In this document: positions 1 to 64,000 of the stretch, piece by piece | Layout of the letters: each line of letters starts with the position of its first letter | How positions within the stretch are numbered: position 1 is the stretch's first letter | DNA from: Draconibacterium orientale | GTDB taxonomy: Bacteria > Bacteroidota > Bacteroidia > Bacteroidales > Prolixibacteraceae | DNA length: 64,000 bases | Reading direction: 5' to 3' | Assembly (NCBI RefSeq): GCF_000626635.1 | Contig: NZ_CP007451.1 | Span: 3,640,501-3,704,500, forward strand | Notes under the pieces: generated by a model | Told to the model about the DNA's origin: nothing | The model's database searches: none | The model's input: the letters and a program-made list of their open reading frames with translations, nothing else | Position numbers and translations under genes: made by a program

Positions 1-888
1 TATCTCGGGAAAAATCCAATGGTACAGTATCCGCGTATTCCGGGGCACGAAATATCGGCGGTTATTGAAAAAACCGGAGATGAAGTGCCCGAAGGTTTTC
101 AGAAAGGACAAAATGTTACGGTAGTTCCTTACACCAATTGCGGACAATGCACTTCGTGTAAACAAAAACGTTTTAATGCCTGCCGTTATAACGAAACACT
201 GGGCGTTCAGCGCGATGGTGCAATGGCCGAATTTATTGCTGTGCCGTGGCAAAAAGTGTTAAAAGATGAGGCTTTAACGGAATTGCAGTTGGCATTGGTA
301 GAGCCGCTAACCGTTGGATTTCATGCTATCGATAATGGAAAAGTGACGGATATTGATACCGTGCTTGTTTTTGGTTGCGGAATGATTGGAAGTGGAGCAA
401 TTGTACGTGCCAAATTGCGCGGAGCTACAGTTATTGCTGTTGATATTGACGATGTGAAACTTAAGATAGCCGGGCAACTGGGAGCCGATTTCATTATTAA
501 TTCGAAAGAAAACGATTTACACCAGGAGTTGCAGGAAATTACAAACGGAGAGGGGCCAAATGTAGTAATTGAAGCAGCCGGAAATCCGGTTACATACCGC
601 GCAGCAATTGACGAAGTTGCTTTTGCAGGCCGCGTAGTTTGTATTGGTTATGCCGGTACCGAGGTAGCGTTTTCTACCAAACTTTGGGTGCAGAAAGAAC
701 TGGAAATTATGGGGTCGCGTAATGCAAATCCATCCGATTTTGAAGCCGTAATAAACTACCTGAAAAGCAGTCGGGTTGATGAAAGGATTTTGATTTCAAA
801 AACAGTAAGCCCTGAAGAAGCGCCGGCGGCAATGAAAGAATGGGCTGAAGCTCCCGGGAAAATTATGAAGATACTGGTTCAGTTTTAA
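1..888 (+). CDS. Zinc-dependent medium-chain alcohol dehydrogenase (5' end cut by window)
   Basis: Oxidoreductase of the medium-chain dehydrogenase family, probably acting on a sugar, sugar acid or polyol with NAD(P) in the cytoplasm. The reading frame is open from base 1, so the ATG at 19 is internal and roughly 45 N-terminal residues, including the catalytic-zinc cysteine region, lie outside the window. Visible are the GHE zinc-ligand motif, the four-cysteine structural zinc lobe (NCGQCTSCKQKRFNAC) and a Rossmann nucleotide-binding turn (VFGCGMIGSG) followed by an acidic residue (VDID), which favours NAD. The family contains threonine, sorbitol and galactonate-type dehydrogenases, and RspB-like proteins are closest by eye. 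The substrate cannot be assigned. The gene ends just before a decayed regulator on the opposite strand. Confidence 0.85.
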   Translation, partial: YLGKNPMVQYPRIPGHEISAVIEKTGDEVPEGFQKGQNVTVVPYTNCGQCTSCKQKRFNACRYNETLGVQRDGAMAEFIAVPWQKVLKDEALTELQLALVEPLTVGFHAIDNGKVTDIDTVLVFGCGMIGSGAIVRAKLRGATVIAVDIDDVKLKIAGQLGADFIINSKENDLHQELQEITNGEGPNVVIEAAGNPVTYRAAIDEVAFAGRVVCIGYAGTEVAFSTKLWVQKELEIMGSRNANPSDFEAVINYLKSSRVDERILISKTVSPEEAPAAMKEWAEAPGKIMKILVQF

Positions 889-907
889 ATGAATACCCTT
901 AGTCCTT

Positions 908-1200
908 TTATTTGCAGCTGTTGTTTCGGTAATTGTTTGGCGACTGCCCTTTAATTTTTTTGAAAGTGCGGTTGAAGTGGGGGACATCGTTAAACCCAGC
1001 GGCGAAACAAATATCGGAAATCGGTATGTTTGTTTCGCGCAACATCATACACGAACAATCTACACGGTACTCGTTCAGGTCGGTAAAAAAAAGTTTTGCC
1101 TTTTTCGCGTTTGTAAAATGAACAAAACGACGAGCGGTTCATTCCAATGTATTGCGCTACTTCGTCCAACGAAATACTGCGTTGGTAATTCGTGATCATG
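908..1200 (-). pseudogene. Decayed AraC-family regulator, C-terminal DNA-binding domain only
   Basis: Read on the minus strand, this stretch encodes an AraC helix-turn-helix domain in two frames. The first half reads ISLDEVAQYIGMNRSSFCSF; the second half reads NIPISDICFAAGFNDVPHF and ends PNNYRNNSCK then stop. The frames change at a run of eight A (plus-strand 1085-1092), so one base has been gained or lost. The N-terminal sensor half is missing: upstream sequence runs directly into the desaturase remnant on the other strand. An AraC protein without its first half and with a frameshift is unlikely to work. A sequencing error at the homopolymer could explain the frameshift but not the missing N-terminus. 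Confidence 0.7.
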
Positions 1201-2203
1201 GCCCTTTTATATCTGGTCCCTTTTATACTTATGATTTCGGGATTTGTATCGTCAATACCTCTGGTACTGATATGCTGGATTTTAATGGGACTGGGAATGT
1301 CGGGACTGGGAATGGTGACGATGCACGATGCCAATCATGGTTCTTTTTCCAAAAATCAAAAGGAGAACCGGTTTTTTGGCAATTCGTTATACCTGCTCGG
1401 TGGATTTCCGTCCAACTGACGCTATCAGCACAACACACTGCACCATGGTTTTACCAACATTGAAGGACATGACGAAGATATTGCACCTCCCGGAGTTTTT
1501 AAGATTTTCGCCTCACCGTCCCTTAAAAAAGATGCATCGTTATCAGCATATTTATGCCTGGTTCTTTTACTGCCTGATGACCATTTCGTGGATTATTGCA
1601 AAAGATTTTAAACGATTAAAAAAGTACAAAGAGATGGGCGCAAAATTAGGTGGAAAACGAAAATATAACCGATTGCTGGTTGATGTAATCATCTCAAAAG
1701 TTCTTTATTACGGAATATTTCTTATACTTCCATTATTTACAATTCCTGTTTCTTGGTACTGGATTGTTGGCGGATTTTTGCTGATGCATTTTACCAGCGG
1801 ACTGGTGTTAAGTACTATTTTCCAGACTGCCCATGTTGTTCCTACTTCGGAATATCCTGTTCCCGATGAGGAAGGTGAACTTAGCAATAACTAGACGATA
1901 CATCAGTTGTACACTACATGCGATTATTCACCTAAAAGCAGTATCTTTTCATGGTTGGTCGGGGGCCTGAATTACCCGGTGGAACATCATTTGTTTCCAT
2001 ACATCAGCCATGTATACTACAAAGATATTTCGAAAATTGTGCAGGCGAAAGCCAAAGAATACAACCTTCCGTATCACGTAAACAAAAGTTTTGCACAGGC
2101 GGTATGGCAACACATTAAAATGCTTAAGATGCTTGGGGAGTACAGTAGCTCAGTTAAACGAGCTGCCCAGCTTTCTAAAAGCCATAAAGTTGTGGCAGTT
2201 TAA
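1192..2203 (+). pseudogene. Broken fatty acid desaturase (linoleoyl-CoA/delta-6 type)
   Basis: Membrane fatty acid desaturase remnant. Joined across frames it shows the family's histidine boxes: HDANHG, HNTLHH and, near the end, YPVEHH, where the usual Gln of QxxHH is replaced. Several hydrophobic stretches match the transmembrane segments. Three lesions are visible. A TGA at 1417-1419 sits where a Trp is expected, in frame with the following RYQHNTLHHG. A frame change occurs at the T-run 1496-1500. A TAG at 1892-1894 sits in frame before TIHQL, again where a Trp is usual. The N-terminal portion before the first membrane segment is also missing, replaced by AraC remnant sequence. Two nonsense codons plus a frameshift make sequencing error unlikely. 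It would have introduced double bonds into acyl chains. Confidence 0.8.
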
Positions 2204-2325
2204 ACCAATAAACCCGATTAATATCAGTAAATTTAGAAGATGGAATATGGCAATATTAAAGGTTGATAACAAATTTTGGAATACAAGATTACATGGGCTA
2301 CTACTACTGAAACAAAATAAATTAG

Positions 2326-2886
2326 TTGAAACTCTACATCAAAAATATGGTTTGCATACGCTGCCAGATGGTAGTTAAAGCCGAATTGGAAAAAATTGGG
2401 CTACCATATACTTATGTGAAAATAGGCGAAGCTGACATTATAGGAAATGTGGAGAGTGAACAGCTAAAGCAATTGGGCCTGGCATTAAAAAAATCAGGGC
2501 TGATTTTAATGGATGATAAAAAAAGCATCCTGGTAGAGAAAGTAAAAAGCGCAATTATCGAGTTAGTGCATTACACCGAGGAACAGATTAAAGTCAACCT
2601 TTCTGATTACCTGAGCGAAAAACTTAATTACGATTACACTTACCTTGCCAATCTTTTTTCGGAAGTTAAAGGCATTACCATCGAAAAATTTTATCTGACC
2701 CATAAGATTGAAAAGGTGAAAGAACTTATTGTTTATGATGAACTAAATCTTACTGAAATAGCTTATAAAATGCATTACAGCAGCGTAGCTCACCTGTCAA
2801 ATCAATTCAAAAAATTTACAGGACTAACGCCTTCTCACTTTAAGAAATTAAAAAACAAAAGACGTGATACTCTGGAAGACGTTTGA
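2326..2886 (+). CDS. AraC-family transcriptional regulator
   Basis: DNA-binding regulator of 186 residues. The C-terminal half (about 85-180) is an AraC-type double helix-turn-helix: LTEIAYKMHYSSVAHLSNQFKKFTGLTPSHFKK is the second HTH and signature. The short N-terminus (MKLYIKNMVCIRCQMVVKAEL) carries a CxxC pair in a fold reminiscent of small metal- or thiol-binding domains seen in this Bacteroidota subgroup. The start chosen is TTG at 2326, because MKLYIKNMVC matches the usual beginning of this subgroup; the alternative ATG at 2347 would remove the first strand. The ligand and target genes are unknown. It sits alone between decayed genes. Confidence 0.8.
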   Translation: MKLYIKNMVCIRCQMVVKAELEKIGLPYTYVKIGEADIIGNVESEQLKQLGLALKKSGLILMDDKKSILVEKVKSAIIELVHYTEEQIKVNLSDYLSEKLNYDYTYLANLFSEVKGITIEKFYLTHKIEKVKELIVYDELNLTEIAYKMHYSSVAHLSNQFKKFTGLTPSHFKKLKNKRRDTLEDV

Positions 2887-2944
2887 ATAATTTTCGATAC
2901 AGGTAAAATTTTGTAACAAAGGAAATTAATTTGAAAGGGTGCTC

Positions 2945-3353
2945 ATGAATAACAAAGAGAAATATTATTTGCAGGAAATTTTTGAAAAATTTATTCAGCC
3001 TCATTTTTCAATCACCGATTTCATCATTTTTTTTTGAATGGGATCATATCTCCAGAAAATATTGTTTTGTAGTAACACCTATTCGAAACAAAAACAAATT
3101 CATTAATTTTTATTTACATAAACATGAAAAGATTGATGATTTTGAGATGATTGCTATTTACACCAGTGTTGGAGAATTCAATTCTCAGAATACACAAAAA
3201 CTACTCTTTTTATTAGCTCATGACGATTTACAACGGTTTAACCGGTTTTATCAGGAGTTTATTGATGATTTGAATGAAAAGAGCGTTAAAGAATCTCCTA
3301 TTGATTTTTATATTCCTTTTTTGTTGAACCTGAAAAAAAAGAATAAAATATAG
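2945..3353 (+). CDS. Hypothetical protein, possibly frameshifted
   Basis: No family recognised. An open frame from TTG at 2982 gives 123 residues, lacks a good start and ends in a lysine-rich tail. An ATG at 2945 in another frame, preceded by an AAAGGG stretch, encodes about 30 residues (MNNKEKYYLQEIFEKFIQPH) before stopping just after a run of nine T (3027-3035). Joining the two frames at this homopolymer gives one protein of about 135 residues, continuing EWDHISRKYCFVV. The sequence is aromatic-rich, soluble, without signal peptide. It may be a real gene with a slippery T-run, a recent pseudogene, or a sequencing artefact. Confidence 0.4.
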
Positions 3354-3603
3354 CCATATTCCTGAGGTGATTCAGGTGCAGGTTTCTGAACTTTTGTGTC
3401 TGGAGTTGTTGTTCAGTAATAGAAATTCTGAAAAGCTGATTATCAGATCTTTATTTTTCCGTCTTCAAAATAATTGGGTACTTATCTTTTCATCTTTAAG
3501 AACCTGGAACGGGTGACTGGATGTAAAATAAATGTGTGAATGATGTAACTTAAAATATGAATAGTATAACAGCTTACTGTTTGCCTTAAGGTACCTTTAA
3601 CAC

Positions 3604-3954
3604 ATGCAGGATACAGAGATCGGAAAATCGAAAAAACATATTTTAATTGAGCTTATTGATTACAGTTCTAATTCCGTTACAAGTAAAATCATTATTGGGA
3701 AAACAACGGGAAGTGTAAGTATTTTGGCATTTGATAGCAAAAAGATACTTCCTGAGACTGTTTCTGCATTTGACATGTTTGTCCAAATCATAGAGGGAGA
3801 TGCCGAGATACTAATCGATAAACATTCCATCCTGTTAAATACTGGGGAAATAATTATTGTACCTGCTCATACCTCTTACATTATTAAAGCAAACAAAAAA
3901 TTCAAAATGATTTCGACTGTAATTAAAAGCGGGTATGAAGAAAACACGCTATGA
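3604..3954 (+). CDS. Cupin-fold protein
   Basis: Single-domain cupin of 116 residues, cytoplasmic (no signal peptide). The central and C-terminal parts show the beta-barrel pattern: MFVQIIEGDAEILIDKHSILLNTGEIIIVPAHTSYII corresponds to cupin motif 1 through motif 2, with the typical turn G-E-x6-P. The histidine cluster of metal-dependent cupins is poor (only H in PAHTS is in place), so it may be a ligand-binding rather than an enzymatic cupin. A 22-base gap separates it from the small basic protein that follows. The role is unknown. Confidence 0.75.
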   Translation: MQDTEIGKSKKHILIELIDYSSNSVTSKIIIGKTTGSVSILAFDSKKILPETVSAFDMFVQIIEGDAEILIDKHSILLNTGEIIIVPAHTSYIIKANKKFKMISTVIKSGYEENTL

Positions 3955-3975
3955 TAATATTTCAAAAAAAACAAT

Positions 3976-4116
3976 ATGGTAAAAGCTAAAGAAGGAAAAG
4001 AGAGGAAAAACACTAAAAAGGTGGCCGTAAAAAGCCTGAAAGAAAAAAGAGCTGAAAAGGCTGCAAAAAAAAGCAGGAAAAAGAGCTTCAGGAGTAGTTT
4101 AGTTACTCCGTTATAA
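3976..4116 (+). CDS. Small lysine-rich protein (46 aa)
   Basis: Short open frame starting ATG at 3976 and ending TAA at 4116. The product, MVKAKEGKERKN... ending SSLVTPL, has about 40 percent Lys plus Arg, regularly spaced with Ala and Glu, which suggests a charged helix that could bind nucleic acid. It lies in the same direction and close spacing as the cupin upstream and the 62-aa protein and GT4 downstream. No known family is recognised. Codon use and gene packing support it, but homology could not be tested. Confidence 0.45.
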   Translation: MVKAKEGKERKNTKKVAVKSLKEKRAEKAAKKSRKKSFRSSLVTPL

Positions 4117-4160
4117 GCACTTCCAGTCAGAGATGATGGAAATAGAAAAAATCGTTTGTA

Positions 4161-4349
4161 ATGGAAAACAAATATAAAGAGGGCGAGATAGTATACGCCC
4201 AAATAGATCCGGGACTAAAGCTGGTAATCCGGCGTTATGTCGATCGAATTTATTATTGCAAAATTCAAGATGAGCCAAATCGAAAAGAGTTGGTGTATTT
4301 TGAACGGGAGATTCTGCCATTTATAAATAATACTGAAGTACATACATAA
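4161..4349 (+). CDS. Small conserved-looking protein upstream of GT4 (62 aa)
   Basis: Protein of 62 residues (MENKYKEGEIVYAQIDPGLK...), with alternating hydrophobic strands typical of a small beta-barrel: EGEIVYAQIDPGLKLVIRRYVDRIYYCKI. Its TAA stop abuts the ATG of the glycosyltransferase (TAAATG), so the two are almost certainly co-translated. There is no signal peptide. The function is unknown; a role as a small partner of the GT4 enzyme is only inferred from spacing. Confidence 0.65.
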   Translation: MENKYKEGEIVYAQIDPGLKLVIRRYVDRIYYCKIQDEPNRKELVYFEREILPFINNTEVHT

Positions 4350-6596
4350 ATGAAAATAGCATACATAGCCACTTATCCACCGCGGGAATGCGGAATTGGA
4401 ACGTTTACCAATAATTTGTTCAAATCGATGTTGACCAACAAAGCTCCGGAAGAACAAAACCATGAAGGTTTTGTGGTTGCATTAAATGATAACGATCTCA
4501 CCTATAAATATCCTGAAGAAGTAAAAGCCATCATCAGGCAAGACCATCAGGAAGATTATTTGGAAGCCGTAAAGTATATTAATCTGAGTGGTGCAGACGT
4601 TTGCATCCTCCAGCACGAATTTGGAATATTTGGCGGCCAAAATGGGGTTTATATTCTGCCCCTGCTTCATCGGCTGGAGATTCCTCTCATTGTAACGCTT
4701 CATACCATTCTCAAAGCACCTTCGTACAACGAAAAAGCGGTTTTGAAGGAAATCTGCAAAATGGCGCATAAAATTGTGGTAATGAGTCACAAAGCTGTTG
4801 ATTTTCTGGTCGGTATTTACGAGGTGCCCAAAGAAAAAATTGCACTGATTGAACATGGTGTTCCCGACATTCATTTTAGTTCTGAAAAATCGAAAAAAGA
4901 GTTTAAACTTGAAAACAGGAAAGTACTGCTTACCTTCGGTTTTATTGGGCGCAGCAAGGGCGTCGAAACAGTAATTAACGCATTGCCGGAAGTGGTTAAA
5001 AAGCACCCGGAAATTATTTATATCGTTTTAGGGAAAACCCATCCGAATGTACTTCGGCATTCCGGAGAAGAATACCGGATTTTCCTGCTTCGCCAGGTGA
5101 AAAAACTTCAGCTTGAAAATCATGTAACATTCCTGAATGAATTTATTGATGAACGAGAACTGTTCAAGTATTTATATGCCTGCGACATTTACATCACTCC
5201 TTATTTGAATGAAGCCCAGATTACCAGTGGAACACTTTCGTATGCTGTGGGAGTAGGTGCAGCTGTTCTGTCAACACCATACTGGCATGCTGCTGAAATG
5301 TTGGCGAATGGAAAAGGTAGGTTATTCGATTTTAATGATTCGGATGGCCTTGCGGAAATGTTAACGGAACTTCTCGAAAATCCGAAAGAACTCAGTGAAT
5401 TAAAAAATAAAGCCGGTGAATATGGGAAGAAAATTACCTGGCCAAAAACCGGCGAAAGGTATGTAGCACTTGCAGAAGAAGTAATGAAGGATGGGCATTC
5501 GGTTACTATTCAAAAAGAAACAGAACCCGATTTACTCATTCTTCCCCCATTCTCGCTCGCTCATATCAATCGCCTGACCGATGACACCGGTATTATTCAG
5601 CATGCCAAGTTTGGCATTCCCAATTTAAAAGAAGGTTATTGTCTGGATGATAACTCGCGCGCTTTATTGATGGTTTTAATGGCTTACAAACAAATGAAAA
5701 ATATGCGGGCATTGGAATTATCGCCCATTTATTTAAGCTACATCCATTATATGCAAAACGCAAACGGGACTTTCCGAAATTTTTTAAGTTTTAACCGGAA
5801 TTTCTTGGACGAAACCGGCTCAGAAGATTCATTTGGCAGAACAATCTGGGCGCTGGGATACTTACTGGGAAATGCTCCCAATGATGCGTACTACCAAACC
5901 GGCAAACTGGTATTTTTTAATGCATCAGCCAATTTTGAAAAATTGCAATCCATCCGTGGCATTGCCAATACAATGATCGGAATTAGTTATTACCTGAAAA
6001 GTAATCCGTCAGACGATTCCATGACCGAAAGATTGAGAAATCTCGCAAATGTGTTAATCAGGCATTATAAAGAAAACCAGACTGAAGATTGGAACTGGTT
6101 TGAAGCTTTACTGGCTTATGATAACGGCATTTTGCCCTTGTCGCTTTTACATGCTGCTCCGATACTGAATGATCCTAATATTACAGAAATAGCCATTGAA
6201 TCGATGAACTTCCTGACCAGTCATACGCTTAAGGATAACTACTTGTCGATTATTGGAAATGAAAAGTGGTACAAAAAAGAAGGGGAACGTTCTGTTTTTG
6301 CCCAGCAGCCTATTGATGCAATGGCGATGGTATTAATGTACCATCAGGCATATTTTGTTACAAAAGACAAAGATTATCTCAATAAACTTTACACTTCGTT
6401 TTTATGGTTTTTGGGTGAAAATGATTTGCGAATGAGTTTGTATGATTTTGAAACGAAAGGTTGTTGCGATGGTTTTGAAAGTTATGGGGTAAACCGGAAC
6501 CAAGGGGCAGAAAGTTCACTGGCTTATTTAATCTCGCATTTAACGGTTTTGCAGGCTTATGAAGAATTTCACCGTTCGGATTTAAAACTGGTATAA
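4350..6596 (+). CDS. GT4 glycosyltransferase with long C-terminal helical domain
   Basis: Cytoplasmic two-domain protein of 748 residues. Residues 1 to about 385 form a GT-B glycosyltransferase of family GT4, with N-terminal motif MKIAYIATYPPRECGIGTFT, the acceptor-side HEFGIFGGQNG, a nucleotide-sugar domain starting FGFIGRSKG, and the donor-binding loop NEAQITSGTLSYAVG near residue 285-300. Residues 400-748 are helix-rich and resemble an alpha/alpha barrel (repeated DDNSRALLMVLMAYKQ, GRTIWALGYLLGN, QQPIDAMAMVLM). This second half may be a glycosidase-like or substrate-binding module. The neighbouring minus-strand GH130 gene suggests mannosyl transfer to an intracellular glycan, but donor and acceptor are not determined by the sequence. 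Confidence 0.8.
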   Translation: MKIAYIATYPPRECGIGTFTNNLFKSMLTNKAPEEQNHEGFVVALNDNDLTYKYPEEVKAIIRQDHQEDYLEAVKYINLSGADVCILQHEFGIFGGQNGVYILPLLHRLEIPLIVTLHTILKAPSYNEKAVLKEICKMAHKIVVMSHKAVDFLVGIYEVPKEKIALIEHGVPDIHFSSEKSKKEFKLENRKVLLTFGFIGRSKGVETVINALPEVVKKHPEIIYIVLGKTHPNVLRHSGEEYRIFLLRQVKKLQLENHVTFLNEFIDERELFKYLYACDIYITPYLNEAQITSGTLSYAVGVGAAVLSTPYWHAAEMLANGKGRLFDFNDSDGLAEMLTELLENPKELSELKNKAGEYGKKITWPKTGERYVALAEEVMKDGHSVTIQKETEPDLLILPPFSLAHINRLTDDTGIIQHAKFGIPNLKEGYCLDDNSRALLMVLMAYKQMKNMRALELSPIYLSYIHYMQNANGTFRNFLSFNRNFLDETGSEDSFGRTIWALGYLLGNAPNDAYYQTGKLVFFNASANFEKLQSIRGIANTMIGISYYLKSNPSDDSMTERLRNLANVLIRHYKENQTEDWNWFEALLAYDNGILPLSLLHAAPILNDPNITEIAIESMNFLTSHTLKDNYLSIIGNEKWYKKEGERSVFAQQPIDAMAMVLMYHQAYFVTKDKDYLNKLYTSFLWFLGENDLRMSLYDFETKGCCDGFESYGVNRNQGAESSLAYLISHLTVLQAYEEFHRSDLKLV

Positions 6597-6618
6597 AAAA
6601 ATCCCGCGTTACGCGGGA
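6595..6618 (-). terminator. Intrinsic terminator between GT4 and cold-shock gene
   Basis: Seven-base-pair GC-rich stem TCCCGCG / CGCGGGA with a three-base loop (6602-6618). On the minus strand it is followed by six or more T, giving a strong rho-independent terminator for the cold-shock gene. On the plus strand the trailing T-stretch is weak, but it may also stop transcription from the GT4 gene. Confidence 0.8.
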
Positions 6619-6647
6619 CTAAATTTAAAATGCGAATATATTTTAAG

Positions 6648-6839
6648 CTATGATCGTTTAACATTAACGGCATTTAAACCTTTTTTCCCTTCTTCCAAAT
6701 CAAAAGATACTTTATCATTTTCCTGGATATTTTCTTTCAATCCTGAAGAGTTTACATAGTATTCTTTTGATGAATCGTCATCTTTAATGAATCCAAATCC
6801 TTTTAGATTATTGTAAAATTTTACTGTTCCTTTGTTCAT
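6648..6839 (-). CDS. Cold-shock domain protein (CspA family)
   Basis: RNA/ssDNA-binding protein of 63 residues, slightly short for the family (about 65-70). The sequence MNKGTVKFYNNLKGFGFIKDDD contains the RNP1-like KGFGFI motif; the RNP2 region, normally VFVH, is degenerate (EYYVNSSGL), lacking the usual His and Phe. NDKVSFDLEEGKKGLNAVNV completes the OB fold. It probably acts as an RNA chaperone under cold or general stress. It stands alone with its own terminator and is followed on the same strand by other small stress-type genes. Confidence 0.9.
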   Translation of the reverse strand: MNKGTVKFYNNLKGFGFIKDDDSSKEYYVNSSGLKENIQENDKVSFDLEEGKKGLNAVNVKRS

Positions 6840-6909
6840 TGTTTTAATTATTATATGTATGCGTGTTTTGCATATTTTTTATCGTTTGACTTCCCCTACG
6901 TAACAAATT

Positions 6910-7095
6910 TTAGAGCGATTCAATTTCATTAACAAGCTCAAGTTTCGTTTTACCTACTTTCGTAGAAATAATTTCTAACATATTATCTCTCGATATATGT
7001 CCCCAATTTACATCTACCTCAGTTAATTCAGGATATTTATTTCTAAGCTTATCCTTTATTATTCGCCATCCATTCATATCAAATTTTGCATCCAT
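6910..7095 (-). CDS. CsbD-like general stress protein
   Basis: Small soluble protein of 61 residues resembling CsbD-type stress proteins: MNGWRIIKDKLRNKYPELTEVDVNW...ISTKVGKTKLELVNEIESL matches the family pattern of a Trp-started helix, a Lys-rich helix, then a terminal helix with GKTKEE-like sequence. Members are induced by stress, and the molecular function of the family is not known. It lies between the cold-shock gene and a small membrane protein gene on the same strand, which together look like a stress-response group. Confidence 0.7.
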   Translation of the reverse strand: MDAKFDMNGWRIIKDKLRNKYPELTEVDVNWGHISRDNMLEIISTKVGKTKLELVNEIESL

Positions 7096-7098
7096 CTT

Positions 7099-7269
7099 TT
7101 ATAAATTCTTTTTCGATAATTTTTTAGAATAAAAAATTCGAAGCAGTATTATAATTGCGGCTATTGGGATAAGTAAATGAATAATTCGCGGAGGGGAATT
7201 AAAACCATAAACCATGACGCTCCATAAAATCAGAAGTAATGCTGCTATAATATATGTTAAATATTTCAT
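7099..7269 (-). CDS. Small two-helix membrane protein (lmo0937-like)
   Basis: Protein of 56 residues, starting MKYLTYIIAALLLILWSVMVYGF. It has two hydrophobic helices (about 3-22 and 29-45) separated by NSPPRIIH and ends in a Lys-rich cytoplasmic tail. The pattern (short first helix with LW, Gly/Phe turn, IHLLIPIAAIIILLRI) fits the small lmo0937-type membrane proteins common in Bacteroidota. It ends three bases from the CsbD-like gene start, so the two are likely co-transcribed. The function is unknown. Confidence 0.65.
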   Translation of the reverse strand: MKYLTYIIAALLLILWSVMVYGFNSPPRIIHLLIPIAAIIILLRIFYSKKLSKKNL

Positions 7270-7426
7270 GACATTAAAATTTTGAAATCCTTTTACAGAT
7301 AATATTTACATAAATATACAGGAAACGGCTCTAAAAAGTATTACACAATTAAGAACAAGAGTTACATGATTCACACATTATGAGGGTATTTTGGGGATGA
7401 TAACCAGGGAAATTTAACGGGCCTGT

Positions 7427-8911
7427 TTATTGCGCCTGGTTACTTTGTTTTTTTAATTCGTTCAGCAGTTCTTTTAGGTTTACAGTTGCATAGGTAGATG
7501 CATAATCTGACATTGCGTAAGGGATTATCAAATCGTCATTATGAATCATCGAACCGCAGGAGTATACCACATTCGGAACATATCCTTCCCTTTCATTCGC
7601 ATTGGGCATTAAAAGTGGTGATTTTAATCTGCCAAGCTCTTTCTCCGGATTTTGAAGATCAAGTAACGAGGCTCCCAAAGCATACTCACGCATTGGCCCC
7701 ACGCCATGGGTAATTACCAACCAGCCTTCGGGTGTTTCAACGGGTGAGCCGCAATTCCCAATTTGAACAAATTCCCACGGAAATTTAGGTTGTTGTAATA
7801 ATGTGGCTTTACGCCAGATTGAAATATTATCTGAGAAAGCAATGTAATTGTTATAGCCGTCTAACCTGCAAAGCATGGCATATTTCCCGTTTACTTTACG
7901 TGGGAAAAGTGCCATTCCCTTGTTTTGTGCAATTTCGCCATGAAAAGGCATTATCCTAAAATGATAAAAATCTTTGGTTTCAAGCATTTTAGGTAGTACG
8001 GTAGCACCGTCGTAAGCCGTGTAAGTTGCATAATATACAGACGACCCATCGTCGTCAGTAAACCTAACAAAACGGGCATCTTCAATTCCATTTCTTTCAT
8101 TAACCGACACCGGAAAGATGACACGCTCCGAAATATTGGTATCCAGTGAAAATTCAAGTTCATAATGCGACGAAGCGAGCCAGGTTATCTGGTTGTATAA
8201 AATATCTTTTTCCCCGGTAAGGTGCACTGATTTTCGGGCTTCCTTTATACAATCTCTTAGTTCGCCATAGGTAAATTTATCGTTTAACTTGTCCAAGATC
8301 AATCCCGAAGGAATTAAGGCATGGATGTCCTTCATTTCATTTAGTTTGGAACGAAATGATTTTTTATCATACACATGCCGTCGGATGTGTTCTGCTTCTT
8401 CCAACATCTTTCCAACAGGTTCGAGCCATAAATTGTTGTTTTTATCCATCACCCCTGTTCTGAAAACAATGGATGAAATATGTCCTTCGCCGGTAGCCCT
8501 GAAACTCAGAATGACTCTTTTTTCTTCCATTCCGGTTTCCGACTGGTCGGGATGTTCTACAATTGAAGGATTAAAAAACGCAGCTGCCTCGATGGAATAT
8601 TCCATCGTAAAATAGGACCCAATAAGTATTTTTAGTGAAAGCTCAAGTGAATCAGGTTCAATTTCCAGCTGTTTTAAAAGATGAGCAACCCTGTTAAAAT
8701 GCTTTTCAAAGATTTTAGAGATATTCCGATGCCGCAGTGAGTAGTCTCTAAGTACCGCACTTAGGGTTTCTGATGCCAGATTCCCGGACATCTCAAGTAC
8801 CGAGCGGATAGTACTTATTGCTCTTTCGTCTCCGGTGTATAGAAACCTTGCGATTTTTCTGGAGGCATCGGGGTAAAATTTAGTGTCCTTTCTGTTTACT
8901 GTTACCTGCAT
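7427..8911 (-). CDS. GH130 mannoside phosphorylase/hydrolase-like enzyme
   Basis: Cytoplasmic protein of 494 residues (no signal peptide). The C-terminal part is a five-bladed propeller of family GH130. Signature stretches are NGIEDARFVRF (from residue 274), GNCGSPVETPEGWLVITHGVGPMREYALGASLLDL and EREGYVPNVVYSCGSM. GH130 enzymes cleave beta-mannosidic bonds, many by phosphorolysis releasing mannose 1-phosphate; the catalytic Asp is expected in IEDAR. This member has an extra helical N-terminal region of about 120 residues, which places it in the longer subgroup found in many Bacteroidota. Being intracellular and next to a GT4 enzyme, it probably turns over a cytoplasmic mannoside, not PUL imports. 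Phosphorylase versus hydrolase cannot be decided here. Confidence 0.8.
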   Translation of the reverse strand: MQVTVNRKDTKFYPDASRKIARFLYTGDERAISTIRSVLEMSGNLASETLSAVLRDYSLRHRNISKIFEKHFNRVAHLLKQLEIEPDSLELSLKILIGSYFTMEYSIEAAAFFNPSIVEHPDQSETGMEEKRVILSFRATGEGHISSIVFRTGVMDKNNNLWLEPVGKMLEEAEHIRRHVYDKKSFRSKLNEMKDIHALIPSGLILDKLNDKFTYGELRDCIKEARKSVHLTGEKDILYNQITWLASSHYELEFSLDTNISERVIFPVSVNERNGIEDARFVRFTDDDGSSVYYATYTAYDGATVLPKMLETKDFYHFRIMPFHGEIAQNKGMALFPRKVNGKYAMLCRLDGYNNYIAFSDNISIWRKATLLQQPKFPWEFVQIGNCGSPVETPEGWLVITHGVGPMREYALGASLLDLQNPEKELGRLKSPLLMPNANEREGYVPNVVYSCGSMIHNDDLIIPYAMSDYASTYATVNLKELLNELKKQSNQAQ

Positions 8912-9100
8912 CTATTTATTGTATTTGAACTTTTCTAAAGGTAATGGATATAATGAAACAACTACAGATATGATGAAAGTGAATTTGTCCCGTTTATAAA
9001 AAGGAGCTTATTTTTAAGATTGAGAATGGGGTAGTGGTGTTTTGTGAGGTAATTCAGAATGAATTAGCATTTTAATCAGATTGTTTCAACCGATACCAAA

Positions 9101-9134
9101 ATAAAAAAGGAGCTAAACTTTCGTTTAACTCCTT
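9101..9134 (-). terminator. Intrinsic terminator behind truncated tRNA
   Basis: Twelve-base-pair stem (9107-9118 with 9123-9134, one G-U pair) closed by a GAAA tetraloop on the minus strand and followed by a run of T. It lies ten bases downstream of the tRNA CCA end, as expected for the original tRNA transcript terminator. Confidence 0.8.
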
Positions 9135-9143
9135 AATTTTCAG

Positions 9144-9177
9144 TGGTCGGGATACCAGGATTCGAACCTGGTCCCAT
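9144..9177 (-). pseudogene. 3' end of a tRNA gene (proline-like), 5' part missing
   Basis: On the minus strand there is a perfect T-arm, CCAGG-TTCGAAT-CCTGG, followed by the acceptor 3' strand TATCCCG, discriminator A and encoded CCA. The matching 5' acceptor strand (CGGGATA) and D and anticodon arms are not found in the next 100 bases, so this is not a complete tRNA. The acceptor sequence is like tRNA-Pro of Bacteroidota from memory. A tRNA 3' end left beside its own terminator is what integration of a mobile element into a tRNA gene produces; simple decay is the alternative. Confidence 0.65.
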
Positions 9178-9772
9178 TAATGCCTTTATATCAGTGGATT
9201 ACTGAGGTCGTATTTTTACGGGTCACCGTTTAGTTCACATTTAAAGAACTTTTCTTTTTTGAATCTAAAATAGCAAAATTAGAAGAGAAAATCAACGTGT
9301 TCTCGATTTAGGAATCTGTAATTTTTAATAATAATAATATTTATGAGAGTCCGTATATGTCTCCAAAATTTAATCTCAGCCTCTAAATATTTTTTCAGTT
9401 TGTCTTTAAACAGTATCAATGGAGTTATGTCATCGCATAGTAAATAATTCATTAAGTATTTAAACTTAATGAGTGGTAAATCTGGAAATAAAGTGCTTAA
9501 AACAACTTAATTCGAGTATTAATCGTGATGAAAATGAAATTGTTGACATGTGTTAAAAGTCACGTTGTTAGGTTGTTGAGTGGTTGAATGAAAATTAATT
9601 ATACTAAAGTTAGTCCTATTAATCGAATATTAATTTAAATGTTAACATGCCACTTTTTACTTAGCGACATCAAAAAATAAATCGCCTATGGAATGAATAG
9701 AAAGTAAGAACTGAAAAATGATTTTAAAAAAATGAAATTGAGTCAAATCTATTAATTGTATTGAAGTAAACT
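9178..9772. other. Long AT-rich intergenic region ahead of susC
   Basis: About 600 bases without a credible gene between the tRNA scar and susC. It contains the perfect inverted repeat at 9449-9472 and repeated TATTAATCG words (near 9514 and 9618). No convincing TTTG/TAnnTTTG Bacteroidota promoter could be fixed by eye. It probably carries the PUL promoter and regulator binding sites. Confidence 0.5.
9449..9472. promoter_or_regulatory. Perfect inverted repeat upstream of susC
   Basis: TCATTAAGT, six-base spacer, ACTTAATGA: nine-base arms with no mismatch, 300 bases before susC. It is AT-rich and not followed by a T-run, so a protein-binding site is more likely than a terminator. Function not shown. 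Confidence 0.35.
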
Positions 9773-12700
9773 ATGAAAAAAACTTTAAAAAGAATCTGTC
9801 ATTCGACTTGTGTTGGACCAGGTCGCTTTGCATTATTGCTAATTTTACTATTTGGAGTAATGACAGCCTCCGCAGAAAATTTAGCGGGCAAAGAATCGAA
9901 CCTAGCTGATCAATCTACACAAGTTACCGGAACTGTTGTTGATGAATCTGACAACCCAATTCCTGGAGTAACGGTAGTGGTTAAAGGTACTACTATTGGT
10001 ACAGTAACTAACGAAGTTGGTGTTTATACACTAACAAATGTCCCAACTGATGCAACCTTGTCGTTTTCTTTTGTAGGAATGAAAGCACAAGAGATTGCAG
10101 TTGGAAATCAATCGCAAATAAATGTAAAAATGCAGCTTGATGCCATTGGCCTCGAAGAGGTGGTTGCAGTGGGTTATAGCACGCAGAAAAAGGCGACACT
10201 TACCGGTGCCGTGTCTACCGTAAAGGGTGAAGACATGATCCGTACGAAAAACGAAAACGTTGTAAACATGCTTACCGGTAAATTATCGGGTGTTCGCGTT
10301 TCGCAAAAAAGTAGTGCACCAGGTGCTTACGATACACGAATTGATATTCGTGGTATGAGTGATGATGATTCAGGTCCTCTTTTTGTTGTTGATGGTATTC
10401 CTCGTGACCAGGGATATTTTTCACGAATGAGTGCAGAAGAGATCGAAAGTATATCGGTATTGAAAGACGGTACTGCAGCGATTTACGGTTTACGTGCTGC
10501 TAATGGTGTTATTCTTATTACCACAAAAAGTGGTACAGCACAGGGTGGTAAAGTTGATATTACTTTTAACACAAGTAGTTCAATGCAGCAGTTCTTATAT
10601 GTGCCAGAGGGTGTCGGTGCCGTAGACTACATGACTTTGAGAAACGAACAGAACTGGCAGGATTTTGGTAAAAACTACCTGGTACGTCAGAATCCGATGT
10701 TTGCGGACGAAGCTTTCGAGCCATACCTTAACGGAACCAAACAGTCGTACAACTGGATGGATCAGGTATTCAGAAAAACGACTCCTCAGTATCAAAACAG
10801 TTTAAGTGTAAACGGTGGTAGCGAAAAACTGCGTTATTACTTTACTCTTGGATATTCAAAACAAGAAGGTTCGTACAAAAGTGGCGATTACGAATCAGAA
10901 CGCTGGAACATGCGTACCAATATCGATGCACAGATAACAGAAAGATTAAAAGCAAGAGTTTCGTTGGGAGGAATTATGGTTAATACCACTCAACCTAATG
11001 GGACAGGTTGGACAACTTACAAACTTTCGTGGCTGGTTCGTCCGGATGCTGCTTTTTATGCTAATGACAATCCTGAATATCCTAACGGCGATACACAATA
11101 TTTGAATGAAGGTGCAAACATGATCGTTCAAACTGATGCCGATTATGTTGGTTACAACTTAAACAGAGACCGTCGTTTCAACGGAACTTTATCGCTTGAA
11201 TACGATATTCCCGGAGTAGAAGGTTTATCTGCAAAAGCATCATACGATTATGCTGCCAGTATACCGGACTATAAAAACTACAAACGTGCATATTCTTTGT
11301 ACCGTTACAACCCGGACGATGATACCTATTCTCCAATTCAGCGAAACACTCCATCTGATGTTGCTAGAGGTGTAAATTTCAACTTCGACACCAACATGCA
11401 GTTGGGTTTATTCTATAATCATTCATTTGGTGAGCATAATTTTAATAACTTCCTTATTTACGAAGAAAGTTACAGTAGTTGGGATAGCTTTAGAGCTTAT
11501 CGCGAGCTAATGGTTGAATCGGAGTACCTGTTTGCCGGAGAAGATAAAAACCAGAGCGCTACTGGTGGTGGTGTAGGCGACCGTGCCAATAAATCTTTAG
11601 TTGGTCAGTTGGATTACAACTATTCAGGAAAATATATGTTTGCATTCAAATTCCGTTACGATGGATCTTCTCGTTTCCCTGAGGGAAGTCGTTTTGGTTT
11701 CTTCCCAACGGTTTCGGCAGCATGGCGTTTAAGCGAAGAAAGTTTCATTCAAGACAATGTAGCTTTCCTTAGCAATTTGAAATTGAGAGCTTCATACGGT
11801 GAGATGGGAGACGACAGTTCTGCTGGCACTTATCCTCCTACAACTGGTTATAACCTTGATGGTAACGAAAAAGGATGGTTTTATGATGGTACGTTAACCG
11901 GTGGTGTTTCTGCTGCCAGTATTCCCAACCCGGATTTAACCTGGTATCGCATTAAATCATACAACTTAGGTTTTGATTTTGGAGTGTTGCAAAACAAATT
12001 AAGCGGTACATTCGATGTATTTAAAAGAGACCGTTCAGGCTTATTGGCAACCAGTGCTTCTGTTATTCCGGGTACAGTTGGTGCAAGCTTACCTCAGGAA
12101 AACCTGAACAGCGACCGTAACTTCGGTTATGAGATTACTTTGGATTATCAAAACAGCTACAGAGATCTTAACTATTATGTAAGAGGTCAAATCTCGGCTA
12201 CAAAACATAAAAGAACTGAATGGCTTGAAACTCCTGCCAATAATTCATATGATAAGTGGAGAAACCGCAGCAGCGGCCGTTATAGCAATATCTGGTGGGG
12301 ACAAGAATCAGGTGGTATGTTTACCAATATCGAAGATATCCGCAATTTCGAACTTCCAATGGGACAGAATTCTTTACCAGGAGACTGGTGGTTGGTTGAC
12401 TGGAACGAGGACGGCGTTATTAACAACCTTGATGAACATCCAATCGCTTCTTATGGTTTGCCAGCTTTCAACTACGGTATTTCTTTGGGAGCTTCATGGA
12501 GAGGTTTCGATTTGGCACTGGATTTCCAGGGAGCGCACGAAGTTTATGTACAGTATGGCGAAGTGCTTGTAGAGGCCTTGCCTTTCGGTGGACAAAATAC
12601 ATTGACCTGGTTTATGGACAGATGGCATCCAGTTGATCCAAGTGCTGATTATTTCAGCCCGACAACAGAATGGGTACCTGGTTACTATCCGGTAACTGGT

Positions 12701-12985
12701 CATGATGGTCGCAGATCAGGAACAAATGGTGTTCAGGATGCATCTTATTTACGTTTAAAAACAGCCGAAATTGGATATACCCTGCCAGATCGTCTGGTAT
12801 CGAAAGTTGGTATGAAAAATTTAAGAGTTTACGTGAGCGGATATAACCTGTTGACTTTTACCGGTCTGGAAAATGTAGATCCAGAGCGTCCGGGTGCATC
12901 TGGTGGTGCTTCTACCAATTATATCGACTTCTATAATTATCCTGTAAACAGAACATTTACAATTGGTGCTAGCGTTAAATTCTAA
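9773..12985 (+). CDS. susC: SusC-like TonB-dependent outer membrane glycan transporter
   Basis: Outer membrane importer of 1070 residues that moves oligosaccharides into the periplasm using TonB energy. The signal peptide spans residues 1 to about 35 (FALLLILLFGVMTASA). A carboxypeptidase-regulatory-like domain follows (51-122, VTGTVVDESDNPIPGVTVVVKGT). Then comes a TonB-box-like stretch, LEEVVAVGY (about 127-135), and a plug domain with PLFVVDGIPRD and SISVLKDGTAAIYG. The beta-barrel ends in an aromatic C-terminal strand (NRTFTIGASVKF). Length and order are normal for SusC. It is the first gene of the PUL and sits 13 bases before the susD ATG, so the two are co-transcribed. It is the only SusC in the window. 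Confidence 0.97.
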   Translation: MKKTLKRICHSTCVGPGRFALLLILLFGVMTASAENLAGKESNLADQSTQVTGTVVDESDNPIPGVTVVVKGTTIGTVTNEVGVYTLTNVPTDATLSFSFVGMKAQEIAVGNQSQINVKMQLDAIGLEEVVAVGYSTQKKATLTGAVSTVKGEDMIRTKNENVVNMLTGKLSGVRVSQKSSAPGAYDTRIDIRGMSDDDSGPLFVVDGIPRDQGYFSRMSAEEIESISVLKDGTAAIYGLRAANGVILITTKSGTAQGGKVDITFNTSSSMQQFLYVPEGVGAVDYMTLRNEQNWQDFGKNYLVRQNPMFADEAFEPYLNGTKQSYNWMDQVFRKTTPQYQNSLSVNGGSEKLRYYFTLGYSKQEGSYKSGDYESERWNMRTNIDAQITERLKARVSLGGIMVNTTQPNGTGWTTYKLSWLVRPDAAFYANDNPEYPNGDTQYLNEGANMIVQTDADYVGYNLNRDRRFNGTLSLEYDIPGVEGLSAKASYDYAASIPDYKNYKRAYSLYRYNPDDDTYSPIQRNTPSDVARGVNFNFDTNMQLGLFYNHSFGEHNFNNFLIYEESYSSWDSFRAYRELMVESEYLFAGEDKNQSATGGGVGDRANKSLVGQLDYNYSGKYMFAFKFRYDGSSRFPEGSRFGFFPTVSAAWRLSEESFIQDNVAFLSNLKLRASYGEMGDDSSAGTYPPTTGYNLDGNEKGWFYDGTLTGGVSAASIPNPDLTWYRIKSYNLGFDFGVLQNKLSGTFDVFKRDRSGLLATSASVIPGTVGASLPQENLNSDRNFGYEITLDYQNSYRDLNYYVRGQISATKHKRTEWLETPANNSYDKWRNRSSGRYSNIWWGQESGGMFTNIEDIRNFELPMGQNSLPGDWWLVDWNEDGVINNLDEHPIASYGLPAFNYGISLGASWRGFDLALDFQGAHEVYVQYGEVLVEALPFGGQNTLTWFMDRWHPVDPSADYFSPTTEWVPGYYPVTGHDGRRSGTNGVQDASYLRLKTAEIGYTLPDRLVSKVGMKNLRVYVSGYNLLTFTGLENVDPERPGASGGASTNYIDFYNYPVNRTFTIGASVKF

Positions 12986-12998
12986 AAAAATTACAATT

Positions 12999-14933
12999 AT
13001 GAAAAAGAAACTTTTAATATATATCGCTCTGTTAGGAGTTGTTCTGTTCTCATGCCAGGAATTGAGCCTGGAGCCTAAAGGAATGTTAGGGGAGCCGGAA
13101 CTTTTTGGTAACGAGTACGGTGTAAAGAAATACTTTGCAGGTTTATACAACTATCTGCCCATTGAAGATTTCCTTTACTACGGAACAAACTCGAATAATG
13201 CTTACCGCCCAGACAACTACTGGGAACAAGGTAAAAACAGCCTGGGTAATATGAGTGGCGAGTTTTTTAATTCGTGGGTAGGTGTTGATAACGATGGTTT
13301 TGCCTACTGGCCATACGACCGTATTCGTGATGTAAACACTTTTATCGAAAATTTCCCGACGTATCAGGAAAAATATACTGATATTGATTACAACAAATTA
13401 ATGGGTGAAGCACATTTCTTACGTGCGTTCTTCTATTTTGGTTTGGCAAAACGTTATGGTGGTGTACCTCTTGTGAGAGAGGTTCAGAACCCGCTTGCTG
13501 ATGCTGATTCATTAAAAGTATCTCGTGCAACAGAATACGAGACCTGGAAATTTATCTACAGCGATCTTTCATTTGCTATTGATAACATGACAGAAAGCAC
13601 TGAATCTGGTCGTGCCAATAAGTATGCTGCAGCTGCATTACTTTCGCGTGCTATGCTTTATGCAGGTTCAAATGCGAAATATTCTCAGTACCTGGGTTTC
13701 GAGAACGAAGCGGCAACACAGGCAGGTTTGGCAGGAATGGATCCTTCAGTAGCTAACGAATTTTTCCAATATTGCGTTGATGCTGGAAAAGTACTGGAAG
13801 AAGGTCCTTATTCATTGTATACTGCCGGTTACCCAGATAAGGCAACCAACTTTGCGAAACTGTTTTTAGATCCTAATTCATCTGAAAGTATTTTGATTAA
13901 AGATTACGATCAAACTGTTCCTGGCAATACGCGTTTGCGTCATAGTTACGATGCATTAATGTCGCCACAACCAGATATGTCTTCGTTTGTTGGTGCAGAA
14001 AGTTATCCACCACTGGATTTTATGGAACTGTATGAAATGCCGGCATATACTAATCCTGACGGAACTCCGGTTCGTTTTGACAGCCGTAGCGATATTAGCA
14101 ACGGAATGGAACCACGTATGAGAGGTACAATGTATTTCGACGGTGATGAGTTACGCGGAAAAACTTTTGGAATGCAAAAAGGTATCTACAGAACATTCGA
14201 CGGACTTGCAGAAGATATTCAGAGAGGTAGTAATGCTGCACCAATCAACAGCGATGGTAACCGTATTTTAGGTGGACGTGGCTGGACTACAGAAATCGAT
14301 GGCGTTACTTACAATATTACCGGACCTCATGGACATTTTGATGATCAAGGTGGAGAGAACAACGGTTGGGGTGCTGCTTTCGTTCGCAAATATGTGAATC
14401 CGGATATGGCTACTAGTGATGTTCGTGAATACCGCAGTGGTCAGCATTGGGTAGTATTCCGTTTAGGAGAAGTGTACCTGAACACTGCCGAGGCGCTTTA
14501 CGAATTGGGTAAAAGAACTGAAGCGTTCGATTATATTGAAATGATTCGCGAGCGTGCAGGTTGCCAGGAAGTACGTCCCGTAATTGATATGACAATGACA
14601 AACATTGGTAGCATCAATGAAGCTAATTATCCATATCAAATTGAAAAATCATTGCAATTCATTCGCGATGAACGTGAACGCGAGCTTTATGGCGAAAATC
14701 ACTGGTGGTGGGATCTACGTCGGTGGAGAACTGCAGACCAGGTTTTGAACCAGTTTCGTCACAGAGTTCTAAGTTGTTATTTTGTAGCAGACGAAGGAAA
14801 ATACATTTATCTGGATGAAGACAACCGTTGGAACAGAGAATGGACCGCTTCAAAGCAATGTTACTACGAACCAATTCCGTGGGGAGAAATTGGTAAGAAC
14901 GAAAATCTGCTTCCTCAGAATCCACTTTACTAA
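12999..14933 (+). CDS. susD: SusD-like surface glycan-binding lipoprotein
   Basis: Cell-surface lipoprotein of 644 residues that forms the lid on SusC and captures glycan. The start at ATG 12999 gives a clear lipoprotein signal, MKKKLLIYIALLGVVLFSC, with the lipidated Cys at 19; upstream in-frame codons overlap the susC end. The N-terminal TPR-like part includes LMGEAHFLRAFFYFGLAKRYGGVPLV, a hallmark of SusD/RagB proteins. The C-terminal half contains FRLGEVYLNTAEALYELG and IRDERERELYGENHWWWDLRRW, typical of the family end. It is slightly longer than average. Partner of the SusC encoded upstream. Confidence 0.97.
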   Translation: MKKKLLIYIALLGVVLFSCQELSLEPKGMLGEPELFGNEYGVKKYFAGLYNYLPIEDFLYYGTNSNNAYRPDNYWEQGKNSLGNMSGEFFNSWVGVDNDGFAYWPYDRIRDVNTFIENFPTYQEKYTDIDYNKLMGEAHFLRAFFYFGLAKRYGGVPLVREVQNPLADADSLKVSRATEYETWKFIYSDLSFAIDNMTESTESGRANKYAAAALLSRAMLYAGSNAKYSQYLGFENEAATQAGLAGMDPSVANEFFQYCVDAGKVLEEGPYSLYTAGYPDKATNFAKLFLDPNSSESILIKDYDQTVPGNTRLRHSYDALMSPQPDMSSFVGAESYPPLDFMELYEMPAYTNPDGTPVRFDSRSDISNGMEPRMRGTMYFDGDELRGKTFGMQKGIYRTFDGLAEDIQRGSNAAPINSDGNRILGGRGWTTEIDGVTYNITGPHGHFDDQGGENNGWGAAFVRKYVNPDMATSDVREYRSGQHWVVFRLGEVYLNTAEALYELGKRTEAFDYIEMIRERAGCQEVRPVIDMTMTNIGSINEANYPYQIEKSLQFIRDERERELYGENHWWWDLRRWRTADQVLNQFRHRVLSCYFVADEGKYIYLDEDNRWNREWTASKQCYYEPIPWGEIGKNENLLPQNPLY

Positions 14934-14957
14934 TTATAAACAATTGACACTAATATT

Positions 14958-16250
14958 ATGAAAAAAATATTATATATAATTTTAGGAGTAATAATGGTTT
15001 CGGTTACTTCTTGTTTGGACATCGACAACTGGGATGAACCGGATGTAAGAGTCCATGGAAATATAATAGATTCGTACACCGGCGAGAATTTACTTTCATC
15101 GCAAGGCGAATGGGGAATCCGTATTTGGGAAAGAACCTGGACTGAATCTGTTCCTAACAACCAGAATTTAACTGTAAAACAGGATGGTTCGTATAACAAC
15201 AGCAAATTGTTTGCCGGAACATACGATATGCTTCCTTATGGTGGTCCTTTCTGGCCTGTTGATACAACAAAAGCTATTGTTTTTGATGGAAATACAGAAC
15301 AAGATTTTACAGTAACTCCATACTTACGTTTAACCGATTTCGAAGTTTCTTTGAACGGTTTAAAACTGATGTTGAAATGTAAGCTTAATGCGCCAGTTCG
15401 CGAAGGTTTACCAAACCTTGTTGAAATTAAACCTTTCTTAAGTCTTACTACTTTTTGCGGTGCAACAAATAACATCAACATTGGCGAGTATAACAATATG
15501 CGTAAGCAGATCAATAAATCTTGGGAAGAAGAAGTTGGTGATGCTGAAACAAGTGATGTATACCGTATTGGCCCAATGCCTGTAAAAGCTGGTTATACCT
15601 ATTATGTTCGTTTGGGTGCTAACGTAAACGATGCTAACCGCAAATACAACTACACCGAGATTGTAAAAGTTGAAGTACCAGCTGATGCAGTAAATGATCC
15701 GAACGAAGTTCCTGCCAACTTCTTCAGCAATGCTCAGTGGCCATTTAGTCGTTCAGAGTGGGATGGCAACCGTTGGGGTAATTTATCTGGCGGATGGATC
15801 ACCAACGAAGCAATGCGTACCCGTAGCGGTATGGGCGGATACGACGGTGGCTGGGAAGGCCCTGATAATGATAAGCAAAGTTTAGGTTTCGAACGTTGGG
15901 GTGAAGGTGAAACTCCAATTGAAAACGGTAAACTTTACCAAACGTTTGAACTTCCTGCAGGCGAATACAGATTTACAATGAGTTTGGCCGGAGAAAATCC
16001 AATTATCAGTAACAGTGGTGACGATCCAAGATATATTGTGGCCGCTCTTGGTGAAACCCTTCCTGATATAGAGGATCTTTCTTCAGCATTGGCTTCTACA
16101 AATTTCGCGGGTCTTGGAAACGATGGAAATGCAAGTGTTGAATTTTCAGTGGCCGAAAAGACTACGGTATCAGCCGGTTTTGTAGTTAATTTTACAGGTA
16201 CTGAGCAAAACGTGAGACCTTCGTGGCTTAAATTGGAAAAAATAGACTAA
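14958..16250 (+). CDS. DUF3823-type surface lipoprotein in SusE/F position
   Basis: Lipoprotein of 430 residues with signal MKKILYIILGVIMVSVTSC (Cys 19). The N-terminal region (about 20-240) matches DUF3823-type proteins found after susCD: RVHGNIIDSYTGENLLSSQGEWGIRIWERTW, then Ig-like strands ending in MPVKAGYTYYVRLGANV. The C-terminal region (about 255-430) is a jelly-roll resembling a DUF5013/carbohydrate-binding module: GKLYQTFELPAGEYRFTMSLAGEN. In known PULs such proteins bind the target glycan at the cell surface. It starts 24 bases after susD and is followed by a terminator, closing the transport operon. Confidence 0.85.
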   Translation: MKKILYIILGVIMVSVTSCLDIDNWDEPDVRVHGNIIDSYTGENLLSSQGEWGIRIWERTWTESVPNNQNLTVKQDGSYNNSKLFAGTYDMLPYGGPFWPVDTTKAIVFDGNTEQDFTVTPYLRLTDFEVSLNGLKLMLKCKLNAPVREGLPNLVEIKPFLSLTTFCGATNNINIGEYNNMRKQINKSWEEEVGDAETSDVYRIGPMPVKAGYTYYVRLGANVNDANRKYNYTEIVKVEVPADAVNDPNEVPANFFSNAQWPFSRSEWDGNRWGNLSGGWITNEAMRTRSGMGGYDGGWEGPDNDKQSLGFERWGEGETPIENGKLYQTFELPAGEYRFTMSLAGENPIISNSGDDPRYIVAALGETLPDIEDLSSALASTNFAGLGNDGNASVEFSVAEKTTVSAGFVVNFTGTEQNVRPSWLKLEKID

Positions 16251-16261
16251 AGGTAGTTTAT

Positions 16262-16304
16262 AAAATGGTTGTTCTTCACTAAGGTGTTGAGCAGCCATTT
16301 TTCT
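16262..16304 (+). terminator. Hairpin terminator after the SusCDE-type operon
   Basis: Thirteen-base stem with G-U pairs (16262-16274, AAAATGGTTGTTC, against 16289-16301, GAGCAGCCATTTT), loop of 14 bases, then T-rich sequence. It lies 11 bases after the DUF3823 gene stop and probably separates the transport genes from the enzyme genes. Confidence 0.6.
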
Positions 16305-16536
16305 AAAATTGTCATAGTTAGTTTTATACTCATACAAGTAAGGCATGTTTACCGTGCGGTTTCATGCTTTACTGTTTTTACGAATAAGCATTCTAAACTA
16401 ATTTGCATCTTCTCAAAAGTAGCTTCACCTACTAACTTAAAAAGTACAAAGAAATTCCCGGGCATTTGACTTAATAACAGAAAGGGATTAAAGCTAATTC
16501 TTCATGAAGGTATGCTGTAACTTACAAATCAAAAAC

Positions 16537-19500
16537 ATGAACCAAATATCAGTCAATAAACCATTATTAATAACAACAATATTGTTATTACTCTTCTCTT
16601 CAGCCTTAACTGCGCAAAACTGGAGATTGGTTGATTCTAAATATCCTACCATCGACAATGTTGTTATTGCCTATTCTGTTGCCGATTTTGGTATCACCGG
16701 TGATGGTGTTACCGATGTTACCGTACAATTTCAAACCCTGCTAAACGAGTTGGGAGCTTTAGGAGGAGGAACTTTATTTGTTCCTGAAGGGAAATATGTA
16801 ATTGAGGGAAACCTGCTTTTACCAAAGGGGATTACACTGCGAGGAGAATGGAAGAAACCCGAGAAAGGAGCACCTGTTGAAGGCACAATTTTAATGGCCT
16901 ATGCCGGGAGAGGAGATGAAAATGCTACTCCGTTTATTACCATGGAACCATCATCAGCAGTGATGGATCTTGCCATATGGTACCCCGAACAAAGCCCGTC
17001 AGCTATTACTCCATATCCACCTTCAATTGAATTTGGAAAACCCAATTATTTTGGAAATGAAAACTGCAATGCAAAAAATATTACACTGGTCAACTCGTAT
17101 GCCGGCGTCGTTTTTTCACGAAAAAATGGCGGTACATGCCCTACCATTAATGGCATTTACGGAACTCCTTTGTCAAGAGGTGTAGAAATTGATAATATTG
17201 TTGATGTTGGCCGCATCGAGTGGATCGACTTTTCGCCCGATTACTGGGCTGGATCCGGCTTACCTAATTCCCCATCGGTGGATGGAAGCCACAAAGCATG
17301 GATTTATGAAAACGGGACAGGTGTTGTTATGCGAAGAAACGACTGGTCGTACACCTGTTTTGTAAATGTAGAGGGCTACAATAAAGGATTTCATGCTGTG
17401 GAGTCTGTTACCAGTCCGGGAGCACAACCAAACGGGCATAATTATTCAATGACATTTACCAACTGTAAAACCGGTGTTGATATAAGCAGTGCCAACTCGG
17501 TTGGTTTAATGTTTACCGGCATTAAAACTGTGGATTGCGAAACTGGTATTGGTGTTGCGCAAACGGCATCGGGCGTTGTTCAGTTACACTCTTGTTCACT
17601 TGATGCAACTAAAAATGCCATTTCAATACACGAATCGTCAAGTACTCGTTTAATGGTGTTACAATCAGAAATAAACAGTGGTGCAGTTGATATTAAAGGA
17701 GGTACTTTTACGATTACCGACTGCGATTTAAATAACCCTGCACCTCAAATCAACCTAACGAAAAATACACGTGCCATTATAACAGGAAACCGCTTTGCAC
17801 AGGAAGTGCAGATTGAAGAAAGTTCAATATTTAAAAGTATAATCGATCACACTCCGGTAAATATGAAACAACTACCGGAAATAATGGAGGTAAAACCCGA
17901 AACACACAAACCATCGCGACTTGAATTATATGTGGCTACCGAAGCTCCTTTTGATGCTGTTGCCGACGGAGTAACGGACAACACAGTAGCTATTCAGGCG
18001 GCTCTGGACCAGGCAGCTACTGATGGTGGTGGTATCGTTTTTCTTCCACCTGGTAAATATAAAGTTTTAGGAAATCTCGTAATTCCTTCTAATGTTGAAC
18101 TCAAGGGTTCTGTAGATGTGAGCACTACACCAACCGGTCCGGGAAGTATACTGGAAGTTTATGCCGATCGGAATAATCCTGAAGGAGAGCCATTTCTAAA
18201 GCTCTCTGAAAACAGTGGTATTCGGGGAATCGTTTTCAATTACCCTGAACAGTTACTTTCTGATTTACCAAGTGTAGGAAAATATCCGTATTGTGTGCAG
18301 GCTACCGGAAGCGACACCTACATGATTAACATTGGTATGCGTGCAGTAAGCAAGGGAGTCGACCTTTTTACTTACCCATGCCACAATCATTATATCGATT
18401 ATATCGCCGGTCATGCTTTTGATATCGGAATCCGTGTTGGCGGAGGTACTACGGATGGCCGCATTTATAATACCCAGTTTAATGTGATTGCTTATGGTGC
18501 CGGCGACGAATCTAAATACGGAAGCTGGCCAAACTCGGCCGGCGACAGTGGCCCTGCTTACGATTATGGCTTTGCCAATTTCACTTTTATGGTTTTAGGC
18601 GATTGCCAGAACCAGTTGTTGTACAACGATTTTCATTATGGCTCGCATAACGGAATGATATTAAGCGACATTGATGGAACCGGGCCGTCGGGATTGAGTA
18701 TTGGAAGTGGTATTGATGGTGCCAGAAACGCACTAATTATTAATGCGGTGGGCAATAACGGATTTGATTTTGTAAACACACAAATCGTTTCCATTGGTGA
18801 TCAGGATACAAAATATATAGAGACAGGGACAGGATACACCTCGGGAGTAGCATTATTTAATGCCGACTTCTGGGGTAATCCTTCAAACGGAATTCGACTG
18901 AATGGTGGAGAACTTACACTTCAGCAGGCAAATATTAACCAGCCCGGTCAACAACGTATGGCGCTAATTTCCGGCGGAACTTTAAATATTGAAGCCTCAA
19001 GTGTATTTCCGAATAATTCGCTACTGGCTTACGGTACCGAATCACAATTTTCCATTCATTCATCGGTGGTTGATCCGACCGGGATTGATACCACACAATG
19101 TGTTGTTTGGGAAAACAACCTGTATAATACACCGGCAATTTCGCTTGAATCGGCGCTTAGCAGAACTTCATGGACGGTTTCGGCATCAAATAACTCAGGT
19201 GTTGCTACACGTGCCATTGATGGTACTGCCTCAACACGCTGGGATACCAACGGATCGCAAACTCCGGGACAGTGGTTTACAATCAATTTCGGGAAACCGG
19301 AAAAAATTGAGCAAATTATTATGGATGTTGCTGCAAGCCCGGCAGACTCTCCGCAGAAATATGAATTTTATGTGTCAGATAACGGAACCGATTGGTACGG
19401 ACCGGGTGCTGCAGGAGCCGGTGCTGATGTGATGACCATTGTGAGTTTTCCTTCTTCAACCGTGCAGTATGTAAGAATCAAACAAACCGGATCGAAAGGA

Positions 19501-20091
19501 AACTGGTGGTCGATTCACGAGGTTTACGCTTTTGGCGATGAAGATGCGATTAGTGTTAGCGGCATTGGTTTTAACAAACAACAGATTGGCTTGGCTATTG
19601 ACAGTGTTTACGAAGCTCAGCCTGTTTTCTCTCCTGAAAGTGCCGCCAATAAAACGGTATTCTGGAAATCAAGTAATTCAAATATTGCAACTGTGGATAC
19701 CACTGGTAATATAACCGGAATTTCGACGGGTACAGCCACAGTAACTGCGGTTAGTATGGACGGGATAAAAAAGGCAAGTCTTACTGTAGTTGTTAGTATT
19801 GATGGGGTGACTTCGATTGGCGAGATTACAAATGCTGATAGTAACGCTATAAAATTGTTTCCTAATCCGGTTTCGGAAAAGGTTACTTTAAGCTACCATA
19901 CAAATAATACGGAAGAAGTTTTTGTAGAGCTATTTAGCCTAAACGGAATGGCTGTAAAATCAACATCATTTCACTCGCATCCGGGTGAAAACTTGTCATC
20001 TTTATCATTGGCCGAACTTACTCCGGGAGTATATTTTGTGCGGTTTCGAACAGGTGAAGGTAGACGGCTTAGAAAGCTTATAGTGCAATAG
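16537..20091 (+). CDS. Tandem right-handed beta-helix enzyme with discoidin, Ig-like and T9SS domains
   Basis: Secreted protein of 1184 residues; start ATG 16537 chosen because MNQISVNKPLLITTILLLLFSSALTAQ is a clean signal peptide. Two pectate-lyase-3/GH28-related beta-helix domains occur in tandem (about 30-450 and 460-830). Each opens with the same pattern: DFGITGDGVTDVTVQFQTLL...FVPEGKY, and FDAVADGVTDNTVAIQAALD...LPPGKY. Then follow a discoidin/CBM32-like domain (about 865-1000, WFTINFGKPEKIEQIIMDV), a bacterial Ig-like group 2 domain (about 1005-1090) and a T9SS sorting domain (IKLFPNPVSEKVTLSY to KLIVQ). Two joined helices recall GH55 exo-beta-1,3-glucanases, but the activity is not proven. 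It has a paralogue at 40179-42992. Confidence 0.85.
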   Translation: MNQISVNKPLLITTILLLLFSSALTAQNWRLVDSKYPTIDNVVIAYSVADFGITGDGVTDVTVQFQTLLNELGALGGGTLFVPEGKYVIEGNLLLPKGITLRGEWKKPEKGAPVEGTILMAYAGRGDENATPFITMEPSSAVMDLAIWYPEQSPSAITPYPPSIEFGKPNYFGNENCNAKNITLVNSYAGVVFSRKNGGTCPTINGIYGTPLSRGVEIDNIVDVGRIEWIDFSPDYWAGSGLPNSPSVDGSHKAWIYENGTGVVMRRNDWSYTCFVNVEGYNKGFHAVESVTSPGAQPNGHNYSMTFTNCKTGVDISSANSVGLMFTGIKTVDCETGIGVAQTASGVVQLHSCSLDATKNAISIHESSSTRLMVLQSEINSGAVDIKGGTFTITDCDLNNPAPQINLTKNTRAIITGNRFAQEVQIEESSIFKSIIDHTPVNMKQLPEIMEVKPETHKPSRLELYVATEAPFDAVADGVTDNTVAIQAALDQAATDGGGIVFLPPGKYKVLGNLVIPSNVELKGSVDVSTTPTGPGSILEVYADRNNPEGEPFLKLSENSGIRGIVFNYPEQLLSDLPSVGKYPYCVQATGSDTYMINIGMRAVSKGVDLFTYPCHNHYIDYIAGHAFDIGIRVGGGTTDGRIYNTQFNVIAYGAGDESKYGSWPNSAGDSGPAYDYGFANFTFMVLGDCQNQLLYNDFHYGSHNGMILSDIDGTGPSGLSIGSGIDGARNALIINAVGNNGFDFVNTQIVSIGDQDTKYIETGTGYTSGVALFNADFWGNPSNGIRLNGGELTLQQANINQPGQQRMALISGGTLNIEASSVFPNNSLLAYGTESQFSIHSSVVDPTGIDTTQCVVWENNLYNTPAISLESALSRTSWTVSASNNSGVATRAIDGTASTRWDTNGSQTPGQWFTINFGKPEKIEQIIMDVAASPADSPQKYEFYVSDNGTDWYGPGAAGAGADVMTIVSFPSSTVQYVRIKQTGSKGNWWSIHEVYAFGDEDAISVSGIGFNKQQIGLAIDSVYEAQPVFSPESAANKTVFWKSSNSNIATVDTTGNITGISTGTATVTAVSMDGIKKASLTVVVSIDGVTSIGEITNADSNAIKLFPNPVSEKVTLSYHTNNTEEVFVELFSLNGMAVKSTSFHSHPGENLSSLSLAELTPGVYFVRFRTGEGRRLRKLIVQ

Positions 20092-20106
20092 CAAGATTGT
20101 TAAAAA

Positions 20107-21804
20107 ATGAAGCGAGTTAATAAAAATATAAGACCCGGTTGGACCAAGTTGAAACTTATGGTGATTCTGCTCGGCTGTGCTGTGGCAGCGAAAGCACAGA
20201 ATCCATTTGTTGAGAGTATTTACACTGCCGATCCTTCAGCACATGTATGGTCAGACGGTCGGTTATACGTTTATCCCTCGCATGATATTGCGCCTCCACA
20301 AGGATGCGATTTGATGGATCAGTACCATGTTTTTTCAACCGATGATATGGTAAACTGGACAGATCATGGAGAAATTCTTCGGGCAGACGACGTTGACTGG
20401 GGAAGGGCAGAAGGTGGTTTTATGTGGGCACCCGATTGTGCTTTCAAGGACGGAACTTACTACTTTTATTTTCCGCATCCTTCAGGCAGTGGCGATCAAT
20501 GGAACTCAACCTGGAAAATTGGCGTGGCCACAAGTTCTGAACCGGCAGCGAATTTCGAAGTTCAGGGCTATATCGAAGGCTTAAAATCGATGATCGATCC
20601 TTGTGTATTTGTCGATGACGACGGGCAGGCCTATTTATATTATGGCGGCGGAAACCTTTGCGAAGCCGGAAAGCTAAAAGACAATATGATGGAAATTGAC
20701 GGGCAGATGCAGCAAATGCAGGGCCTCGTTGATTTTCATGAAGCAACTTGGGTGCACAAGTACAACGGGATGTATTATCTCTCGTATTCCGATAATAATA
20801 ACGATGGAGGAAACCAACTGCGTTACGCGGTAAGTGATAGCCCGCTTGGTCCGTGGACCTACAGAGGCGTTTATATGAAGCCAACAGGCAGCCCGACTAA
20901 CCATGGCTCGATAGTAGAATATAAAGGCCAGTGGTATGCTTTTTATCACAACAGCATTTTGTCGGGGCATCCATGGTTGCGATCCATTTGTGTCGATTCG
21001 CTTTTTTATAATCAAGACGGCACCATACAGGAGGTTACGCAAACGCGTGAACACGGAACCCCATATTTAGAACCAGCACATTCGATTCCTGGAACCATCG
21101 AAATGGAAGACTACGACCAGGGAGGCCAGGGGAAAGCATACAGTGACTCAGATACATCAAATAACGGAAATGACTATCGCGAAAATGAAGGTGTGGATGT
21201 GGAGATGAACAGTCCGGGAAACTACAATATTGGCTGGACCACTGGTGGCGAGTGGATAGAATACACGGTTGAGGTTACTGAATCAGCACTTTACAGTTTT
21301 GAGTTGCGAGCGGCTTCTCCCGATGGTAATGGAAAGTTTCATTTAAAAATTGATGAAGTAAATGTTTCCGGTTCTGTAGTTATTCCTTCAACAGGGGGCT
21401 GGCAAAACTATCAGTCATTTACCGTACCGGATATTCCGTTGAAAGAAGGAACGCATATTATTCAGTTTTTTGAAGAAACCGGAGGTTTCAATCTCGATAA
21501 AATGATTGTGACCAAAAGTGGCGTACTTTCTTCCGGGAAGAATATTGTAAACAGCGAAACGGATATTATGCTGTTCCCAAACCCTGCAAAAGGTTCGGTG
21601 TCGTTAAGGTTTCAGGGAATTTCTACTCAGGATCTTCATCTTGAAATTCGCAACATAAACGGTCAGCTGGTAAAGAGCTTTGAAAAACAGAACAGTAGCG
21701 AGGGAATTCAGTTGGACATCAGCGGAATCTCTGCCGGTACTTATTTTTTGGTTCTGAGATCGGATAGAAAACAGCTTTCAAAAAAACTTATGGTGTACGA
21801 ATAA
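20107..21804 (+). CDS. GH43 glycosidase with CBM6 and T9SS sorting domain
   Basis: Extracellular or surface-anchored glycosidase of 565 residues, probably an arabinofuranosidase, xylosidase or galactosidase-type inverting enzyme. After a signal peptide (cleaved near AKA-QNPF), a five-bladed GH43 propeller spans about 32-320. The three family acids are visible: base D42 (YTADPSAHVW), pKa modulator D164 (SMIDPCVF) and acid E212 (DFHEATWVHK). A CBM6-like domain follows (about 330-465, IEMEDYDQGGQGKAYSD, YNIGWTTGGEWIEYTVEV), then a T9SS C-terminal domain (MLFPNPAKGSVSLRF to KLMVYE). It lies 15 bases after the beta-helix gene. It is a close paralogue of the two single-domain GH43 proteins at 21850 and 30612, the only one with extra domains. 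Confidence 0.9.
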   Translation: MKRVNKNIRPGWTKLKLMVILLGCAVAAKAQNPFVESIYTADPSAHVWSDGRLYVYPSHDIAPPQGCDLMDQYHVFSTDDMVNWTDHGEILRADDVDWGRAEGGFMWAPDCAFKDGTYYFYFPHPSGSGDQWNSTWKIGVATSSEPAANFEVQGYIEGLKSMIDPCVFVDDDGQAYLYYGGGNLCEAGKLKDNMMEIDGQMQQMQGLVDFHEATWVHKYNGMYYLSYSDNNNDGGNQLRYAVSDSPLGPWTYRGVYMKPTGSPTNHGSIVEYKGQWYAFYHNSILSGHPWLRSICVDSLFYNQDGTIQEVTQTREHGTPYLEPAHSIPGTIEMEDYDQGGQGKAYSDSDTSNNGNDYRENEGVDVEMNSPGNYNIGWTTGGEWIEYTVEVTESALYSFELRAASPDGNGKFHLKIDEVNVSGSVVIPSTGGWQNYQSFTVPDIPLKEGTHIIQFFEETGGFNLDKMIVTKSGVLSSGKNIVNSETDIMLFPNPAKGSVSLRFQGISTQDLHLEIRNINGQLVKSFEKQNSSEGIQLDISGISAGTYFLVLRSDRKQLSKKLMVYE

Positions 21805-21849
21805 CATTTGGAAAAAGTAATTCAAACAAAATAATTTAATCGGTATAAA

Positions 21850-22839
21850 ATGATTGTAAGAAAATTAAAATTGCTAATTGCAAAAAGAAACATCTTGAGA
21901 AGTTTAATGCTGGGAACGCTACTTGTTGTTGGCATTTCGGCACAAGCGCAAAAAAATCCGTTTGTAACGCACATGTACACTGCCGATCCGTCGGCACACG
22001 TTTGGGAAGACGGACGTTTGTATGTTTATCCTTCGCACGATGTAGCTCCTCCACGCGGGTGTGATTTAATGGATCGTTACCATGTTTTTTCAACAGATGA
22101 TATGGTAAACTGGGTAGATCATGGTGAGATATTAAGCTCTGAAGATGTGGATTGGGGACGCCCTGAAGGTGGTTTTATGTGGGCTCCTGATTGTGCTTAT
22201 AAAGATGGAACTTACTATTACTATTTCCCTCACCCAAGCGGATCGGAATGGAATAATACCTGGAAAATAGGTGTGGCTACCAGTAAATACCCGGCAAAAG
22301 ACTTTAAAGTTCAGGGATACATTAAAGGATTGAAATCGATGATTGACCCTTGTGTTTTCATTGATGATGATGGTGAGGTATATTTCTACTACGGTGGTGG
22401 CGGAAAATGTGAAGGTGGAAAACTGAAAGACAATATGATGGAAATTGACGGGGAAATGAAACCGATGGAAGGTTTGGAAGATTTTCATGAAGCTACCTGG
22501 GTACATAAGTACAATGGAGTTTACTATTTGTCTTATTCGGATAATCACGACGAAGGAAACGACACAGAAGGAGTAAAAGGCGATAACAGAATGCGTTATG
22601 CCACAAGTGATAATCCTCTGGGACCATGGAAATACCAGGGCATATACATGCAACCAACCGACTCCTACACCAATCACGGTTCAATTGTAGAATTTAAAGG
22701 ACAGTGGTATACATTTTACCACAACAGTTCATTATCTGCTAAAAATGGTGAATTCAACGATTGGTTACGTTCTATCTGCGTAGATAAATTGTACTACAAT
22801 GAGGATGGAACTATTAAAATGGTAAATCAAACCAACTAA
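21850..22839 (+). CDS. GH43 glycosidase, single-domain
   Basis: Exported GH43 enzyme of 329 residues, nearly colinear with residues 32-320 of the preceding gene product. The signal peptide ends near AQA-QKNPF. The catalytic triad is conserved: D46 (YTADPSAHVW), D166 (SMIDPCVF) and E214 (DFHEATWVHK). It lacks the CBM6 and T9SS tail, so it should stay in the periplasm or be released by another route, and would trim oligosaccharides after import. It is 45 bases downstream of the CBM6-bearing copy, suggesting tandem duplication. The GH43 subfamily and linkage cannot be fixed without comparison to characterised enzymes. Confidence 0.9.
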   Translation: MIVRKLKLLIAKRNILRSLMLGTLLVVGISAQAQKNPFVTHMYTADPSAHVWEDGRLYVYPSHDVAPPRGCDLMDRYHVFSTDDMVNWVDHGEILSSEDVDWGRPEGGFMWAPDCAYKDGTYYYYFPHPSGSEWNNTWKIGVATSKYPAKDFKVQGYIKGLKSMIDPCVFIDDDGEVYFYYGGGGKCEGGKLKDNMMEIDGEMKPMEGLEDFHEATWVHKYNGVYYLSYSDNHDEGNDTEGVKGDNRMRYATSDNPLGPWKYQGIYMQPTDSYTNHGSIVEFKGQWYTFYHNSSLSAKNGEFNDWLRSICVDKLYYNEDGTIKMVNQTN

Positions 22840-22857
22840 TTCGCATAGTTTTTTAAT

Positions 22858-22894
22858 ATCGGCAGTCTCCGTTTATCGGAGGCTTCGCCGGTAT
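22858..22894. repeat. Imperfect hairpin after GH43 gene
   Basis: Inner stem CTCCG/CGGAG (22867-22871 with 22877-22881), extended by GGC...GCC pairs on both sides. It is not followed by a T-run, so it may be an mRNA 3'-end stabilising or processing structure instead of a classical terminator. Confidence 0.45.
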
Positions 22895-22947
22895 TTATGA
22901 ACGACCTTTTTAACCTGAACGATAAACCTAAAACTTAATCTGAAATG

Positions 22948-22991
22948 CGCATAAATTAATATTCAGAATCAACTTGTTTGGTATTTATGCG
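22948..22991. promoter_or_regulatory. Spaced inverted repeat upstream of ceramidase-like gene
   Basis: CGCATAAAT (22948-22956) and ATTTATGCG (22983-22991), perfect nine-base arms with a 26-base spacer. The right arm runs straight into a TTCCATCTT word also found at 26188 and 30480. The position, about 75-120 bases before the gene at 23067, suits an operator, but no regulator has been linked to it. Confidence 0.3.
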
Positions 22992-23066
22992 AATTCCATC
23001 TTTTTATTAGGTCGATTGAAAAGCGATTATTTATTCAATTAGAAAAGTTAATTAAAAATCAGATAG

Positions 23067-24392
23067 ATGGAAAAGATGAAATTAATCGTTAAATTATTGA
23101 TTGTGTTACTAATTACAGTACGGCCTGTATTTAGTTTCGCAGCCACAGCCGATTTGCTTGCAGGTACGGCAAAAGTAAATATTACATCATCCTCTGAAAT
23201 GCCTTTGCACGATTCGTTGTATGCAAGGGTGTTACTGCTTAAAACATCCGAACAGGAATTGGCCTTTATTGCTGTTGACCAGGGAATTTTTACGAGTGAT
23301 AAACTCGTGCAGAAATGTAAAGAAAAACTGGGGATTTCACAGGTACTTATTTCTTCCTCGCATACGCATTCCAGTGGTGGTAGCGATAAAGAGTATATCG
23401 ATTCACAAATTATAAAGGCGCTACAAGAAGCTGAAAAATCGATGTTTCCGGCCAGGATCTCGGCTGGAAGCAGAACATTCCCTCAACTGGGATTTAATCG
23501 CTTAATTGTTCGTGAAGATGGACATTCTCGCGAATCCTGGTTTTCCGATGAACATTATACTTCGGAAAATCCCGAACGTATACCTTTTGGCCCCGTTGAT
23601 CCGGATGTTGGCGTTATAAAGGTGGAAGATTTAAATGGAACGCCACGGGCAATCTTAATGAATTATGCTATGCATTCGGATATTGTTTGCAGTAACTACG
23701 AAATATCTGCAGATTATCCGGGAGTAGCCTGTCGCAAGGTGGAAGAAGCTTTTGGCGACGATATGACCTGTCTTTTTGTTCAGGGAGCCGGTGGCGACAT
23801 TGAATCGCTGATTATAAGCTCTCGCCGCAAGGGCCCGGATGATACCTTTAAATCGGATTACCGGACAATCGAGCGGGTTGGTGAATTACTGGCATGGGAA
23901 ACAATTAAGCTTGCAAAAAGTATTGAAGCAGAAGCAGATATAAAACCATCCATCAGCCTGATGACCGATTCGCTTCATTTTAACGGGCGTTTTAAACACG
24001 ATGCCGACTATGATATTCATATTTCCACTATTTTAATAAACAATAACATTGTGATTGCAACTTGCCCGGGCGAACCATTTATTCGGCTTCAACTCGATTT
24101 AAAACGGAAAATCAGGGAAGCCGGAGGAACACCATTTTTATTTGGCTATACCTGGTCTGAAGGAACCTGGCCAAACTATATTCCCGATATTTTATCGGCT
24201 GCCCGAGGCGGTTACGGTGCCGATCAAAGCTGGCCGGAACCCATTGCGGTTGGTGCCGGTGAGACGATTATGAACAAACATTTCGAGAATTACCTTCGGA
24301 TTAATGGATTAATGCGAACCGATTACGGACCTGTTGGTTTTAAGGGAGGCTCGCAATGGAAAACTATAGAGATACCTTCACAGGAGAACTAA
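23067..24392 (+). CDS. Neutral/alkaline ceramidase-like exported hydrolase
   Basis: Exported protein of 441 residues with signal peptide MEKMKLIVKLLIVLLITVRPVFSFA. It matches the catalytic domain of neutral ceramidases. Zn-ligand-type motifs are SSHTHSSGG (residues 97-105) and NYAMHSDIV, followed by SADYPGVACRKVEE and FVQGAGGDIESL, which correspond to the nucleophile-loop and active-site regions. The C-terminal Ig-like domain of true ceramidases is absent. Family members in PULs are common, but their substrates are mostly unknown; an amide or ester decoration on the glycan is an inference. It ends 22 bases before the next GH43 lipoprotein gene, with which it probably forms a unit. Confidence 0.8.
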   Translation: MEKMKLIVKLLIVLLITVRPVFSFAATADLLAGTAKVNITSSSEMPLHDSLYARVLLLKTSEQELAFIAVDQGIFTSDKLVQKCKEKLGISQVLISSSHTHSSGGSDKEYIDSQIIKALQEAEKSMFPARISAGSRTFPQLGFNRLIVREDGHSRESWFSDEHYTSENPERIPFGPVDPDVGVIKVEDLNGTPRAILMNYAMHSDIVCSNYEISADYPGVACRKVEEAFGDDMTCLFVQGAGGDIESLIISSRRKGPDDTFKSDYRTIERVGELLAWETIKLAKSIEAEADIKPSISLMTDSLHFNGRFKHDADYDIHISTILINNNIVIATCPGEPFIRLQLDLKRKIREAGGTPFLFGYTWSEGTWPNYIPDILSAARGGYGADQSWPEPIAVGAGETIMNKHFENYLRINGLMRTDYGPVGFKGGSQWKTIEIPSQEN

Positions 24393-24414
24393 TAACATCG
24401 TAAAAACTAGTGAA

Positions 24415-26133
24415 ATGGTTAAGAATTCAGTATTTCTCATTTTTCTGATAATTGCATTTGTGGCTTGTAAACAAGAGCCTGAGTCGAAAATTATACAAGA
24501 TATTAAAACGATATGCAATCCGCTGGATTTGAGTTACCGTTTTCAGTTGGACGAACCTTCGCGCAGGGAAGCGGCCGATCCAACAGTGGTATTGTTTCAG
24601 GACGAGTATTACCTGTTTGCTTCAAAATCGGGCGGATACTGGTATTCGTCAGATCTGGCAGACTGGACTTTTGTAAAAACCGATGAAATTCCAACCGAAC
24701 AATATGCGCCAACAGCCCTGGTCATTAACGATACGATGTATTTTATGGCATCATCGAATTCTATTTTTAAAGCTACAGACTTAAAAGGAGGTAAATGGAA
24801 ATTAGCGGCAGAACTTCCATTTGGTGTAACCGACCCGGCTCTTTTTCTCGACGATGACCAGCGGCTCTATTTTTATTGGGGATGTTCGGATAAAGAACCT
24901 ATTTACGGCGTAGAACTGGATTATCGAAACAACTTTCAGCCTGTTGGCGATAGAGTTGAACTGATGCATGCCGATACCAAAAATCATGGATGGGAAGTTC
25001 CGGGAGATTATAACAATTTGCTTGACAATGCGCCATGGATTGAAGGTGCCTGGATGAATAAACACAATGGCAAATATTACCTGCAATATGCCGGGCCCGG
25101 TACACAGTTTAAAAGCTACTCTGATGGCGTATATACTTCGGATCATCCGCTGGGTCCGTTTACGCTGGCCGTAAATAATCCTTTTGCCTGTCATCCCGAA
25201 GGTTTTGCTACAGGTGCAGGGCACGGAAGTACTTTCGAAGACAAGTATGGAAATTTCTGGCACATTGGTACAGTTACCATTTCGCAAAAACACATGTTCG
25301 AGCGCCGCCTTGCACTTTATCCGGCTTTTTTTGATGAGCAGGGAGAATTGTATTCAGACACCCGGTTTGGCGATTATCCGATGACCGTTCTTTCTGAAAA
25401 AGTGAAAAGCAAAGATGAAATTTTCCCGGGTTGGATGTTGCTTTCGTACAACAAACCAGTTTCTGTGCTAACAGAAGTTGATAGTTGTCCGAAGGAAAAT
25501 ATTACCGATGAGGACATTAGAACCTACTGGTCTGCGCAAAGCGGATCAAACCAATGGGCGGTAATTGATCTGGAAACAGAAAGCGATGTGTATGCTGTTC
25601 AAATTAATTTTGCCGAGCACAACACCAATGTTTACGACCGGCAACCACATTTTCGTTACCGTTATTCTGTTGATGTTTCGTCGGATAACAAAAACTGGCA
25701 AACGATTATCGATCGTTCTGATAACGAAACCGATAACTCGCATCCTTATATTCAGCTAAAATCAAAAGTAAGCTGCCGGTATATGCGGATAACCAACTAC
25801 GAAATACCAGCGGGTAATTTTGCGCTTTCAGGGTTTCGGGTTTTCGGTTTGGGGAACGGTGATAAACCTGCCTCAGTTTCTAACTTAAAGGTTGAGCGGC
25901 CTTCGGAAAACAGGCGTGTGGTCAATTTGAGTTGGGAAAAAACACCAGGTGCGGTTGGTTATCAAATTAGATATGGTGTAACAGAAAATAAGCTATATCA
26001 AAGCTATAAAGTATATAACGACACCGCTGTTACCATTAATAGCCTGAACGCAAACCGAATTTACTTTTTTGCGATAGAGGCTTTTAATGAAAATGGTGTA
26101 ACTGAAACTTCATCAATTATAAAAGTTGACTAA
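24415..26133 (+). CDS. GH43-like lipoprotein with discoidin and fibronectin III domains
   Basis: Lipoprotein of 572 residues (Cys 18 in IIAFVACKQ). The propeller domain (about 45-345) has the GH43 acids D55 (AADPTVVL), D140 (VTDPALFL) and E210 (APWIEGAWM), so it should be active. It is only distantly related to the three other GH43 proteins. A discoidin/F5-8C domain (about 350-475, WAVIDLETESDVYAVQINFAEHN ... CRYMRITNYEIPAGNFALSGFRVFG) and a fibronectin type III domain (about 485-572, SVSNLKVERPSENRRVVNLSWEKTPGAVGYQIRY) follow. The lipid anchor and binding domain suggest the outer surface or outer-membrane inner face. Linkage specificity unknown. Confidence 0.85.
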   Translation: MVKNSVFLIFLIIAFVACKQEPESKIIQDIKTICNPLDLSYRFQLDEPSRREAADPTVVLFQDEYYLFASKSGGYWYSSDLADWTFVKTDEIPTEQYAPTALVINDTMYFMASSNSIFKATDLKGGKWKLAAELPFGVTDPALFLDDDQRLYFYWGCSDKEPIYGVELDYRNNFQPVGDRVELMHADTKNHGWEVPGDYNNLLDNAPWIEGAWMNKHNGKYYLQYAGPGTQFKSYSDGVYTSDHPLGPFTLAVNNPFACHPEGFATGAGHGSTFEDKYGNFWHIGTVTISQKHMFERRLALYPAFFDEQGELYSDTRFGDYPMTVLSEKVKSKDEIFPGWMLLSYNKPVSVLTEVDSCPKENITDEDIRTYWSAQSGSNQWAVIDLETESDVYAVQINFAEHNTNVYDRQPHFRYRYSVDVSSDNKNWQTIIDRSDNETDNSHPYIQLKSKVSCRYMRITNYEIPAGNFALSGFRVFGLGNGDKPASVSNLKVERPSENRRVVNLSWEKTPGAVGYQIRYGVTENKLYQSYKVYNDTAVTINSLNANRIYFFAIEAFNENGVTETSSIIKVD

Positions 26134-26166
26134 TTGATTCAAAAAAAACTATAACCAATGAAACGA

Positions 26167-26184
26167 GTCCCGAATTATCGGGAC
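26167..26184. repeat. Perfect seven-base-pair hairpin in intergenic gap
   Basis: GTCCCGA-ATTA-TCGGGAC, 34 bases after the GH43 lipoprotein stop and 43 bases before the next start. No T-run follows. It may be an attenuating or RNA-processing hairpin. Confidence 0.5.
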
Positions 26185-26226
26185 GAGTTCCATCTTATAC
26201 CTTAGAAAACGAAAAATTTAAATAAG

Positions 26227-27474
26227 ATGAAAAACCGAAATCTATTGTTACTGATAATTTTTGCTACTGTTTTATTGAGTTGTGGCAGCCAGACTGAACG
26301 AGAAGAATTATATTATTTTGATGGGAACGGGATATCTGAAGAAGTTTTAAGCAATTATCTTGATCGCTCGGTAACAATGGCATTTTATCTTGTACCCGAA
26401 AAGCCTGAAGGACGAAGACAATATCCTTATCATGAAGATGATGTGAGGATGATTAAAAATATTGGTGCGAAATTTATCGGACGTTCCATTTACCGGTGGG
26501 GAGGCGAAAGCCGCTTAAACGAACCTGACTTTTGGAAAACCGCACAAGCTTTAATCGATACCCTCCATAATTTCGATCCCGAGATCATATTTCAGGGCTG
26601 TTTATTCGAAATTGTAACGCAGGATGTTAATAGCGTTAAAATTCCGGACTGGGTATTCGAGGGATTTGATTTGCCGGTTGAAGAACGAAATTTTTCGTAC
26701 GACAAAATGTTGAATAAAAGAGGTGTTATGGTTGATCACTGGCGCAAAGGCAGTAGTGTGCCGGATATAAGCAGGAAGGAAACACAACTATGGTTTTATT
26801 ACCTGGCCGGTGCCTATATAAATTTGGGATGCGAAGCTTTTCATTTAGGACAGGTTGAGTTAATTGGTATGAACGATCAGAAACGAGTAGCCTGGCAGAG
26901 CCTGTTAATGAAGATACGAGCATACGCAAAAGGGCATGCCCGGCGAAACTGGGTGATTCTTGACGCACATGTACCCAAAGGAGATATGATTAAAGATGGA
27001 GTTAGTCTGATCGATTTTAATTCATTTCCGCTGCGTATTAAAGAAATTCCGGAAAAACCATACGAATGCAAACTGGAAGAGAACTACCTTGATGCGCTGT
27101 ATAATAAAAGTAAAGGTTGTATTTCTCCCAGCGGCTGGTCATGCGATAGCCTGCCATATCTTGTTGAGTTTGATAATTACGGAAGAAATGGAGAACCAAA
27201 TGTCGCTGATACGACTTCGCACTTCGTTTGGGGATGGGACGAAATTTCGTGGTTTGCTCAGCAAGATGAACCAAGCAGAAATGCCTGGCTGGAATATGCA
27301 TACAACTGGATAAAAGACATCGACCCGAACGGCCACTTACAAATGCCGGTTAGCAGAATGTTATCTTGTCCAAACGAAACAGCAGGAAGCTACAGGGCCA
27401 ATACAAAAAGTGAAGCCTGTCCGATTGGCTATTCACAGGAAGAAACAATAAAACGAATTTGGAACGGTAATTAA
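26227..27474 (+). CDS. Unrecognised lipoprotein, possible TIM-barrel glycosidase
   Basis: Lipoprotein of 415 residues (signal MKNRNLLLLIIFATVLLSC, Cys 19). No family was recognised. The residue pattern resembles a TIM barrel: short hydrophobic strands each ending in polar or acidic residues, such as GAKFIGRSIYRWGGE, DPEIIFQGCLFEIVTQ, LGCEAFHLGQVELIG, ARRNWVILDAHVPKGD, LPYLVEFDNYGR and SHFVWGWDEISWF. Glu at the ends of CLFE and GQVE, and Asp/Glu in VEFD and WDE, are possible catalytic acids. The location between GH43 and the PUL regulator, and the lipid anchor, suggest a role in degrading the same glycan. It may belong to an uncharacterised glycoside hydrolase family. This is inference. Confidence 0.6.
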   Translation: MKNRNLLLLIIFATVLLSCGSQTEREELYYFDGNGISEEVLSNYLDRSVTMAFYLVPEKPEGRRQYPYHEDDVRMIKNIGAKFIGRSIYRWGGESRLNEPDFWKTAQALIDTLHNFDPEIIFQGCLFEIVTQDVNSVKIPDWVFEGFDLPVEERNFSYDKMLNKRGVMVDHWRKGSSVPDISRKETQLWFYYLAGAYINLGCEAFHLGQVELIGMNDQKRVAWQSLLMKIRAYAKGHARRNWVILDAHVPKGDMIKDGVSLIDFNSFPLRIKEIPEKPYECKLEENYLDALYNKSKGCISPSGWSCDSLPYLVEFDNYGRNGEPNVADTTSHFVWGWDEISWFAQQDEPSRNAWLEYAYNWIKDIDPNGHLQMPVSRMLSCPNETAGSYRANTKSEACPIGYSQEETIKRIWNGN

Positions 27475-27755
27475 GTTTCAGGAATTCCGTTTTCTGCAAA
27501 CTTTCATATCCGGGCTAAACTCTTTTTTGTTTTATATGTTAAATTAAAGGGGTGTATTAAAGCCAAAATGACCACAAGATTGCATCTGCCCGGTAGAATG
27601 TTTGTTTTGTTAGAAAACCAAGAGGAATATTGTATTATCTGGGTACAAACGTTTTAACGATTTGTACGTAGGATACAAGCCTCGGTTGATGTTTCAAAAC
27701 TATTTATATAACTCGGAAAATTTGATCCATTTTAATACATTTGGGTCTCTTAAAG

Positions 27756-30320
27756 ATGATAGATGTGAAATTATTAGTTTGTGTAAATGTTATTTTTCTT
27801 TTGTTAGCAACGAAAATATTTGCGCAAAATGAACTAAACTCAGGATTGTATTTTGCATCATCTGAGGTAGTGCAAGACCAGCGAACTTCCTTAAATCTTA
27901 CGCCTGAAGAAGCTATAAAACTAGCCGATGGTTTTAAGCTGGATTTTGATATTCAGTTAAGGTTGGGTGACGGTTATTATGGTTATGTTTTCCGAATCTT
28001 CGCGAACTCAACTGAAAATTTCGATTTTATTGTAAATTATGCATCAGAAAACGAGAATCTTTCCCTGGTTTTCAAAGAAAAAATCTTGTGTTCTTTTCGT
28101 TGGGAGGATGTTCCTGATTTCGACTATAACAAATGGTTTCATGTTACTTTTCAGCTTAATTCGGAACAACAGGATGTTGAAATTGGCATAAATGGAATTT
28201 CCAAAAAGGCATCGATCGATTTTGATGAAGAAGACCGTTTTGATATTCTATTTGGAATATCAAAAGCTACGCCTTTTCAAAGTACCGATGTATGCCCGAT
28301 GACTATAAAAAACATTCAGTTATACGATCGAAACGAAAAGATGGTCAGGAACTGGTTGTTATCAAAACATATCTTCAATGAAACCTACGATGAAATAGAA
28401 GGGGCTGTTGCGGTGGTCGATAATCCGAAATGGCTGATTGATGCACATTTATCGTGGGAAGAAGTTAACCATCTGAAGTTAAATGCATTTTACGGTGCAG
28501 TTAGCAACGAAAATACTGAGGAACTGTTTTTTGTTGATCAAGATTATATTCTTCGTTACAATCTGAATACAAGCGAGATAGATAGCATTCTTTACAAAGC
28601 AGGCAGCCCATACCGACAACTGAACGAGAAACATGTTGTTTACAATGCTTACACCAACGAAATATGGTCGTACAATCTGGATCAACCTGGAGTAAGCAAA
28701 TTTAGTTTTTCAAGCCAGGAATGGTCGGATGATCCGGTACAGATGGCCGAATCTAACTTTGGGCATCATAATAAAATTATTTCGCCTGTAGATAGTTCGC
28801 TGGTGGCTATTTTGGGATATGGGTTATACCGTTACAACAGTACGGTTTTTAATTATGATCCTGTAAATAACTCATGGGAAAAGTTTGACAGAAGTAACCA
28901 GATTGAACCGCGTTACCTGGCTGCTACAGGATTACTTAATGATGATACTTTGTTGGTATTTGGTGGATATGGAAGTAAAACCGGACGGCAGGAATTAACT
29001 CCTGGGGCGTATAACGATTTGTATTCGCTCGATCTTCATACTTTACAGTTCAGTAAAATGATGGACTATGAAGTTCCTGAAATTCCTTTTGTACCTGCAG
29101 AATCCCTGATTATAGACGATGACTCTACCAGCTTTTACACCCTGGTTTTCGATAATTCAAAATACAGTTCGACAATAAAACTGGCAAAATTTGGTATTTA
29201 TGAGTCGACTCAATTTATCTACCCTGATTCCATTGTGTTTGATTTTCAGGATACCGATTCGTGGTCGTACCTTTATTTGAATAAAAAATTACGAAAGTTA
29301 TTTGCAGTTACTACAAATAAGTCGGATGTTAAAATCTATTCGATGGCTTATCCGCCGCTTGTACCAGATGATGTGTTTCAGAAAGTGAAAGCAAAAAGGC
29401 AAAAGTCGGCTGGAAAAAATGGTAGTCCAATGCTTTTGCTTGCATTGGCACTGAGTGTTATGATAATAGTTTTGGCATATTTTTACGATAAACGAAAACG
29501 TAAAGTTGTTGTAAATGATGAGGGGAATTCAGAACCCGTTTCCTACGAAAAACAAATGTACCGGAAGCCAGAAAAGGTTAAAAAATCATCAGTTCTGTTT
29601 TTGGGAGGATTTCAAATTTATAGTGAATCAGGGGTAGACATTACCTCCGATTTTTCGCCAATGCTAAAACAGTTGTTTTTAATAATTTTCCTGAATACGA
29701 TTCACCGGGGAAAAGGAATCTCTTCTAAAAAACTGGATGAAACCTTGTGGTTTGATAAAACAGAAAAAAGTGCCCGAAACAATCGAAATGTAAATATAAG
29801 CAAACTTCGAAATGCAATTGAAGAGGTTGGAGGTTTAGAAATTGTTTATGAGAACTCGTACTGGAAACTGAAAATGTCGTCGAATATTTACTGCGACTAT
29901 TTGCATGTTTTGCGCATTACAACCAAATCAGATGACGAGCACCTTGACTTGAAGGATATTGCAACCCTTTACGGATTGCTGGATAAGGGCGAATTGCTAC
30001 CAAACCTTGAGATTGACTGGATTGACTCGTATAAAGCACAATATACCAATTCTGTAGTTGATTTTCTGGTGAAACTCTTGTCCCGGAAAGAACTCCAGGA
30101 TGATAAAAAAACGTTGTTACATATCGCCGACAATATTTTCTCGCTCGATTCATTGAATGAGGATGCATTGATTGTAAAATGTAAGATTCTTCACAAAGAT
30201 GGAAAAGGAAGTGTTGCTCTTAATGCTTACAATTCTTTCTGCAAAGAATATCAAAATCTACTCAACTCTCAATACCCTGCCTCATTCAAGGATGTACTGA
30301 CCGGTGATACCGATTCATGA
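27756..30320 (+). CDS. Membrane-bound Kelch/SARP-type sensor-regulator of the PUL
   Basis: Protein of 854 residues; start at ATG 27756 because MIDVKLLVCVNVIFLLLATKIFA is a signal peptide. The periplasmic part has a LamG/concanavalin-like domain (about 25-210, FKLDFDIQLRLGDGYYGYVF ... KNIQLYDR) and a Kelch-like propeller (about 240-545, NDDTLLVFGGYGSKTGR, FNYDPVNNSWEKF). One membrane helix (about 558-577) is followed by basic DKRKRK, placing the rest in the cytoplasm. Residues about 607-700 form an OmpR/SARP winged helix (LGGFQIYSESGVDI, KKLDETLWFDKTEKSARNNRNVNISKLRNAIEEVG). Residues about 715-850 look like a bacterial transcriptional activation (BTAD/TPR) domain. It is the only regulator inside the PUL, so it likely senses the glycan in the periplasm and binds PUL promoters directly. 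No kinase or receiver domain is present. Confidence 0.8.
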   Translation: MIDVKLLVCVNVIFLLLATKIFAQNELNSGLYFASSEVVQDQRTSLNLTPEEAIKLADGFKLDFDIQLRLGDGYYGYVFRIFANSTENFDFIVNYASENENLSLVFKEKILCSFRWEDVPDFDYNKWFHVTFQLNSEQQDVEIGINGISKKASIDFDEEDRFDILFGISKATPFQSTDVCPMTIKNIQLYDRNEKMVRNWLLSKHIFNETYDEIEGAVAVVDNPKWLIDAHLSWEEVNHLKLNAFYGAVSNENTEELFFVDQDYILRYNLNTSEIDSILYKAGSPYRQLNEKHVVYNAYTNEIWSYNLDQPGVSKFSFSSQEWSDDPVQMAESNFGHHNKIISPVDSSLVAILGYGLYRYNSTVFNYDPVNNSWEKFDRSNQIEPRYLAATGLLNDDTLLVFGGYGSKTGRQELTPGAYNDLYSLDLHTLQFSKMMDYEVPEIPFVPAESLIIDDDSTSFYTLVFDNSKYSSTIKLAKFGIYESTQFIYPDSIVFDFQDTDSWSYLYLNKKLRKLFAVTTNKSDVKIYSMAYPPLVPDDVFQKVKAKRQKSAGKNGSPMLLLALALSVMIIVLAYFYDKRKRKVVVNDEGNSEPVSYEKQMYRKPEKVKKSSVLFLGGFQIYSESGVDITSDFSPMLKQLFLIIFLNTIHRGKGISSKKLDETLWFDKTEKSARNNRNVNISKLRNAIEEVGGLEIVYENSYWKLKMSSNIYCDYLHVLRITTKSDDEHLDLKDIATLYGLLDKGELLPNLEIDWIDSYKAQYTNSVVDFLVKLLSRKELQDDKKTLLHIADNIFSLDSLNEDALIVKCKILHKDGKGSVALNAYNSFCKEYQNLLNSQYPASFKDVLTGDTDS

Positions 30321-30611
30321 GTTATTCGTATCCCAAATTTAATCATCGATAGTTCAGATAACCTCTGGCCTTTTTTTATTTGGTCGATAATCTGCTACCC
30401 GAAAGTGTCGAATTTTATCTTTTGGGTATTTTCTCAAATCACTTCTGTATGCGAAATTCAAAAGGATAATTCCGATTAATTCCATCTTTTTTCCTGATGT
30501 ATTAAAATTAATTGAGCTGTTTGCCAAAAATTAATGCATTTGTTAATCCCCGCATCCTTTATTTGAGCATTAATTATTTAAAACCAACTATTCATTAAAT
30601 ATTAGATCTGT

Positions 30612-31580
30612 ATGAAGACCAATAAGATTGATCAATCAAAGTTATATGTATCACTTTATTTCTTTGGCCTTGTTATTTCTTTAACGATGTTCTCCATCTT
30701 GTTAAACTCCAAAAGTGCATTTGCACAAAAAAATCCGTTTATCACGCATATGTACACCGCCGATCCGTCGGCCCATGTATGGGACGATGGGCGTTTGTAT
30801 GTTTATGCCTCGCATGATGTGGATCCTCCACGCGGTTGCGATTTGATGGATAAGTACCACGTTTTTTCTACCGATGATATGGTGAACTGGAAAGACCATG
30901 GCGAAATTTTACGTTCGGAAAACGTTGAATGGGGCCGCCCCGAAGGTGGATTTATGTGGGCTCCCGACTGTGCTTATAAAGATGGTGTTTACTATTTCTA
31001 CTATCCGCACCCAAGCGGAACCGACTGGAACAACACCTGGAAAGTAGGTGTGGCCTCCAGTAAAAAACCTGCTAAAAAGTTTAAAGATCAGGGATTCATG
31101 GAAGGAGTAGGTGGTTTTGCAATGATCGACCCTTGCGTTTTTATCGACGACGACGGACAGGCATATTTCTATTACGGCGGTGGAAGTAAATGCGAAGGAG
31201 CCAAACTAAAAGACAATATGATGGAGCTTGACGGCGAACTTCAGCCAATGGAAGGGCTGGAAGATTTTCATGAAGCTACCTGGGTGTTTAAAAGAAACGG
31301 AATTTACTACCTGACGTATGCCGACAACAACCGGGGCAATAACCAGCTTCGTTATGCGATGAGCAACAATCCGCTGGGGCCATGGGAATACAAAGGCATT
31401 TACCTCGAACCAACCGGTTGCGACACCAGTCATGGCTCAGTAGTAGAATACAAAAGCCAGTGGTACGCTTTTTACCACAATAAATCGATTTCAGGGCAGG
31501 GCAACCTTCGCTCTATTTGTGTAGATAAGTTGTATTTCAACGAAGACGGAACAATTCAAACCGTAATTCAAACCAAGTAG
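30612..31580 (+). CDS. GH43 glycosidase, third paralogue
   Basis: Exported GH43 enzyme of 322 residues with a long signal region (MKTNKIDQSKLYVSLYFFGL ... SAFAQKNPF). The catalytic acids are D51 (YTADPSAHVW), D173 (MIDPCVFI) and E221 (DFHEATWV). It is closely similar to the 21850 gene product along its whole length, with a small insertion (MEGVGGFAMIDP) before the second Asp. No CBM or T9SS tail, so probably periplasmic. It opens the gene run after the regulator; 37 bases separate it from the GH92 gene. Probably an arabinofuranosidase or xylosidase-type enzyme. Confidence 0.9.
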   Translation: MKTNKIDQSKLYVSLYFFGLVISLTMFSILLNSKSAFAQKNPFITHMYTADPSAHVWDDGRLYVYASHDVDPPRGCDLMDKYHVFSTDDMVNWKDHGEILRSENVEWGRPEGGFMWAPDCAYKDGVYYFYYPHPSGTDWNNTWKVGVASSKKPAKKFKDQGFMEGVGGFAMIDPCVFIDDDGQAYFYYGGGSKCEGAKLKDNMMELDGELQPMEGLEDFHEATWVFKRNGIYYLTYADNNRGNNQLRYAMSNNPLGPWEYKGIYLEPTGCDTSHGSVVEYKSQWYAFYHNKSISGQGNLRSICVDKLYFNEDGTIQTVIQTK

Positions 31581-31617
31581 TAAAAACGCTGCCTGTAAAA
31601 CAGGTAAAACATACCAC

Positions 31618-33882
31618 ATGAAATACAAACAGAAGAGAATGAAGATTATTTATACCGTTGTTGCCGCTTTGTTTCTGGCAACCGCAAACATGAGCTGTAC
31701 TTCCAGTCAGCCAACCACGCAGGAAACAAAAGAGCCTGTTGATTATGTCGACCCGTTTATCGGATCAGGCGGACACGGGCACGTTTTTGTCGGGGCCAAT
31801 GTACCGTTCGGCGCAGTCCAGGTAGGTCCCAATAATATTTACAAAGGCTGGGACTGGTGTTCGGGCTATCATTATTCCGACAGCCTTTTGATCGGTTTTT
31901 CCCAGCTACACTTAAGCGGAACAGGAATTGGCGATTTGGCCGACATATTGATTATGCCTTATACCGGCGAAGTTCGCCTGGACAAAGGCCGCCAGGAATA
32001 TCCGCACGGAGGCTATTTGTCAACCTTCAGCCACGATAACGAAACCGCAAAGCCGGGCTACTATTCAGTAACAATGGACAATGGCGTAAAAGTAGAGTTG
32101 GCAGCAACCGAAAGAGTAGGATTTCATCGCTATTATTTTCCAGAAGATGAACAGGCGCGTATTATTATCGATTTAAAAGAAGGGATTAACGACCGCTCAA
32201 CCGAAACATCGCTCGAACAACTTGACGACTATACCTTGGTGGGCACCCGTTTTTCTTCGGGATGGGCAAGAGAACAGCAGGTTTATTTTGCAGTGAAAAG
32301 CTCAGTTCCGCTTTCAAACCTTGAGATTTTTGATAACGACAAACCGCTTGAAGGAAAATCGGCAAAGGCAGCTGCAATCAAAGGATTAATCAGTTTTGAT
32401 GAGGCACCTGAAAAAGTAGAATGGAAAGTGGGGATCTCACCCGTAAGCACAGCGAATGCCTTAGCCAATATTGAAGCAGAAATTCCGGGATGGGATTTTG
32501 ATAAAGTAGTGGAATCGGCCAGGGAAAAATGGAACAACGAGCTGAAGAAAATCACGGTTGAAACAGCTAACCAGTCGGATAAACATATTTTCTACACTGC
32601 AGCTTATCATGCTTACATGCACCCTTCGTTGTTTAACGACCATAACGGCGATTACCAGGGAGCAGACAACCAGGTTTATACAAATGCCGGTTTTACCAAC
32701 TATACAATATTTTCGACCTGGGATACTTACCGTGCAGCACATCCTTTGTACACAATAACACAACCCGAAAGAATGAATGATTTTGTAAATACGATGCTGG
32801 CCATTTACGATCAGCAGGGGTATTTACCCATCTGGCACCTCAACGGTTACGAAACCGGAACGATGGTTGGTATCAGTAGCATCCAGGTTATTGCTGAAGC
32901 CTATCTGAAAGGTTACAGGGGTTTTGATGTCGATAAAGCCTGGGAAGCCGTAAAAAATACGGCCATGTCTGATTTGAGGGGGCTGAACTACCTGCGTGAG
33001 TTTAAACCGATTCCTGCAGATGACAAAAGTGTTGGGCGTGCAGTGGCACAAGCGCTGGAACTGTCCATTTCAGACGGGAGCATAGCAAAAATGGCAAAGG
33101 CAATGGGTAAAACCGAAGACTACGAATATTTTACCAAACGTGCTGAAAACTACAAGCTGTTTTATGAAGAGGCAGTTGGTTTTTTCCATGGAATAAACAA
33201 AGATGGCAGCTGGAGCAGGCCTTTTGATCCGCTGATTTCAAAACACAACCAGGCCAGGGATTATGCCGAAGGAAATGCATGGCAGTATTTGTGGCTGGTA
33301 CCGCAAGACGTTCAGGGACTGGTTGATTTACTGGGAGGAGAGGAGCGGTTTAACGCCCGCCTCGACAGCTTTTTTACCCTTGAAGTAGAAGACGAATCAG
33401 AGGTGCTGGTTGATCTTACCGGCCTAATCGGTCAGTATGCACACGGAAACGAGCCGAGCCACCACATCTCTTATTTATACAGCTACACCGGGCAACAGTG
33501 GAAGACCGCTGAAAAAGTGCGGTACATCATGGATGAGTTTTACCACGATGATCCGGACGGGGTGATTGGCAACGAAGACTGCGGGCAAATGTCGGCCTGG
33601 TATGTTTTCTCTTCGCTAGGTTTTTACCCGGTTTTTCCTGCTTCGTGCGAATATGTATTTGGCAGCCCGTTGTTTGATAAAGCTGAAATTCATTTGGAAG
33701 GGGGAAAAAGCTTTGTTGTTGAGGCCGAAAATAATAGCGAAAAAAATATTTACATCCAATCGGTTGAGTTAAATGGTGAACCTTATCGTATTAATTATAT
33801 CCGTCATGAGGATATTTTGAATGGAGGAACACTCAAATTTGTGATGGGGCCGGTTCCTAATAAGGATTTCGGGAAAATGTAA
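31618..33882 (+). CDS. GH92 alpha-mannosidase lipoprotein
   Basis: Calcium-dependent exo-alpha-mannosidase family member of 754 residues, lipid-anchored (ATANMSC, Cys 27; an internal ATG at 31639 is an equally good start). The N-terminal beta-sandwich starts PVDYVDPFIGSGGHGHVFVGANVPFGAVQVGP, as in nearly all GH92. The helical catalytic domain contains FSTWDTYRAAHPL, AEGNAWQYLWLVP (catalytic acid Glu), GNEPSHHISYLY and GNEDCGQMSAWYVFSSLGFYPV, with the general-base Asp. All expected motifs are present and length is normal. It removes alpha-linked mannose from glycans. Next gene starts 27 bases later. Confidence 0.93.
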   Translation: MKYKQKRMKIIYTVVAALFLATANMSCTSSQPTTQETKEPVDYVDPFIGSGGHGHVFVGANVPFGAVQVGPNNIYKGWDWCSGYHYSDSLLIGFSQLHLSGTGIGDLADILIMPYTGEVRLDKGRQEYPHGGYLSTFSHDNETAKPGYYSVTMDNGVKVELAATERVGFHRYYFPEDEQARIIIDLKEGINDRSTETSLEQLDDYTLVGTRFSSGWAREQQVYFAVKSSVPLSNLEIFDNDKPLEGKSAKAAAIKGLISFDEAPEKVEWKVGISPVSTANALANIEAEIPGWDFDKVVESAREKWNNELKKITVETANQSDKHIFYTAAYHAYMHPSLFNDHNGDYQGADNQVYTNAGFTNYTIFSTWDTYRAAHPLYTITQPERMNDFVNTMLAIYDQQGYLPIWHLNGYETGTMVGISSIQVIAEAYLKGYRGFDVDKAWEAVKNTAMSDLRGLNYLREFKPIPADDKSVGRAVAQALELSISDGSIAKMAKAMGKTEDYEYFTKRAENYKLFYEEAVGFFHGINKDGSWSRPFDPLISKHNQARDYAEGNAWQYLWLVPQDVQGLVDLLGGEERFNARLDSFFTLEVEDESEVLVDLTGLIGQYAHGNEPSHHISYLYSYTGQQWKTAEKVRYIMDEFYHDDPDGVIGNEDCGQMSAWYVFSSLGFYPVFPASCEYVFGSPLFDKAEIHLEGGKSFVVEAENNSEKNIYIQSVELNGEPYRINYIRHEDILNGGTLKFVMGPVPNKDFGKM

Positions 33883-33908
33883 ATGTTTAATTAACTAATT
33901 ATTTAACG

Positions 33909-35027
33909 ATGAAAAAAAGTATTCTTTTAGTTTTAATTACCGTTTTTCTAAGTACAACTGTTTGTGTAGCAAACGTTGCAGAAAAACCGGTTCGCCTTGC
34001 AGTTGCAGGAATGTCTCACGGACACATTTCGTTTATTCTTGGCCGCCCCGATAAAGGTGATTTTGAGTTGGTTGGTGTTTGCGAAGCCGATCAGGAACTT
34101 ACCGGGATTTTGAAAAAACGCTATAACCTTGATTCTGATATTATTTATTCCGATCTGGAAAAAATGTTGGACGAAGTGAAGCCCGAGGCAGTTGTGGCTT
34201 TCGGCTCAATTTACGATCACTTGGCAGTTGTAAAAGCCTGTGCCCCGCGCGGGATTGATGTAATGGTTGAAAAGCCGCTTGCAGTGAGCATGGATCATGC
34301 GAAACAGATGGCTGCACTGGCAAAAAAATATAACATTCACCTGTTAACCGATTACGAAACTTCGTGGTATCCAACTACCGCAAAATCCTTTCAATTGGTA
34401 AAAGATGAAAAAAATGTGGGCACTGTACGTAAAGTGGTAATTCACGACGGGCACAAGGGACCAAAAGAAATTGGTTGCGACAAGTATTTTCTTGACTGGT
34501 TAACCGACCCTGTATTAAATGGCGGTGGGGCTATTGTCGATTTTGGTTGTTACGGCGCCAACTTAATGACTGCTTTAACCAATGGTGAAACTCCGCTTTC
34601 GGTAACTGCGGTAACACGCCAGTTGAAACCCGATATTTATACAAAAGTTGACGACGATGCAACAATTGTGGTTTCCTACCCTGAATCGAATTGTATTATT
34701 CAGGCTTCGTGGAACTGGCCGTTTAGCCGGAAAGACATGGAGATATATGGCACCGACGGCTATGTTTTTGCCGATAATAAAAACGATATGCGTATTCGTA
34801 CCCGAAATACAGGAGACGAAATTGCACTTAAAGTAACAGCAAATGATGTGGCTGTTTACGAAGATCCTTTTGCCTATTTCTACGATGTGATTACCGGAAA
34901 AATAACCCAGCCTCCTTACGGACTTTATTCGCTTGAAAACAACATGATGGTTGTACAAATTCTTGATGCTGCGCGCCAATCGGCAAAAACAGGGAAAACC
35001 ATCAAAATAAAACCAACGAAAGAATAA
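33909..35027 (+). CDS. Exported Gfo/Idh/MocA-family oxidoreductase
   Basis: NAD(P)-dependent oxidoreductase fold of 372 residues with an apparent Sec signal peptide (MKKSILLVLITVFLSTTVCVANVA) and no twin-arginine motif. The Rossmann start VRLAVAGMSHGHISFIL has GMSHGH in place of the classical GxGxxG, a variant seen in a PUL-associated subgroup. The family EKP motif is at 121-123 (MVEKPLAV), followed by the substrate domain with GGGAIVDFGCYGANLM. Some family members (for example GH109) are glycosidases using tightly bound NAD, so a periplasmic redox-assisted glycosidase or epimerase is possible. It lies between GH92 and GH3 with short gaps, hence likely in the same transcript. Confidence 0.8.
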   Translation: MKKSILLVLITVFLSTTVCVANVAEKPVRLAVAGMSHGHISFILGRPDKGDFELVGVCEADQELTGILKKRYNLDSDIIYSDLEKMLDEVKPEAVVAFGSIYDHLAVVKACAPRGIDVMVEKPLAVSMDHAKQMAALAKKYNIHLLTDYETSWYPTTAKSFQLVKDEKNVGTVRKVVIHDGHKGPKEIGCDKYFLDWLTDPVLNGGGAIVDFGCYGANLMTALTNGETPLSVTAVTRQLKPDIYTKVDDDATIVVSYPESNCIIQASWNWPFSRKDMEIYGTDGYVFADNKNDMRIRTRNTGDEIALKVTANDVAVYEDPFAYFYDVITGKITQPPYGLYSLENNMMVVQILDAARQSAKTGKTIKIKPTKE

Positions 35028-35063
35028 AAAATCAATTATAAACCACAAAGCCATTAAACCAAT

Positions 35064-37316
35064 ATGACTAAAATTAGGAATGTATTTTACATCGTGCTAA
35101 TAGCTTTATTTGCGTGCACGAACAACAAATCAGCGACTGAAGGGTATAAAAACGCATCGTTATCGGTGGATGAAAGAGCCGATGATTTGTTAAGCAGAAT
35201 GACAGTGGATGAAAAAATCGCCCAGATTGATATGTACTGGGGGAAAGAAGTTGCTGTTCTGGAAGGTCACGATGCGAAAGAATATTCCGAAGAGAAAATT
35301 TCAACGATGATTGATTCAGTTGGAGCAGGTTCTATCCACGACTTATATCCGCTGGATGTTGAAATAGCCAATCAAATTCAGCAATACATGATGGAGAAAA
35401 CCCGTTTGGGAATCCCCGTCATGTTTATTGAAGAAGGTCTTCATGGTTACTGTGGAAAGGGAAGTACAACTTTTCCCATTCCACTGCAACTGGCCAGCGC
35501 TTTCGATACCACACTGGTTCGTAAAGTTGGAGAGGTTATCGGTACCGAAGCCCGAGCCCATGGTGTTCATATGATATTGGCTCCGGTAATCGGGCTGGCC
35601 CGCGATCCGCGTTGGGGGCGTGTTGAAGAAACCTACGGTGAAGATCCATACCTGACAGCCTTAAACGGAACCGCTATTGTTAAGGGAATGCAGGGGAAAG
35701 GACTCGACCAGCCCAATACGGTAATTGCTGAACCAAAACATTTTGCTGTACATAGTGTACCTGAGGCTGGAAGCAATATTGCAACAGTTTTTGTTGGTGA
35801 ACGGGAAGCCCGTTCAACTTTCTTGTATCCTTTCGAAAAAGCGGTTAAAGAGGGAAAAGCAAAAGGAATTATGGCGGCTTATCACGAGCTCGACGGCGTT
35901 CCATGTGTTTTTAACGATTGGTTAATGAAAGATGTATTGCGCGATGAGTGGGACTTCAACGGGTTTGTGTTGTCGGATCTTGGAGCCATTCGAATGACGG
36001 TAAATAGTCATAAAGCTGCAAAAGATACTGCCGATGCTTTAGCGCAAACATTAAAAGCCGGACTGAACATGCAATTTTACGATTTTGCTCACGAGAGTCT
36101 TATTAATGGAGTGAAGGAATCTTTACAAAATGGCTCGTTAACAGAGCAGGAGTTGGATGCGGCAGTTCACGATATTCTTCGTGTGAAATTTATGTTGGGT
36201 TTATTCGAAAATCCATACATCGATCCGAATCTTCAGAATACAGTTTTTCATACCGAAGAAAGCCAGCAACTGGCTTTGGAAGCAGCTCAGAAAAGTATTG
36301 TTTTGCTGAAAAATGAAGATTCTGTTCTTCCCTTAAAAAATAAAAATGCACGTATTGCGGTAATTGGCGAACTGGCTGAAAGCACCTATCCTGGAGGATA
36401 TACCAATCCTGATAAAGAAGGAATCTCTATTCTTGAAGGTTTAAAACAACGTGTTGGTGATGGACAAAGTGTTCAGTTTGCACAAGGTTACGATCTCGAA
36501 AAAGATGATCCACGTTTGAAGCAACAAGCCGTTAATCTGGCCAAAAGATCGGATGTTGCGGTTGTTGTTGTGGGTGAAAATGTAAAAGTAGTTGGCGAAG
36601 GAAAAGACCGCTCGGCCATTGATTTGGATGCCAACCAGGTTGAATTGATTAAAGCAATTTATGCAAGCGGAAAACCTGTTGTTGCTGTTCTGTTTAACGG
36701 TCGGCCATTAACAGTTAACTGGATTGCCGAAAATATTCCGGCGGTGGTAGAGTCGTGGTTCTCGGGAGAAAAAGGTGGCCTTGCCATTGCCGATGTGCTT
36801 TTGGGGAACGTAAATCCATCGGGAAAACTTTCAATTACTTTCCCTCGGTCTGTAGGGCAAATTCCATATTACTACAATCATAAACCATCGTCGAAACACA
36901 ACTACGTAGATGTTTCTAACAGGCCTTTGTATGCTTTCGGACATGGTATCAGTTATACTGAATTTGAATACAGTGATCTTAAAATTCAGCCTGAAACAAT
37001 TACACCGGAAGGAGAGGCAATAGTTGAAATTACCATAAAAAATACCGGAGATATTGCCGGCGACGAAGTGGTGCAATTGTATATCCGCGACGAAATTGGA
37101 ACAGTAACTACACCGGTAAAAGCCTTAAAAGGTTTCGAACGCATTTCACTAACAGCATGCGAAAGCAAAACGGTTCGTTTCAAGGTTGATCACGAAGCAC
37201 TTTCGTTGTGGAACCGCAATATGAAACGTGTTGTTGAACCCGGAGATTTTACTATTATGGTGGGAAGCGCATCTGATGACATCCGATTAAAAACTGTTCT
37301 TTCTGTTGAAGAGTAA
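35064..37316 (+). CDS. GH3 beta-glycosidase lipoprotein
   Basis: Exo-beta-glycosidase of family GH3, 750 residues, lipoprotein (FACTN, Cys 18). The N-terminal barrel includes the sugar-binding DPRWGRVEETYGEDPYL and KHFAVHS motifs. The nucleophile Asp is at about 305 in FVLSDLGAI, where most beta-glucosidase relatives have SDWGA or SDCGA. The second alpha/beta domain starts IAVIGELAESTYPGGY, and a fibronectin-III-like domain ends the protein (VQLYIRDEIGTVTTPVKALKGFERI). This is the beta-glucosidase-like branch, unlike the xylosidase-like GH3 proteins at 43163 and 54981. The next gene begins 9 bases after its stop. Confidence 0.92.
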   Translation: MTKIRNVFYIVLIALFACTNNKSATEGYKNASLSVDERADDLLSRMTVDEKIAQIDMYWGKEVAVLEGHDAKEYSEEKISTMIDSVGAGSIHDLYPLDVEIANQIQQYMMEKTRLGIPVMFIEEGLHGYCGKGSTTFPIPLQLASAFDTTLVRKVGEVIGTEARAHGVHMILAPVIGLARDPRWGRVEETYGEDPYLTALNGTAIVKGMQGKGLDQPNTVIAEPKHFAVHSVPEAGSNIATVFVGEREARSTFLYPFEKAVKEGKAKGIMAAYHELDGVPCVFNDWLMKDVLRDEWDFNGFVLSDLGAIRMTVNSHKAAKDTADALAQTLKAGLNMQFYDFAHESLINGVKESLQNGSLTEQELDAAVHDILRVKFMLGLFENPYIDPNLQNTVFHTEESQQLALEAAQKSIVLLKNEDSVLPLKNKNARIAVIGELAESTYPGGYTNPDKEGISILEGLKQRVGDGQSVQFAQGYDLEKDDPRLKQQAVNLAKRSDVAVVVVGENVKVVGEGKDRSAIDLDANQVELIKAIYASGKPVVAVLFNGRPLTVNWIAENIPAVVESWFSGEKGGLAIADVLLGNVNPSGKLSITFPRSVGQIPYYYNHKPSSKHNYVDVSNRPLYAFGHGISYTEFEYSDLKIQPETITPEGEAIVEITIKNTGDIAGDEVVQLYIRDEIGTVTTPVKALKGFERISLTACESKTVRFKVDHEALSLWNRNMKRVVEPGDFTIMVGSASDDIRLKTVLSVEE

Positions 37317-37325
37317 TCAAATTGG

Positions 37326-38780
37326 ATGATCATGATAAAAAAAAGAATTAGGTTCTGTTATTGTATTTTGTTGACCGTTATGCTGTTGGCGGCTATGGAG
37401 ACTGAGGCGGTTGTAAAAATTACCTGCATTGGAGCGAGCATTACCGAAGGTGCATTTATTGAAGATAAAACTCATTTTTCGTTTCCCGGACAGCTACAGA
37501 CTTTTCTGGGCGATGCTTACGAGGTAAGTAATTATGGCGTTGGAGGTACTACTATGATAAAAAAAGGCAACTCGCCTTATTGGAACACCAAACAGTACCA
37601 GCAGGCTTTAGACAGCGATCCTGATATTGTTTTTATCGATCTGGGAGGGAATGATGCCAAACTAATCAACCGGCCATACTTAAACGAAATTAATACCGAT
37701 TGTCAGGAAATGATTGAGGCATTTCAGCAGTTGCCATCGCATCCGCGGGTGATTGTCATGTTGCCGATTGTTTCCTTTGTGAAGGATACAACCGGCATCT
37801 GGGATCCTGCAATTTCGAGTCAGGTAATTCCAGGGTTACGACAAGCAGCTCTGGAAAAAGATGTGGAAGTACTGGATATGCATCCTTTGCTGATTAATCA
37901 CGAAGAATTGATGCCGGATAAAATTCACCCGAATAAAGAAGGATCGGCAATTATGGCCAAACGTTTGTTCGAAGCCGTTGTTCAGTCTCGCGATGAGAAA
38001 TTTGATATCCTCCCAAAGCTTCCGGAAACAAAAACGTTAAGTTCTTTTGCAGGTTATCAATGTGCCGATTTTACGTTAAGCGGAAGGCAGTGTAAAGTGG
38101 TTCAACCCAAATGGTCGGCAAAAGGGCATCCGTGGATTTGGCGCACCCGTTTTTGGGGGCACGAACCACAAACCGATATTGCCCTGCTCGAACGTGGCTT
38201 TCACTTGGTATATATCGACGCTGCCGAATTGTTTGGAAATGACGAATGTATTCAGCTTTACAACGATTTTTACAAGCTGCTGAAAAAAGCCGGTCTGTCT
38301 AAAAAATGCCTGATGGAAGGTATGAGCCGTGGTGGAGTTTATGTGCTAAACTGGGCGGCTGAAAATCCGAAAAAAGTAAGTGGCGTCTACATTGATAATC
38401 CTTTGCTGGATATGAAAAGCTGGCCTTGCGGTTTAGGAAACAGAGAACCAGGCCCTGTTGAATTTGAAGCATTTAAAAACGACTATAACATCACTACCGA
38501 AGAACAGTTGCAGGCTTTTAACAACAGTCCGATCAACAAAGTTGATGAGATTGTTAAAGGAGGTTATCCGATTCTGATTTTATGTGCAGATGAAGATAAA
38601 GCTGCTTTGCCAGAAGAAAACACGCTTCCTTTCGAAAAGAAAGTAAAAGCTGCCGGAGGTAAAGTTACTGTAATTCATAAGCCCGGTTTTGGGCATCATC
38701 CGCACAGTTTCCCAAATCCCGAACCCATTGTGCGCTTTCTGCTCGAAGCCTCGGAGTATAATTTTCTTACTGACAACTAA
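37326..38780 (+). CDS. Double esterase: SGNH hydrolase fused to alpha/beta hydrolase
   Basis: Exported protein of 484 residues with two candidate esterase domains. Residues 30-225 are an SGNH/GDSL hydrolase: nucleophile Ser38 in GASITEG, oxyanion Gly in GVGGTT, Asn109 in GGND and the Asp198-His201 pair in DKIHPN. Residues 240-480 are an alpha/beta hydrolase: Ser334 in GMSRGG, an acid in CADEDK (422/424) and His457/458 in FGHHPHSF. Both triads look complete. The N-terminal signal (IRFCYCILLTVMLLAAMETEA) gives export. Such enzymes remove acetyl or aromatic esters from polysaccharides. Its place between GH3 and GH71/99-like genes suggests de-esterification of the PUL substrate. Confidence 0.85.
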   Translation: MIMIKKRIRFCYCILLTVMLLAAMETEAVVKITCIGASITEGAFIEDKTHFSFPGQLQTFLGDAYEVSNYGVGGTTMIKKGNSPYWNTKQYQQALDSDPDIVFIDLGGNDAKLINRPYLNEINTDCQEMIEAFQQLPSHPRVIVMLPIVSFVKDTTGIWDPAISSQVIPGLRQAALEKDVEVLDMHPLLINHEELMPDKIHPNKEGSAIMAKRLFEAVVQSRDEKFDILPKLPETKTLSSFAGYQCADFTLSGRQCKVVQPKWSAKGHPWIWRTRFWGHEPQTDIALLERGFHLVYIDAAELFGNDECIQLYNDFYKLLKKAGLSKKCLMEGMSRGGVYVLNWAAENPKKVSGVYIDNPLLDMKSWPCGLGNREPGPVEFEAFKNDYNITTEEQLQAFNNSPINKVDEIVKGGYPILILCADEDKAALPEENTLPFEKKVKAAGGKVTVIHKPGFGHHPHSFPNPEPIVRFLLEASEYNFLTDN

Positions 38781-38804
38781 ATATTCAATTCAACGAAAAT
38801 AGAT

Positions 38805-40067
38805 ATGAAAAAGAACACGTTTATTATAACACTCTGTTTACTGCTTGCCTTTAACTGGGCATTTGCAAATAAACATGCTTCCGAGACAAAATACAAAAGT
38901 TATAAAGGCTTGATTATGGCAGGTTACCAGGGATGGTTTCGTTTGCCAAAAGATAAGGTAATGTATCCTGATGAAAAAAGAGTACACCTGGATATGTGGC
39001 CCGATGTTAGTGAATATGAAAAGACCTATCCAACCGGCTTGAAACTGGCAGATGGAAGTACGGCACGGTTTTTTAATTCGGCCGACAAAAGTACTGTTGA
39101 CACTCATTTTAACTGGATGCAGGAATATGGTTTAGACGGCGTTTTTATGCAACGTTTTTTTAGTGCTGCGCGGCCAAATGCGCGTCATGGCCATGCAACT
39201 GATGTGTTGAACCATGCATTTGAAGCTGCTTCGAAATACGATCGGGCGATTGCAATAATGTACGATTTGTCAGGTTTAAGAAAATCGGGAGAAGACTGTT
39301 CCACACTGATTGAAGATTGGAAATACCTGGTAGATTCATTAAAGGTAACCAACCAAAAGGGGGCGAAAACCTATCTGCACCACAATGGCAAACCATTGGT
39401 TGCCATTTGGGGAGTTGGTTTTCCTGATCGTCCGTATAACATCCGCAATATTGGATTAGAACGCTTTATCGATTTTCTGAAAAACGATCCTGAATATGGT
39501 GGCTGCAGCATTATGATGGGCGTGCCAACCTTTTGGCGCGATTTAAATGCTGATTGTATTCACGATCCTTATTTGCATGAATTAATTAAGCAGGTTGACA
39601 TTGTGCTACCCTGGATGGTACAGCGATTTACGCCTTTGCTGCACAACGATATGGATCGTCTCCGGGATCTCATTCTGGATGATATAAGTTGGTGTAAAGC
39701 CAATAATATCGATTATGTGCCTTGTGTTTGCCCTGGATTCAGCTGGCATAACTTAAGTGTTCACGAGTTTCCTGACGATATTAAACCATCCGGATCAATT
39801 CCTCGTCAGGGAGGTCGGTTTTACTGGCAGCAAATGTCAACTGCTATTCGTTCAGGTGCAGAAATGATTTATGTAGCCATGTTTGACGAAGTGAATGAAG
39901 GGACAGCCATTTTTAAAGTATCCGATAATCCACCGGTAAGTAATCATTTACAGTTTGTTGGGCTGGATGGAAAACCTTCTGATCACTATTTGTGGTTGAC
40001 GGGCGAAGCTGCCAAAATGCTTCGAAAAGAAAAGCCATTGGTTTTTACGCAGCCTGAAAGAGAATAG
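38805..40067 (+). CDS. GH71/GH99-like exported protein
   Basis: Exported protein of 420 residues (signal MKKNTFIITLCLLLAFNWAFA). It begins KGLIMAGYQGWFRLPKD and continues with WMQEYGLDGVFMQRFFSAARP, IAIMYDLSG, GKPLVAIWGVGFPD and MIYVAMFDEVNEGTAIFK. This pattern is known from GH71/99-like proteins with a TIM barrel. Family GH99 contains endo-alpha-mannosidases and mannanases, but PUL members of this subgroup are mostly uncharacterised. Glu/Asp in FDEVNEG are good active-site candidates. It starts 25 bases after the double esterase. Confidence 0.75.
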   Translation: MKKNTFIITLCLLLAFNWAFANKHASETKYKSYKGLIMAGYQGWFRLPKDKVMYPDEKRVHLDMWPDVSEYEKTYPTGLKLADGSTARFFNSADKSTVDTHFNWMQEYGLDGVFMQRFFSAARPNARHGHATDVLNHAFEAASKYDRAIAIMYDLSGLRKSGEDCSTLIEDWKYLVDSLKVTNQKGAKTYLHHNGKPLVAIWGVGFPDRPYNIRNIGLERFIDFLKNDPEYGGCSIMMGVPTFWRDLNADCIHDPYLHELIKQVDIVLPWMVQRFTPLLHNDMDRLRDLILDDISWCKANNIDYVPCVCPGFSWHNLSVHEFPDDIKPSGSIPRQGGRFYWQQMSTAIRSGAEMIYVAMFDEVNEGTAIFKVSDNPPVSNHLQFVGLDGKPSDHYLWLTGEAAKMLRKEKPLVFTQPERE

Positions 40068-40178
40068 AGGAAATCAGAAACGACAAGTAACAAGCATAAA
40101 TGGATTCAGAATATTACGGTAAACGGTATTCTCAGATGCAACGGAAAACAATCAACAATTAAGAATATTCTTTTTACA

Positions 40179-42992
40179 ATGAAACAGATTATATTGGTTG
40201 GCATAGTGTTGTTGTTATCGCTTGGAGTAAAAGCCCAGGCGACTAACAGCTCAGGATTAATTGAAAAAAGTATAAAAACAGATTACCCAACAAAAGACTG
40301 GGTTATTTCTGATTTTGTAGTAACCGACCCAAAGTTTGGTGCTAAAGCCGAGCCGGGCTTTGATAACCGGGCTGCTTTTCAGGCTGCAATTGATGCGGCT
40401 TACGAAAATGGCGGTGGAGTTGTATATATTCCGGCCGGTAATTACGAGTTTCGCAGTACAGCAACGGCTTCCCGTACCGTTCGGGTACGTCAGGGAGCCG
40501 AGGAGGCTATGAAAGAATTTGACTACCAATATGTTTTAAATCTGCCGCCAAGTGTGCAGCTTCGTGGCGACTGGGCAGATCCGGAGTTATACGACGGGAA
40601 AGTATTGGGAACTATTCTTGAGGTACGCGTTGGGAAAGACGCACCTAACTACAATGCAGCTGTTGAAAGCTGGTGGAACGACTCGCAGGCAGGAAATGCA
40701 CTTCGCACAACATATACCAGCATTGCCGACCGGTTTATTGATATGAAAGCAGGAACGGGCGTAACAAACCTGTCAATTTGGTATCCCGAGCAGGACATTA
40801 ACGATGTAAAACCTTATCCGTGGACTTTGTTTCAGGCAAACGGCGACTGTGCTACAATTGAAAATGTAACCTTGGTAAATACTTACAATGGTTTCTATTC
40901 TGCACCAAGTGAATTGCATTATCTTTTAAACTGTTACATGACTGCTTTGAATACCGGAGTGGAAGTTCATGTGTGTACCGATATCGGTCGTATCGAGAAT
41001 GTAAAAATTGATCCAAAATACTGGGCTAATTCGGGGCTTCCCGGTTCTCCGTCGTTGGAGAAAACAACCGGTTACACCCGTGCAAACGGCACTGGATTTA
41101 ACATGCACCGTTCCGATTGGGAATATGTGTCATATCTTTATGTTTCGGGTTATAAAACCGGCATGTGGGTTGGTCGTGAACCGGGATATTCCGATACGCC
41201 AAATGCACAGTTTTACGAAATTCATATTAAAGATTGTGAAACCGGGTTGTATGTTCAGGCTGTAAATCCTTACGGATTGCTGATATCCAATTCTACCTTC
41301 GGAGCAGAAAAGGACGGTAAGGCGGTTTATTTCTATGATGATTTTGAGACATCGGTTCAGTTTAATGGAGTCGATTTTACAGGTCCTGTTGTAAGCGATG
41401 GCCGCGACGGAGTTGTTTCGTTTGAAAGCTGCACGTTTAGCGATTACAACGACTATGCACTTCGGATAAACAATGGCAATACGCTACTTACTCAATGCGA
41501 TTTTACCAAACCTGCAGGGCATGTGTTTTTAGGAACTGATGTGAATACACTAAAATCGGTAAACTCAGGCTACCAGCGAAAACTGGAGGTTAAAAATAAT
41601 AGTAAATCAGCCAAAGTTGAGATTTTGAAAGGCGACGAGTATTCATTTGATCCGATTCCTAAAAATATTACCACTGATATTCAGGTACATCCGAGACCGG
41701 CTTCAAACAATGTGTTGAAAGTTGATTTACCAAAAGCAACAGGTTTTAACAACGATCAGCCAACAGTTGATGTGTCGGAAGAACTGCAAACAGCGCTCAA
41801 CAAAGTGAAAGCTGCCGGTGGTGGTACAGTGTATTTACCGGGGGGAAGATATTTGGTAGATCACCCGATAAAGGTTCCATCAGACGTTGAATTGCGCGGA
41901 ACCTGGGATGTTCAGCACCACACCCAAAGTAGCGGCGCGGCTATTTTTACAAATTATACAGGTGGCACTAACGGAGAGGAAGGAGCTTCCCTTATTCAAC
42001 TCGAGAAAGGCGCAGGAATTCGTGGACTTACGGTTGCGCAACTGAATATTGCAACCGATGGTTTTAGTGCGCAAAATCCCAGAACCACACCGTTCATGAT
42101 ACAGGGACAAGGTACTAATGTGTACATTGTAAATATTACCGCAATTGGCGATAAGGGAATTGATCTCGCCTCTTACAATACCAGCGGACACTATGTTGAT
42201 TATTTCGGTGGTGTATTGGCACGGGCAGGTATCTGGGTTGGCGGAGGTGCCCGGGGAGGATTTATCCGGAATATGCAGCTCAACCCGCACTACGGCTCAA
42301 GACTTCCACAAAGTGGGCAGGGATACCCAAAAATTTCCCTGACACGTTTTATTCAATCAAACTGCAGTGCGCTTAAGTTTGCCGATATCAAAAACCAAAC
42401 GATTTTTAACAATTTTGTTTACGGATCATTCTATGGAATTCACTTTCTGAAAGACGAAATTACCGGAACAGATCCGGGTGAAATGACGGTTATCGGCCAC
42501 GGTTCTGATGGTTGCTCGTTTTCGCTGTTTGTAGAAGATGCCGACGAAAACACAAAGTTAATCGCTATTAACTCGGAATTGGTTTGTACCCGAACAGCAG
42601 AAAAGGTGCGGTCGTATGTTTTGATGGGCGATGAAGTTAATACTGAAAAAGTTCATCCTGCCGCGGAGCTGGTTCTATACAACAGTGCATTTTGGGGAAG
42701 TCCGGTAATCGGTGCTATCATTAACAGTGGTACCGTTCGTTTTCAGCAGGCAAACTTCCAGCGGTCCGGTGCTCCGGGTATCGACAACAGGGGGGGAGAT
42801 GCGCATGTGTACACTTCCTATTTTGCAAACCCAATGCAGGGCGAAGCTACCGGCGACAATGTGTATACAAAGTTACATGCAACCGGTGTTGCAATCGAGT
42901 TAACCAATAATTATTACATCTCAGGATTCAGGGAAGACAATGCGCAACCGGGTAAGATTTATGGAGCTGATATAATAACCAATAAAAAGTGA
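40179..42992 (+). CDS. Tandem right-handed beta-helix enzyme, second copy
   Basis: Exported protein of 937 residues (signal MKQIILVGIVLLLSLGVKAQ). As in the 16537 gene product, two pectate-lyase-3-like helical domains are joined. The first (about 40-480) starts DPKFGAKAEPGFDNRAAFQAAIDAAYENGGGVVYIPAGNY; the second (about 525-930) starts VDVSEELQTALNKVKAAGGGTVYLPGGRYLVDHPI. Shared anchors such as IWYPEQ, GRIE and KYWANSGLPGSPS show the two proteins are paralogues (IWYPEQSPSAITPYPP in the other copy). This copy lacks the discoidin, Ig-like and T9SS parts, so it probably acts in the periplasm. The GH55-like two-helix architecture suggests a beta-glucan or related backbone enzyme; the substrate is not shown. 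Confidence 0.85.
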   Translation: MKQIILVGIVLLLSLGVKAQATNSSGLIEKSIKTDYPTKDWVISDFVVTDPKFGAKAEPGFDNRAAFQAAIDAAYENGGGVVYIPAGNYEFRSTATASRTVRVRQGAEEAMKEFDYQYVLNLPPSVQLRGDWADPELYDGKVLGTILEVRVGKDAPNYNAAVESWWNDSQAGNALRTTYTSIADRFIDMKAGTGVTNLSIWYPEQDINDVKPYPWTLFQANGDCATIENVTLVNTYNGFYSAPSELHYLLNCYMTALNTGVEVHVCTDIGRIENVKIDPKYWANSGLPGSPSLEKTTGYTRANGTGFNMHRSDWEYVSYLYVSGYKTGMWVGREPGYSDTPNAQFYEIHIKDCETGLYVQAVNPYGLLISNSTFGAEKDGKAVYFYDDFETSVQFNGVDFTGPVVSDGRDGVVSFESCTFSDYNDYALRINNGNTLLTQCDFTKPAGHVFLGTDVNTLKSVNSGYQRKLEVKNNSKSAKVEILKGDEYSFDPIPKNITTDIQVHPRPASNNVLKVDLPKATGFNNDQPTVDVSEELQTALNKVKAAGGGTVYLPGGRYLVDHPIKVPSDVELRGTWDVQHHTQSSGAAIFTNYTGGTNGEEGASLIQLEKGAGIRGLTVAQLNIATDGFSAQNPRTTPFMIQGQGTNVYIVNITAIGDKGIDLASYNTSGHYVDYFGGVLARAGIWVGGGARGGFIRNMQLNPHYGSRLPQSGQGYPKISLTRFIQSNCSALKFADIKNQTIFNNFVYGSFYGIHFLKDEITGTDPGEMTVIGHGSDGCSFSLFVEDADENTKLIAINSELVCTRTAEKVRSYVLMGDEVNTEKVHPAAELVLYNSAFWGSPVIGAIINSGTVRFQQANFQRSGAPGIDNRGGDAHVYTSYFANPMQGEATGDNVYTKLHATGVAIELTNNYYISGFREDNAQPGKIYGADIITNKK

Positions 42993-43162
42993 TCATTTAA
43001 CAGTATCTTTTCTTTCTTAATAAAATGATGAAGAAACGAAATATATGTTTGCCGAAAATACTTTAGTAATTCATGTTGCGCAACCGGGATTACTTTAAAC
43101 CGTCCCGTAATAGAATTTCAGAATCAGTGTATAAAGGAAAGTTTCAATAGAAATAAGATAAA

Positions 43163-45754
43163 ATGAAAATCAAACAGACATTATTTTTAGGACTTATATT
43201 GCTTTGTTCTCTTGGAACCTTAGCTCAGTATCGATTTAAAAATCCCGATTTGCCAATCGGCGTACGTGTCGATGATTTAGTGAGTCAGCTCACTCTTGAA
43301 GAAAAAATCGGACAAATGGTGAATAACGCTCCGGCAATTGAACGACTGGGTATTCCGGCGTACAATTGGTGGAACGAATGCTTGCATGGAGTTGCACGAA
43401 GTCCATACCGGGTTACTTCTTTTCCACAGGCAATTGCGATGGCAGCTACCTGGGATATTCATTCGGTAAAGAAAATGGCAGATTATGCTTCGGATGAAGG
43501 ACGTGCTATTTTTCATGACTCGGCCCGAAAGAGAAATCCCGGAATTTTCAAAGGCCTGACATACTGGAGTCCTAATATTAATATTTTCAGAGACCCCAGA
43601 TGGGGAAGAGGACAGGAAACCTATGGCGAAGATCCTTTTCTTACCGGGGCAATTGGTGCTGCTTTTGTTAAGGGAATACAGGGCGACGATCCGAATTACC
43701 TGAAGGCATCGGCCTGTGCCAAACATTATGCCGTTCACAATGGACCTGAGTGGAACCGCCATACGTACAATGCCGAGGTTAGTGACTTTGATTTATGGGA
43801 TACCTACCTCGTGGCTTTTCGGGAACTGGTTGTAAATGCGAAAGTTACAGGTGTAATGTGCGCCTACAATGCGTTTTACGGCGAACCCTGTTGCGGTAAC
43901 GATTTACTTATGACGGATATACTGAGAAAAGATTGGGGATTTGATGGTTACGTTACCTCTGACTGCGGCGCCATTGAAGATTTTTTCAGAACGCATAAAA
44001 CACACGACGACGCAGCCGATGCAGCTGCCAATGCCGTTTTAAGCGGAACCGACTGCGAATGTTCTCACAATCCGGCATACCTCGAACTGTTTGATGCTAT
44101 TGATGCAGGTGATATTGCAGAAAAAGATATTGATATTTCGTTAAAACGACTTTTTAAAATCAGGTTCCGTTTGGGAATGTTCGATCCCGACGAAAGAGTG
44201 CCTTATGCCAATATCCCGCTATCAGTGCTGGAAAGCGATGAGCACAAAGAACATGCATTAAAAATGGCTCAGGAATCGATCGTTTTACTTAAAAATGAAG
44301 ATGATTTGTTACCGCTCAACAAAGGTAAAATTAAAAAGATAGCTGTTGTTGGCCCGAATGCTGACAGCGAAGATGTTTTACTGGCCAATTATTACGGATA
44401 CCCATCGGAAGTTACCACCTTTTTAGAGGGAGTGAAAGATAAGGCCGGAAAGGATATCGAAGTTGTTTATGAGAAAGGATGTAACCTGGTTGATAATCTG
44501 GTGTTTACTTCTGAATATAATAGCAAACTATTTACTTCTGAAGGGCAATATGGATTTAAAGCTGAGTATTTCCAGAATTTGAACTGGGAAGGAGAGCCTG
44601 CATTAACGCGCCTGGAGAAGAGACCTGATTACAAATGGGGAGATGGACAAGAAGTTGGAGATAACGTTATTGCCAGTCGAATGACCGCGCGCTGGTCAAC
44701 TGTATTTATGCCGGAACAAACAGATGAATATTGTTTTAATGTGCCTGCCGACGATATGGCCGAATTGTACATCGATGGTGTAAAACAAAATAAAGTGAGC
44801 GAATTATACCCTTATTACATTTTGCAGGCCGAGAAAGGGAAAACATATGAGATCATCATTCGTTACCGACAGTTTGCCGACAATGCCGAAATATTTTTCG
44901 ATTTGGGCACTCTGAAAAAAACAACTCCTGAAGATGTTGTATCAGTTGTAAAAGATGCTGACGTTATTTTGTTTGCCGGCGGAATTTCATCAAGAATCGA
45001 AGGGGAAGAAATGCCGGTTGAAATTGAAGGATTTAAAAAGGGCGACCGTACTTCCATTGCTCTTCCTGCTGTTCAGCTGGATTTGCTAAAAGAACTTCAG
45101 GCTACCGGAAAACCGGTTGTATTTGTTTTGATGATAGGTAGTGCCATCGGGTTGGAATGGGAATCAAACAACATTCCGGCAATTGTGAATGCCTGGTATG
45201 GCGGGCAGGCTGCCGGTACCGCAATAGCTGATGTAATTTTTGGAGATTATAATCCGGCAGGACGTCTTCCGGTTACTTTCTACAAAAATGTGGATGACCT
45301 GGGCGATTTTGAAGATTATAGCATGGCCAACCGAACATACCGCTATTTCTTGGGAACACCGGTTTATCCTTTCGGATATGGTTTAAGTTATACCAGTTTT
45401 AAATATTCTGATCTGCGGATTCAAACGGCAAATAAGGAGAACGACGCTACAGCAACGGTAGAAGTTACCGTTAAAAATACGGGTAAAGTTGCTGGAGACG
45501 AGGTGGTTCAATTGTATGTGCGTGACCAAACAAGCGGTATAATAACCCCCATAAAAGCGTTGAAGGGTTTTGAGCGCATTTCGCTGGATAAAGGAGAAAT
45601 TAAAACGGTTAAATTCAATTTGGATAAACAGACCATAACAACGTGGCACCACGATTCGGATCAGGCTGCAGAACACAATAATTTTATGATTATGGTTGGA
45701 GGTTCATCCGATGACATTAAGCTAACTGGAAAGTTAAGTTTTGCAGGGAAATAG
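43163..45754 (+). CDS. GH3 beta-xylosidase-like enzyme with PA14 insertion
   Basis: Exported GH3 enzyme of 863 residues (signal MKIKQTLFLGLILLCSLGTLAQ). The sequence YNWWNECLHGVARS and RWGRGQETYGEDP are typical of the xylosidase/arabinosidase branch. The nucleophile Asp267 sits in VTSDCGAIEDFF. A PA14 domain is inserted in the second domain (about 460-595, YGFKAEYFQNLNWEGEPALTRLEKRPDYKW ... DDMAELYIDG), which in other GH3 enzymes contacts the substrate. A fibronectin-III-like domain ends the protein. Paralogue of the GH3 at 54981, which lacks PA14. About 170 bases of non-coding DNA precede it, containing a TATGTTTG box at 43044-43051, so it may begin its own transcript. Confidence 0.93.
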   Translation: MKIKQTLFLGLILLCSLGTLAQYRFKNPDLPIGVRVDDLVSQLTLEEKIGQMVNNAPAIERLGIPAYNWWNECLHGVARSPYRVTSFPQAIAMAATWDIHSVKKMADYASDEGRAIFHDSARKRNPGIFKGLTYWSPNINIFRDPRWGRGQETYGEDPFLTGAIGAAFVKGIQGDDPNYLKASACAKHYAVHNGPEWNRHTYNAEVSDFDLWDTYLVAFRELVVNAKVTGVMCAYNAFYGEPCCGNDLLMTDILRKDWGFDGYVTSDCGAIEDFFRTHKTHDDAADAAANAVLSGTDCECSHNPAYLELFDAIDAGDIAEKDIDISLKRLFKIRFRLGMFDPDERVPYANIPLSVLESDEHKEHALKMAQESIVLLKNEDDLLPLNKGKIKKIAVVGPNADSEDVLLANYYGYPSEVTTFLEGVKDKAGKDIEVVYEKGCNLVDNLVFTSEYNSKLFTSEGQYGFKAEYFQNLNWEGEPALTRLEKRPDYKWGDGQEVGDNVIASRMTARWSTVFMPEQTDEYCFNVPADDMAELYIDGVKQNKVSELYPYYILQAEKGKTYEIIIRYRQFADNAEIFFDLGTLKKTTPEDVVSVVKDADVILFAGGISSRIEGEEMPVEIEGFKKGDRTSIALPAVQLDLLKELQATGKPVVFVLMIGSAIGLEWESNNIPAIVNAWYGGQAAGTAIADVIFGDYNPAGRLPVTFYKNVDDLGDFEDYSMANRTYRYFLGTPVYPFGYGLSYTSFKYSDLRIQTANKENDATATVEVTVKNTGKVAGDEVVQLYVRDQTSGIITPIKALKGFERISLDKGEIKTVKFNLDKQTITTWHHDSDQAAEHNNFMIMVGGSSDDIKLTGKLSFAGK

Positions 45755-45845
45755 TAATAAGATTGTTGATGGATTATCACGAAATAGAAGTAAAAAAAAT
45801 CAGAAAAAGACTTAGGAAAAGTAACTAAACGTTGAGTTGGAAATT

Positions 45846-48800
45846 ATGAAATTGATTTTAGGATATATAATCTTGTTGGTGTTTATTGTAGGGTGTGGAA
45901 CGAAAAATCAGGATGGAAGCGATATGTCGCGGAAGGGTTTTTCGAAAAGTTATCCTGCTTCGTATACTGACTGGGCCAACGGTTTTTTGGCCGGAAATGG
46001 TAAAATGGGTGTTATCGTATTCGGTAACCCGTTGGAAGAAACAATTATTTATAACGATCGCGATTTCTTTATGGCTGCCACACACGAGCGCAGCTTTAAT
46101 AAAGTGAGTAGAGAAGACCTCGACAAAATCAGGGAATATTGTGTTCAGGAGAAATGGAAAGAAGCCAACGATCTGGCGAATGAAGTTCATGGCTGGAAGA
46201 ATGGTGGCGAAGGAGATAAACATCCTGGTTTTAAAATGACGATTGACATTCCTGGGGATGGAGATGTTCAGGATTATATGCGCACTTGTGATTTTCGAAC
46301 AGGTGAGATCACTGTAACCTGGAGAGATAACCGTGGAACATGGGAGCGCAAAACATTTGTGTCGCGCAAAGACGACGTTGTAGTTCAGTACCTTACTGCA
46401 CCAGACAACGGAACAATAAGCTGTGAAATTAAATTAGACGATGATCCGGGAATGAATTTTCCCGGTGATATGAAATTCACAAGTACAGCAACAACCGACG
46501 GTTTAAATATTCGTGCGGTTTATCCTAATCCCGACAAAACGAACAATGCAGGTTACGAGGGAGTTACCCGTGTAGAGACTGACGGTGGAACAAAAACTGT
46601 AGTTGGAAATGTCCTTAAAATTGAAGGTGCAAAGTCAGTTACCATGTTAACCCGCTCGAAACGATACTTCAGCGACTGCACAGAAAATTGGGACCAAGAG
46701 CTTATTCAGTCTGATCTGAAGGAACTTCCAATAGATTATAATCAACTGTTGAAAGGTCAGATTGAAACACATCAGGCCATTTACGATCGGGTGAAAATCG
46801 ATTTCAATGCCAGCGAAGCAGAACGGAAACTTCCAAATGAAAAATTATTACAGATGCAGCGTGAATCGCAAAAGCCGGTACTGGCACTTTGGGAACGAAT
46901 TTTCGATTCAGGCCGTTATTTATACCTGTCGTCAAGTAGTGATTATGCTGCGCCCGACTTATTGGGTATTTGGACCGGAGACTGTAATGTTGGCTGGAGT
47001 GGTTACTACCACCTCGATGCCAACCTGAATCTTCAGATTGCCGCAGGTAATATTGGTAATATGCCGGAAGCAATGGAAGGATATTTCACACTAATGGAAC
47101 GTTTAAGCGAAGGTTTCCGTGTAAATGCCGACAAACTATTAGGATGTCGTGGTCTGCTGGGTGGAGGAAATACCGCCGGGCTGAATGGTTTAATATCAGC
47201 GCTCAATTATTATTATCCTTATCAATATGTTACCGGAGAGATGGGTTGGCTTTTGTATCCGTTTTCGGAGCATTACCTGATTACCGGCGATGTTGAGTTT
47301 TTGCGTGAACGCCTGTACCCGATGTTGAGGGAAATGGCTGATTTCTACGAAGATTTTCTTGTTGAAACAGATAAAAACGGTAAATACATTTTTGCAGGTT
47401 CTATTTCTCCGGAGACCAGACCCGCGGGAGTCGAGCTATCACTTGTAAATAACTCATCTTTTGATATTGCCGGAGCCAAGTTTTGTTTGAAAACATTAAT
47501 TGATGCGAGTAATATTCTTGAGATTAATCAGGGAAAAGACGGTGTTGAAAAATGGCAGGGCATGTTAGATAAAATGCCTCCGTATTTGATAAACGAAGAA
47601 GGTGCTTTTAAAGAATGGGCCTGGCCGGGTCTTGGAGAAACATACGGGCACCGCCACTCAAGTCTTTTACTGGCAGCTTGGCCAATGTACGAGATTACTC
47701 CGGAAGCCACACCTGAACTTTACAAAGCTGCCCGGTTTGCATTGTCGAAAAAAGATGAGCACAGATTTGAAGATGCAGGGCATGGATTATTGCAGGCTGC
47801 ACTACATGCCTGTAAATTAAAATACGGTGAATCAGTTGGTGATAAACTGATGCGTTTAACCAGTGAAGATTTCTACTTTAATTCGTTAAGTTCAGCGCAC
47901 TATGTAAATAATCGCGTGTTCTGTACCGATGTTTGTAATTCTGTTCCGGCAGTTATGATTGAGATGTTGGTAGGTTCAAGTGCCGATATGCTAGAGTTGT
48001 TGCCGGCATTGCCTTCCTATCTTGCAAAAGGTGAAATTTCAGGAATAAAAGCACTTAACAGGGTTACTGTTGAAAATATGAAATGGGATCTTGAAAAGGG
48101 TACTGTAGAATGTATTCTGAAATCAGATATCGATCAAACAGTTACTTTAATCGAACGTCAGGGAATTAACAACTTGGATACCAAAGCGAAAGTTCAGGAA
48201 TCCAAAATTGGCAACATTGCCCGCGAAATCACGCTTAAAGCAGGAACAAGCACTCCGCTTAAACTTAGCGTAGGTAAAGCAGGCTTGAAAAACGTGGCAC
48301 TTCATCGTGCGGTTTACCAATCAAGTGCTTTGAATTATGATAATACCGGACATTTGGTAACTGATGGAATCATTTCATCAAGTAAAAAAGAAGGAAATAC
48401 CTGGGCTAAGTATGGCGATTCTCCTTCTGGTGAAGAGGTTAAATGTGCTTTCGATAATGATCCAAAAACAAAATTCCTGAGTTTTCATTCAGAAGGTTGG
48501 GTGCAATATCGATTTAGTGAGGACAGAGCTTATGCCGTTAATAAATATATCATTACATCCGGTAACGACGATCCTCTGCGCGATCCGCAGGATTGGACTT
48601 TCGAAGCTTCAAACGATGGAAAGAATTGGACCGTTCTTGATACCCGCAGTGGGATAAAGTTTAACGAACGTCTGGAAAATCAGAAATTCAAAATAGATAA
48701 TACTAAAAAATTCAAGTTTTATCGTTTTGATGTTTCTAAAAATAATGGCTCAGACAAGTTGCAGTTTTCCGAAGTTGGTTTGTACACTAACGATTTTAAC

Positions 48801-51647
48801 TGTATCGAAACTATTGGTTTTGCAAGTGTTTGGAAAGCTGATGCATCTCAACCACAATGGTTAAAAATCGACTTGGGCGTTTCCTGTAAAATCAGTAATG
48901 TGAGGTTATTCTGGGATGCCGGATATGCAAAAGATTACAAGATTGAGGTTTCTGAAAACGGAGAAGACTGGAAAGAAGTATTCTCGACGACTATCGGAAA
49001 CGGACGATTTGATGATATTAATTTCCCTGAAGTTTCAGCACATTATGTGCGTATGTATGCAACCCGATGCAGTACGGGAGAGGGCTACTCACTTACCGAA
49101 TTTGAGGTATATGGTGAAGGTGGTGCTGCTGTAACTGCTAAACCACAACCGGCTATTCAGGAAGATGGAAAATTGTTTTTAACCGGTGGCAACTGGAAAC
49201 TCCAACGTGCACCTGAGGTTAAAGAAACCGGTGAGGAAATATCAAAATCTGGATACGACAGCGACTCATGGCAAATTGCTACCGTTCCGGGAACTGCCTT
49301 GGTGAGCTATTTGAATAACGGGGCTATTCCTGATCCTAATTTTGGCGATCAGCAGCTCCAGATTTCTGATGCCTATTTTACAGTCGATTACTGGTATCGC
49401 AATACATTTACCATTCCTTCATCATACCGCGGAAAACGTGTCTGGTTGAACTTTAATGGCATCAACTGGAAAGCTGATGTGTATGTAAATGGCAACAACG
49501 TTGGAAAAATTGAAGGCGCTTTTATCAAAGGGATGTTTGATATTAGTAAGTATGTGAAAGCTGGCGAAGAATGTAATCTTGCCGTATTTATTCATAAAAA
49601 TGATACTCCCGGAAATGTGACGGTTCAAACCCTGCAAAGCGCAGGAGGAAACGGAGGTGTTCTTGGTGCTGATAACCCGACTATTCACGCAAGTATTGGT
49701 TGGGACTGGGTGCCAACTATCCGTGGCCGTAACGTTGGTATTCAGGACGATGTTTTCCTTTCGGCATCTGGCGATGTAACCATTCAATACCCGTTTATCA
49801 AAACAACACTTCCGTTGCCTGATACGACATCGGCAACATTGGATATTGAAGTTGAACTGAAAAACAATTCAGACCAAAAAGTAGCTGGTGTTTTAAAAGG
49901 ATCAATGGACTCGGGTGATATTACCTTCAGCAAAGAGGTTGAAGTTGAAGGCAACAAAGTATCAGTTTTAAAATTCACAAAAGATGAGTTTGCACAATTG
50001 GTATTGAAGAATCCAAAACTTTGGTGGCCGAATGGTTATGGTCAGCAAAATATGCACAAAATGACCTTCTCCTTCGAGGTGGATGGAAAAGAATCAGACG
50101 TACTGGTTACTCCTTTCGGTATCCGCCAGGTTACCACCACCACCGACGATATGCTTTCAATTTATGTGAATGGCCGCCGTATAACCATGAAAGGTGGAAA
50201 CTGGGGCTTAAGCGAATCGATGATGCGCCTTGATGCACAAGGTTATGATGACCGTGTGCGCATGCACAAAGAAGAGAACTTTACGATGATCCGCAACTGG
50301 GTGGGAATGACAGGTGATGAAGCATTTTACGATGCCTGCGACAAATATGGTGTAATGATCTGGGACGACTTCTGGTTGGCCAACCCGGGTGATGGGCCAA
50401 ATCCTGATGATCCTGATATGTTTATGGAAAATGCGCTGTACAAAGTGAAACATTTTCGCAATCACCCGGCCATTGCCTTGTACTGTGGCCGTAACGAAGG
50501 AAACCCACCGGCAACCTTATTTGATAAATTAGTTGAGTTAACTGCAACTTACGATGATACCCGTCCTTATATTCCACACTCGGCTGATAAACTGGTTAGT
50601 GGTTGGGGACCTTACAGTGTTCAACATCCTCGTTGGTACATGGGGCGTCATAACCGCAAGCTTCACTCAGAAATGGGTATGCCAAACGTTCCGACTTTTG
50701 AAAGTATCAAAGCGATGTTGCCGGAAGAAAACCTGTGGCCCATTAACGAAATGTGGGGTATCCACGATTACTGTAACAGTGTTCAGGGCTGTAACCGCTT
50801 CACTGATGCTGTGAATAATAACTATGGTGAGGCAACAGGAATCGAAGATTTCTGTCGTAAAGCGCAAATGGTGAACATGGAAAACCACAAGGCGATGTTC
50901 GAGGCAATTGCCAATGTCCGCAGTAATGGCTTGCTCATGTGGATGAGCCAGTCGGCATGGCCGTCAATGGTGTGGCAAACATACGACTACTACCTGGAGC
51001 AAAATGCCGGTTTCTTCGGATGTAAAAAAGCTTGTGAACCGCTGCATATATTGTGGGACAACTCTACCAACGATATCAAGGTTACCAACAATAGCAATAA
51101 GAGTTATAAAAATCTGACAGCTGAGGCAAAGATTTACAACCTCGACGGGACAGAGAAATCTTCAAAATCGGTAACCATTGATTCCAATATTGATGATGTA
51201 ACTGAATGTTTTAAGCTGGAAATTCCATCCGATATCTCGGCGACCTATTTTGTTAAGTTAAAATTGATGGACGGCGATAAAGTGCTTTCAGATAACTTCT
51301 ATTGGTTTGGTAAGAAATACCAGGATCACACAGCACTTTCAGAAATGAACGATGTGACATTGAAAGGTGAAGCATCGGTTGAAACAAAAGGAGACAGCCA
51401 GTTTATGACTGTTGAGTTTAGTAACCCAGGTAAAGATGTTGCCTTGACTGTTCGTGCCAAGTTATTGACAAGCCCATCGGACGAGCGCGTATTGCCTGCA
51501 TTTTACAGCGACAATTACTTCTCGTTATTACCGGGCGAGTCAAAAACCATAACCATTGAATACCGCACAGAATGTCTGCTTGGTGGTAAGCCAAAGTTGA
51601 TGGTTGAAGGATGGAACATTGTTCCTGCGGAGGTTGAAATAAAGTAA
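45846..51647 (+). CDS. Giant GH95-discoidin-discoidin-GH2 fusion lipoprotein
   Basis: Lipoprotein of 1933 residues (MKLILGYIILLVFIVGC, Cys 17; ATG 45846 chosen over an upstream TTG). Residues about 30-800 are GH95-like: YTDWANGFLAGNGKMGVIVFG, Glu523 in SISPET, Asp695 in CTDVCN. Two discoidin/F5-8C-like regions follow (about 805-960 and 965-1095, SQPQWLKIDLGVSCKISNVRLFWD). Residues about 1105-1930 are a GH2 enzyme: sugar-binding domain DYWYRNTFTIPSSYRGKRVWLNF, acid/base Glu1551 in CGRNEG, nucleophile Glu1609 in HSEMGM. GH95 enzymes remove alpha-L-fucose or L-galactose; this type of GH2 resembles beta-mannosidase/exo-glucosaminidase enzymes. No frameshift is needed: the whole is one open frame. 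The next GH2 starts 7 bases later. Confidence 0.88.
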   Translation: MKLILGYIILLVFIVGCGTKNQDGSDMSRKGFSKSYPASYTDWANGFLAGNGKMGVIVFGNPLEETIIYNDRDFFMAATHERSFNKVSREDLDKIREYCVQEKWKEANDLANEVHGWKNGGEGDKHPGFKMTIDIPGDGDVQDYMRTCDFRTGEITVTWRDNRGTWERKTFVSRKDDVVVQYLTAPDNGTISCEIKLDDDPGMNFPGDMKFTSTATTDGLNIRAVYPNPDKTNNAGYEGVTRVETDGGTKTVVGNVLKIEGAKSVTMLTRSKRYFSDCTENWDQELIQSDLKELPIDYNQLLKGQIETHQAIYDRVKIDFNASEAERKLPNEKLLQMQRESQKPVLALWERIFDSGRYLYLSSSSDYAAPDLLGIWTGDCNVGWSGYYHLDANLNLQIAAGNIGNMPEAMEGYFTLMERLSEGFRVNADKLLGCRGLLGGGNTAGLNGLISALNYYYPYQYVTGEMGWLLYPFSEHYLITGDVEFLRERLYPMLREMADFYEDFLVETDKNGKYIFAGSISPETRPAGVELSLVNNSSFDIAGAKFCLKTLIDASNILEINQGKDGVEKWQGMLDKMPPYLINEEGAFKEWAWPGLGETYGHRHSSLLLAAWPMYEITPEATPELYKAARFALSKKDEHRFEDAGHGLLQAALHACKLKYGESVGDKLMRLTSEDFYFNSLSSAHYVNNRVFCTDVCNSVPAVMIEMLVGSSADMLELLPALPSYLAKGEISGIKALNRVTVENMKWDLEKGTVECILKSDIDQTVTLIERQGINNLDTKAKVQESKIGNIAREITLKAGTSTPLKLSVGKAGLKNVALHRAVYQSSALNYDNTGHLVTDGIISSSKKEGNTWAKYGDSPSGEEVKCAFDNDPKTKFLSFHSEGWVQYRFSEDRAYAVNKYIITSGNDDPLRDPQDWTFEASNDGKNWTVLDTRSGIKFNERLENQKFKIDNTKKFKFYRFDVSKNNGSDKLQFSEVGLYTNDFNCIETIGFASVWKADASQPQWLKIDLGVSCKISNVRLFWDAGYAKDYKIEVSENGEDWKEVFSTTIGNGRFDDINFPEVSAHYVRMYATRCSTGEGYSLTEFEVYGEGGAAVTAKPQPAIQEDGKLFLTGGNWKLQRAPEVKETGEEISKSGYDSDSWQIATVPGTALVSYLNNGAIPDPNFGDQQLQISDAYFTVDYWYRNTFTIPSSYRGKRVWLNFNGINWKADVYVNGNNVGKIEGAFIKGMFDISKYVKAGEECNLAVFIHKNDTPGNVTVQTLQSAGGNGGVLGADNPTIHASIGWDWVPTIRGRNVGIQDDVFLSASGDVTIQYPFIKTTLPLPDTTSATLDIEVELKNNSDQKVAGVLKGSMDSGDITFSKEVEVEGNKVSVLKFTKDEFAQLVLKNPKLWWPNGYGQQNMHKMTFSFEVDGKESDVLVTPFGIRQVTTTTDDMLSIYVNGRRITMKGGNWGLSESMMRLDAQGYDDRVRMHKEENFTMIRNWVGMTGDEAFYDACDKYGVMIWDDFWLANPGDGPNPDDPDMFMENALYKVKHFRNHPAIALYCGRNEGNPPATLFDKLVELTATYDDTRPYIPHSADKLVSGWGPYSVQHPRWYMGRHNRKLHSEMGMPNVPTFESIKAMLPEENLWPINEMWGIHDYCNSVQGCNRFTDAVNNNYGEATGIEDFCRKAQMVNMENHKAMFEAIANVRSNGLLMWMSQSAWPSMVWQTYDYYLEQNAGFFGCKKACEPLHILWDNSTNDIKVTNNSNKSYKNLTAEAKIYNLDGTEKSSKSVTIDSNIDDVTECFKLEIPSDISATYFVKLKLMDGDKVLSDNFYWFGKKYQDHTALSEMNDVTLKGEASVETKGDSQFMTVEFSNPGKDVALTVRAKLLTSPSDERVLPAFYSDNYFSLLPGESKTITIEYRTECLLGGKPKLMVEGWNIVPAEVEIK

Positions 51648-51654
51648 GCGCATT

Positions 51655-54600
51655 ATGATGATTAGAAAAAATGTATTTGGCCTTTTAATCACGATCATTT
51701 GCTTGACTATGAGTGCAAATGTCAGGGGACAGTATAACTACAACCATGTTTTTAACCCGATGAAAGGGTTTGTCGATGTAACGGAAAAACCTTTGCGCGA
51801 TGAGCTTATTTTAAATGGGAAATGGCAGTTTATGCCTGTGTTTGAAAAGGATATCGAAAAGTTTATTAAGCCGGATAATTTTAACTGGGAGAATGTTCCG
51901 TTAAAGGTTCCATCGCCCTGGAATGTAAACTCCTTTGCGGAGCGCGATGGTGGCGATTTTCTTGCTTACCCTTCATACCCTCAAAAGTGGGAAGAAGCTC
52001 AAATGGGTTGGATGAAAAAGGATTTTGAGCTTCCTGAAGCCTGGGCTGATAAATTGGTAAAGCTTCATTTTGAGGCGATCGCAGGTTTTGCGAAGATTTA
52101 TGTAAATGGCGAGTTGGCCGGTGAGAACCTTGATATCTTTTTCCCGACAGAGTTGGATATCACCAGCTTGCTTAAACCAGGGAAAAATGAAATACTGGTT
52201 GGTGTAGCAAAAGCCAGTCTGACCGATGATCAGGGGAAATATGGTCGGCGTAATTATGTGGCAGGTTCATTTTGGGGACAACATATCGCGGGTATCTGGC
52301 AGGATGTTTCGTTGATTGCTGTTCCCGAACTTCATATCGCCAATGTTTTTGTACAACCTGATGTTTCCAACGATCTGTTGAATTTTGAGGTAACTATTCA
52401 GAACAACTCAGATAAAGAACAAAACATTCAACTGGATGCATCTGTCAAAGAATGGTTTAAAGAGAAAACCGAAGATATAAATCTTGCTCCGGTACAAAAC
52501 GGAATATTGAAAGACGAAGTTCTTCAAATTGCAAGTAATGATAAAGTTAAAATAGCAGCCAGAGAATCAGTAATTGTCAAGATTTCAGCCAAAGTAGAAG
52601 GCAAATTGAATTACTGGACACCGGAAACACCTAACCTTTATGGTTCAGTTATTTCACTTAAAACCGGTAAAAAGAAAATAGCAGACACAAAATACACACG
52701 CTTTGGCTGGCGCCAGTTTACTATTGATGGAACCCACTTTTTGCTAAATGGAGAACGCATTGTTTTAAAAGGCGATTCCTGGCATTTTATGGGAATCCCG
52801 CAAATGACTCGCCGATATGCCTGGGCCTGGTTTCAAATGCTAAAAGATGCCAACGCCAATGCAGTTCGTTTACATGCGCAGCCTTATCCGTCGTTTTACC
52901 TCGAAGTGGCAGATGAAATGGGAATTTGCGTGTTAGACGAAACCGGTATATGGTCAAGTGACGGCGGGCCTAAAATGGATTCGGATGCTTATTGGGAGTA
53001 TTGCAAAGAGCATGTGAAAAGTCTGGTAATACGCGACCGTAATCATGCTTCCGTATTTGGCTGGAGTGTTTGTAACGAGACGCTTCCCGTTGCGATTCAT
53101 GTTTTCCACGCACCTGAAAGCATTGTACAGCGCCAGGTTGACGAGATCAATAATTGGGTAGCTATCGTTAAGGAAAATGATCCAACCCGCGACTGGATTT
53201 CTGGAGATGGTGAAGATATGCGCCCGACTGATTTACCAACAGTTATCGGGCATTACGGCGATGAAAACTCGATGAAAAACTGGTCGTCTCAAGGCAAACC
53301 ATGGGGAGTTGGAGAAACCGGAATGGGTTACTACGGAACACCAAAACAAATCTCGGCAGTAAACGGAAACCGCGCTTATGAATCACAATTAGGACGTATG
53401 GAAGGTTTAGCGACAGAAGCCTACGATTTAATAGGAAAACAACTGGGCTACGATGCATCTTACGCCAGTGTTTTCAATATTATCTGGTATGGTTTAAAAC
53501 CACTTCCGTTTGGTTTAAAAGATACATCAAGGCCTTCAGTTCCTGAGGATGGTATATTCTTCCCCGAGTTTCAGGAAGGGATTCCCGGAATGCAACCTGA
53601 AGGTTTGGGGCCGTATACAAGCACCGTTAACCCGGGGTATGATCCAGCTTTGCCTTTGTATGAACCGTGGCCAATGTTTACCGCCATTCAGGCAATTAAT
53701 GCGGAACCACAACAACCATTCAAAATTGAAGAAAAGAACACGCTGGGAGATATGCAGGCCTCATCTGAAAAAATAGAACAGGTTGGAATCATTAGTGAAG
53801 AAAATAGTGACTTAAAAGAATACCTGGTCAATATGGGAGTTCCTTTTGTTGATTTGAATGCATCACAAGAAGCAACTTGTGGCCTTTTAATCATCGATGG
53901 GCGAACAGCTGTGTTGGGTACAGAAGACCAGCAAATCATAAAAAGCGCAATTGAGTCAGGAGCAAAAATATTGGTTTGGGGAGTTGCCGCAAAGAATCTT
54001 TCGGGTTTGAATGAAGTGTTGCCTTACTCAATCAAACTTACCGATCGTGAAACAACTTCGTTCATATTAAAATCAGCTGATCCGATGTTGGCAGAACTGG
54101 GAAATAAAGACTTTTATTTTACCGAGCTTACTCGCAGGCCTGTTATGACAGCCGGATTAAGCGGCGAATTCGTGAAAAACGGAACCGTTCTGGTTGAAGC
54201 CTGTAATACTGACTGGAGAAGATGGAATTCTCGTCCTGAATACCTCAAAACCGCGGCAGTTTATCGCAGCGAAGAGGAAGCCAAACCGGAAGGTGCGGCT
54301 ATCGTAAAAGCTACGTCTGATAACACTGATTTTTATGTAAGTAGTATTGATTTGTTACAACTCAAATCGGAGGGAGAGGGGCTGTTCAAAAGTCTTTTAA
54401 CCAACCTCGGAGTGCAGTTGGAAGAAGTACCTGTAAATAGTTTGCATGCTTTGTCGGCCGGCGGTGAACTGGAGCGGGCATTAGTTCTTGGTCTGGAAGC
54501 AGGCTATGAGAAAATGACGAACGATCAGTTTACTGATCAGCTAGAAAAGAACGGTGCATCTGAAATGGTGCAGACCAGCGCAGAAGGTTTCCTTGAATTT

Positions 54601-54921
54601 GGCAGGAAAGAAGAAGCTGCAATCAGTTTCTGGGTTTATAGTCCCCGTTCGATGGTTGACCTGTTAGTGGAGCCGGATATGCCGAAACTGGATTTGAGGG
54701 TAGAAGGCAATCAGGAAGCAAGCATTTTTGTAAACGGAAAATCTTTTGCTGCTGCCTCAGGTACTCAGAGGCTTGAGAACCTTCCGCTTGAAAAAGGTTG
54801 GAACCATCTTTTCGTAAAACTAAAAAGACAGGAAGGCAAAAGAGACTGGCGGACAAAAATAAAGCTTGAATCGAATAAGGAAGAGTTTTTAAGGGAGATG
54901 AATTCTTCTGTAGGACAATAA
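51655..54921 (+). CDS. GH2 beta-glycosidase, large
   Basis: Exported enzyme of 1088 residues (signal MIRKNVFGLLITIICLTMSANVRGQ). The GH2 sugar-binding domain (about 45-220, ELILNGKWQFMPVFEKD ... GWMKKDFELPEAWADKLVKLHFEAIAGFAKIYVNGELAG), Ig-like domain and TIM barrel (about 345-680) are in order. Catalytic residues are acid/base Glu475 (WSVCNE) and nucleophile Glu554 (GVGETGMGYYG). The last 400 residues hold a flavodoxin-like or glutamine-amidotransferase-like region (about 720-900, LKEYLVNMGVPFVDLNASQEATCGLLIIDG) and a terminal beta domain (ISFWVYSPRSMVDLLVEPD). Likely galactosidase, glucuronidase or mannosidase class; not resolved. Almost overlaps the fusion gene upstream, so the two are co-transcribed. 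Confidence 0.88.
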   Translation: MMIRKNVFGLLITIICLTMSANVRGQYNYNHVFNPMKGFVDVTEKPLRDELILNGKWQFMPVFEKDIEKFIKPDNFNWENVPLKVPSPWNVNSFAERDGGDFLAYPSYPQKWEEAQMGWMKKDFELPEAWADKLVKLHFEAIAGFAKIYVNGELAGENLDIFFPTELDITSLLKPGKNEILVGVAKASLTDDQGKYGRRNYVAGSFWGQHIAGIWQDVSLIAVPELHIANVFVQPDVSNDLLNFEVTIQNNSDKEQNIQLDASVKEWFKEKTEDINLAPVQNGILKDEVLQIASNDKVKIAARESVIVKISAKVEGKLNYWTPETPNLYGSVISLKTGKKKIADTKYTRFGWRQFTIDGTHFLLNGERIVLKGDSWHFMGIPQMTRRYAWAWFQMLKDANANAVRLHAQPYPSFYLEVADEMGICVLDETGIWSSDGGPKMDSDAYWEYCKEHVKSLVIRDRNHASVFGWSVCNETLPVAIHVFHAPESIVQRQVDEINNWVAIVKENDPTRDWISGDGEDMRPTDLPTVIGHYGDENSMKNWSSQGKPWGVGETGMGYYGTPKQISAVNGNRAYESQLGRMEGLATEAYDLIGKQLGYDASYASVFNIIWYGLKPLPFGLKDTSRPSVPEDGIFFPEFQEGIPGMQPEGLGPYTSTVNPGYDPALPLYEPWPMFTAIQAINAEPQQPFKIEEKNTLGDMQASSEKIEQVGIISEENSDLKEYLVNMGVPFVDLNASQEATCGLLIIDGRTAVLGTEDQQIIKSAIESGAKILVWGVAAKNLSGLNEVLPYSIKLTDRETTSFILKSADPMLAELGNKDFYFTELTRRPVMTAGLSGEFVKNGTVLVEACNTDWRRWNSRPEYLKTAAVYRSEEEAKPEGAAIVKATSDNTDFYVSSIDLLQLKSEGEGLFKSLLTNLGVQLEEVPVNSLHALSAGGELERALVLGLEAGYEKMTNDQFTDQLEKNGASEMVQTSAEGFLEFGRKEEAAISFWVYSPRSMVDLLVEPDMPKLDLRVEGNQEASIFVNGKSFAAASGTQRLENLPLEKGWNHLFVKLKRQEGKRDWRTKIKLESNKEEFLREMNSSVGQ

Positions 54922-54980
54922 ACCTTTGCAAAAATTGAATTAAAAGAACTAAAGTGTTTAATCGTAAATATCCTTGAAAT

Positions 54981-57242
54981 ATGAGATATCTAATAAAAAG
55001 TTTTTTTCTGAGTTTGTTTATTGCTGTTTTGATCAGTTTAGGACAATCATCGGTTGCCAATGACTTAAAGAAAGGAAAACTAAAGGACAAAGATCATATT
55101 GTCATTACCGGAGAATGTGCGGACAATAGCCAGTTCGATTATCCTTTTCAAAACCCTGATCTTTCGTTTGAAGAACGGGTAAATGATTTAGTTGGCAGAT
55201 TAACGCTTGAGGAGAAAATTGGTCAGATGATGCACAATGCTCCGGCGATAGACCGCTTGGGAATTTCAAGGTATAATTGGTGGAACGAATGTTTGCATGG
55301 AGTAGGCAGATCCGGAATTAACGTAACTGTTTTTCCTCAGGCAATTGGAATGGCGGCTACTTTTGATGATGAGGCGCTTCTTAAAATGGCTGCAATAACG
55401 TCGGATGAGGCACGTGCTATTCACCATGAATCGAACAGGACAGGACAGGAGGGGCAACAATATCGCGGACTTACATTTTGGACTCCCAATATTAATATTT
55501 TTCGTGACCCAAGATGGGGGCGTGGACAAGAAACTTATGGTGAAGATCCATACCTGACAACACAAATGGGAAAAGCCATGGTACGCGGATTGCAAGGAGA
55601 TGACCCTAACTATTTAAAGGTTTCTGCCTGTGCAAAGCATTTTGCCGTACATAGTGGTCCGGAACCTGGGAGGAATAAATTTGATGTTGCTGTTAATACT
55701 TGCGAACTATGGGATACTTACCTGCCAGCATTTGAAGCTTTGGTTACTGAAGCAAATGTGTCGTCTGTGATGTGTGCTTACAACCGATACGACGGACAAC
55801 CATGTTGCGGAAACGATTTATTAATGATGGATATTCTACGTAATCAATGGGAGTTTGATGGTTACGTCACGTCGGATTGTGGTGCAATAAATGATTTTTT
55901 TGCCAATCACAAAACACATCCAAATCCGGCAAGTGCCGCTGCCGATGCAGTACTTCATGGGACTGATTTGGAGTGTGGAGGTGTTTACCGGAATCTTGCA
56001 GAGGCGGTTAAAAACAAGCAGATTACTGAAGATGAAATTGATGTATCGGTGAAGCGTTTGTTTATGACAAGGATGAAATTGGGAATGTTTGATCCTGAAG
56101 GTATTGCTCCTTATTCTGATATTCCGATGAGCGTTGTTGAGTCGAAAGGCAACAAAGAACATGCTTTGAAAATGGCGAGAGAGTCGATGGTGCTACTTCG
56201 TAACAATAAAAAATTTCTTCCCCTTTCACCCAAAATTAAAAAAGTGCTTGTAATGGGGCCAAATGCAAATAACGAGGAAATTTTACTTGGAAATTACAAC
56301 GGAGTTCCATCTGAAACCATAACTCCTTTCGAGGCTATTAAAGCAAAGAATCAGATTGAAGTTTCTTATGTACAGGGAACATCTTATGTAAATGAAGATA
56401 AAGATATGGAAGCTGAGGCTTTGGCATCCATCAAAAATGCCGATTTGGTAATTTTTGTTGGAGGGATTTCTCCAAGGCTTGAAGGAGAAGAAGGAGACGC
56501 GGGCAAAGATGGTTTGGATGGATTTATTGGCGGCGATCGTACAAACATTGCATTGCCTGCAATTCAAACCGAAATGATGAAAAAAGTGAAAGCTGCCGGG
56601 AAACCACTGGTTTTTGTCTGTATGTCGGGAAGTGCCATTGGTTTTGAATGGGAAGCACAAAATGCCGACGCAATTATTCAGGCCTGGTACGGGGGACAGT
56701 CAGCGGGAACTGCTGTTGCTGATGTGATTTTTGGCGATTATAATCCTGCCGGACGTTTGCCACTTACTTTCTACCGCAATTTAAACGATTTGCCTCCAAT
56801 CGAAGATTATTCGATGACAAACAGTACCTATCGCTACTACAACGGCGAAGTACTTTATCCTTTTGGTTTTGGATTGAGCTATACTGATTTTGACTACAAA
56901 TGGGGAAGCAAACCAAAATCAATTTATACTGAAAACGAGACGATTTCTTTTTCTGTAAAAATTAGGAACGCTGGTAAGCTGGACGGAGATGAAGTGGTTC
57001 AGGCTTACATAAAATATCCTGAAGAAATAGGATTGCCAAAAGAGGAGTTACGGGAATTCAAAAGATTGAACCTTCGTGTTGGTGACGAGAAGGAAGTAAC
57101 AATGACTATTTCTGTGAACGATCTGAAAAAATGGAATGAAGTTCATAACGAAAAAGAGTTGATAAAGGGGGAGTATTCTTTATTTATTGGAGGAAATTCA
57201 GCCGACAGCCAACTTAGTTTCGATTTTAAGGTAGCGAATTAA
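54981..57242 (+). CDS. GH3 beta-xylosidase-like enzyme
   Basis: Exported GH3 enzyme of 753 residues (signal up to about SSVA). It is closely similar to the PA14-bearing GH3 at 43163: YNWWNECLHGVGRS, DPRWGRGQETYGEDPYL, CAKHFAVHSGPE, nucleophile Asp299 in VTSDCGAINDFF, and AWYGGQSAGTAVADVIFGDYNPAGRLPLTF. The PA14 insertion is missing; the second domain goes directly from NGVPSETITPFEAIK to VIFVGGISPRLEGEE. A fibronectin-III-like domain closes the protein. Predicted xylosidase/arabinosidase-type specificity, but GH3 branches are not fully predictive. Preceded by a 59-base gap. Confidence 0.92.
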   Translation: MRYLIKSFFLSLFIAVLISLGQSSVANDLKKGKLKDKDHIVITGECADNSQFDYPFQNPDLSFEERVNDLVGRLTLEEKIGQMMHNAPAIDRLGISRYNWWNECLHGVGRSGINVTVFPQAIGMAATFDDEALLKMAAITSDEARAIHHESNRTGQEGQQYRGLTFWTPNINIFRDPRWGRGQETYGEDPYLTTQMGKAMVRGLQGDDPNYLKVSACAKHFAVHSGPEPGRNKFDVAVNTCELWDTYLPAFEALVTEANVSSVMCAYNRYDGQPCCGNDLLMMDILRNQWEFDGYVTSDCGAINDFFANHKTHPNPASAAADAVLHGTDLECGGVYRNLAEAVKNKQITEDEIDVSVKRLFMTRMKLGMFDPEGIAPYSDIPMSVVESKGNKEHALKMARESMVLLRNNKKFLPLSPKIKKVLVMGPNANNEEILLGNYNGVPSETITPFEAIKAKNQIEVSYVQGTSYVNEDKDMEAEALASIKNADLVIFVGGISPRLEGEEGDAGKDGLDGFIGGDRTNIALPAIQTEMMKKVKAAGKPLVFVCMSGSAIGFEWEAQNADAIIQAWYGGQSAGTAVADVIFGDYNPAGRLPLTFYRNLNDLPPIEDYSMTNSTYRYYNGEVLYPFGFGLSYTDFDYKWGSKPKSIYTENETISFSVKIRNAGKLDGDEVVQAYIKYPEEIGLPKEELREFKRLNLRVGDEKEVTMTISVNDLKKWNEVHNEKELIKGEYSLFIGGNSADSQLSFDFKVAN

Positions 57243-57365
57243 CATGAATACAGTAACGAATTATTCTTAAAATATCGGTATTGGTTTTATGGAACCACAA
57301 GTGAATGAAATCGGCAAAACAATATCCCGATAAAATTCAAAAGAAGAATGTTTTAAATAAAAAAA

Positions 57366-57377
57366 CGCTTTAAAGCG
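57366..57377. repeat. Perfect 12-base palindrome before GH3 gene
   Basis: CGCTTTAAAGCG, 16 bases upstream of the ATG at 57394. The 151-base gap after the preceding GH3 is longer than most in this region, so it may hold a promoter or operator. No TTTG/TAnnTTTG pair was found. Confidence 0.3.
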
Positions 57378-57393
57378 ACAAACCTAAATAAAG

Positions 57394-60300
57394 ATGACTT
57401 TAAAAAAAATGAAAATTAGTTTAGCTCAGGAAATTAAGGAAAAATCAAACTATAAAGCTGGCTTTGTTATTTTGTTTCTGTTTTTATTTGTGTTGTCGGG
57501 AACAATTTCTGCACAAAGTTTCACTGCTGCAACAGCTTCAACAAATCAGCCTGAAGCCGGAAAGGCATTTGACGCAAATAAGAAAACAGGATGGGAACTA
57601 AGTAACGAGGACCTGACAAAAGACCAGTACATTATGTTTGTGCTGGCATCGCCCGGCGATGTAAAAGAGGTGCATTTGCAGGCAGATGGTTTTAGCGCTG
57701 AGAATCTGAAAAAAATGATGGATTTGTATATCACTTACGATCCAATGAATCTTGGTGAACCTCTCGATTTTGATATTAAAGGCAAGGGGAATTTTGTGTT
57801 GTCTTTTGCCCCAAAATACGGAGCACATTTGCGTTTGCAATTCAAGCGGGGCATTGCAACTTCCACCGTATCTCTAAATGAAGTGGGAGTATCTTATGCT
57901 GAGGCTGAAACAAAGGCGGTTGAAGGAGATCGTCCCTGGATGGATGCTGATTTGCCGGTTAAAGCACGTGTTGATCTGCTACTGGCCGCTATGACACCGG
58001 CTGACAAAATGGAACTTTTAAGAGAAGGGTGGGGTATTCCCGGAATTCCTCATTTGGGGATCCCTTTTTTAAATAAAGTGGAAGCTATTCATGGCTATTC
58101 ATACGGAAGCGGTGCAACTATTTTTCCACAGGCAATTGGTTTGGGAGCGAGCTGGGACAAAAAACTGGCAGAAGAAGTTGCCGGCGTAATCGGAGACGAG
58201 ACAAAAGCCGCACATACCTTACAGGCCTGGTCGCCGGTTTTAGATGTTGCACAGGATGCCCGATGGGGACGCTGCGAAGAAACATATGGCGAGGATCCGG
58301 TTCTGGTTTCACAGATTGGAGGCGCGTGGATCAAAGGATATCAATCAAAAGGATTACTGGTTACCCCCAAACATTTTGCGGCTCATGGTGCCCCGCTCGG
58401 AGGTCGTGACTCGCATGATATTGGTCTTTCAGAACGAGAAATGAGGGAAATTCACCTGGTACCTTTTCGTCATGTTTTCAGAACATACAATTGCCAGTCG
58501 GTAATGGAGTCTTATTCCGATTACCTGGGAGTTCCGGTTGCCAAAAGCAAGGAATTACTGCACAGGATTTTACGTGAAGAATGGGGCTTTGAAGGTTATA
58601 TTGTTAGTGACTGCGGAGCCATTGGTAATATGACCAGCCGCAAGCATTATGTTGCGAAAGATGAAGTGGAGGCGGCAAATCTTGCATTGGCTGCAGGTAT
58701 TGCAACTAACTGCGGCGATATTTACAATAACAAATCAGTGATTGAAGCGGCCCAAAACGGAGAATTGGATATGGAGGCTCTTGATGCAGTTTGTAGCAGC
58801 ATGCTGGAGACAATTTTCAGAAACGGGCTTTTTGAGGATAATCCTTCAAAGCCTTTAGACTGGAATACAATTTACCCGGGCTGGAACAGTCCTGAGCACA
58901 AGGAAATGGCTCATCTGGCAGCTTTGAAATCAATTGTTTTGTTGGAAAACAAAAACGAAATTCTCCCGTTTTCAAACGATTTAAAGTCGATTGCAGTAAT
59001 AGGCCCCGGAGCAGATGATCTTCAACCCGGAGATTACACCGCCAAACTACAGGAGGGACAATTGAAATCAGTATTAACAGGCCTGAAGCAAAGAGCCGGA
59101 GATAACATAGAAATCAATTTTGCCAAGGGATGTGAATTTATTTCAGATAAGGAAGAAGATTTTAATGAAGCTTTGGAAGCTGCCAAAAGTTCGGATATTG
59201 CCGTTCTTGTTTTGGGTGATTGCTCAACAAGTGAATCGACACAGGGCATAAAAAAGACATCGGGAGAAGCAAATGACTATGCAAGTCTGATTTTGCCTGG
59301 AAACCAGCAAAAGCTGCTTGAAGCTGTTTGTGAAACAGGAAAACCGGTTATTCTGGTTCTTCAGGTTGGCCGCCCTTATAACCTCTCTTATGCAAAAGAA
59401 CATTGTGCCGCAATTTTAGTAAACTGGCTACCCGGACAAGAAGGTGGCCCTGCAACAGCCGATGTTTTGTTTGGCGATTATAATCCTGCCGGCCGTTTGC
59501 CAATGACTTTCCCGAGAGATGTGGCGCAGTTGCCCTTGTACTACAATTTCAAAACTTCCGGGCGTGGTTACAATTATGTTGACATGCCATTTTATCCTTT
59601 ATATTCTTTTGGCTATGGCTTGAGCTACACAAACTTTAATTATTCGAACCTGAAAGTAAACGAAAATGCTGATGGCACAGTTGACATCGCAGCTACGGTT
59701 ACAAATGTAGGTGAACGCGATGGGGAAGAAGTGGTTCAGTTGTATGTAACCGATATGTATGCCAGTGTGAAAACGCGTGTGATGGAGTTAAAAGACTTTG
59801 ACCGTATTCAGCTGGCGGCAGGAGAATCCCGTGAAATACAATTTAAATTGACACCCTACCAGTTGTCGTTGTTAGATGAGAACATGGACAGGGTAGTTGA
59901 AAGCGGACAGTTCAAAATTCTGCTTGGAGGGAAAAGTCCTGAATATGTTGCTGCCGACCGGATTAAGGATAGTGTAGGTTTTGAAACTTCAGCAGATGGC
60001 GTTTCAACAATGCTAAACTACACCCATTCTTTTAAAGCAGACTTTGATTTGAGTTTTGCCCAGATCGATCAGGCTACAGTGGAAGGTAAAACACTGGTAA
60101 ATATCAATGTGAAAAATGATGGAACCATTACAGATGTCGGCAAAGTGAAAATATTTGTAGACGGAGTTCAACAGGAAGAAATTCATCATTATGAGTTGAC
60201 TCCTGGTGAAGAAAAAATAATTCAATTTAAATTAGAAGGGCGTAATATGAAAAATTTGGTGGCTGTTGCCAAATACAAAAGCATCGCGCAAACTTTGTAA
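57394..60300 (+). CDS. GH3 beta-glycosidase with N-terminal discoidin-like domain
   Basis: Exported GH3 enzyme of 968 residues; a hydrophobic signal segment (AGFVILFLFLFVLSGTISAQ) lies near residues 27-46, with ATG 57409 as an alternative start. An N-terminal F5/8C-like domain (about 47-170, STNQPEAGKAFDANKKTGWELSNEDL, YIMFVLASPGDVKEVHLQADG) precedes the GH3 barrel. The nucleophile Asp406 is in IVSDCGAIGNM; KHFAAHGAPLGGRD and ARWGRCEETYGEDP are typical. After the fibronectin-III-like domain, an extra C-terminal beta domain (about 860-968, VNINVKNDGTITDVGKVKIFVDG) resembles a CARDB-like module. It differs from the other three GH3 proteins in having extra domains at both ends. Confidence 0.9.
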   Translation: MTLKKMKISLAQEIKEKSNYKAGFVILFLFLFVLSGTISAQSFTAATASTNQPEAGKAFDANKKTGWELSNEDLTKDQYIMFVLASPGDVKEVHLQADGFSAENLKKMMDLYITYDPMNLGEPLDFDIKGKGNFVLSFAPKYGAHLRLQFKRGIATSTVSLNEVGVSYAEAETKAVEGDRPWMDADLPVKARVDLLLAAMTPADKMELLREGWGIPGIPHLGIPFLNKVEAIHGYSYGSGATIFPQAIGLGASWDKKLAEEVAGVIGDETKAAHTLQAWSPVLDVAQDARWGRCEETYGEDPVLVSQIGGAWIKGYQSKGLLVTPKHFAAHGAPLGGRDSHDIGLSEREMREIHLVPFRHVFRTYNCQSVMESYSDYLGVPVAKSKELLHRILREEWGFEGYIVSDCGAIGNMTSRKHYVAKDEVEAANLALAAGIATNCGDIYNNKSVIEAAQNGELDMEALDAVCSSMLETIFRNGLFEDNPSKPLDWNTIYPGWNSPEHKEMAHLAALKSIVLLENKNEILPFSNDLKSIAVIGPGADDLQPGDYTAKLQEGQLKSVLTGLKQRAGDNIEINFAKGCEFISDKEEDFNEALEAAKSSDIAVLVLGDCSTSESTQGIKKTSGEANDYASLILPGNQQKLLEAVCETGKPVILVLQVGRPYNLSYAKEHCAAILVNWLPGQEGGPATADVLFGDYNPAGRLPMTFPRDVAQLPLYYNFKTSGRGYNYVDMPFYPLYSFGYGLSYTNFNYSNLKVNENADGTVDIAATVTNVGERDGEEVVQLYVTDMYASVKTRVMELKDFDRIQLAAGESREIQFKLTPYQLSLLDENMDRVVESGQFKILLGGKSPEYVAADRIKDSVGFETSADGVSTMLNYTHSFKADFDLSFAQIDQATVEGKTLVNINVKNDGTITDVGKVKIFVDGVQQEEIHHYELTPGEEKIIQFKLEGRNMKNLVAVAKYKSIAQTL

Positions 60301-60323
60301 TTAAAAACTAATCAAATACAAGA

Positions 60324-62792
60324 ATGAAAAATAATCTGATTATCATTTCACTTTTGCTCGTAAGCTGGGCAGTTGGGGCTCAAAACGTAAATTCGCCTGC
60401 CAGTCAGCGTGAAGGCAGAATCACAGCAAGATGGGCTGACCGGGCAGAAGTTAAAAACGGTGCATCAAAGCCCGACGGTCAATATGTTTTATGGTATCAG
60501 CAACCTGCTAAAATATGGGAGGAAGCTATGCCGCTTGGTAACGGAACACTGGGAGCAATGGTTTTTGGTGGTGTTGCCGACGAGCGAATTCAGTTAAACG
60601 AAAGTTCGTTGTGGGACGGTTATCCGCTGGATCCAAACGATCCTTCATCAACTGAGTATCTTCCTGAAGTACAACGCTTGCTTTTTGAAGGTAAGAATAA
60701 CGAAGCTGTGAAATTGGCAGAGCAACACATGATGGGACGTCCCCGCGGAGTGAAGCCTTTTCAGTCGTTGGGCGAGCTTTGGTTTGACACGCCAATTCTG
60801 AACGTTTCGAATTATGTCAGGAGTCTGGATTTGGCAACTGCGGTAACAACCACCAGTTTTTCTGCTGACGGAGCAGATTATAGCAGAGAAGTTTTTATTT
60901 CGCCGGTTGACAAAGTGATGGTTGTTCATTTTACAACAAAGGGCAAAGACGGAATTAGTTTCAATCTTACTTTAACGCGACAAAAAGATGCGGTTTGCGA
61001 ACCCGTTTCAGGAGATTCAAATTCAATAGTAATGAAAGGTCAAATCGATACTAAAGATGAGACCGGCAAACAGCGAGGCCTGAGTTTTGCTGCCCAGGTA
61101 AAAGCCATTACAAAGGGCGGAAAAGTAGAGCTTGAAAATGATGTGTTGAAAGTATCGGGTGCAAAAGAAATAACATTGCTGGTAAGCGGTGCCACAAACT
61201 ATCCGGGTTTGGATAAAATGTTGGAAGGTGCCGATCCTTCGATTGACCCGGCTGCTATCTGTGCCGAAACAATTGCAAAAGCTGAATCGAAAAGCTACAA
61301 AAAATTAAAAGCAGACCATATTGCAGAACACCAGCGTTTATTTAACCGTGTTGGTTTGACTTTAGGTAAAACAGAAGCTTCAACATTGGCACTTCCAACG
61401 GACAAGCGCTTGGAATTGGCCAGAGAAAAAGGAACTCCCGACAACGGTTTGGTAGAAACTTTCTTTCAGTTTGGACGTTATTTGCTTATTTCAAGTTCGC
61501 GTCCGGGAACGATGCCTGCAAACCTGCAGGGAATCTGGGCATGGCAAATGAACCCGCCGTGGAATGCCGACTACCACACTAACATCAATTTTCAGATGAA
61601 CTACTGGCCGGCAGAAATCACCAACCTTTCAGAATTGCACATGCCAATGTTCGATTTAATGGATGCATTGGTAGAACCGGGTGCCAAATCCGCAAGAGTG
61701 CTTTACGGAGCTGATGGCTGGGTGGTGCACCACCTTACCGATGCTTGGGGATTTACAGCGCCTGCTGATGGGCCGCAGGGAATTTGGCCAATGGGAGCTG
61801 CGTGGCTTGCCCAACACCCCTGGGAACATTACGCGTTCACAGGCGATGAAGCATTCCTGAAAGAGAGGGCTTATCCTTTAATGAAAGGTGCTGCTGAGTT
61901 TATTTTTGATTTTCTGATAGAAGCGCCGGAAGGCACAGCTTGTCCGGGAAAACTGGTAACCAACCCTTCGTATTCACCCGAAAATGCTTTCTTTTTACCT
62001 GACGGAAGTACAACGGTTTTTACCTACGGTGCCACAATGGACCTGGAAATCATCCATGATTTGCTGACACACTGTATTAAAGCCTGTGATATTTTGGGTG
62101 TAGATGCCGCTTTCAAGCAAGAGCGTGAAGAAACGCTGGCGAATTTGGCCCCAATCCGAATAAGCGAGAAAACCGGTAGAATTATGGAGTGGGCAGAAGA
62201 CTATAAAGAAGTAGAACCACATCACCGTCATACTTCACATTTATTTGGCCTGCACCCCGGAAACCAGATCACAACTTTGGGAACGCCGGAACTGGCTGAA
62301 GCAGCGCGTAAAACGTTGATAGCCCGTGGCGACGATGGAACAGGCTGGGGATTGGCCTGGAAAATAAATATGTGGAACCGCCTGCAGGATAGCGATCATG
62401 CCTATAAACTGCTTTCTGTATTGCTGGCATCGAAAACATTGCCAAACCTGTTCGACAATCACCCACCTTTCCAGATTGACGGAAACTTTGGTGCAACAGC
62501 AGCTATTGCTGAAATGTTGTTACAAAGCCAGTCGCAAAATGAAGACGGCAGTTATAATCTTCAATTGTTGCCATCATTGCCAACGCCGTTAAAAGACGGA
62601 TCGGTAAAAGGACTAAAAGCAAGAGGGGGATTTGTTGTTGATCTGAATTGGAAAGACGGCAAAGTAACCCACGTTAGTATTCTTTCTGAAAATGGCAATC
62701 CTCTGCATGTTTCCGATGGAACAAATAAGTATGATGCTGAAACAGCTCAAAACGAAATAATAAAACTGGATGAATCACTTAACAAAAAATAA
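60324..62792 (+). CDS. GH95 alpha-L-fucosidase/galactosidase
   Basis: Inverting exo-glycosidase of 822 residues, family GH95, exported (signal [20 protein letters not shown]). N-terminal motif [29 protein letters not shown]. The catalytic set is complete: Asn420 and Asn422 in [12 protein letters not shown], Glu553 in PSYSPEN and Asp719 in [33 protein letters not shown] is also present. It should release terminal alpha-L-fucose or L-galactose. It contrasts with the divergent GH95 part of the fusion at 45846. It starts 23 bases after GH3 and its stop is one base from the GH92 start, so these genes form one operon. Confidence 0.94.
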
Positions 62793-62793
62793 A

Positions 62794-64000
62794 ATGAAAC
62801 AATTAGTAAAAATAGCGCTGTTTGTGTTAGCAATAGCGTTTTTAGCTTCCTGTACAACAAGTACAGCAGAATCCGGTTCTGTGGCAAAAGAACCGGTCGA
62901 ATATGTCAATCCGTATATGGGAAACATCAGCCATTTGCTGGTGCCAACTTTTCCAACAATTCATTTACCAAACAGCTTATTGCGTGTATATCCCGAGCGT
63001 CGTGATTATACTGAAATTGAATTGAATGGTTTACCTTTGATTGTAACCAGCCACCGCGGAAGTTCTGCTTTTAATTTAAGTCCTTTTCAGGGCGAAGAGC
63101 GCGAGTTGAGGCCGGTCATCCAATTTCGTTATGACCAGGAAGAACTGACTCCTTATTCCTATTCAGTTTACCTCGATGAACAAAATATCCAGGTTGATTA
63201 TGGTCTATCGCATCAATCGGCAGTCTACGAAATTCAGTTTGAGAAAGATGCTCCCGCCTATTTAATTCTGAATTCCAAAAACGGAGGGATGAACTGGGAT
63301 GGGAAAGCCATAAGCGGTTACCAGTTGATAGAAAATAATACGAAAGTTTATTTGTATATGGTGCCGGCAGAGTTGCCACAGCAGGTTTCCAGCTTAAACC
63401 GATCGGGACTTTCAGAAGCAACCAGTGCCGAAGGACGAAATGCCAGTCTGGTACTAAAATATCCGGCGGGAACAAAAACACTTGCCTTACATTATGGAAT
63501 TTCCTTTATCGACGAGCAGCAGGCCAAAGCCAACATGGAGCGTGAAGTAGCAGGGAAAACTGTTGCAGCACTTCAGGAAGCCGGGCGTGCAGCCTGGAAC
63601 GACGCTTTAGGGAAAATAGCGGTAAAAGGCGGAACCAACGATGAACAAACGGTTTTTTACACCTCGCTTTACCGTTGTTACGAACGTCCGGTTTGTATAT
63701 CTGAAGGTGGCCGTTATTACAGTGCTTTCGACGGAACAGTGCACGAAGACAACGGCCGTCCGTTTTATACCGACGACTGGATCTGGGATTCTTACCGTGC
63801 ACACCATCCGTTAAGAGTTTTGATCGATTCGAAAAAAGAAGAAGATATCCTGAATTCATTTGTATTGATGTCGGAACAAATGGATAATTTCTGGTGGCCA
63901 ACTTTCCCTGAAATCACAGGCGACAGCCGCCGTATGAACTCGAACCACGGTGTGGCATCGGTAATTGATGCTTACCGCAAAGGCCTGCGTAACTTCGATC
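62794..64000 (+). CDS. GH92 alpha-mannosidase-like lipoprotein (3' end cut by window)
   Basis: Open frame from ATG 62794 to the window end (402 residues so far). Lipoprotein signal MKQLVKIALFVLAIAFLASC (Cys 20). After it, EYVNPYMGNISHLLVPTFPTIHLPNSLLRVYP is the GH92 start in a variant form (usual PFIGTG...). Further on come GKIAVKGGTNDEQTVFYTSLYRCYERPVCISEGGRYY and FYTDDWIWDSYRAHHPL, matching the family's catalytic-domain entry. It is divergent from the GH92 at 31618. The catalytic Glu/Asp motifs lie beyond the window, so activity cannot be judged. Confidence 0.88.
   Translation, partial: MKQLVKIALFVLAIAFLASCTTSTAESGSVAKEPVEYVNPYMGNISHLLVPTFPTIHLPNSLLRVYPERRDYTEIELNGLPLIVTSHRGSSAFNLSPFQGEERELRPVIQFRYDQEELTPYSYSVYLDEQNIQVDYGLSHQSAVYEIQFEKDAPAYLILNSKNGGMNWDGKAISGYQLIENNTKVYLYMVPAELPQQVSSLNRSGLSEATSAEGRNASLVLKYPAGTKTLALHYGISFIDEQQAKANMEREVAGKTVAALQEAGRAAWNDALGKIAVKGGTNDEQTVFYTSLYRCYERPVCISEGGRYYSAFDGTVHEDNGRPFYTDDWIWDSYRAHHPLRVLIDSKKEEDILNSFVLMSEQMDNFWWPTFPEITGDSRRMNSNHGVASVIDAYRKGLRNFD

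What the first reader, a model, noticed from the sequence alone, without database searches (positions are those of the whole stretch)
22948..30488. Recurrent TTCCATCTT word in three intergenic regions and a spaced inverted repeat
TTCCATCTT occurs at 22994-23002, 26188-26196 and 30480-30488, each upstream of a PUL gene; the first directly follows a perfect CGCATAAAT/ATTTATGCG repeat and the third has a similar TATGCGAA upstream. It could be part of a shared regulatory site, though AT-rich DNA makes chance matches likely.
Basis: seen in the sequence. Interest (0 to 1): 0.28.

Follow-up and report, generated by a model that had tools for sequence, protein, structure and literature searches.

The report
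Mobile hairpin element inserted at start codons
One of the three repeated words lies inside a tiny (about 70-110 base) hairpin-forming piece of DNA that occurs dozens of times in this bacterium and its relatives, mostly directly before the start codon of a gene, and comparisons of related species show it present or absent to the exact base, as a mobile element would be.

Summary

Site 2 (26188) lies in a 69-bp element (26158-26226) ending at the start codon of the next gene. It belongs to a family of roughly 65-110-bp elements, ATGAAACGAG-hairpin-GTTCCATCTTAT-(A-rich)-ATAAG|ATGAA. A covariance model finds 23 copies at E<0.01 in 2.06 Mb of this genome and matches in 56 of 101 genomes tested; Rfam 15 has no such family. 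The start codon pairs with the element, and that helix covaries. At 7 loci (13 filled/empty comparisons) orthologous genes of sister species carry or lack it to the base, each time at ATGAA.

Site 1 with the inverted repeat is probably a decayed copy: it shares 18 nt with a good copy elsewhere, but its model score is weak (E about 1).

Site 3 is not conserved and matches nothing; probably chance.

Best reading: a non-autonomous mobile element targeting ATGAA that recreates the start codon and leaves a structured leader with a short upstream reading frame. A REP or IS200/IS605-type enzyme is the likeliest mover but was not found, and single-strand folding does not favour the strand it would need.

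The parts
26158..26226 (+). Complete class-I element, 69 bp from the left ATGAA to the base before the start codon
   Evidence: 98.2 bits, E=2e-18 in 547 kb (this copy is one of the 20 the model was built from, and was the DNA query that found most of the others); absent to the base in D. mangrovi
26162..26189 (+). Helix P1: AAC-GA-GTCCCGA / TCGGGAC-GA-GTT imperfect hairpin with a 2x2 GA/GA internal loop
   Evidence: RNAalifold returns it on the MAFFT alignment A2 without being given a structure; RNA fold z=-4.76 for 26150-26240
26191..26198 (+).
   Evidence: Pairs with 26222-26229; four neighbouring pairs of P2 have changes on both sides
26222..26229 (+). ATAAGATG, 3' strand of helix P2, including the start codon ATG 26227-26229 of the next gene
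26227..27474 (+). Gene behind the element: 415-aa protein with a lipoprotein-like N-terminus (by eye), no Pfam match
22940..23078 (+). Probable decayed class-II copy, from CTGAAATG through the inverted repeat and TTCCATCTTTT to the ATG at 23076-23078
   Evidence: R1: 19 bits, E=0.98 in 547 kb, ending at this ATG; the D. mangrovi ortholog is hit separately at 18.6 bits. With filters off: 16.5 bits, E=0.095 in 14 kb, but that alignment ends at 23021, short of the start codon. Shares ATGCGAATTCCATCTTTT with the good copy L207:3277-3379. Not among the R2 matches at E up to 1
22948..22991 (+).
   Evidence: full 9-bp form not kept in D. mangrovi
30480..30488 (+). Third TTCCATCTT; not part of the element on present evidence
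   Evidence: No model match here; not conserved in D. mangrovi; fold z=0.04

Best explanation
The word at 26188 is part of a short non-autonomous mobile element that inserts at the pentamer ATGAA, mostly at gene starts, so that the element's right end recreates the start codon. Shown: many copies with one architecture in this genome and its relatives; ATGAA at the ends of nearly all copies examined; precise presence/absence between orthologous genes; tandem copies that share an ATG; a hairpin and a second helix that pairs with the start codon, with covariation. Inferred, and less sure (about 0.35): movement by a single-strand (HUH/Y1) transposase as in IS200/IS605 and REP elements. Read on the lower strand, the element lies 3' of TTCAT, ends with TTCAT, has an imperfect hairpin, and carries just 5' of the hairpin foot ATAAGATGGAAC, which is complementary (with one unpaired or mismatched base) to both junctions, TTCAT|CTTAT and GTTTCAT|, as guide sequences are. 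Inferred effect: the gene's own ribosome entry region now precedes a short upstream reading frame (MKRVPNYRDEFHLIP in the window) and the real start codon is held in a helix, which should change or couple translation of the gene. Site 1 is probably an old, decayed insertion of the longer (class II) kind; site 3 is probably chance.
For: Family: R2 finds 17 matches at E<0.01 in 1.264 Mb and 6 in a further 0.8 Mb of the own genome, about 57 per genome by extrapolation; matches in 56 of 101 genomes: the own one, 34 of 36 same-genus, 15 of 24 other same-family and 6 of 40 other same-order genomes (at most 41 candidates scored per genome, so its per-genome numbers are lower bounds). Precise insertion: 13 filled/empty comparisons at 7 loci (three each for fumC, the metB-like and the glgB-like gene, so not independent); the 20 nt upstream of the left ATG match the empty ortholog ungapped at a mean of 15.15 of 20, against 6.0-9.2 at shifts of 1-6 bases; all empty sites read ATGAA; fumC of this genome against G030: 40 of 40 upstream and 38 of 40 downstream around a 95-bp difference. 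Target: of 55 copies examined 51 end in ATGAA and 44 open at least 50 codons or reach the locus end from the model's 3' end (two of the 44, L045 and L220, have a model end that is not ATG), while 250 of 644 first ATGs of long ORFs are followed by AA. Tandem copies sharing an ATG: L135 and L132, with L140 similar. Structure: RNAalifold on the MAFFT alignment returns both helices, 6 of 18 pairs with changes on both sides; covariation score 0.207 against 0.101 +/- 0.012 shuffled and at most 0.052 when slid. Site 1: GCGARTTCCAT occurs 7 times in 1.264 Mb; 6 lie inside model matches, the seventh is site 1.
Against: No transposase with these ends was found: in about 2 Mb of own-genome stretches a motif scan found three Y1-like genes (one confirmed by Pfam), none with the element within 1.5 kb; the model has no match in the 20-kb stretches of two of them and two matches about 15 kb from the third. 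The scan could miss a divergent enzyme, and 60% of the genome was not seen. Strand test: as single-stranded DNA the gene-sense strand folds better than the lower strand in 6 of 6 copies tried, and the lower strand of the class-II copies is not special (z -1.03, -0.77, -1.52); this speaks against the lower-strand reading. G.T against A.C pairs give no clear strand: P1 8 to 2 for the sense strand in 20 copies, P2 6 to 8 in 52 of 54 copies. The direction of change (insertion or precise loss) is not shown; at fumC the filled state needs two changes on a poorly resolved gene tree, and the identity upstream against G030 sits beside a coding sequence of only 88.4% identity, so local recombination is likely. 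Some pairs are weak: galM and one glgB-like pair match 11 of 20 upstream bases. One covariation measure, further pair types, is not above shuffles (174 of 500). No transcript, translation or movement data. For site 1 the model score alone is not significant. The bare word TTCCATCTT is a poor marker: of 21 in 1.2 Mb, 1 lies in a model match.
Confidence: 0.75

Rival explanations
1. A cis-acting translational regulator (RNA switch or protein-binding leader): P2 hides the start codon and P1 with its loop is the sensor; spread by duplication and selection, not by a transposase.
For: P2 includes the start codon and covaries; the gene-sense strand folds best; copies sit at orthologous genes across species, e.g. 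before ribosomal protein L15 in five genomes and prephenate dehydratase in two; class-II loops share loose CAC- and TTAAAAT-like sequence (by eye).
Against: The ten downstream proteins run through Pfam share no evident pathway; base-precise empty sites at 7 loci; tandem copies; 7 of 55 copies stand before no long reading frame.
Confidence: 0.14
2. A site-specific recombination unit of integron type: folded single-strand site (two arm pairs, unpaired spacer, variable loop) moved by a tyrosine recombinase.
For: AAC.../...GTT arms, a small unpaired spacer and a loop of very variable size resemble attC (recalled); the same pentamer at both ends; tandem arrays.
Against: The junction lies at ATGAA, not at GTT; the units carry no cassette gene; the attC consensus (recalled) is only partly met, by eye.
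Confidence: 0.08
3. One reading: operator of a PUL regulator, perhaps of the membrane protein encoded at 27741-30320.
For: Three PUL leaders share the word; the candidate regulator gene lies between sites 2 and 3.
Against: Site 2 belongs to an element found before unrelated genes; site 3 is not conserved in D. mangrovi; the word ends 65, 31 and 124 positions before the three ORF starts.
Confidence: 0.03

Closest known systems
REP elements with TnpA-REP (RAYT) transposases, especially the Bacteroidetes subclass 2.6 with 'atypical secondary structures' (PMC6006769, passages seen)
   Same: Short imperfect hairpins, tens of copies per genome, extragenic, a guide-like sequence 5' of the hairpin foot on one strand, no coding capacity
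   Different: No GT[AG]G foot; delimited by ATGAA at both ends and mostly at start codons; the gene here that resembles subclass 2.6 (NHFH against the published NH[LIV]H, YIHQNP as published) is flanked by other palindromes
IS200/IS605 elements and their non-autonomous derivatives
   Same: Insertion beside a short fixed target, base-precise empty site, guide-like complementarity to both junctions (guide mechanism from passages of PMC6006769; precise excision recalled)
   Different: One hairpin plus a long-range helix, not two subterminal hairpins; no transposase inside; both junctions carry the same pentamer; sense strand folds better
HEARO RNA elements (recalled: inserted after ATGA or GTGA, now linked to IscB)
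   Same: ATGA target, structured, mobile (all recalled)
   Different: No credible match to an Rfam family in window 20000-34000 or in 16 element loci; much shorter; no nuclease gene inside
Integron attC sites (recalled)
   Same: Folded single-strand site with unpaired spacer and variable loop
   Different: Junction at ATGAA, no cassette genes

Membership tests
REP / RAYT system | Many short palindromic extragenic copies per genome | tested here: met
   23 matches at E<0.01 in 2.064 Mb
REP / RAYT system | GT[AG]G tetranucleotide at the hairpin foot | tested here: not met
   None in alignments A2 and A3; feet without it are described for subclass 2.6 (PMC6006769 passages)
REP / RAYT system | Cognate transposase gene flanked by the repeat | tested here: inconclusive
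   Three Y1-like genes by motif in about 2 Mb of the own genome, none with the element within 1.5 kb; the rest of the genome was not examined
IS200/IS605 non-autonomous element | Insertion beside a fixed short target with base-precise empty site | tested here: met
   13 comparisons at 7 loci
IS200/IS605 non-autonomous element | Subterminal hairpins at both ends | tested here: not met
   One hairpin P1 plus helix P2
IS200/IS605 non-autonomous element | Guide sequence on the transferred strand pairing with the junctions | tested here: inconclusive
   Complementarity is in the sequence and P2 covaries, but the lower strand folds worse than the sense strand in 6 of 6 copies
Known Rfam family | Match to a covariance model | tested here: not met
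   16 element loci: only two eukaryotic families, both below gathering score, E 0.49 and 0.54; window 20000-34000: one eukaryotic family at E 4.4
PUL regulator operator | Shared conserved site in all leaders of the regulon | tested here: not met
   Of the three sites only site 1 is conserved in D. mangrovi
Integron attC | Recombination at GTT of the R box | tested here: not met
   Junction is at ATGAA; definition recalled

The most novel reading that the evidence does not exclude
A family of mobile elements whose inner sequence is the complement of the start codon: it homes on ATGAA at gene starts, re-supplies the start codon, and so installs the same structured leader and mini reading frame in front of dozens of unrelated genes, rewiring their translation across a bacterial family without breaking them.
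Probability: 0.35. Interest if true: 0.8.

Novelty: new variant of a known kind. Interest (0 to 1): 0.62.

Why it matters
Mobile elements normally harm or skirt genes. One that targets the start codon and restores it can invade gene leaders almost harmlessly and alter translation of many genes at once. It would account for a repeated structured leader seen in most of the genus, gives natural with/without pairs for measuring how leader structure affects translation in a phylum reported to lack Shine-Dalgarno sites in general (PMC3155529, start of abstract in a search listing), and calls for its unknown enzyme.

Tried and rejected
Shared PUL operator: rejected, because the three sites behave differently between this genome and D. 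mangrovi. The 24-nt block TTATGCGAATTCCATCTTTTTATT as a conserved operator: found only in this genome and D. mangrovi among 101 genomes at up to 3 mismatches, and the same intergenic region also holds an identical run of 30 nt, so the block is not special by itself. Relatives of the 23067 gene outside the genus (G043 with only about 87 bp upstream, G085, L069-L071) lack the word upstream.

Leader peptide: the frame from the left ATG is not conserved; it may stop at once (MKRA, MKRT, MKRP), stop near the gene start, or run into the gene. A conserved peptide is unlikely.

Known RNA family: none. Viral contigs: class-I pattern 0, class-II pattern 1 contig, not followed up.

Autonomous copy with distant ends: none seen by eye in the listing (window and L035-L066 only). 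Transposase scans used motif patterns in six frames. One search also met a Y1-like protein in L031 of another genome; its flanks were not examined.

Strand test by folding and by G.T/A.C counts: inconclusive to unfavourable for the lower-strand model.

Rows left out of counts: the 55 copies leave out L145 (second L15 ortholog), the second L135 copy, L225:4210 (same place as L109), L055 (two weak matches), L057:394-450 and the antisense match in the window. The 13 comparisons leave out the empty fumC sites of G002, G009 and G029 seen. Only loci already fetched could be compared for empty sites.

Literature: nine searches were answered; none of the titles or abstract starts listed describes a start-codon-targeted element. 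Passages of PMC6006769 and PMC3733652 were seen. Subscription papers and preprints are not held and supplements could not be read, so the 'atypical structures' of PMC6006769 could include this element.

Full report
What was claimed. The word TTCCATCTT is at the three stated places and the 9-bp inverted repeat is perfect. The word is over-represented in the window (8 against 0.87) and absent from 53 kb of other intergenic DNA of the same genome, but since it was chosen after being seen, simulations make it unremarkable for the window as a whole and only mildly unusual for the PUL leaders alone.

Context. The window lies in a single-contig 5.13-Mb genome. The region holds SusC/SusD-like genes, GH43, GH92, GH3, GH95 and other enzymes, and a kelch-type protein.

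Phylogenetic test. Aligning the leaders with D. mangrovi: site 1 lies in a block kept 24 of 24, but the inverted repeat around it is not kept in full; site 2 lies in a stretch that D. mangrovi lacks; site 3 is changed (ATTCCATCTTTT to ACTCCTACTTTT), while the promoter-like block just downstream of it is kept. One shared operator is thus unlikely.

The element. The stretch missing in D. mangrovi has a related copy elsewhere in the genome, and a DNA search returned many matches in same-genus genomes (weak ones may be chance). Forty loci were fetched; most show one architecture: ATGAAAC-GA-(stem)-loop-(stem)-GA-GTTCCAT CTTAT ... ATAAG ATG, where the last ATG is usually the start codon of a gene. 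Class I has a GTCCCGA/TCGGGAC-like stem and a short loop; class II has GCATG/CATGC-like stems and a long loop. Twenty class-I copies were aligned. RNAalifold, given no structure, returns both helices, with covariation above shuffled and slid controls on most measures (also on the larger, model-fitted alignment).

Number and range. The models were built from 20 and 44 copies. In 2.064 Mb of the own genome R2 finds 23 matches at E<0.01. Across relatives it finds matches in 56 of 101 genomes, the own one included. Rfam has no credible match.

Precise presence and absence. Two species (this one and G034) are filled and five close orthologs (G030, G005, G002, G009, G029) are empty. A comparison of the fetched loci gave five more loci with filled and empty orthologs, and the window's own site against D. 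mangrovi is the seventh; I compared 13 pairs over the 7 loci. The upstream match is 15.15 of 20 at the exact junction and 8.5-9.2 at a shift of one base. The 13 empty sites compared all read ATGAA. The own genome and G034 carry fumC copies that by eye differ by three substitutions and a 2-nt gap, closer than their coding sequences (86.4%), and the filled state needs two changes on a tree whose forks are mostly unresolved.

Target and surroundings. Of 55 copies examined, 51 end in ATGAA, and 44 open a long reading frame from the model end (two of them with an end that is not ATG); of the other 11, two are first units of a tandem pair, two have misplaced model ends, and seven stand before no long frame. 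Tandem units share the ATG. Ten downstream proteins were run through Pfam: fumarase, alpha-amylase/branching-enzyme type, Cys/Met-metabolism PLP enzyme, prephenate dehydratase, ribosomal protein L15, P-II, aldose epimerase, DUF302, ABC transporter, SusD. This fits insertion at ATGAA with survival mostly where it restores a start codon; whether the enzyme itself favours start codons is not shown.

Mechanism. On the lower strand the element follows TTCAT and ends in TTCAT, and 5' of its hairpin foot lies ATAAGATGGAAC, complementary to both junctions apart from one unpaired or mismatched base. IS200/IS605 and REP elements are described as using a guide 5' of the hairpin foot that pairs with the target flanking the left end and with the last bases of the right end (PMC6006769, passages). 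That is the ground for proposing a Y1 transposase. Against it: no such gene flanked by these ends was found in the part of the genome examined, and as single-stranded DNA the gene-sense strand folds better than the lower strand in 6 of 6 copies; wobble-pair counts are undecided. The mobile nature rests on the empty sites, not on this mechanism.

Site 1. The model gives 19 bits (E about 1) from 22940 to 23081 and, separately, 18.6 bits at the D. mangrovi ortholog, both ending at the same start codon; with filters off the best alignment ends earlier, and R2 does not list it. GCGARTTCCAT occurs 7 times in 1.264 Mb: six inside model matches and once at site 1; the good copy in L207 shares 18 nt with site 1. 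The distance to the start codon is longer than in good copies and its fold is not special (z=-0.93). I take it as a decayed class-II copy, about 75% likely.

Site 3. No model match, no conservation, no special fold. Probably chance.

Effect. In the window copy the left ATG opens MKRVPNYRDEFHLIP, whose stop codon ends 21 bases before the gene's ATG; that ATG is paired in P2. An effect on translation is inferred only.

Noticed in passing
window 27741-30320 (+), likely start 27756: Kelch-type protein with a hydrophobic stretch and a C-terminal region (residues about 606-852) that matches many proteins in relatives; perhaps a membrane-bound regulator of the PUL.
   Followed up: partly
window 27642-27666: Palindrome-like GTACAAACGTTTTAACGATTTGTAC upstream of that gene, largely conserved in D. 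mangrovi; candidate operator.
   Followed up: no
window 30505-30560: Block upstream of the GH43 gene at 30612 strongly conserved in D. mangrovi, with a TTG-N20-TGCATTTG promoter-like pair.
   Followed up: no
L276 (-), ORF from about base 10875 of the reverse strand: RAYT-like protein (NHFH, YIHQNP; no Pfam match) flanked by CTTAGCG/CGCATAA-type palindromes; perhaps a second, separate REP-like family. A similar word, CACTTAGCGCATAA, precedes the prephenate dehydratase gene in L113 and L122.
   Followed up: partly
L250 (-) and L279 (+) 17924: Two further Y1-type transposase genes (L250: PF01797, E 4.7e-27; L279 by motif only), without this element within 1.5 kb; a bare TTCCATCTT lies about 1 kb before the L250 gene.
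   Followed up: partly
L287:515-582 (-), IMG/VR contig IMGVR_UViG_3300011323_000053: One class-II-like pattern match in a 4.6-kb contig filed as viral; may be a host fragment.
   Followed up: no
L177 and L182, upstream of fumC: This genome and G030 are identical over at least 70 bp upstream of fumC although the coding sequences differ by about 12%, which suggests local recombination.
   Followed up: partly

Follow-up and report, generated by a model that had tools for sequence, protein, structure and literature searches.

The window, a stretch of 64,000 nucleotides from Draconibacterium orientale, contains a PUL and, within it, an open reading frame with full-length relatives (27756-30320, + strand) that encodes a putative regulator of 854 amino acids. 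The gene lies between two gene runs, each preceded by a likely operator. According to Pfam the upstream run of presumed target genes (9773-27474, + strand) encodes SusC, SusD, a DUF3823 protein, GH43 enzymes and others, and the downstream run (30612-63999, + strand) encodes GH43, GH92, GH3, GH99-like, GH95, GH2 and other proteins. One product of the downstream run (45837-51647) is a protein of 1936 amino acids in which a GH95 part precedes a GH2 part, and a short open reading frame upstream of the PUL (1328-1894) gave no Pfam match. The product of 27756-30320 is probably a single protein that couples extracytoplasmic sugar sensing by a propeller with cytoplasmic DNA binding and so turns on the neighbouring sugar-digestion genes; it is probably also one member of a family recurring across Bacteroidota. 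Its orthologue in D. mangrovi (L032) is 85% identical over the whole length.

Domain anatomy and output module of the regulator

The AF2 model of the regulator, built with 78 sequences, reached a mean pLDDT of 89.7 and a pTM of 0.64, so that the domains are well modelled and their relative placement less so. The domains follow each other on the + strand, beginning with a predicted signal peptide (residues 1-23; 27756-27824), recognized from the sequence and an AF2 helix at 4-22. Next come a beta-sandwich (residues 30-222; 27843-28421; 31-222 in the AF2 model), originally read as LamG-like and in which Pfam found no LamG match, and a Kelch beta-propeller (residues 229-536; 28440-29363; modelled at 235-531). 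Kelch_3 and Kelch_4 scored above the Pfam cut-offs, and the modelled propeller matched solved Kelch domains in Foldseek and in VIA, whose rows test little outside residues 230-536; the protein has Kelch repeats that form a beta-propeller. A predicted transmembrane helix (residues 557-579; 29424-29492; AF2 helix and sequence) is followed by a basic stretch, and the linker 579-599 has pLDDT values under 50. The cytoplasmic part would consist of a winged helix (residues 610-708; 29583-29879; modelled at 612-707), supported by AF2, hhalign and conservation and with its recognition helix at 670-691, and of a BTAD-type helical module (residues 709-850; 29880-30305), supported by hhalign and AF2, with six modelled helices between 714 and 836. 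No kinase, receiver or AraC domain was found in the regulator by Pfam at E<=10. This anatomy agrees with the original prediction, made from the sequence alone, which had foreseen the Kelch sensor and a single transmembrane helix between it and a cytoplasmic module, and had named the modelling of a winged helix as a test.

In single-sequence Pfam and NCBIfam scans the winged helix and BTAD module of the regulator were absent or sub-threshold. Among the C-terminal parts of 78 family members BTAD (15) and Trans_reg_C (11) were the commonest Pfam families at E<=1, every match being weak; a profile of the 78 members was therefore compared with proteins above the BTAD cut-off. Against 13 BTAD proteins hhalign gave 99.5%, and against 12 of them 99.4% (P 1.6e-21, 233 columns), with 97.0% for the winged-helix part alone and 98.1% for the BTAD part alone, whereas six unrelated families and five column-shuffled versions used as controls gave at most 0.9%. 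The winged helix and BTAD region that had been proposed from the sequence are thus clear by profile-profile comparison despite the sub-threshold single-sequence scans. Searched against PDB sequences, the 12-protein BTAD profile matched AfsR (E 2e-20) and EmbR (E 1e-14) along their SARP modules, and designed TPR proteins outscored both through the BTAD helices; the C-terminal profile of the family found no relative among PDB sequences below E 0.5, and L237 alone found none.

The output module of the regulator aligns end to end with BTAD proteins matching AfsR and EmbR and, by hhalign and AF2 topology, has the SARP order, with an OmpR-type winged helix first and an all-helical BTAD part after it. 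In the recognition helix A673, N675, N676 and V679 are identical in 78/78 rows, and R677 and K683 in 75/78. Large SARPs carry the module at the N-terminus with the extra domains C-terminal to it (accessible text of PMC10936776), whereas here it occupies residues 610-850 of 854, behind the signal peptide, Kelch propeller and transmembrane helix. We class the regulator by its SARP-type output module and do not count it among the classical large SARPs.

Distribution of the family and linkage to PULs

In the family to which the window's organism belongs, 93 of 140 genomes had a match at E<=1e-5, many to the C-terminal module only, and in an even sample of the phylum the C-terminal profile matched 12 of 395 genomes at E<=1e-8, the window's genome included. 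A scan of GTDB genomes yielded 347 relatives, of which the best 80, each matching at least residues 109-808, were kept; these include Draconibacterium, Bacteroides, Pedobacter, Dyadobacter, Mucilaginibacter, Lutibacter, Polaribacter, Tamlana, Echinicola and Chitinophagaceae. In three of the 80 loci (L034, L036 and L038) there is an in-frame stop; A2/A3 omit them and the neighbourhood counts include them. A scan of genome contigs with the single protein found nothing.

Linkage of the homologues to PULs had likewise been set as a test, and susC/susD and CAZyme genes proved to be more common near them than in random stretches. At 61 of the 80 loci an adjacent gene encodes SusC (26), GH92 (19), a GH99-like protein (11) or another enzyme of the kind found in the window's PUL (13). 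Counted by locus, SusD was present in 36/80 as compared with 8/40 random 20-kb stretches, GH99-like in 38/80 versus 0/40, GH92 in 31/80 versus 2/40 and DUF3823 in 21/80 versus 0/40, the 40 stretches being drawn from 10 genomes in the same family as the window's organism, which are not those that carry the 80 loci. SusC genes are often divergent from the regulator gene or immediately downstream. GH99-like genes are no less frequent beyond 6 kb from the regulator gene than within two genes of it, and DUF3823 genes occur only away from it. The GH99-like assignment is weak (Pfam below cut-off; match to a PDB endo-alpha-mannosidase at E 2e-4). The link of the Kelch branch to alpha-mannosides is a hint and no substrate assignment; the PUL of the window also has GH43, GH95, GH2, GH3 and pectin-type enzymes by Pfam.

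A second branch of the family keeps the output module with another sensor (Laminin_G_3 and no Kelch in 8/8 proteins scanned). On a tree of output modules (115 Kelch-type and 21 other rows) the sensor label requires 2 changes versus 19.8 for shuffled labels, the labels being derived from match coverage and not from row-by-row domain scans. For PUL genes the 21 loci with other sensors are close to the random stretches (SusD 4/21, GH92 1/21).

The window's genome has one paralogue with the same output module (L114:9974-12508, - strand), which carries a LamG domain. Divergent from it lies a gene (L114:12731-14254, + strand) for a protein with NapC/NirT cytochrome c and FGE-sulfatase domains, and an exact TTAA triplet is present between the two. 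L176 has a neighbour of the same kind, and in L175, L179, L183, L185 and L190 the neighbour is similar in length to this cytochrome c/sulfatase gene. Two relatives of the regulator lie close together in L058 (9989 and 19077) and also in G441, G323 and G512.

TTAA repeats beside the regulator genes

A TTAA motif was first seen by eye in within-clade alignments of 85 intergenic regions flanking the regulator genes. These regions come from 68 of the 80 loci, the other 12 having no suitable intergenic of 80-800 bp; counts made on them are not independent of the discovery, in contrast to those on held-out loci. A TTAA-TTAA spacing of 11 bp occurred 110 times in the 85 regions (38.8 per 10 kb), as compared with 264 control intergenics (2.9 per 10 kb) and 160 intergenics located over 4 kb from the regulator gene (5.4 per 10 kb), and the spacing of 22 bp was likewise raised. 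The exact TTAA triplet with spacings of 11 or 12 was present in 47/85 regions (mean 0.9 and maximum 3 in 20 shuffles), in 32/62 after removal of similar regions (shuffle mean 0.45) and, with one mismatch allowed, in 67/85 (shuffle mean 8.85). Among the 33 held-out loci 29 had the triplet at <=1 mismatch and 15 had it exactly; by region the figures were 30/57 and 15/57, with shuffle means of 4.85 and 0.35. The held-out set leaves out L116, L117 and L124, family loci that duplicate kept ones, and 13 of its 33 loci belong to relatives in the alignment behind the scan, outside the motif-discovery regions. The triplet was missing from 8/68 discovery loci and 4/33 held-out loci. Beside relatives with other sensors it was found in 10/21 loci at <=1 mismatch and in 6/21 exactly, counts that have no shuffle control.

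The repeats have a usual position relative to the Bacteroidota -7 box, which has the consensus TAnnTTTG. At <=1 mismatch and reading towards the neighbouring gene, this box was located exactly 11 nt past a repeat pair in 24/85 regions versus 2 in the opposite direction, and smaller peaks at 22 and 33 correspond to earlier pairs in the same TTAA arrays. In the held-out set 12 of 34 neighbour-facing regions had a box at 11-12 nt, none had one at 0-10 or 13 nt, and there was none at 11-12 nt in the opposite direction; one mismatch is present in 11 of these 12 boxes, and redundancy was kept among the regions, some of which come from closely related loci. The accessible text of PMC10936776 describes SARP sites as direct repeats spaced by 11 or 22 bp, the last of them 8 bp from the -10 element. 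As a sequence pattern the related and held-out loci have the same arrangement of direct repeats at 11/22 bp and a fixed distance to a -10-type box, and for a heptamer repeat that starts with TTAA the distances would coincide with those of SARPs.

In the window, predicted operator 1 (9619-9645, + strand) is an exact triplet with TTAA cores at 9619, 9630 and 9642, located 127 bp before the start codon of susC, and its cores are conserved in D. mangrovi. No good -7 box was found 11-12 nt after it, where TACTTAGC has three mismatches. Predicted operator 2 with its promoter (30508-30565, + strand), upstream of the gene starting at 30612, has cores at 30508, 30531 and 30543 and is also conserved in D. 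mangrovi; a -7-like box, TTTATTTG, lies at 30558-30565, 11 nt past the last core and 46 bp before the start codon. Since its spacings are 23 and 12 and not 11/11, neither the window nor the D. mangrovi orthologue passes the triplet test in the regions that flank the regulator gene. The two predicted operators fall within the two regions (9178-9772 and 30321-30611) to which binding of the cytoplasmic part had originally been proposed. A further conserved region upstream of the regulator gene (27593-27754, + strand; 88% identity to D. mangrovi), presumably its own promoter, contains no TTAA triplet. Exact words common to the promoters of susC and 30612 were uninformative.

The whole genome of 5.13 Mb contains 17 exact TTAA triplets versus 42 matches of a reversed control pattern. 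A scan for repeats together with the -7 box gave 8 sites versus 11 for the reversed control, that at 30531 being the only one in the window, so genome-wide prediction of targets from repeats and -7 box alone is unreliable. The surroundings of three other genomic triplets were inspected and no target was assigned.

Proposed mechanism and alternatives

On the computed anatomy, the kinship of the output module, the genomic linkage and the repeat pattern with its usual promoter position we base the reading, to which we give a probability of about 80%, that the regulator is a membrane-anchored one-component activator with a periplasmic Kelch sensor and a SARP-type module that acts on TTAA repeats and recruits RNA polymerase. 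The propeller and the preceding beta-sandwich would be located in the periplasm and bind a glycan fragment that the PUL releases and that may contain alpha-mannose, and a single helix would cross the inner membrane. The winged helix and BTAD module would bind the direct TTAA repeats of 11-bp spacing, placed where a -33 box would stand, with protomers presumably side by side, and the module, held at the membrane, would recruit RNA polymerase to the -7 box 11-12 nt further down; what suggests activation together with RNA polymerase is the geometry of the promoters. In the window the regulator would act on susC through 9619-9645 and on the genes from 30612 through 30508-30565.

The same output could be reached if the cytoplasmic module worked after proteolytic release from the membrane. 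The low pLDDT of the linker suggests a flexible joint that might be cleaved, and no observation requires such a step; we consider release rather unlikely.

Improbable, in our judgement, is that the TTAA repeats belong to another regulator of the OmpR/PhoB type, the Kelch protein being a membrane protein linked to PULs and its SARP module binding elsewhere. The stretch that separates a histidine kinase gene from a PhoB-like gene (G000:C1:1430147-1430191, L213) carries a TTAA triplet with a -7-like box, and PhoB-type regulators of Bacteroidota may recognize a box with this geometry. The 17 triplets in the genome show that they are not rare, and in Bacillus subtilis the TTAACA-like PhoP box has an 11-bp period. 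Against this, control intergenics have the 11-bp spacing at a density about 13 times lower than the regions beside the regulators, held-out loci show it again, and the triplet also accompanies other-sensor relatives that are not linked to PULs above random (the 10/21 loci counted without a shuffle control).

SARPs are activators, which argues against the regulator being a repressor that leaves its promoter upon glycan binding, a reading we hold to be very improbable. It is also opposed by the location of the repeats a constant 11-12 nt ahead of the -7 box, the position published for SARP activators (accessible text of PMC10936776).

The proposed membrane activator shares features with several known systems. 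With the HTCS of Bacteroidota PULs it has in common a periplasmic propeller sensor, a single membrane protein and the linkage to PULs, and it differs from them by having no kinase, receiver or AraC domain in Pfam scans. In the accessible text of PMC3878776 predicted HTCS motifs comprise two sites on average 21 bp apart, whereas the TTAA cores at the regulator loci are 11 bp apart. From SARPs the regulator differs also by its linkage to PULs. ToxR and CadC, with an N-terminal cytoplasmic winged helix and a C-terminal periplasmic domain, likewise join an OmpR-type winged helix to a periplasmic sensor by one transmembrane helix, but the regulator has the mirror layout, with the sensor N-terminal and the winged helix and BTAD module C-terminal. 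A propeller, a transmembrane helix and a cytoplasmic DNA-binding domain are also combined in one chain in Reg_prop/Y_Y_Y membrane proteins whose C-terminus carries a LuxR-type HTH; the regulator has Kelch in place of Reg_prop/Y_Y_Y and a SARP module in place of the LuxR HTH.

HTCS, ECF/anti-sigma systems and some cytoplasmic regulators account for most of what has been described on the control of Bacteroidota PULs, and SARP-type control is best known from actinobacterial antibiotic clusters. We consider it fairly probable that the family represents a further architecture of PUL control, in which membrane SARP-type activators found across Bacteroidota combine varied periplasmic sensors (Kelch, or LamG after an N-terminal region with no assigned domain) with one conserved winged-helix/BTAD output and a common 11-bp TTAA operator, the Kelch branch serving largely alpha-mannosidase-type PULs (GH92, GH99-like). 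The output module and the repeat logic are already known from SARPs. In the literature searched, which excluded most subscription papers and preprints, we found no description of a Kelch-SARP regulator of PULs and no precedent for such a module placed behind a membrane sensor, for Kelch as its sensor, for its linkage to PULs across Bacteroidota or for the operator; the words kelch and SARP are absent from the accessible parts of PMC3878776 and PMC10766802. If true, a periplasmic Kelch sensor coupled to a membrane SARP-type activator would add a signalling route that operates without phosphotransfer, and SARP-type control would have been reused behind a membrane sensor for sugar use. The explicit pattern of operator and promoter would make the targets beside each such gene predictable and testable.

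The original prediction included sensing of glycans by the propeller and activation by the regulator, and named the regulator the best candidate to control the 54-kb PUL; we infer the sensing and the activation, and likewise sole control of the 54-kb region. The statement of the prediction that the PUL has no other regulator holds for the Pfam-scanned genes from 7427 to 63999; outside them an open reading frame of 186 amino acids with a TTG start (2326-2886) has an AraC-type HTH only and is possibly the remnant of a regulator. After the window's PUL a second susCD pair is present (G000:C1:3704500-3724000, L112). An HTCS-like gene (Y_Y_Y, frame of 1366 amino acids) lies about 18.5 kb beyond the end of the window, 9 kb after the second susD, and may control the distal part of the region.
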